From positions 1 to 20,521 of IMG/VR virus record IMGVR_UViG_3300009184_001658: 20,521 bases of DNA. One strand, given 5' to 3'. Below, piece after piece: positions 1-20,521 of the stretch. Position 1 is the first letter of the stretch, and the number at the start of each line of letters is the position of its first letter. A model generated the notes under the pieces. The model was not told where the DNA came from and did no database searches. It saw only the letters and a program-made list of their open reading frames with translations. The position numbers were made by a program, and so were the translations under genes. The DNA is from a virus.

Positions 1-1
1 C

Positions 2-358
2 AAATACGCTAATAATCCACAGATGATAGCCAATAAGGTTTACTCTGGACGTATGGGAAATACGGAAGATGGAGATGGCTGGAAGTACCACGGAAGAGGT
101 CTTATCCAGCTAACTGGCAAGGATAACTATGAGCGATGCGGATCTAGTATGGGTGTGGATCTTGTCGGGGATCCTGATCGGTTACTTGATCCTGAATATG
201 CGACTTTAAGCGCTGGCTGGTTTTGGAATAAACATGGTCTAAACGAGTTGGCAGATGCTCAAGAACATGGCATTATTACAAAACGGATTAATGGTGGAAC
301 TATTGGTCTGGATGATCGTATTGCCAAAACAACCAAGGCTTTAGAAGCTCTAGGGTAA
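2..358 (+). CDS. GH19-type endolysin (chitinase-class lysozyme), 3' part only
   Basis: The reading frame is open from the first bases of the window, so the gene begins upstream and only about 118 C-terminal codons are present. The segment GRGLIQLTG followed by NY is the hallmark of glycoside hydrolase family 19 chitinase-like phage lysins, which cleave peptidoglycan glycan strands. A preceding VYSGRMGN and a downstream AGWFWNKHGLNELAD, then ITKRINGG, also fit the family. The catalytic acid Glu of GH19 enzymes normally lies N-terminal to this part and is outside the window, so activity cannot be judged. An ATG at 23 is internal, because upstream codons (KYANNPQ) continue the family pattern. 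The stop is 6 nt before the next gene, so it belongs to the same late operon. Its likely role is host lysis at the end of infection; a virion-borne cell-wall hydrolase is a less likely alternative. Confidence 0.85.
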   Translation, partial: KYANNPQMIANKVYSGRMGNTEDGDGWKYHGRGLIQLTGKDNYERCGSSMGVDLVGDPDRLLDPEYATLSAGWFWNKHGLNELADAQEHGIITKRINGGTIGLDDRIAKTTKALEALG

Positions 359-364
359 ACCCGT

Positions 365-2764
365 ATGCCATTACAAAAATTAGCATTTAGACCTGGTGTA
401 AACAGGGAAGGTACTAACTACTCCAATGAGGGTGGTTACTACGACTGTGACAACATTCGTTTTCGTTCTGGAAACCCAGAGAAAATTGGAGGATGGACAC
501 GGTATTCAAATGAGACTTTTTTAGGTACTTGCCGTTCTTTATGGAATTGGGTAGATTTATCCAGCAATAACTTTATTGGCGTTGGAACCAGCAAAAAGTA
601 TTACATTGAAAAGGGCGGTAATTATTATGACGTTACCCCTTTTCTTTTAAATAGTTCTAGCTCAACCACTACGACCCTAACAGCCAATCCTTTTGTTGCT
701 GTAGCTGGATCTGCCATCATTACTGTTACTGATACAGTCAGCGGACTTGTGCCAAGTAAAGGTGACTACGTTATTTTTACCAGCACGGCTACTGTAGGCG
801 GCTTGACCATTAGTGGTGAATACACAGTAACCGAAGTTTTAACTGGTATTTCTTACCAGATTACAGCTTCTACTACGGCATCTACCAGCGGTACTGGAGG
901 CGGTACAGTAACTGCCCAGTATGAGTATCCTATTGGCTTAGATAATGCAGCTTCTGCCACAGGTTGGAGCGCTGGTGCATGGTCTCCTACCGTTCCTGTT
1001 ACTTTGGCAGCCAATCCTATTGCATCTGCTTTTAGCACCTTAAACGGCACAATTACTTCTGGTTCTACCAGCATTGTATTAACTTCAGGTACTACATTCC
1101 CTAACTCTGGGGTAATTAAGATTGATAACGAGCTAATTGCCTACACCACCAAGTCTGTTAATACCTTATCAGGGTTAACCCGTGGATACAACAGCACTAC
1201 TGCAGCAGCTCATACAACTGGGGCAAATGTAGGTTGCGGTACTTATACTGTTTCTTACACAGCCCACGGGCTTTCTGCTGGCAACTATGTGTCTTTGGCT
1301 GTTAGTGCAGCGGTAGACGGCATTATTGCCGATGACTTTGTATCTACCTTTACAATTGCCAACGTAACCACTAACGCATTTACTATCAATTTAGATGGTG
1401 GAATAGGCGATATTATCTCTACCTCTGCTGCATCTGGAGGCGGTACGGTAGTAGCTTATCCTCAATTTGGTACTCGTGGCTGGGGAGCAGCTGCTTCTAC
1501 TGGGGTAGCTAACCAGTTACGCCTTTGGTCAGCTGACAATTATGGTCAAAACCTTGTTTTAGCGCCCCGTGGAGGCGGTATATTCTATTGGGAAGCGGCT
1601 TCTGGCGTAGCAGTAAGAGCTAAATATTTATCTACCTTATCTACTGCTGCTGGATATGCTGGGACTTATGTTCCTACTCAAACCAATCAAATAGTTTCTT
1701 CTGCTATTCAGCGTTTTGTAATTGCATTTGGAGCTAACGGATACACATCTGGCACTCCTAATACTTCTTTTAACCCTATGCTGGTTCGTTGGTCAGACCA
1801 GGCTAATCCATATGAATGGGTTCCCGCAGTTACTAACCAATCAGGTGAGTTTGCACTAACAAATGGCTCTTACATTATGTGCGCTAGAGCAACCCGTCAA
1901 GAGATCTTGGTTTGGACTGATTCAGCCATTTACTCTATGCAATACCTTGGCGCTCCTTATGTCTGGGGATTCCAGGTTTTGATGGATAACATTTCAATCA
2001 TCTCTCCTAACGCAGCTATTACAGTTAACAATGTTACTTACTGGATGGGTCGGGATAAGTTCTATATGTATTCAGGTAACGTCCAAACCTTGAACTGCAC
2101 CATCCGTCAATACATCTTTGAAGATCTAAACCAAGACCAAGGTTATCAAGTTTTTGCTGGATTAAACGAGGGGTATAACGAAGTTTGGTGGTTCTATGTA
2201 AGCCAGTCTAGCGGTGGTACAACTGTGGATAAATACGTTGTTTACAATTACTTGGATAACGTTTGGTACTATGGATCTATGGCAAGAACAGCTTGGCTAG
2301 AGACTGGATTACAACCTTTTCCAATTGCTACAGACTATAACAATCGCATCCTTAACCATGAAGATGGAGTTGACGATGTATCAGGGTTAACCCCACTACC
2401 TATTGATGCTTATGTGCAGTCTTCTGATTTTGACATTGGTGATGGACACAACTTCGGTTTTGTGTGGCGTATATTGCCTGACGTTAACTTTAACGGCTCT
2501 GATACTAACCAGCCATTTGTAACTATGACGGTTAAGCCACGGGTTAACTCAGGAACTCCTTATGGAACGGCTAATAACCCACAAGTAACCAGCCAAGATA
2601 ACTTTGCCTCTAGGCACGTTTACAACATTCAAGAGTTTACTGGTCAGGTCTATACCCGTTTACGAGGTAGGCAACTAGCCTTTAGAATTGAATCTAACAG
2701 CCTGGGAGTAGCATGGCAACTGGGTAATCCTCGTATTGATATTCGTCCAGACGGAAGAAGATGA
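365..2764 (+). CDS. Tail nozzle / head-tail stabilising virion structural protein
   Basis: This 799-residue protein starts MPLQKLAFRPGVNRE, followed by a GGYYDCDNIRFR stretch and PEKIGGW. That N-terminal pattern is typical of podovirus proteins related to P22 gp10 (tail stabilisation) and T7 gp12 (tail tube B/nozzle), which close the bottom of the tail below the portal. The body is rich in Gly, Ser, Thr and aromatics, with no transmembrane segment or enzyme motif, consistent with beta-rich architecture. Residues about 108-187 and 289-366 look like two copies of one beta domain, each ending GGGTV. Between them (about 223-288) is a small domain with FPNSGVIKIDNE and a later LTRG. A weak Shine-Dalgarno (AGGG, 352-355) precedes the start. 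The stop overlaps the next gene by ATGA, implying translational coupling. The structural role is fairly secure; nozzle versus adaptor is inference. Confidence 0.75.
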   Translation: MPLQKLAFRPGVNREGTNYSNEGGYYDCDNIRFRSGNPEKIGGWTRYSNETFLGTCRSLWNWVDLSSNNFIGVGTSKKYYIEKGGNYYDVTPFLLNSSSSTTTTLTANPFVAVAGSAIITVTDTVSGLVPSKGDYVIFTSTATVGGLTISGEYTVTEVLTGISYQITASTTASTSGTGGGTVTAQYEYPIGLDNAASATGWSAGAWSPTVPVTLAANPIASAFSTLNGTITSGSTSIVLTSGTTFPNSGVIKIDNELIAYTTKSVNTLSGLTRGYNSTTAAAHTTGANVGCGTYTVSYTAHGLSAGNYVSLAVSAAVDGIIADDFVSTFTIANVTTNAFTINLDGGIGDIISTSAASGGGTVVAYPQFGTRGWGAAASTGVANQLRLWSADNYGQNLVLAPRGGGIFYWEAASGVAVRAKYLSTLSTAAGYAGTYVPTQTNQIVSSAIQRFVIAFGANGYTSGTPNTSFNPMLVRWSDQANPYEWVPAVTNQSGEFALTNGSYIMCARATRQEILVWTDSAIYSMQYLGAPYVWGFQVLMDNISIISPNAAITVNNVTYWMGRDKFYMYSGNVQTLNCTIRQYIFEDLNQDQGYQVFAGLNEGYNEVWWFYVSQSSGGTTVDKYVVYNYLDNVWYYGSMARTAWLETGLQPFPIATDYNNRILNHEDGVDDVSGLTPLPIDAYVQSSDFDIGDGHNFGFVWRILPDVNFNGSDTNQPFVTMTVKPRVNSGTPYGTANNPQVTSQDNFASRHVYNIQEFTGQVYTRLRGRQLAFRIESNSLGVAWQLGNPRIDIRPDGRR

Positions 2765-3057
2765 CATATAACGCACCTTTACGCCCATCAAAAGCACCTA
2801 ACTTACCAAGTGCTACGATTAATGCTCCACAGCAGTATCAGGAACAACTGAATAACGCTCTTCGTCTTTATTTTAACCAGATAGATAACTTTACTCAGGC
2901 AGCTGCAATTCCAATGTCTGGCATTACAGCTAACAGACCTTTATCCACAACAAACATACCGCTTGCAATAGGGCAGTATTACTATGACACTACGCTAGAT
3001 AGACCAATTTGGTGGAACGGTACAGTATGGAAAAAAGCTGACGGAACGACTGTTTAA
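2761..3057 (+). CDS. Small tail-associated protein (98 aa), function unknown
   Basis: The start codon overlaps the stop of the nozzle-like gene as ATGA, so the two are probably translated together. The protein opens with a Pro/Ala-rich stretch (APLRPSKAPNLPSA), then a polar helical segment (residues about 25-48, QQYQEQLNNALRLYFNQID). It ends with a compact motif, GQYYYDTTLDRPIWWNGT, then VWKKADG. The DTTL...P.WWNGT.W ending recurs in short phage tail-fibre and tail-tip proteins and probably forms a small aromatic beta hairpin. There is no signal peptide or enzyme motif. The position between the nozzle gene and virion genes supports a minor tail or tail-assembly role; a fibre-attachment piece is possible. 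The specific function is not recognised. Confidence 0.7.
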   Translation: MTYNAPLRPSKAPNLPSATINAPQQYQEQLNNALRLYFNQIDNFTQAAAIPMSGITANRPLSTTNIPLAIGQYYYDTTLDRPIWWNGTVWKKADGTTV

Positions 3058-3095
3058 ATGATAAACTTAGCACAAAATAACCTCAAAGGTAGTTT

Positions 3096-5405
3096 ATGAG
3101 CCTTCACCACATTGCAAAGCACCTAAAAGAACAGGGTCGTGGATCAGACGATATGCTGGTTCACATGACTTCTGGTGAATTTAAGGCAATGCAACAGCTG
3201 GCTAGAGCGCATGGCAAGTCCCTTACAGTAAACCCTTCCACAGGTCTTCCAGAAGCTGGAATGTTAAAAACCATATTGCCTATGGCATTAGGTGCAGCTG
3301 CAGCAGCATCAGGCCAATGGTGGGCAATTCCTGCAGCAATGGCTCTTTCTGCTGGTGGTACTTATGCCATGACAGGCAGTTTGCAACAAGGTCTTATGGC
3401 TGGTTTATCTGCTTGGTCTGGTGGCTCATTGGCTACTGGATTGGCTGAAGCTGGCGCAGGAACTCTTGCAACCCAAGGCGGTGAAGCTGCAGCGGAAGAA
3501 TTTGCTAAACAACAAGCAGCATCAGTAGCTACGGAACAAGCTACAGCCCTTACTTCCCAAGAAGTTGCAAGAAAAAGTGCAGAAGAGATTGCAAAAAGTC
3601 AAATTGGCAATATGGGTAATTTGACAGCAGAGCAAGTTACTAACATGACTAACAATTTAACTAGTGCTAACGCTGCTGATGTAGTTAGAGGTGCTGGTGC
3701 TGCTAATGCAGCTATGGGATCTGGCACAGCCAATAATATGCTTCAAGGTGCAACTAGCCTTTCTGGATGGGGTACTGCTATTAGTGCAAACCCAGGAGCA
3801 GCTCTTGGTGCAGGAACTTCGTTATTAGCTGGGTCTAGTGGTTTATTTAATAGAAATTCTGGTTCTGCGCCTGGAACAACAGGTCAAAAGAATCCTTTTG
3901 GGATGAAAGAAATTCCACGGGATGCAGATGGCAAACCTATTTTTTATGCTTCTGTTCCAGAACAACCTAACCCAGCTTATCAACCAGTCTATCGTGACTA
4001 TGTAAAGAACCCATATACCTCAGCAGCTGAGGGTGGTGTAATGAAGATGGCTGAAGGTGGTTTAGCTGGTCAAATAAATTTACAAGGTCAATTTAACTTT
4101 CCTGGTATGCAAAACCAAGCCCAAAGCGCTAATGGTTATACACCAGCTGGCGGTCAACCTTGGGGTGGAGCGCAATATTCACAACAGCCACAAGGCGGTC
4201 TAGGTCCTTTTGCTACCAATCAACAAAGACAAACAGGTTCAAGTTTGCCTAATCAAGCACCATTTGCAACCATAGCAGGTAGTGAACCTACTGTTCAAGC
4301 AATGACCCTTCCTTACAATTCACCATCTGTAACTAATGAAGTAAAACCAGGCGGTTTAAGTGGCATGGTAGATCAACAGATGGGCTTTAACTCTCCGTTA
4401 AACCCACAGAACATGACTACTTTTGCTACTGGTGGCGTAGCTGGCTACAAAGGTAGTACAGATTACGGAAGCATGATTAGAAGTGCAGATGAAATGCAAC
4501 AAGGTTTAGAAACTGCAACTAGACGTAAACCTTTGCAATATGACATTCCAGATGTAGGCATTTACACGCCAGATGCAGAAACTAGAAACATGGATTCTAT
4601 GGCTGCCACTCTCCATTACTTAGGAAAAACTGGTGCGGTTCTTCCTAAAGGATTAAGTGGTATTAAGAAAACTGGTGCTTTGGGTGCAATTACCCATACT
4701 CCAGCTGCTCAACAAGCTCAAGAAGCTGCTGCTGCTCAAAAATCTAAAGAAGCAATTGCCAAAGATTCAGAAAGCAAAGATGCTAAAGAAGGCGGTTTAA
4801 TGCGTTACGCTGAAGGTGGCGAAACAAAAGATTCCCATATTTACAAGCCATCTTATACAGACTATAAAGCTCTTCCATACAACATTCAAAGTGCTATGCA
4901 AGCTTACAATGCACAAGCTCCAGCTGGATTACCACAGACTATGCCAGCAGTTGGTAGCCAAGGATATGCAATTGATCCATTGTTAATGAGAGGATCTCCA
5001 GCTTACGTTGCAAATGAAGCTAAATTAGCTGCACAAAGAGCAGAAGAAGAAAGACTGGCTCAACTAGCAAGTGCCGCATTTCAGCCAAATTATGCTGGCG
5101 GTGGATTAACAGGTTATGCTCATGGTGGTCACTTAGGTGGTTACTCTGATGGTGGTCGTTTGCTTAGAGGTCCTGGTGATGGCGTAAGCGATTCAATCCC
5201 AGCTACCATTAATGGCAAACAGCCAGCCCGTTTAGCAGAAGGTGAATTTGTAATACCAGCCCGTATTGTTTCTGAACTTGGTAACGGATCAACAGATGCT
5301 GGAGCCAAGCGTTTATATGCGATGATGGATCGTATCAAAGCAAAAAGAGCCAAGACAAAGAATATTGCAGCAAACACGAAAGCGTATAAATACCTACCAG
5401 CATGA
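3096..5405 (+). CDS. Virion / DNA-ejection-type protein with repeated A-x-G-G motifs
   Basis: This 769-residue protein starts MSLHHIAKHLKEQGRGSDDM, followed by a LVHMTSGEF element and NPSTGLPEAG (residues to about 54). That N-terminal module is one I associate with podovirus structural or ejection proteins. Residues about 58-110 are hydrophobic and Gly/Ala-rich, suggesting membrane-active helices. The middle is Gln/Asn/Pro/Gly-rich and probably disordered. Short A-x-G-G blocks occur near residues 312-325, 443-451, 566-576 and 666-689. The C-terminus carries GDGVSDSIPATING, then a LAEGEFVIPARIVSELGNG element and a basic tail, a pattern common in such phage proteins. AAAGG at 3085-3089 is a good ribosome site for the 3096 start. 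The stop overlaps the GNAT gene by ATGA. A role as an internal virion protein that helps DNA cross the envelope is inferred from composition and neighbours; the exact function is unknown. Confidence 0.7.
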   Translation: MSLHHIAKHLKEQGRGSDDMLVHMTSGEFKAMQQLARAHGKSLTVNPSTGLPEAGMLKTILPMALGAAAAASGQWWAIPAAMALSAGGTYAMTGSLQQGLMAGLSAWSGGSLATGLAEAGAGTLATQGGEAAAEEFAKQQAASVATEQATALTSQEVARKSAEEIAKSQIGNMGNLTAEQVTNMTNNLTSANAADVVRGAGAANAAMGSGTANNMLQGATSLSGWGTAISANPGAALGAGTSLLAGSSGLFNRNSGSAPGTTGQKNPFGMKEIPRDADGKPIFYASVPEQPNPAYQPVYRDYVKNPYTSAAEGGVMKMAEGGLAGQINLQGQFNFPGMQNQAQSANGYTPAGGQPWGGAQYSQQPQGGLGPFATNQQRQTGSSLPNQAPFATIAGSEPTVQAMTLPYNSPSVTNEVKPGGLSGMVDQQMGFNSPLNPQNMTTFATGGVAGYKGSTDYGSMIRSADEMQQGLETATRRKPLQYDIPDVGIYTPDAETRNMDSMAATLHYLGKTGAVLPKGLSGIKKTGALGAITHTPAAQQAQEAAAAQKSKEAIAKDSESKDAKEGGLMRYAEGGETKDSHIYKPSYTDYKALPYNIQSAMQAYNAQAPAGLPQTMPAVGSQGYAIDPLLMRGSPAYVANEAKLAAQRAEEERLAQLASAAFQPNYAGGGLTGYAHGGHLGGYSDGGRLLRGPGDGVSDSIPATINGKQPARLAEGEFVIPARIVSELGNGSTDAGAKRLYAMMDRIKAKRAKTKNIAANTKAYKYLPA

Positions 5406-5848
5406 TTATTTATGAGGATGTGGACGGATTTAAGTTTGTAGACGAGTTTGAAAAACTCTTTCCAGAACATTATGAAGAGCTATGTGTAACAAAAGATTTC
5501 CCTTATGAGCCAGATTACGATGCTTATAAAAAGATGGCAGAAGCAGGATTGTTGCGGTGCATTACTTGTAGGTCAGATGAAAGATTGATTGGTTACATTA
5601 TTTTTACCATTCATCCTCACTTACATTACAAGTCTTGTATGACGGCATTTGAAGATTTGTACTTTGTGACTAAAGAGTTTCGCAAAGGTAGAGTAGGGAT
5701 TATGTTGTTTAAGTATGCTGAAAAGGTACTTAAAGAACGAGGAGTACAAAGAATTGTGATGCACACTAAAGTGCATTTAGATAATTCAAAGCTGTTTGAG
5801 TATTTAGGATACAAAATGACGGATAAAATATTTACAAAAATGTTGTAA
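5402..5848 (+). CDS. GNAT-family N-acetyltransferase
   Basis: The 148 residues fit a single GNAT domain, which transfers an acetyl group from acetyl-CoA to an amine. The fold pattern is visible: LIGYIIFTIHPHLHY (62-76, strands with a beta bulge), FEDLYFVTKEFRKGRVGIML (83-102, the acetyl-CoA pyrophosphate loop and following helix), a helix with AEKVLKERGVQRI, then the strand VMHTKVHLDNSKLFEYLGY (119-137), the usual GNAT C-terminal N..a..fYeklGf-like segment. The loop reads RKGRVG rather than canonical R/QxxGxG/A, so the fourth position is Arg. I associate this variant with phage GNATs, but cofactor binding is not proven. The ATGA overlap with the upstream virion gene and the 8-nt gap to the next place it inside the structural operon. 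The substrate is unknown: a virion protein, a host protein and an antibiotic-like small molecule are all possible. Confidence 0.85.
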   Translation: MIIYEDVDGFKFVDEFEKLFPEHYEELCVTKDFPYEPDYDAYKKMAEAGLLRCITCRSDERLIGYIIFTIHPHLHYKSCMTAFEDLYFVTKEFRKGRVGIMLFKYAEKVLKERGVQRIVMHTKVHLDNSKLFEYLGYKMTDKIFTKML

Positions 5849-5853
5849 GGAAG
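5846..5853 (+). promoter_or_regulatory. Strong ribosome binding site for the gene at 5857
   Basis: TAAGGAAG ends three bases before the ATG at 5857 and shares its first three bases with the stop codon of the GNAT gene. It is one of the clearest Shine-Dalgarno sites in the window and fixes the start of the downstream gene. Termination-reinitiation coupling is likely. Confidence 0.7.
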
Positions 5854-5856
5854 ATT

Positions 5857-8055
5857 ATGAGCTACTCAAAACGCCAACTATATGCTTTGGGTGAACCCTT
5901 AGGGGATTCTGTTACCGTCAAAAAAGTTGGCGGTGGTCGGATCTATGGCGGTGGCGGTGGGGGTGGTGGTTCACCTGCCCCAGCAAGCCCTACTCAAACT
6001 AACGTAACTAATACCAATATTCCTGAATATGCACAGCCATATGTAGAGAATATGCTTAATGCTGCACAGGCTCAGATCTATAAGCCTGACATGACTGGTT
6101 TTAATCCGTATACACCTTACAGCAATAAACCAACTGACTATGTAGCTGGCTTTAGCCCATTACAACAACAAGCTCAAAGTAATGTTGCTAATATGCAGAC
6201 CTCTCCTGGATTGGGTTTGTATCAAGGCTTATCAGCGTTATCAGGCGGTGCTTACGCAAATCAAGCTACTAGCCCTTCAGCTATGCAAGCGTACATGAAT
6301 CCGTATTTAAACGCTTCTTTACAGCCACAATTAGCTGAAATCCAACGCCAATACGATATTACTGGCACTCAGCAAATGGGTAACGCTACTCGTGCTAATG
6401 CGTTTGGTGGATCTCGTGAAGCGTTAATGGCTGCTGAAAATCAACGTAATGCTGGTCTTGCAAAGAACCAAGCTATTGGTCAAGGCTATAACAATGCGTT
6501 CCAAGCTGCTCAACAAGCTCAACAATTTGGCGCTAATTTGGGTCTTCAAGGTTATGGTCAAGCAGCTAATATGGCTGGTCAACAATTGGCTCAAGAACAA
6601 AGTATTGCCAATTTGCAAAACCAAATGGGCGCTCAACAGCAAGGTCAACAACAAAACATTATCAATCAAGCTGTTCAAAACTACGCTACTGCACAACAAT
6701 ATCCATACCTCCAGTTAGGTATGCTTAACTCCATGTTGCGTGGTCTGCCTATGCAACAGTCTTCTACCCAGATGTATCAAGCTGCTCCTAGTACTGTTTC
6801 CCAATTAGGCGGTTTAGGTATTGCTGGTTTAGGTGGCGCTGCTATGTATAACGCAGCAAAAGGTGGTGCTAAAGGCGGTATGACTGAAGATATTGCTGGA
6901 TACGCACCAGGCGGTGCTATTCCAATGACAAGCTACAGCGATCCACAGTTAGCTCAAGTACAAAGAAGCCCATACTCACAGCCACTAGATAAGCTATATG
7001 CTGGTGGTATATCAATGGATCGTGGCGATATTCGTAACAATCCACAGGCAATTAGAGCTATTTCTAGTGCTAACCAACCTCAACCTGCTATGCAACAACC
7101 TATGCCACCAATGGCTGGTTTAGAAAATGCACCCACAGGTGATGTAATTCCACAGCAGTTTGCTAATGGTGGAATTATGGCTTACGCTGGCGAAGATGAC
7201 AGCGATGTAAAAGTTCCTAGAACTAAATCAGGTAAATTAGACTTAGAGGCACTTCTTGCAGACAGAGTAGAAAGAGAAATGTCTAGAAAAGATACTGCGA
7301 TGGCAGCTTATAAGCCATTAGCTGAAGCTCAAGCAGCAGATATAAAACAACAAAGAGCTATGTTAATGCCTGAGTTTGCTACTCGTTTAGGTCTTGGAAT
7401 GATGACTGCACCTTCTGGAGAAGCAGGAACTGAGCTTAATAAATTAGCTTCTAGCGTTGGTAGATCTGGTTTAGGCGCTGTTTCTGGAATGTCATCTAAC
7501 CTTAAAGATATTCACGCTGGTCAGAAAGCTTTAGGTCAAGGCACTATTGAGGCAGCCAAAGCTGACCAAGCCCGTCAAGATGCGCTTACAGGCACTCTTG
7601 CTAATATTTATGGCACAACAGAAAACAAGAAAATTGGTCTTGCTCAAGTAAATGCCACTAAGGCATTGCAACTAAAATTACAAGAACAAGAACTATTTAG
7701 AAAAGCTTCTAGTGATTTTGCATCGGCTGTAGAAAAACGTTTAAATCATCTCTTAACAGACTCAACTAAACAATTTGAATTCCAAGGCGAGGCAGGTCGT
7801 ATAAAAGCTCAACAACAGGCTTATGCTGATGTTTGGGAAAAACAACCTCCTGGAATGAAGCTTATTTTACAAGCTGGATCAGACTATAATCCAGGAGCAG
7901 CAACAGCTCCAGTAGCAGCAGCTCCAGCAGTACCAGCAGTACCAGCAGCACCAGCAGGAAATAGAGCAATGCCAGCAGCACCAGCAGGTCAATTGCAGTG
8001 GGATCCTTCTGCAAATGGCGGAAGAGGTGCATTAGTAAACATTAGACCAAGTTAA
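5857..8055 (+). CDS. Gln/Ala/Gly-rich virion protein, probable ejection protein
   Basis: This 732-residue protein starts MSYSKRQLYALGEPLGDSV, followed by a run of eight glycines (residues 31-38), an N-terminal layout that I associate with phage virion proteins. Then come IPEYAQPYVENMLNAAQAQ and FSPLQQQAQSNV, followed by a helical Gln/Ala-rich segment (about 140-285). This resembles the long helical internal proteins podoviruses eject ahead of their DNA. Residues near 349, 381 and 435 carry YAPGG, YAGG and FANGG motifs matching those of the gene at 3096, suggesting shared assembly or membrane contacts. The C-terminal third is more charged and helical (about 447-660), ending in a Pro/Ala tract with a PAAPAG duplication. 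I see no enzymatic motif or signal peptide. It is flanked by GNAT and the giant polyvalent gene. The virion role is likely; an ejection role is inferred. Confidence 0.7.
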   Translation: MSYSKRQLYALGEPLGDSVTVKKVGGGRIYGGGGGGGGSPAPASPTQTNVTNTNIPEYAQPYVENMLNAAQAQIYKPDMTGFNPYTPYSNKPTDYVAGFSPLQQQAQSNVANMQTSPGLGLYQGLSALSGGAYANQATSPSAMQAYMNPYLNASLQPQLAEIQRQYDITGTQQMGNATRANAFGGSREALMAAENQRNAGLAKNQAIGQGYNNAFQAAQQAQQFGANLGLQGYGQAANMAGQQLAQEQSIANLQNQMGAQQQGQQQNIINQAVQNYATAQQYPYLQLGMLNSMLRGLPMQQSSTQMYQAAPSTVSQLGGLGIAGLGGAAMYNAAKGGAKGGMTEDIAGYAPGGAIPMTSYSDPQLAQVQRSPYSQPLDKLYAGGISMDRGDIRNNPQAIRAISSANQPQPAMQQPMPPMAGLENAPTGDVIPQQFANGGIMAYAGEDDSDVKVPRTKSGKLDLEALLADRVEREMSRKDTAMAAYKPLAEAQAADIKQQRAMLMPEFATRLGLGMMTAPSGEAGTELNKLASSVGRSGLGAVSGMSSNLKDIHAGQKALGQGTIEAAKADQARQDALTGTLANIYGTTENKKIGLAQVNATKALQLKLQEQELFRKASSDFASAVEKRLNHLLTDSTKQFEFQGEAGRIKAQQQAYADVWEKQPPGMKLILQAGSDYNPGAATAPVAAAPAVPAVPAAPAGNRAMPAAPAGQLQWDPSANGGRGALVNIRPS
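7942..7988 (+). repeat. 17-bp direct repeat encoding PAAPAG twice
   Basis: The sequence CCAGCAGCACCAGCAGG occurs at 7942-7958 and again at 7972-7988, separated by 13 bp. It lies inside a longer run of CCAGCA-type units from about 7923 that encodes a Pro/Ala-rich tail (AVPAVPAAPAG, then MPAAPAG). The repeat is in frame with the 5857-8055 gene, so copy-number change would alter only the length of a flexible linker. Confidence 0.85.
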
Positions 8056-8061
8056 AAATTT

Positions 8062-11000
8062 ATGCCGTCAGTCAACATACCATATGTTGGCGTAGTTGAG
8101 TTTCCTGACACGATGTCTTCTGATGAGATATCTAATGTCATTAAAACTCAAATTATGCCTAATGCGCCACAAGCAAATGTTGCTCCTGTGGCTGGTTCTA
8201 CCAAAGTAGCTGACGTATTACAAAGATCAATATTTGGTCCAATTGATGCCATCATGCCAGGATCTAACCTGGCAAATGAACCAACCCCATCTATTGGTTC
8301 TTTGGCTAAAGGAATTAAATCATTATCTAATGTTCCTACCCAGTGGCAGTTATCTTCTCAATTAGAGTTAATTGAAGCTAACAAAAGAAAGTATGGGCAA
8401 AACTTTGAAAATGCCCCAGAAAAAGAAAAATCAGACATTCTTAATACAGTTAAGAAGGCTAGTGAGAATTTAAGTTATTTAGCGCAGTCTGGAGAAGATG
8501 TCAAAGCCATTGAACAAAAGTATGGCAAAGACCCATTATCCAAAAAGATTGATGCTTTAGAACAAAAGCCAGAGTTTAAAAAAGCTACTGAATGGCAACA
8601 GGCTGGAATGATTGGCAAAGAATATCTTAAGAACATTGATGAGTTACCTTCTTATATTGCCAACGTAGGTCTAAGTAGTCTTCCACAGTCTATTGCTATG
8701 GCTGTAGCTGCCAGATTTGGTATGGCAGCTGGTCCAACAGGCGGTTTAATTGTTGGCGGTGGCTCTTCTGCAATGATGGAATATGGTCAACAGTACGTTG
8801 AATTAAGAGAAAGAGGTTTTAACCACGAAGAAGCCAATAACAAGGCAATGGTTAAGTCATCAATCATTGGTATGTTTGATGCAGCTTCTTTAAGGTCAGC
8901 TGGCAAAATTGCTGAAAAGATATTTGACAATACAGCTACCAAAGTTTGGAAAGAGACAGTCAAAGATGTTGCCAAAGAAATACCAAAGCAAGCTTCTTTA
9001 GGCGCTGCTGGTGAGGGATTAGGATCTTATGCAAGCAACCAGCCTGTTAATCCTAGAGCTGTATTAGAAGAAGCTATTGGTGAAGTATTTGGCGCTCCAG
9101 CAGAAGCAGCTGCAACTTATAAGAGTAAGAAAGCAGAAGCTGAACAAGTACCCCCCTCCCCCCCTCCTGCCCCACCAGCCGTTGTTCCAGCTCCTAATGC
9201 CCCTTCTGCCCCTCCTTCTGGTTTGGTAGACGAAAGTGATCTAGAAACTTTTGTCCCACCTAATGCGCCACCATCAGCAACACCTGTTGCAGTAGTAGCA
9301 CCTGTTGCAACAAGCGATTTAGAAACAAAAATAAATGATTGGGCTGCCAAAGCAGAAGCAACTGGCGAACCAAACACTAAAGAGTTAAATAAGATAGCTA
9401 AAGAATATGGCATTACTCCAGCAAAAGAGCCACAGCAAACACTTGGTCTTTTACTGGATAAGATGAGTGAACAGACCACTGAGTCTGTTGCTCCCCCAGC
9501 TGAAACTATTCCTCCCATTGATATGGGTGAGAACACAGAATATCGTATTGTTAAAAATGACAATGGCTGGACGGCTGTATTGTTTGACAATGATGCCAAC
9601 CAAATGGTTTCTGCAACAACATTCCCAACAGACAAGTTTGGGGATCAAGAAGGCAAACAAAAAGCTATTGAGTTTGCTCAATCTGAAGCTGAAAAAGCTG
9701 CTCCATATAACCAAGAAGCACCAGAAGAAGCTCCTTCTGAAGAAAAGCCTTCTATATTTGACCAAGTTAAGAATGGCGAATTTGCGGGAGAAGTTACAGC
9801 TGAAGATGCCCAACAAGCTATTGATAAGCTTGTAGAAGAAGACCAAGGCGATAAAGTAACTTGGGCAGCACCTCCTCCACTAACACCAGAAGAAATAGCT
9901 CAAAATAATCGTGATAGACAAGCTGCTCAACGTGCAGAAGCACAAGGGGAAACTGTTCCTACTGTAGCGCCAGAAGCTACTGGAGAAGCCCTATCTCCAG
10001 AAGCACAAGCCGATAAAGACTTGATGGATGCTTTGGGTGAGCTATCTTGGATGGCTAGTAAAAATACCCGTATGAATATGATGCCTGAGGATGAACAACG
10101 CCTCATGCCTACCCTTATTAAGCTTATGGATGCTGCTTTCCGTAAGGGTTATCACACCTTTAAGAAAGCCGCCAAATTTGTTCGTGACCTTATTAAACAA
10201 GCTTTTGGTAAAGATGTATCAGACAAAATTAATCTAAACCACCTTCAAGGTGCTTATATTGCTATGTCTGGCAACTATCCAGATAAAGCTACACCAATTG
10301 CTGAAGTGGCTGGTGTTAAGGCAATAGAAGAAATTGAAGTTGAAGAAGCTAAACCTGCTGGCAAGTTAGATTTAACCACTCCAGATGGCAAATACAACAT
10401 TGCTTTGGTATTAGCTGACCATTTCTTAGAAGGTAATGCGTTCAGCACCATTGTTGAAGCTCGTAAATTTATCTCTGAGTTGACTGGTGAGAAGATTGAA
10501 GCTGCCACCATGCAAGCCAAACAAGCTGATGAGGCGGTAGAAGTTGGTATCGTATTGGCTGCGCAAGAGATTTCTCAGAATTCCAAGTCACCTACAGAGG
10601 CGTATGACAGATTAGTAGACTTGTACAACAGACAGCCTAACTTGGCGGTTCGTTCCTCTACCAGCGTTAGAGAACAGGCTTACTCTACCCCAGCTCCGTT
10701 AGCGTATGTTGCCAGCCAATTAGCTGGAATCAACCAAAATACCACTGTTTATGAGCCAACTGCTGGTAACGGGATGCTTTTGATTGCATCCAACCCTAAC
10801 ATTGTTATAGTTAACGAGCTGAACTCTAGCCGTGCTGAAATGCTTAAAAGGGTTTTCCCTAAAGCTGAAGTTACTGTTGGTAATGCTTTAAAGCAAGAAG
10901 CAACTTTAGTAGACGTTGTTATTGAGAATCCTCCGTTTGGCTCTACTGGTGAAAACTTTGATATTGATGGGTTTAAAACCAGAGAAATAGACCATGCAAT

Positions 11001-14000
11001 CGTAATGAAGTCTTTGCAGAACATGAAACCAAGTGGTAAGGCTGTCTTAATAATTGGCGGTGTTCGGGCTGAAGGCGAAGATGCTAGAAAAGAAGGTTAT
11101 CGTTCAGCTGCGAAACGAAACTTCTTTGTTAATTTATACGACAAATACAACGTAGTAGATCATTTTTCAGTGTCTGGTGATATGTATACCAAACAGGGAG
11201 CTAGTTACCCTGTAGATGTCATTGTGATTAATGGGGATGGCAAAGCAGAAAGAGCATTGCCAGCTGCGGAATTGCCACAACAAATCAATTCTTATGAAGA
11301 ACTCAAGGAGAAATTAAATGCCAGCATGGTATCCAGAGCAAATGTCAGCCCCAGTGGGACTAACATCGGTAAACGTACCCCAGGGGGAGCTAACCAGGAA
11401 AATGTGGCTGGAAGCCCTAGCGGACAGGCTAGTAGACCTAGTGGAGGAGAGCAACAATCCACAGGAGCTGGCAAACCAAATGTGCCAACAAATGGGGCTG
11501 GCATCAGTGGAAGACCCGAATCAACTGGGGCAGGTACTGGTGAAAAACAACCTAAACCTGCTAACAAACCTGACAATGCTCCAGAGGGAAGTACCGTTCC
11601 CAGCGCAGGTAAGCCAAAGCAACCCCCTAGCGGAAAAGGCGCTGAAGGAAACAAGCCTGGAGGAGTGGGTGGAACTAGCGTTGTCAGTGGAGAACGCATC
11701 CAGTCTCGACTAAATGATCGTAGAGGCAAGGAAGAAGTTACCGAAGGTCAAGTTCCTTATCAACCTAAGTCAAAAGCTAACTCTGTTGGTACGCTTGTAC
11801 CAGGTGGTATGGCTCAATCCATTAGGGAATCTCTGGACAAAGTTGAAGCGCAAGTTGGTGACATTGATGAATATGTATCAAAAGAGCTTGGGTTTACTAA
11901 GGATGAACTGTTTAATAACTTTTCAGCCGAGCAAATTGACTCTTTAGCACTGTCTATTTTTAACGCAGATGCTGGTCAAGGTTTTATTATTGGCGATCAA
12001 ACTGGTGTTGGTAAAGGTCGTGTAGTGGCTGCAATGATTAAATACGCATTGAAAAATGATCGTATTCCTATTTTTGTAACGCAATTCCCTAATCTGTTCT
12101 CCGATATGATCCGTGACTTGGATGATATTGGCATGACTAAAGAGCTTGCATTGGATACTACTGATCCTAAGATCTTTATGACCAACGTAGATCAGAAAGT
12201 TCCTTACAAGTTAGTTAGAACTGTTAATGGAGAAAAGGTAGAGAAAGAATTAACTTTAGAGCCATTCTCTACAGATAGACCTAAACAAAATGCCAAGATG
12301 AAAGAGTTGGCAGCCCAAGGTAATTTGGGTAATTACAAGGTTATCTTTACAACTTACAAGCAATTACAGAACGTCAAAGGTAAAGCTACTGAACGTCAAC
12401 GCTTTGTTCAAGCATTAGCCGATCAGAACTACCTTATCCTTGACGAAAGCCACAATGCTGGCGTAGCTGGCAAAGAAGGAACTGAAGGTCAACAAGAAGG
12501 TGGAGATCTTGGAGAAGGAGTAGTCAGCGAGATTATTGCTCCAAACATTGGTTCGTTCATCCGTATGTTGGTTAATGATGCCTATGGCTCATTCTTCTCA
12601 TCTGCTACCTATGCAAAACGTGCAGACATCATGGACTTGTATGCCAGCACAGACATGAAGCTGGCGGTTAAAAAGATCTCTGACCTAGCTGAAGCCATCA
12701 AAAATGGTGGTATTCCAATGCAACAGATTGTTGCCAATATGCTTGCCAAGGTTGGTCAATACATTCGCAGAGAACGCACCTTTGCTGGGGTTTCATATAA
12801 CACTGAAGAAACCAAAGTAAACAAAGAAACAGCAGAGAACATGGCTACCTCAATGCGAGATATCCTGGCTTTTTCTCGTGCTGTAGGCATTGCTGGTAAG
12901 AAATTAGCGGGAAGTTTAGATACTTCTGGTGCGGTATTAGCCAAGAAAAAAGATAGAGTCAATGTTGAAACAGTCAATTTTGGCTCAACAATGCACAACT
13001 TGATTGACCAGATGTTGCTTTCTTTGAAAGCCCAAAGCTCTGTAGATCATGCAATATCAAGGTTAAAAGCTGGTGAAAAGGTAGTTCTTACTGTGTCTAA
13101 CACAATGGGTTCTTTCCTTGAAAGTTATTCAGATGAAATGGAACTCAAAAAGGGTGATCCAATTAATCTGAATTTTTCAAACCTTTACCTAAAGTATTTG
13201 AAGAAACAAAGACAAGTCACCATTAAGTATCCAGCTAAGAATGGCAATCCATCTTACAAAGAAGTGCGTGATTTAACTGATGAGGAACTTGGGCCTGAAT
13301 TAACTGTTGCCTATAACGCTATTGTTAAATTCATTCAAAACGCAGGGTTTGAAGATGCTCCTGTATCCCCAATTGACTATATGCACTACAAGTTACGTCA
13401 AGCTGGGTTTAAGACTGGTGAGATTACAGGTAGAAATATTGGTATCAATTACTCTGGTGCAACAGAGGCTTCAATACCTACGCTGCAAGCTATTAAAAAT
13501 ACTACCAAAACCAAGTACGAAGCTATTACTAAGTTTAATGGTGGTGAATTTGACGTATTGATTTTGAATCAAGCTGGCTCTACTGGCTTGTCTTTACACG
13601 CCTCTGAGAACTTTAAAGATCAACGCAAACGCCATATGATTATTGTTCAGGCTGAAAAGAACATTGATACCCATATGCAGATGCTAGGTCGTGTTCACAG
13701 AACTGGTCAAATCATTCCTCCTGCTTACTCACAGATGATGGCTGACATCCCTGCTGAGATGCGCCCAGCTGCCATTTTGCTTAAAAAGATGGCATCACTG
13801 AACGCAAATACTACAGCTTCCCGTAAGTCTGCCGTGACTGCGGAAGGTGCTGTGGACTTTATGAATGACTATGGCGGTCAGGTAGCCAATGAGTTGCTGG
13901 CTGATAACCCAGACTTGCATGAATCTTTGGGTGGCGATAATGCGTTCCCAGTTAAAGAAAACTCTAGCGAAGCTACCGAAGAAGATGTCCGTAAGCTGAC

Positions 14001-17000
14001 TGGCTATATTCCTATCCTGCCTATTAAAGAGCAAGAAGAGTTCTACAAAGACCTAACAGAACGATATAAAGAGTTGCTAGATCGTGAGATCAGCATGGGG
14101 ACTAACAAGCTTGAAGCAAAAGCACTGGACATCAATGCAAAAACATTAAGCTCTACCCCAATTACCGAGAACAAAGGTGACTCATTATTTGCTCAACCAG
14201 CATTTATGGAATTAATTGAGGCTGATCGTACTGTTAAGCCAATGAGTTCTGAAGAAGTTATTGAGGCTGCCAAGAAAAATTTGGATGGCAAATCTCCAGG
14301 TCAGCTGTCTTTGGAGCAAAGAGATGCTCTGACAGCAAAGATGAGAGCTTATACTGCCGAAAGAATAGAACTAGAAGTAGAAAAGAAATCAGATGAGGTT
14401 CGTTTATCTACTGTCAGGGGTCAGTTAAACCTACAGGAAACCCATATTGATTCTATTTTAAGAACTTACACAGTTGGCAAGTTTGTCACCCTTACTAATG
14501 AGTTAGGTGTGGCTTTAACTGGTGCAATCATTGATGTTAAAAATGTAGGCAAAACCAAGAACCCAGCTGCTGGTACTGACTGGAAGATGACTTTTGCCTT
14601 GGCTAATGGTGATGCTAGGTCAATTACTTTGCCATTCTCACAGATTGGTAAGCAATACAAGTTAGAAACTGTATCAAGCACCAATACCTTTAACTACGAA
14701 ACTCAACAGTTTGAGGACATTCCTGTTATCAAACAGTTTGATATGGGTTCACAGATCAGACGTGAAAAGCGTTGGATGGTAACTGGAAACATCCTTGCTG
14801 GCTTTGCAGCGGTTAAAAACAAGGGTCAGATTACCAACTTCAAAGACAACGAAGGCTATGAACGTCAAGGTATCTTGATGCCTCGTGCCTACGACTTTGC
14901 CAAAGAACAGAAAGATGCGCCTGTAGAGATTGCAACGGCTGACAATGCCATGCGTTTCCTTGATGAGATTGGTGGAACAATCACTTCAGAAGATGGCATA
15001 TTGCGGATTACCAAGTCTAGCTATGGAAACCAATACCAATTTAACGTCCCAAGCTCTAAGAAAGAAGGCGGTACATACTTCCTAGACAGAAGGCTGACTG
15101 ACATTCTGGGTGACTTCTACAAGTCTGGCAGCACTATGTATGCCAGGGGAACTGCAGAAGAAGCTAGAAAAGCTATTGATGTCATCCTCAATAAGCGCCA
15201 AGAGACTTTAGTTACCAAGGACAATAAAGAAAGAGCCAAAAAGCTTTTTGCTCCAGAGCCTTTGGAAAACATTGTTCCTCGCAAGAAGACTACAAAACAA
15301 ATCTTTGACAGCAGGGTCAGAAATGAAATTATTGCTGAACAGCGTAAGTTAAATGCACAGGAAAGAAAGCTAAAACGTCAAATAATCAATGGTGAAGTAA
15401 CCCTTGATGCCCAGCGTGAGATGACTTTCATTGATGAAAGAACCAAAGAGCTTGAAGAAAACTTAGAAGCCATCAAAGATAAAACCCCACCAGATGCGTT
15501 ATCAGTGCATCAACGGGCTGAAAGAGCTTTACGGGATGGCGAGATTAGCCAAGACGTATTCAATGTTATCCATTGGATGTGGAATAACTCTCCTGCTCTG
15601 TTGACTGGTTTAAAACTGCAAATTAGAAAACCAACTTCTAAAGAAGAAGGGGCAACGGGTTCATTTAACCCATTAGATCGTTTAGTTCGTTTGTATAAGG
15701 GAACAGAAGGGGTAACTGACCCAGAGACTGCCCGTCACGAATTAACCCACACTCTTGAACAGATGATGACCCCACAGGTCAGGAAGCTAATTGTTCAGCA
15801 GTGGGCAAAAGAAACTAAAAAAGCTATTAAGAACAATACTGATCCTGCTTCTCAGGATTACTTCCAAGCCATCAATGATTACATGGCTAACCCAACTAAG
15901 GCAAATTACGAAAAAGTAAGGGAGCTAGTAAAAGATTTAAACCTCTATCAATACGCTAACCCATCAGATTACTGGGCGGTTAATGCCGAGAAGCTCATGG
16001 CTATGAAGATGGGGACTGCTTGGAATCGTTTTGTATTGGCGGTTAAGAAGCTATTTGAAGGCATGAAATCTTTATTTGGCTTTGACAATCAATACATCCT
16101 ATACAAAACCTTTGATGATTTGATGAAGGGCAAGACACCAAGGATGGATTACGAATCCTTGAAGCACTTCTTTGATATGACAGGTCCGTCAAATGAGTTG
16201 TTGTTCAATATTGCCGATGATGTGAAATTGCTCGATAAGATTGGAGTTGAGCAACCTCCAGTGCATACCAACAATACTGTCCAAGACTACCTCATGGGCG
16301 GTTATCAAACGGCTAAGAACATCAAAACCAGAATATTGGAATCCCCAAGAAACCTGATTCCTGGTGCAGTGACTGGCATAGACAAGCTGGCATTAGGATT
16401 CCGAGTTAAAGCAACTGACTTTACAGCAGGTCTGGCAGCTGAAGATGCTGTTAGATATGACAGAGAGCTGTTAGATGGCGAAGGTCGTGCTGTTGCTTCT
16501 ATCGCAGCAGACCAGCAGTTAAAGGCTAACCACATTGCTACTCAAGTAGTTACTTTAGGCAAGTTGGCATTTGACCCAGTTAATCAGATGTTTAAAGCTA
16601 CAGAAGACAAGAACTCTACTGGTAAGATCATTCAGCTTGCCCATGAATTTGGCAAAGAAGTAGGTGTTAAACACGCTTTTAGGGTAATCAATGGTTACTT
16701 TGAAGCCAAGCGTTCACGCAGCATTGTGAATGAATACCTCAAGCGCCAAGGTGAACTTGAAACATTAAAGACAGAAGCTTTAGACCCAGACTTGCCCCCA
16801 GATCGTCAGTTGGCGTTGACAGTTGCAATTCAAAACGCCCAAGAAAACTTTGAAGGCATTGATATTGCTCGTCAGAAAGTTAACCTTAAAGATACTGAGA
16901 TTGACGATCTAATAGCTTTAGAAAAGAAATATCCTGTTCTTAGAGAGATGATGGATATTTGGAATGATGTAAGCCGAAACATGGTCAACATGATGGAGTT

Positions 17001-19113
17001 TGGCAAGATTATTAGCAAACAAACTGCTGATATGTATCGCAAGATTGATGACTATGTGCCTTGGCAGCGAATCCAACCAGAAGATATTAGCCAAGATCCT
17101 AGTAAGCCTACATTCTTCTATGGTGCTAAAGGTGTCCGTAACGTCTCCAGGGAGCATAAATTTAAGCCAGGTGAAGTTGAGTTGGCATTAAACAATGTCC
17201 TGGACAACATGGTTAATCATGTCGTTTTGACCTCTAGAAACGTCATTAAGAACTACGCTGCTAATCGTATTGCATCTGAATATGGTGAGCGCAATGAAAA
17301 AGGTAAGCTTAAAGTCTATCCAAAAGAAGACTTTGCTCGTGGCATCGTCAAAATTCTGGTAAATGGTCGCAAGATCAATATCCGCATCGTAGATCCATTG
17401 ATTGCTCAAGCCGTGATTGGCATGGAAAGCATGAACATTCCTTTAATGGGATTGATGGGCTTTGGCGCACAGACCCTGCGTAGAACCATTACTTACTCTG
17501 GAGTATTCCAGTTAAGACAGTTGTTTATGGATATTCCAAGCACCATCCTTGTTACTGGTGTTAGAAACCCATTAAGCTTTTATGGCTCGGTATTTGGGTC
17601 TTTCGTTAAGTCTTTAAACAACAATGACCCAGTAGTGAAGATACTTAAGGCGCATGGCATTGGCAATATCTATTCCAGCTCTAGAACTTCAATGCAGTAT
17701 TACGACCAAACCATTGGTTTGTTAAATGGATCAAAGCTGCAACAGACTATTTCTTTGTTAGAGAAGATTGGCGATGCCTCCGACATGGCTCCTCGCAGAG
17801 CTACTTATCTGCGTGTAATGAAAGAAACTAAAGGGGATCAGCGTAAAGCCCTGTTAGCTTCTGCCAATGTGATTAACTGGGATAAAAAGGGTTCGTCCAA
17901 AGTTGCCCAGACTTTAGCCCACTCTATCTCCTTTATGAACGCATTTGCCCAACAGATTGACGTTCTGTCCCAAGCTTTACTAGAACCTGTTGCCTATGGG
18001 GTAGAAAAGACTACAGGTGCTAAAGTAAAAAGCGTTAGCGGTGGTCTAAAAGGTCAAGCTCGTACAGAAGCTATTGAGCGTTTAGCTACGGCAATTGCCT
18101 GTATGCAGATTGGTATGCTGATGTATCTGTTTGCCATTGGTGATGATGAGGAATACCAAAGGTTAGATGACCAGACCAAGATGCGTAACTTCTTTGTCCC
18201 AAGAAAGTTAATGAAACAGATTGGCTATGACCATTCATTGCTTATTCCTTTGACAACGACTGCTGGATACCTAGTTAAAGCTATCCCTGAGATGACTTAC
18301 AACAGGATCATTACCCAAGGCACTAAGAATGAAGTTGATGCAACCCGCTTCTGGAAAGCTCTTAGACATGGCGGTATTGATGCCCTGTTAGGACCTCTGG
18401 CTTCTGGTCCAGTGCCAACAGTGTTCAAGCCATTTGTTGAGATTGGTATCAACCATAACTTCTTTACTGGCGGTAAGGTAGTTCCTGAAAGCATGAAGCA
18501 CCTAGAAGCTTATAGACAATACAATGCCAATGTCTCCCAGTTAGGAAAATGGTTAAGCGCTGCCACCCAAGTTCCATTTACAGGCAAAAAAGATGACAAG
18601 GGTGAGCTTGTAGAAGGTAGCAAAAAACGAATTCTTAGCCCAATTGAGGCTGACCATTTAGCTCGTGGCTTGTTTGGCTCTGTCGCTGGCTTAACTATGT
18701 GGATGAGTGATCTTCTGTCTAGCAATAAGCCAACTAAGGAAGAACGCAACAATCCTCTCTATGGCTCGTTTGTAGCTCCAGAAGTTCCTCGTGGCAGGGA
18801 AGATCTTTTCTATGACCTTAAAGCACGTTCTGACGTTGCTATGACTACCTTTAAGACAGAGATGAAGAACATGAACCCAACACAAGGTAAGAAGTGGTTT
18901 GAGGCTAACAAAGGTCTTATCCAGGCTAATGGATTTACTCAGTCAGCTGGCGCATCTCTTAATGCAATTACTGGTCAGATCCGTAGGATTGAGGACTTGC
19001 CAGAAAAAGAGATGTCTGCTCAAGAAAAGCGCAAAGAAATCAACTTCTTAAAAGGTAAAAAAGAAGAGATTTTGCAAGACACTATTAGATTCCGTCTCAA
19101 AGCTGGATTGTAA
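8062..19113 (+). CDS. Giant polyvalent protein: N6-adenine methyltransferase, Strawberry-notch helicase, zincin, LPD38-like C-terminus
   Basis: This 3683-residue protein is probably virion-borne. In order: an N-terminal NIPYVGVVEFPDTMSSDEI element; a hydrophobic stretch (about 208-240); a Pro/Ala linker (about 362-420); a helical region (654-741). The N6-adenine methyltransferase has SAM motif EPTAGNGML (898-906) and catalytic NPPFG (956-960), preceded by QAYSTPAPLA. A Gly/Pro/Asn linker (about 1087-1213) follows. The superfamily 2 helicase resembles Strawberry-notch: Walker A GDQTGVGK (1311-1318), DESH (1461-1464), SSAT (1513-1516), GSTGLSLHA (1839-1847), QMLGRVHRTGQ (1873-1883). Then a coiled coil (about 2420-2474), a zincin HELTH (2559-2563) with E2643 a possible third zinc ligand, and a C-terminus (about 3125-3580) resembling LPD38, with a hydrophobic segment near 3343-3362. 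P1 DarB pairs a methyltransferase and helicase to shield injected DNA; a similar anti-restriction role is inferred. The start lacks a clear Shine-Dalgarno. Confidence 0.85.
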   Translation: MPSVNIPYVGVVEFPDTMSSDEISNVIKTQIMPNAPQANVAPVAGSTKVADVLQRSIFGPIDAIMPGSNLANEPTPSIGSLAKGIKSLSNVPTQWQLSSQLELIEANKRKYGQNFENAPEKEKSDILNTVKKASENLSYLAQSGEDVKAIEQKYGKDPLSKKIDALEQKPEFKKATEWQQAGMIGKEYLKNIDELPSYIANVGLSSLPQSIAMAVAARFGMAAGPTGGLIVGGGSSAMMEYGQQYVELRERGFNHEEANNKAMVKSSIIGMFDAASLRSAGKIAEKIFDNTATKVWKETVKDVAKEIPKQASLGAAGEGLGSYASNQPVNPRAVLEEAIGEVFGAPAEAAATYKSKKAEAEQVPPSPPPAPPAVVPAPNAPSAPPSGLVDESDLETFVPPNAPPSATPVAVVAPVATSDLETKINDWAAKAEATGEPNTKELNKIAKEYGITPAKEPQQTLGLLLDKMSEQTTESVAPPAETIPPIDMGENTEYRIVKNDNGWTAVLFDNDANQMVSATTFPTDKFGDQEGKQKAIEFAQSEAEKAAPYNQEAPEEAPSEEKPSIFDQVKNGEFAGEVTAEDAQQAIDKLVEEDQGDKVTWAAPPPLTPEEIAQNNRDRQAAQRAEAQGETVPTVAPEATGEALSPEAQADKDLMDALGELSWMASKNTRMNMMPEDEQRLMPTLIKLMDAAFRKGYHTFKKAAKFVRDLIKQAFGKDVSDKINLNHLQGAYIAMSGNYPDKATPIAEVAGVKAIEEIEVEEAKPAGKLDLTTPDGKYNIALVLADHFLEGNAFSTIVEARKFISELTGEKIEAATMQAKQADEAVEVGIVLAAQEISQNSKSPTEAYDRLVDLYNRQPNLAVRSSTSVREQAYSTPAPLAYVASQLAGINQNTTVYEPTAGNGMLLIASNPNIVIVNELNSSRAEMLKRVFPKAEVTVGNALKQEATLVDVVIENPPFGSTGENFDIDGFKTREIDHAIVMKSLQNMKPSGKAVLIIGGVRAEGEDARKEGYRSAAKRNFFVNLYDKYNVVDHFSVSGDMYTKQGASYPVDVIVINGDGKAERALPAAELPQQINSYEELKEKLNASMVSRANVSPSGTNIGKRTPGGANQENVAGSPSGQASRPSGGEQQSTGAGKPNVPTNGAGISGRPESTGAGTGEKQPKPANKPDNAPEGSTVPSAGKPKQPPSGKGAEGNKPGGVGGTSVVSGERIQSRLNDRRGKEEVTEGQVPYQPKSKANSVGTLVPGGMAQSIRESLDKVEAQVGDIDEYVSKELGFTKDELFNNFSAEQIDSLALSIFNADAGQGFIIGDQTGVGKGRVVAAMIKYALKNDRIPIFVTQFPNLFSDMIRDLDDIGMTKELALDTTDPKIFMTNVDQKVPYKLVRTVNGEKVEKELTLEPFSTDRPKQNAKMKELAAQGNLGNYKVIFTTYKQLQNVKGKATERQRFVQALADQNYLILDESHNAGVAGKEGTEGQQEGGDLGEGVVSEIIAPNIGSFIRMLVNDAYGSFFSSATYAKRADIMDLYASTDMKLAVKKISDLAEAIKNGGIPMQQIVANMLAKVGQYIRRERTFAGVSYNTEETKVNKETAENMATSMRDILAFSRAVGIAGKKLAGSLDTSGAVLAKKKDRVNVETVNFGSTMHNLIDQMLLSLKAQSSVDHAISRLKAGEKVVLTVSNTMGSFLESYSDEMELKKGDPINLNFSNLYLKYLKKQRQVTIKYPAKNGNPSYKEVRDLTDEELGPELTVAYNAIVKFIQNAGFEDAPVSPIDYMHYKLRQAGFKTGEITGRNIGINYSGATEASIPTLQAIKNTTKTKYEAITKFNGGEFDVLILNQAGSTGLSLHASENFKDQRKRHMIIVQAEKNIDTHMQMLGRVHRTGQIIPPAYSQMMADIPAEMRPAAILLKKMASLNANTTASRKSAVTAEGAVDFMNDYGGQVANELLADNPDLHESLGGDNAFPVKENSSEATEEDVRKLTGYIPILPIKEQEEFYKDLTERYKELLDREISMGTNKLEAKALDINAKTLSSTPITENKGDSLFAQPAFMELIEADRTVKPMSSEEVIEAAKKNLDGKSPGQLSLEQRDALTAKMRAYTAERIELEVEKKSDEVRLSTVRGQLNLQETHIDSILRTYTVGKFVTLTNELGVALTGAIIDVKNVGKTKNPAAGTDWKMTFALANGDARSITLPFSQIGKQYKLETVSSTNTFNYETQQFEDIPVIKQFDMGSQIRREKRWMVTGNILAGFAAVKNKGQITNFKDNEGYERQGILMPRAYDFAKEQKDAPVEIATADNAMRFLDEIGGTITSEDGILRITKSSYGNQYQFNVPSSKKEGGTYFLDRRLTDILGDFYKSGSTMYARGTAEEARKAIDVILNKRQETLVTKDNKERAKKLFAPEPLENIVPRKKTTKQIFDSRVRNEIIAEQRKLNAQERKLKRQIINGEVTLDAQREMTFIDERTKELEENLEAIKDKTPPDALSVHQRAERALRDGEISQDVFNVIHWMWNNSPALLTGLKLQIRKPTSKEEGATGSFNPLDRLVRLYKGTEGVTDPETARHELTHTLEQMMTPQVRKLIVQQWAKETKKAIKNNTDPASQDYFQAINDYMANPTKANYEKVRELVKDLNLYQYANPSDYWAVNAEKLMAMKMGTAWNRFVLAVKKLFEGMKSLFGFDNQYILYKTFDDLMKGKTPRMDYESLKHFFDMTGPSNELLFNIADDVKLLDKIGVEQPPVHTNNTVQDYLMGGYQTAKNIKTRILESPRNLIPGAVTGIDKLALGFRVKATDFTAGLAAEDAVRYDRELLDGEGRAVASIAADQQLKANHIATQVVTLGKLAFDPVNQMFKATEDKNSTGKIIQLAHEFGKEVGVKHAFRVINGYFEAKRSRSIVNEYLKRQGELETLKTEALDPDLPPDRQLALTVAIQNAQENFEGIDIARQKVNLKDTEIDDLIALEKKYPVLREMMDIWNDVSRNMVNMMEFGKIISKQTADMYRKIDDYVPWQRIQPEDISQDPSKPTFFYGAKGVRNVSREHKFKPGEVELALNNVLDNMVNHVVLTSRNVIKNYAANRIASEYGERNEKGKLKVYPKEDFARGIVKILVNGRKINIRIVDPLIAQAVIGMESMNIPLMGLMGFGAQTLRRTITYSGVFQLRQLFMDIPSTILVTGVRNPLSFYGSVFGSFVKSLNNNDPVVKILKAHGIGNIYSSSRTSMQYYDQTIGLLNGSKLQQTISLLEKIGDASDMAPRRATYLRVMKETKGDQRKALLASANVINWDKKGSSKVAQTLAHSISFMNAFAQQIDVLSQALLEPVAYGVEKTTGAKVKSVSGGLKGQARTEAIERLATAIACMQIGMLMYLFAIGDDEEYQRLDDQTKMRNFFVPRKLMKQIGYDHSLLIPLTTTAGYLVKAIPEMTYNRIITQGTKNEVDATRFWKALRHGGIDALLGPLASGPVPTVFKPFVEIGINHNFFTGGKVVPESMKHLEAYRQYNANVSQLGKWLSAATQVPFTGKKDDKGELVEGSKKRILSPIEADHLARGLFGSVAGLTMWMSDLLSSNKPTKEERNNPLYGSFVAPEVPRGREDLFYDLKARSDVAMTTFKTEMKNMNPTQGKKWFEANKGLIQANGFTQSAGASLNAITGQIRRIEDLPEKEMSAQEKRKEINFLKGKKEEILQDTIRFRLKAGL

Positions 19114-19117
19114 AAAA

Positions 19118-19142
19118 AGGGGTAGTTTTTTAGGCTACCCCT
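19118..19142 (-). terminator. Rho-independent terminator for the minus-strand rusA-like gene
   Basis: An 8-bp perfect stem (AGGGGTAG at 19118-19125 with CTACCCCT at 19135-19142) encloses a 9-nt loop. Read on the minus strand, the hairpin is followed directly by a run of T (complement of the A run at 19112-19117), the classical intrinsic-terminator layout. It lies 30 bases past the stop of the minus-strand gene. On the + strand it has no U tract. Confidence 0.75.
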
Positions 19143-19144
19143 AT

Positions 19145-19180
19145 GAGGACGTGAAGGAGCATAGCTCCGTCTTCATTTTA
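19145..19180 (+). terminator. Probable + strand terminator after the giant gene
   Basis: GAGGAC (19145-19150) pairs with GTCTTC (19169-19174), with one G-U pair, and GGAGC (19156-19160) pairs with GCTCC (19164-19168) around an ATA loop. A 5-nt bulge (GTGAA) lies on one side. ATTTTA follows at 19175-19180, giving a modest U tail on the + strand. It lies about 30 nt after the giant gene stop and would end the late transcript. It is weaker than the opposite-strand hairpin because of the bulge and short U run. Confidence 0.5.
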
Positions 19181-19547
19181 TATCTATTTTTACCATTCCT
19201 TTTACTTCGTCAGAAAAAATAAATGTTGGTAAAAAACACCTATCGTTTACCCTTAGAGCATCTGCCAGACCATCCAATCCAGACTTGATTGCTGCAACCA
19301 TGTTATCGGCATCCCTATGGCGTTTATCAGGGGGATAGAAGGTTATATCCAACTTTATCTTTGGATCGCTTGTAGCCGCTAATTTAGCCTCCAAAGCCAA
19401 TGCCCAGCAGGTATGGCGGTAGGTCTTCTTGTACTTGGCTTTCTTAGCCCAATGCAAGGCTGCGTTAGGGGATAACTCCTTTGGAGGCCAGGGCAAAATA
19501 ACTGTTTTCATAGTAGATGAATTAATATGGGTACGACCTATTGACAT
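19173..19547 (-). CDS. rusA: RusA-like Holliday-junction resolvase
   Basis: This protein of up to 124 residues matches the RusA family, dimeric endonucleases that cut four-way DNA junctions. LPWPPKELSPNAALHW (18-33) is the typical N-terminus. FYPPDKRHRDADN (70-82) holds the paired catalytic aspartates (D79, D81), and VND (100-102) supplies a likely third acid. E. coli RusA has a catalytic Lys four residues after the second Asp; here that position appears to be Ala (A85), and a Lys sits at 88 within IKSGLDGLADAL, a spacing I recall in other phage members. Two starts are possible: ATG at 19545-19547, with a weak AGAG upstream, or an internal ATG at 19509-19511 giving MKTVILPWPP, which suits the family's usual short N-terminus. 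It converges on the giant gene and diverges from the nuclease gene. A role in resolving recombination or replication branches before packaging is inferred. Confidence 0.85.
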   Translation of the reverse strand: MSIGRTHINSSTMKTVILPWPPKELSPNAALHWAKKAKYKKTYRHTCWALALEAKLAATSDPKIKLDITFYPPDKRHRDADNMVAAIKSGLDGLADALRVNDRCFLPTFIFSDEVKGMVKIDIK

Positions 19548-19569
19548 GGGTATAACTCTGAGAGATACT
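19541..19569 (+). promoter_or_regulatory. Sigma70-like promoter for the nuclease operon
   Basis: A perfect -35 hexamer TTGACA (19541-19546) is followed by a 17-bp spacer and GATACT (19564-19569), four of six matches to TATAAT. Initiation near 19576 would give a leader of about 24 nt before the ATG at 19600. The -35 overlaps the upstream rusA-like start codon (19545-19547) on the other strand, so occupancy here could also affect that gene. Confidence 0.6.
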
Positions 19570-19580
19570 TTAACTCAGTT
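19556..19580. promoter_or_regulatory. Pair of 9-bp odd palindromes around the -10 element
   Basis: CTCT-G-AGAG at 19556-19564 and AACT-C-AGTT at 19572-19580 are perfect inverted repeats about a single central base. Their centres are 16 bp apart, and they sit just before and after the putative -10 hexamer. They could be half-site pairs for a small dimeric regulator, but their sequences differ from each other and short palindromes arise by chance, so this is tentative. Confidence 0.25.
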
Positions 19581-19587
19581 TACTGCT

Positions 19588-19594
19588 AGGGAGA
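19588..19594 (+). promoter_or_regulatory. Ribosome binding site for the nuclease gene
   Basis: AGGGAGA ends five bases before the ATG at 19600. This is a good Shine-Dalgarno match and supports that start codon. Confidence 0.7.
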
Positions 19595-19599
19595 ACTAA

Positions 19600-20475
19600 A
19601 TGAAGCTAACTAATAAATTTAACATTCCACAGACATTCGTTAATGTCTTAGAAAGACCAACTTACTCCAAAGGTAAGGCTAATCTGTCTGTTACTCAGTT
19701 GATTAACAGTCCCAAGATTGTTGCCCTGACCAAGAAGTACGATGAAGATATTGAGCAGGATGTAGCCGACATGGTTTGGTCATTGTTTGGCTCTGCCGTC
19801 CATAACATCCTAGAACATGGCAAGGATGAGAACCACATAGTCGAGCAACGCATCCATGCCGAGTTAGAAGGGTGGCATATTAGCGGTGCGGTAGACCTAC
19901 AGGTCAACCATGAGGGCGGTGTATCCATCAAAGACTACAAAACCACCAGTGTTTGGGCGGTAATGAATGAGAAGATTGAATGGGAATACCAACTCAACAT
20001 CTACGCTTGGCTAGTGGAAAAGGTTCGGCAGATGCCTGTTACCGATCTAGGCATTGTGGCTATCCTGCGTGACTGGAAAGCTAGAGAAGTAGAAACCAAG
20101 GAAGGCTACCCTGAAGCCCCAATCAAGGAAGTGCCTATTACCTTGTGGACTATGGAAGAAAGGGAAGAGTTCATTAAAGCTCGTATCTCTGTTCATTCAG
20201 CTTGTGAATTTGCTTTAGAAACTGATGCAGACTTGCCTGAATGTACTTCTGAAGAGATGTGGGAAAAGCCACCAGTTTGGGCTATTAAGAAGATTGGCGG
20301 TAAAAGGGCGCACTCACTATACCAAACGGCAGAAGAGGCTAATCAAGCCATCTTTCCACTAGGTAGTGCCTATGAAATAGAAGTACGCAAAGGCGAAAGA
20401 ACTCGTTGTGCAAGCTATTGCCCTGTTAGTCAATGGTGCAATCAATATCAAAATTACTTGAAGGAACAAGCATGA
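19600..20475 (+). CDS. RecB/Cas4-like PD-(D/E)XK nuclease
   Basis: The 291 residues show the ordered motifs of the RecB/Cas4-like PD-(D/E)XK superfamily: SVTQLINSP (30-38); GSAVH with H68; SGAVDL with D99; IKDYKT with D112 and K114, the metal-binding and catalytic core; and YQLNIYAWLVE (130-140), the Q..lY helix. Near the C-terminus is C270-x3-C274-x5-C280 (RCASYCPVSQWC), like the cysteine cluster of Cas4/AddB-type Fe-S nucleases. No cysteine precedes the nuclease core, and other cysteines lie at 202 and 215, so a full four-Cys cluster is uncertain. It begins a + strand operon behind a clear promoter and ribosome site and overlaps the next gene by ATGA. Next to a putative annealing protein, it is probably the exonuclease of a two-component phage recombination system. 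The polarity of digestion cannot be told. Confidence 0.8.
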   Translation: MKLTNKFNIPQTFVNVLERPTYSKGKANLSVTQLINSPKIVALTKKYDEDIEQDVADMVWSLFGSAVHNILEHGKDENHIVEQRIHAELEGWHISGAVDLQVNHEGGVSIKDYKTTSVWAVMNEKIEWEYQLNIYAWLVEKVRQMPVTDLGIVAILRDWKAREVETKEGYPEAPIKEVPITLWTMEEREEFIKARISVHSACEFALETDADLPECTSEEMWEKPPVWAIKKIGGKRAHSLYQTAEEANQAIFPLGSAYEIEVRKGERTRCASYCPVSQWCNQYQNYLKEQA

Positions 20476-20521
20476 AAACATATGCTGAATTAAAGAAAAT
20501 CAATGTTAATGAGCATACAGA
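20472..20521 (+). CDS. 5' end of a gene, possibly DUF1071-type single-strand annealing protein
   Basis: An ATG overlaps the nuclease stop codon as ATGA and opens a frame that runs off the window after 16 complete codons, MKTYAELKKINVNEHT. The ELKKINVNEHT beginning resembles the N-terminus I recall for DUF1071-type (Rad52-superfamily) annealing proteins of phages, which typically continue into a Trp-rich segment beyond this window. The pairing of an exonuclease with an annealing protein, as in lambda Red or RecE/RecT, makes this plausible. The gene start is fairly secure because of the coupling; the product rests on very few residues and could be another early phage protein. Confidence 0.4.
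   Translation, partial: MKTYAELKKINVNEHT

Follow-up and report, generated by a model that had tools for sequence, protein, structure and literature searches.

Polyvalent proteins that carry a DNA methylase-helicase dyad have been described previously, with DarB as the archetype and with helicases of the Strawberry-notch type in some members (PMC5512222). P1 DarB is a 251-kDa head protein that protects against type I restriction (PMC9024508; PMC5512222), and its N-terminal 30 residues suffice to package a reporter (PMC9024508). In Burkholderia phage JC1 (gp69) and in Bcep22 (gp75), the virion module likewise ends with a giant DarB-like protein, and the 4515-residue JC1 gp69 was detected by mass spectrometry in purified virions of this podovirus with 51 unique peptides (PMC9144972); we liken our protein to these two by their description. 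Here, we present an analysis of a gene for a very large protein of a freshwater phage; the window, i.e., the whole stretch of DNA analyzed, corresponds to an entire IMG/VR virus record (20,521 bases). As Iyer et al. (2017) described for polyvalent proteins, enzymatic domains that are unrelated to each other are fused in one chain, and the gene adjoins phage late/packaging genes. The class of phage polyvalent proteins with a methylase-helicase dyad is already described; the window protein is a further example and adds a freshwater virus group to it.

The polyvalent protein gene extends from the ATG at 8062 to the stop codon at 19113 on the plus strand and encodes 3683 residues. The original prediction of one uninterrupted 11-kb frame was borne out. 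Two longer viral contigs (L002 and L003, the latter of 44.5 kb) contain an ORF of equal length that, in the helicase region compared, is 100% identical to the window protein. Dozens of further viral contigs have homologous ORFs (3137-5630 residues where complete), so neither the length nor the frame is an artifact. Because the ORF has the same length in these longer contigs, including the one of 44.5 kb, which is probably close to a full genome, the gene accounts for roughly one quarter of the genome.

Its start lies six bases past the end of a gene for a 732-residue protein (5857..8055, plus strand) that matches PHROG 4287 ("DNA ejection protein"), and a virion structural protein (PHROG 3287; 365..2764, plus strand) is encoded in the same late cluster. 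Of the 61 relatives for which sufficient sequence is available, 40 also have an ejection-like gene upstream of the giant gene. The first gene downstream encodes a RusA-like resolvase (19173-19547, minus strand) and the second a PD-(D/E)XK exonuclease (19600-20475, plus strand), both based on Pfam/PHROG matches. Because recombination genes begin here, the polyvalent gene closes the late cluster, and its predicted position directly after an ejection-type virion gene is correct. In the same cluster, a gene for a GNAT acetyltransferase (5402-5848) sits between two virion-type genes, and several close relatives retain it (74-84% identity); the proteins encoded at 3096-5405 and 5857-8055 both contain repeated glycine-rich YAxGG/AEGG-like stretches. 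In a sister contig of the window (L082:15734-19592), a radical SAM protein directly precedes a cysteine-rich 288-residue protein, and an aspartyl/asparaginyl hydroxylase-like gene follows shortly after, pointing to a possible modification of a virion protein.

The adenine-specific DNA methyltransferase module (10384..11286, plus strand; residues 775-1075) contains the motifs STP (875-877), EPTAGNG (898-904), and NPPF (956-959), and the DNA methyltransferase family PHROG 3820 matches residues 872-967 (3e-11). STP and NPPF, which correspond to the TP motif and NPP(Y/F) of gamma-class adenine methylases, are invariant. C-terminal to the methylase in the same chain, as in the DarB dyad, Pfam identifies an SF2 helicase/translocase of the Strawberry-notch type (11749..14031, plus strand; residues 1230-1990) with a P-loop (TGVGKG at 1314), DESH at 1461, SAT at 1514, and motif VI (QMLGRVHRTGQ, 1873-1883). 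Both Strawberry-notch models, AAA_34 (residues 1304-1591, 3e-20) and Helicase_C_4 (residues 1787-1946, 8e-23), score above their curated cut-offs and were found in all 11 family members scanned. In alignments with 11-12 relatives (28-43% identity to the window protein), both the methylase and the helicase have catalytic motifs that vary little or not at all. Thus, Pfam, PHROG 3820, and these motifs uphold the original prediction of a polyvalent protein with a DarB-like dyad. A conserved domain of ∼400 residues follows the helicase (14029..15261, plus strand; residues 1990-2400) and lies within the invariant core. N-terminal to the methylase, where the DarB dyad has LPD36 with a GxGU motif, the family consensus is GxGF (GNAF in the window protein); no LPD36 model matched. 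A DNA-level search of isolated phages with the helicase region gave no match. In one relative (L058), the giant ORF has two NPPF motifs, at residues 1189 and 1660, the second of which is located past the P-loop.

The zincin-like metallopeptidase domain (15496..16161, plus strand; residues 2479-2700) contains the HExxH motif HELTH at residue 2559 (15736-15750, plus strand), which is invariant across 33 aligned relatives of the zincin clade. AlphaFold modeled this domain from 33 sequences (pLDDT 85, pTM 0.81) with three strands and two helices, the first of which contains HExxH. Consistently, alignment and model together place HExxH on the helix after a three-stranded sheet, as in zincins, and PMC5512222 describes the same layout of three strands and two helices for zincin domains in polyvalent proteins. 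In a fold comparison with the PDB, zincin metallopeptidases rank first and include the entry by which PMC5512222 identified the group, while selecase and IrrE rank further down; the best E-value of 0.14 is not significant on its own. The likely position of the third zinc ligand is occupied by Glu in aligned relatives and by Asp in the window protein, making D2636 (15967-15969, plus strand) the candidate ligand based on the alignment. The region with HExxH is confidently predicted to have a zincin-like fold, in line with the metallopeptidase proposed originally.

The remainder of the protein is a C-terminal helical module (16159..19110, plus strand; residues 2700-3683), which includes LPD38 (PF18857; 18145-18759, plus strand; residues 3362-3566, 5e-23). 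With 82.6 bits against a gathering score of 27, the LPD38-like region of the original prediction is a real Pfam match. These 984 residues form mainly helices (mean pLDDT 77 in a model of 1194 residues), hydrophobic ones among them. The module matches many predicted viral polyvalent proteins, and a comparison of the 1194-residue fold with the PDB returned nothing at E ≤ 0.001 and, hence, no solved relative. An LPD38 module also occurs in HTVC010P and in Bacillus phage Page, there unaccompanied by methylase or helicase. Because the module is always C-terminal in the family members that have it and occurs without the dyad in these two phages, we suggest that it may be a part for virion docking or ejection. 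We rejected the reading of gp20 from HTVC010P as an LPD38 protein that stands alone because its N-terminal part runs on in gp19 in another frame, so that the true protein is probably longer; for HTVC010P, we retain only the absence of methylase and helicase. The apparent spread of its LPD38-type module over two frames (gp19-gp20, L194:5541-7224) suggests a sequencing frameshift or a real split.

To describe the anatomy of the family, we compared its members block by block with the window protein and by profile, with counts that are not filtered for redundancy. Residues 775-2400, i.e., methylase, helicase, and the following domain, are kept in essentially all relatives. Among the 66 members with an intact C-terminus, 44 have the zincin domain (residues 2480-2700), while the rest have another type of HExxH or none; 48 have the LPD38 module and 18 lack it; and 38 have both behind the same core. 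Where LPD38 is present in these members, it ends at most 30 residues from the C-terminus in every case (48/48). L058 has LPD38 and no zincin. That some relatives lack zincin or LPD38 argues that neither is essential to the core. The domains with their intact motifs, the module boundaries, and the gene order are clear at the sequence level, and, read in the same way, the pattern is one in which the methylase-motor core is fixed, the peptidase and the C-terminal module are usually present, and the cargo is exchangeable. In the case of L034 (5085-17328), an apparent natural split into four genes was discarded; its pieces can be aligned with relatives whose frame is continuous, and they meet at overlapping changes of frame that lack good start codons, so the giant ORF was probably broken by frameshifts in the contig.

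The N-terminal third (8062..10383, plus strand; residues 1-774) consists of a leader, a hydrophobic glycine-rich stretch, and proline-rich linkers, and it is replaced in most relatives; a search of isolated phages with the N-terminal 763 residues gave no match. Based on Pfam, other members have cargo domains, including ART, RadC, InPase, ddrB-ParB, transglycosylase, and phosphoribosyltransferase. In the 5630-residue ORF of L081, a transglycosylase and a 2H domain resembling 2'-5' RNA ligase and the anti-CBASS protein Acb1 precede the methylase-helicase core; the 2H domain is at residues about 2241-2336, with an Acb1 match below its curated cut-off. A short motif is duplicated in tandem within the first 80 residues in 22 of 51 non-redundant relatives (shuffle P ≤ 0.01), and in a repeat run with internal controls at the same threshold, 19 of 51 N-termini scored compared with 16 of 204 internal windows. 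The motif varies between lineages, as in NPFAKY, LVPVDFDPF, and FWE(D/N)DP, each present twice, and carriers include the giant ORFs of L032, L036, L018, L069, L072, L010, L058, and others. By the same test, the window protein itself has no N-terminal tandem duplication, and a search of the other genes of the same loci for the N-terminal motifs of the giant protein found none. Prompted by the ability of the P1 DarB N-terminus to direct packaging, our guess is that the duplicated motif could be a capsid-targeting signal.

Among isolated phages, Vibrio phage VvAW1 gp1 (NC_020488; "DarB-like antirestriction") is nearly equal in length to the window protein, at 3640 residues. The order of its methylase, SF2 helicase, HExxH, and LPD38 is that of the window protein, and its gene has a similar location, in that a "DNA ejection" gene precedes it two genes upstream. 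VvAW1 gp1 differs in that its helicase is of the SNF2/ResIII type rather than Strawberry-notch and in that its HExxH region is not matched by the zincin profile of the window family. The comparison of domain order with known polyvalent proteins, together with the 38 of 66 members that share the set, does not support the suggestion that this combination of domains in one chain is new. Bacteroides phage BS-TP4 gp3 (PQ571277, 5391 residues) shares the entire length of the methylase-helicase core (31-33% identity) as well as the C-terminal LPD38-like module; however, it is longer, lacks HExxH, and has another N-terminal part. The 5007-residue gp27 of Erwinia phage Pavtok, annotated as "DarB-like antirestriction; methylase, helicase, lytic transglycosylase," belongs to the same zincin clade (E 2e-25) but differs in the annotated transglycosylase, the absence of an LPD38 match, and a helicase not matched by the profile. 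P1 DarB also has a methylase fused to an SF2 helicase; however, it has 2255 residues, its helicase is of the SNF2 type, and it lacks HExxH and LPD38. The methylase profile of the family matched P1 DarB weakly (domain E 0.004), while the helicase profile gave no match to it, consistent with the Strawberry-notch assignment in the window protein and the SNF2 assignment in DarB by Pfam. Because the helicase is of another subfamily and the methylase match is weak, we conclude that the window protein is not an orthologue of P1 DarB.

By analogy with these systems, we consider it probable that the window protein is a methylase-helicase polyvalent protein that is packaged in the virion and ejected together with the DNA and that protects the incoming genome, with the zincin freeing modules and LPD38 serving in docking. 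For the window phage, we infer packaging, ejection, self-cleavage, antirestriction, and the role of LPD38. In this model, the protein would be produced late and packaged in the head alongside ejection proteins, and it would exit together with the DNA. Its helicase module would then track along the incoming duplex, and host restriction enzymes would fail either because the methylase modifies adenines or because the methylase-helicase pair shields the DNA. The zincin would cleave its own chain or that of a partner, thereby freeing modules. The C-terminal LPD38 module would contribute to virion docking or ejection, and the variable N-terminal third would comprise a packaging leader and exchangeable extra cargo. 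We favor this order of packaging, ejection, methylation, and module release because it is analogous to DarB and the giant DarB-like proteins.

Alternatively, the protein could belong chiefly to the ejection machine, with LPD38 and the hydrophobic N-terminus forming a trans-envelope conduit, the helicase pulling in or remodeling DNA, and the methylase playing a secondary part. The LPD38 modules without methylase or helicase in small podoviruses, the hydrophobic helices in the C-terminal region, and the ejection-type neighbor gene fit with this idea; however, the most conserved part of the family is the methylase-helicase core and not LPD38, which 18 of the 66 members lack, and a comparison of the C-terminal 1194-residue fold with the PDB (E ≤ 0.001) revealed no solved ejection protein of similar structure, making this explanation unlikely. 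Even less probable, in our view, is a late-acting methylase or replication factor that functions inside the producing cell and is not injected. The recombination genes immediately downstream would agree with such a function, but the gene comes last in the late cluster, after virion-type genes, and giant proteins related to this one are part of the virion (PMC9144972, PMC9024508).

Beyond the favored model of a packaged and ejected anti-restriction protein, our findings enlarge the class of very large, probably injected anti-defense proteins. They newly add an anatomy for the family, i.e., an invariant core, a usual but dispensable zincin, an LPD38 module that, where present, always lies at the very C-terminus, and an N-terminal third that varies; the relatives provide clean module boundaries, so that the roles of the LPD38 module and of the N-terminal leader can be tested directly in cultured phages. 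We tentatively speculate, while regarding it as somewhat doubtful, that LPD38 is a general podovirus chassis for virion docking or ejection and that the N-terminal leaders, often with a duplicated motif, are capsid-targeting signals. If so, giant polyvalent proteins would be modular delivery systems, in which a fixed methylase-motor core is combined with exchangeable counter-defense cargo, such as ART, RadC, InPase, and anti-CBASS-like 2H domains.
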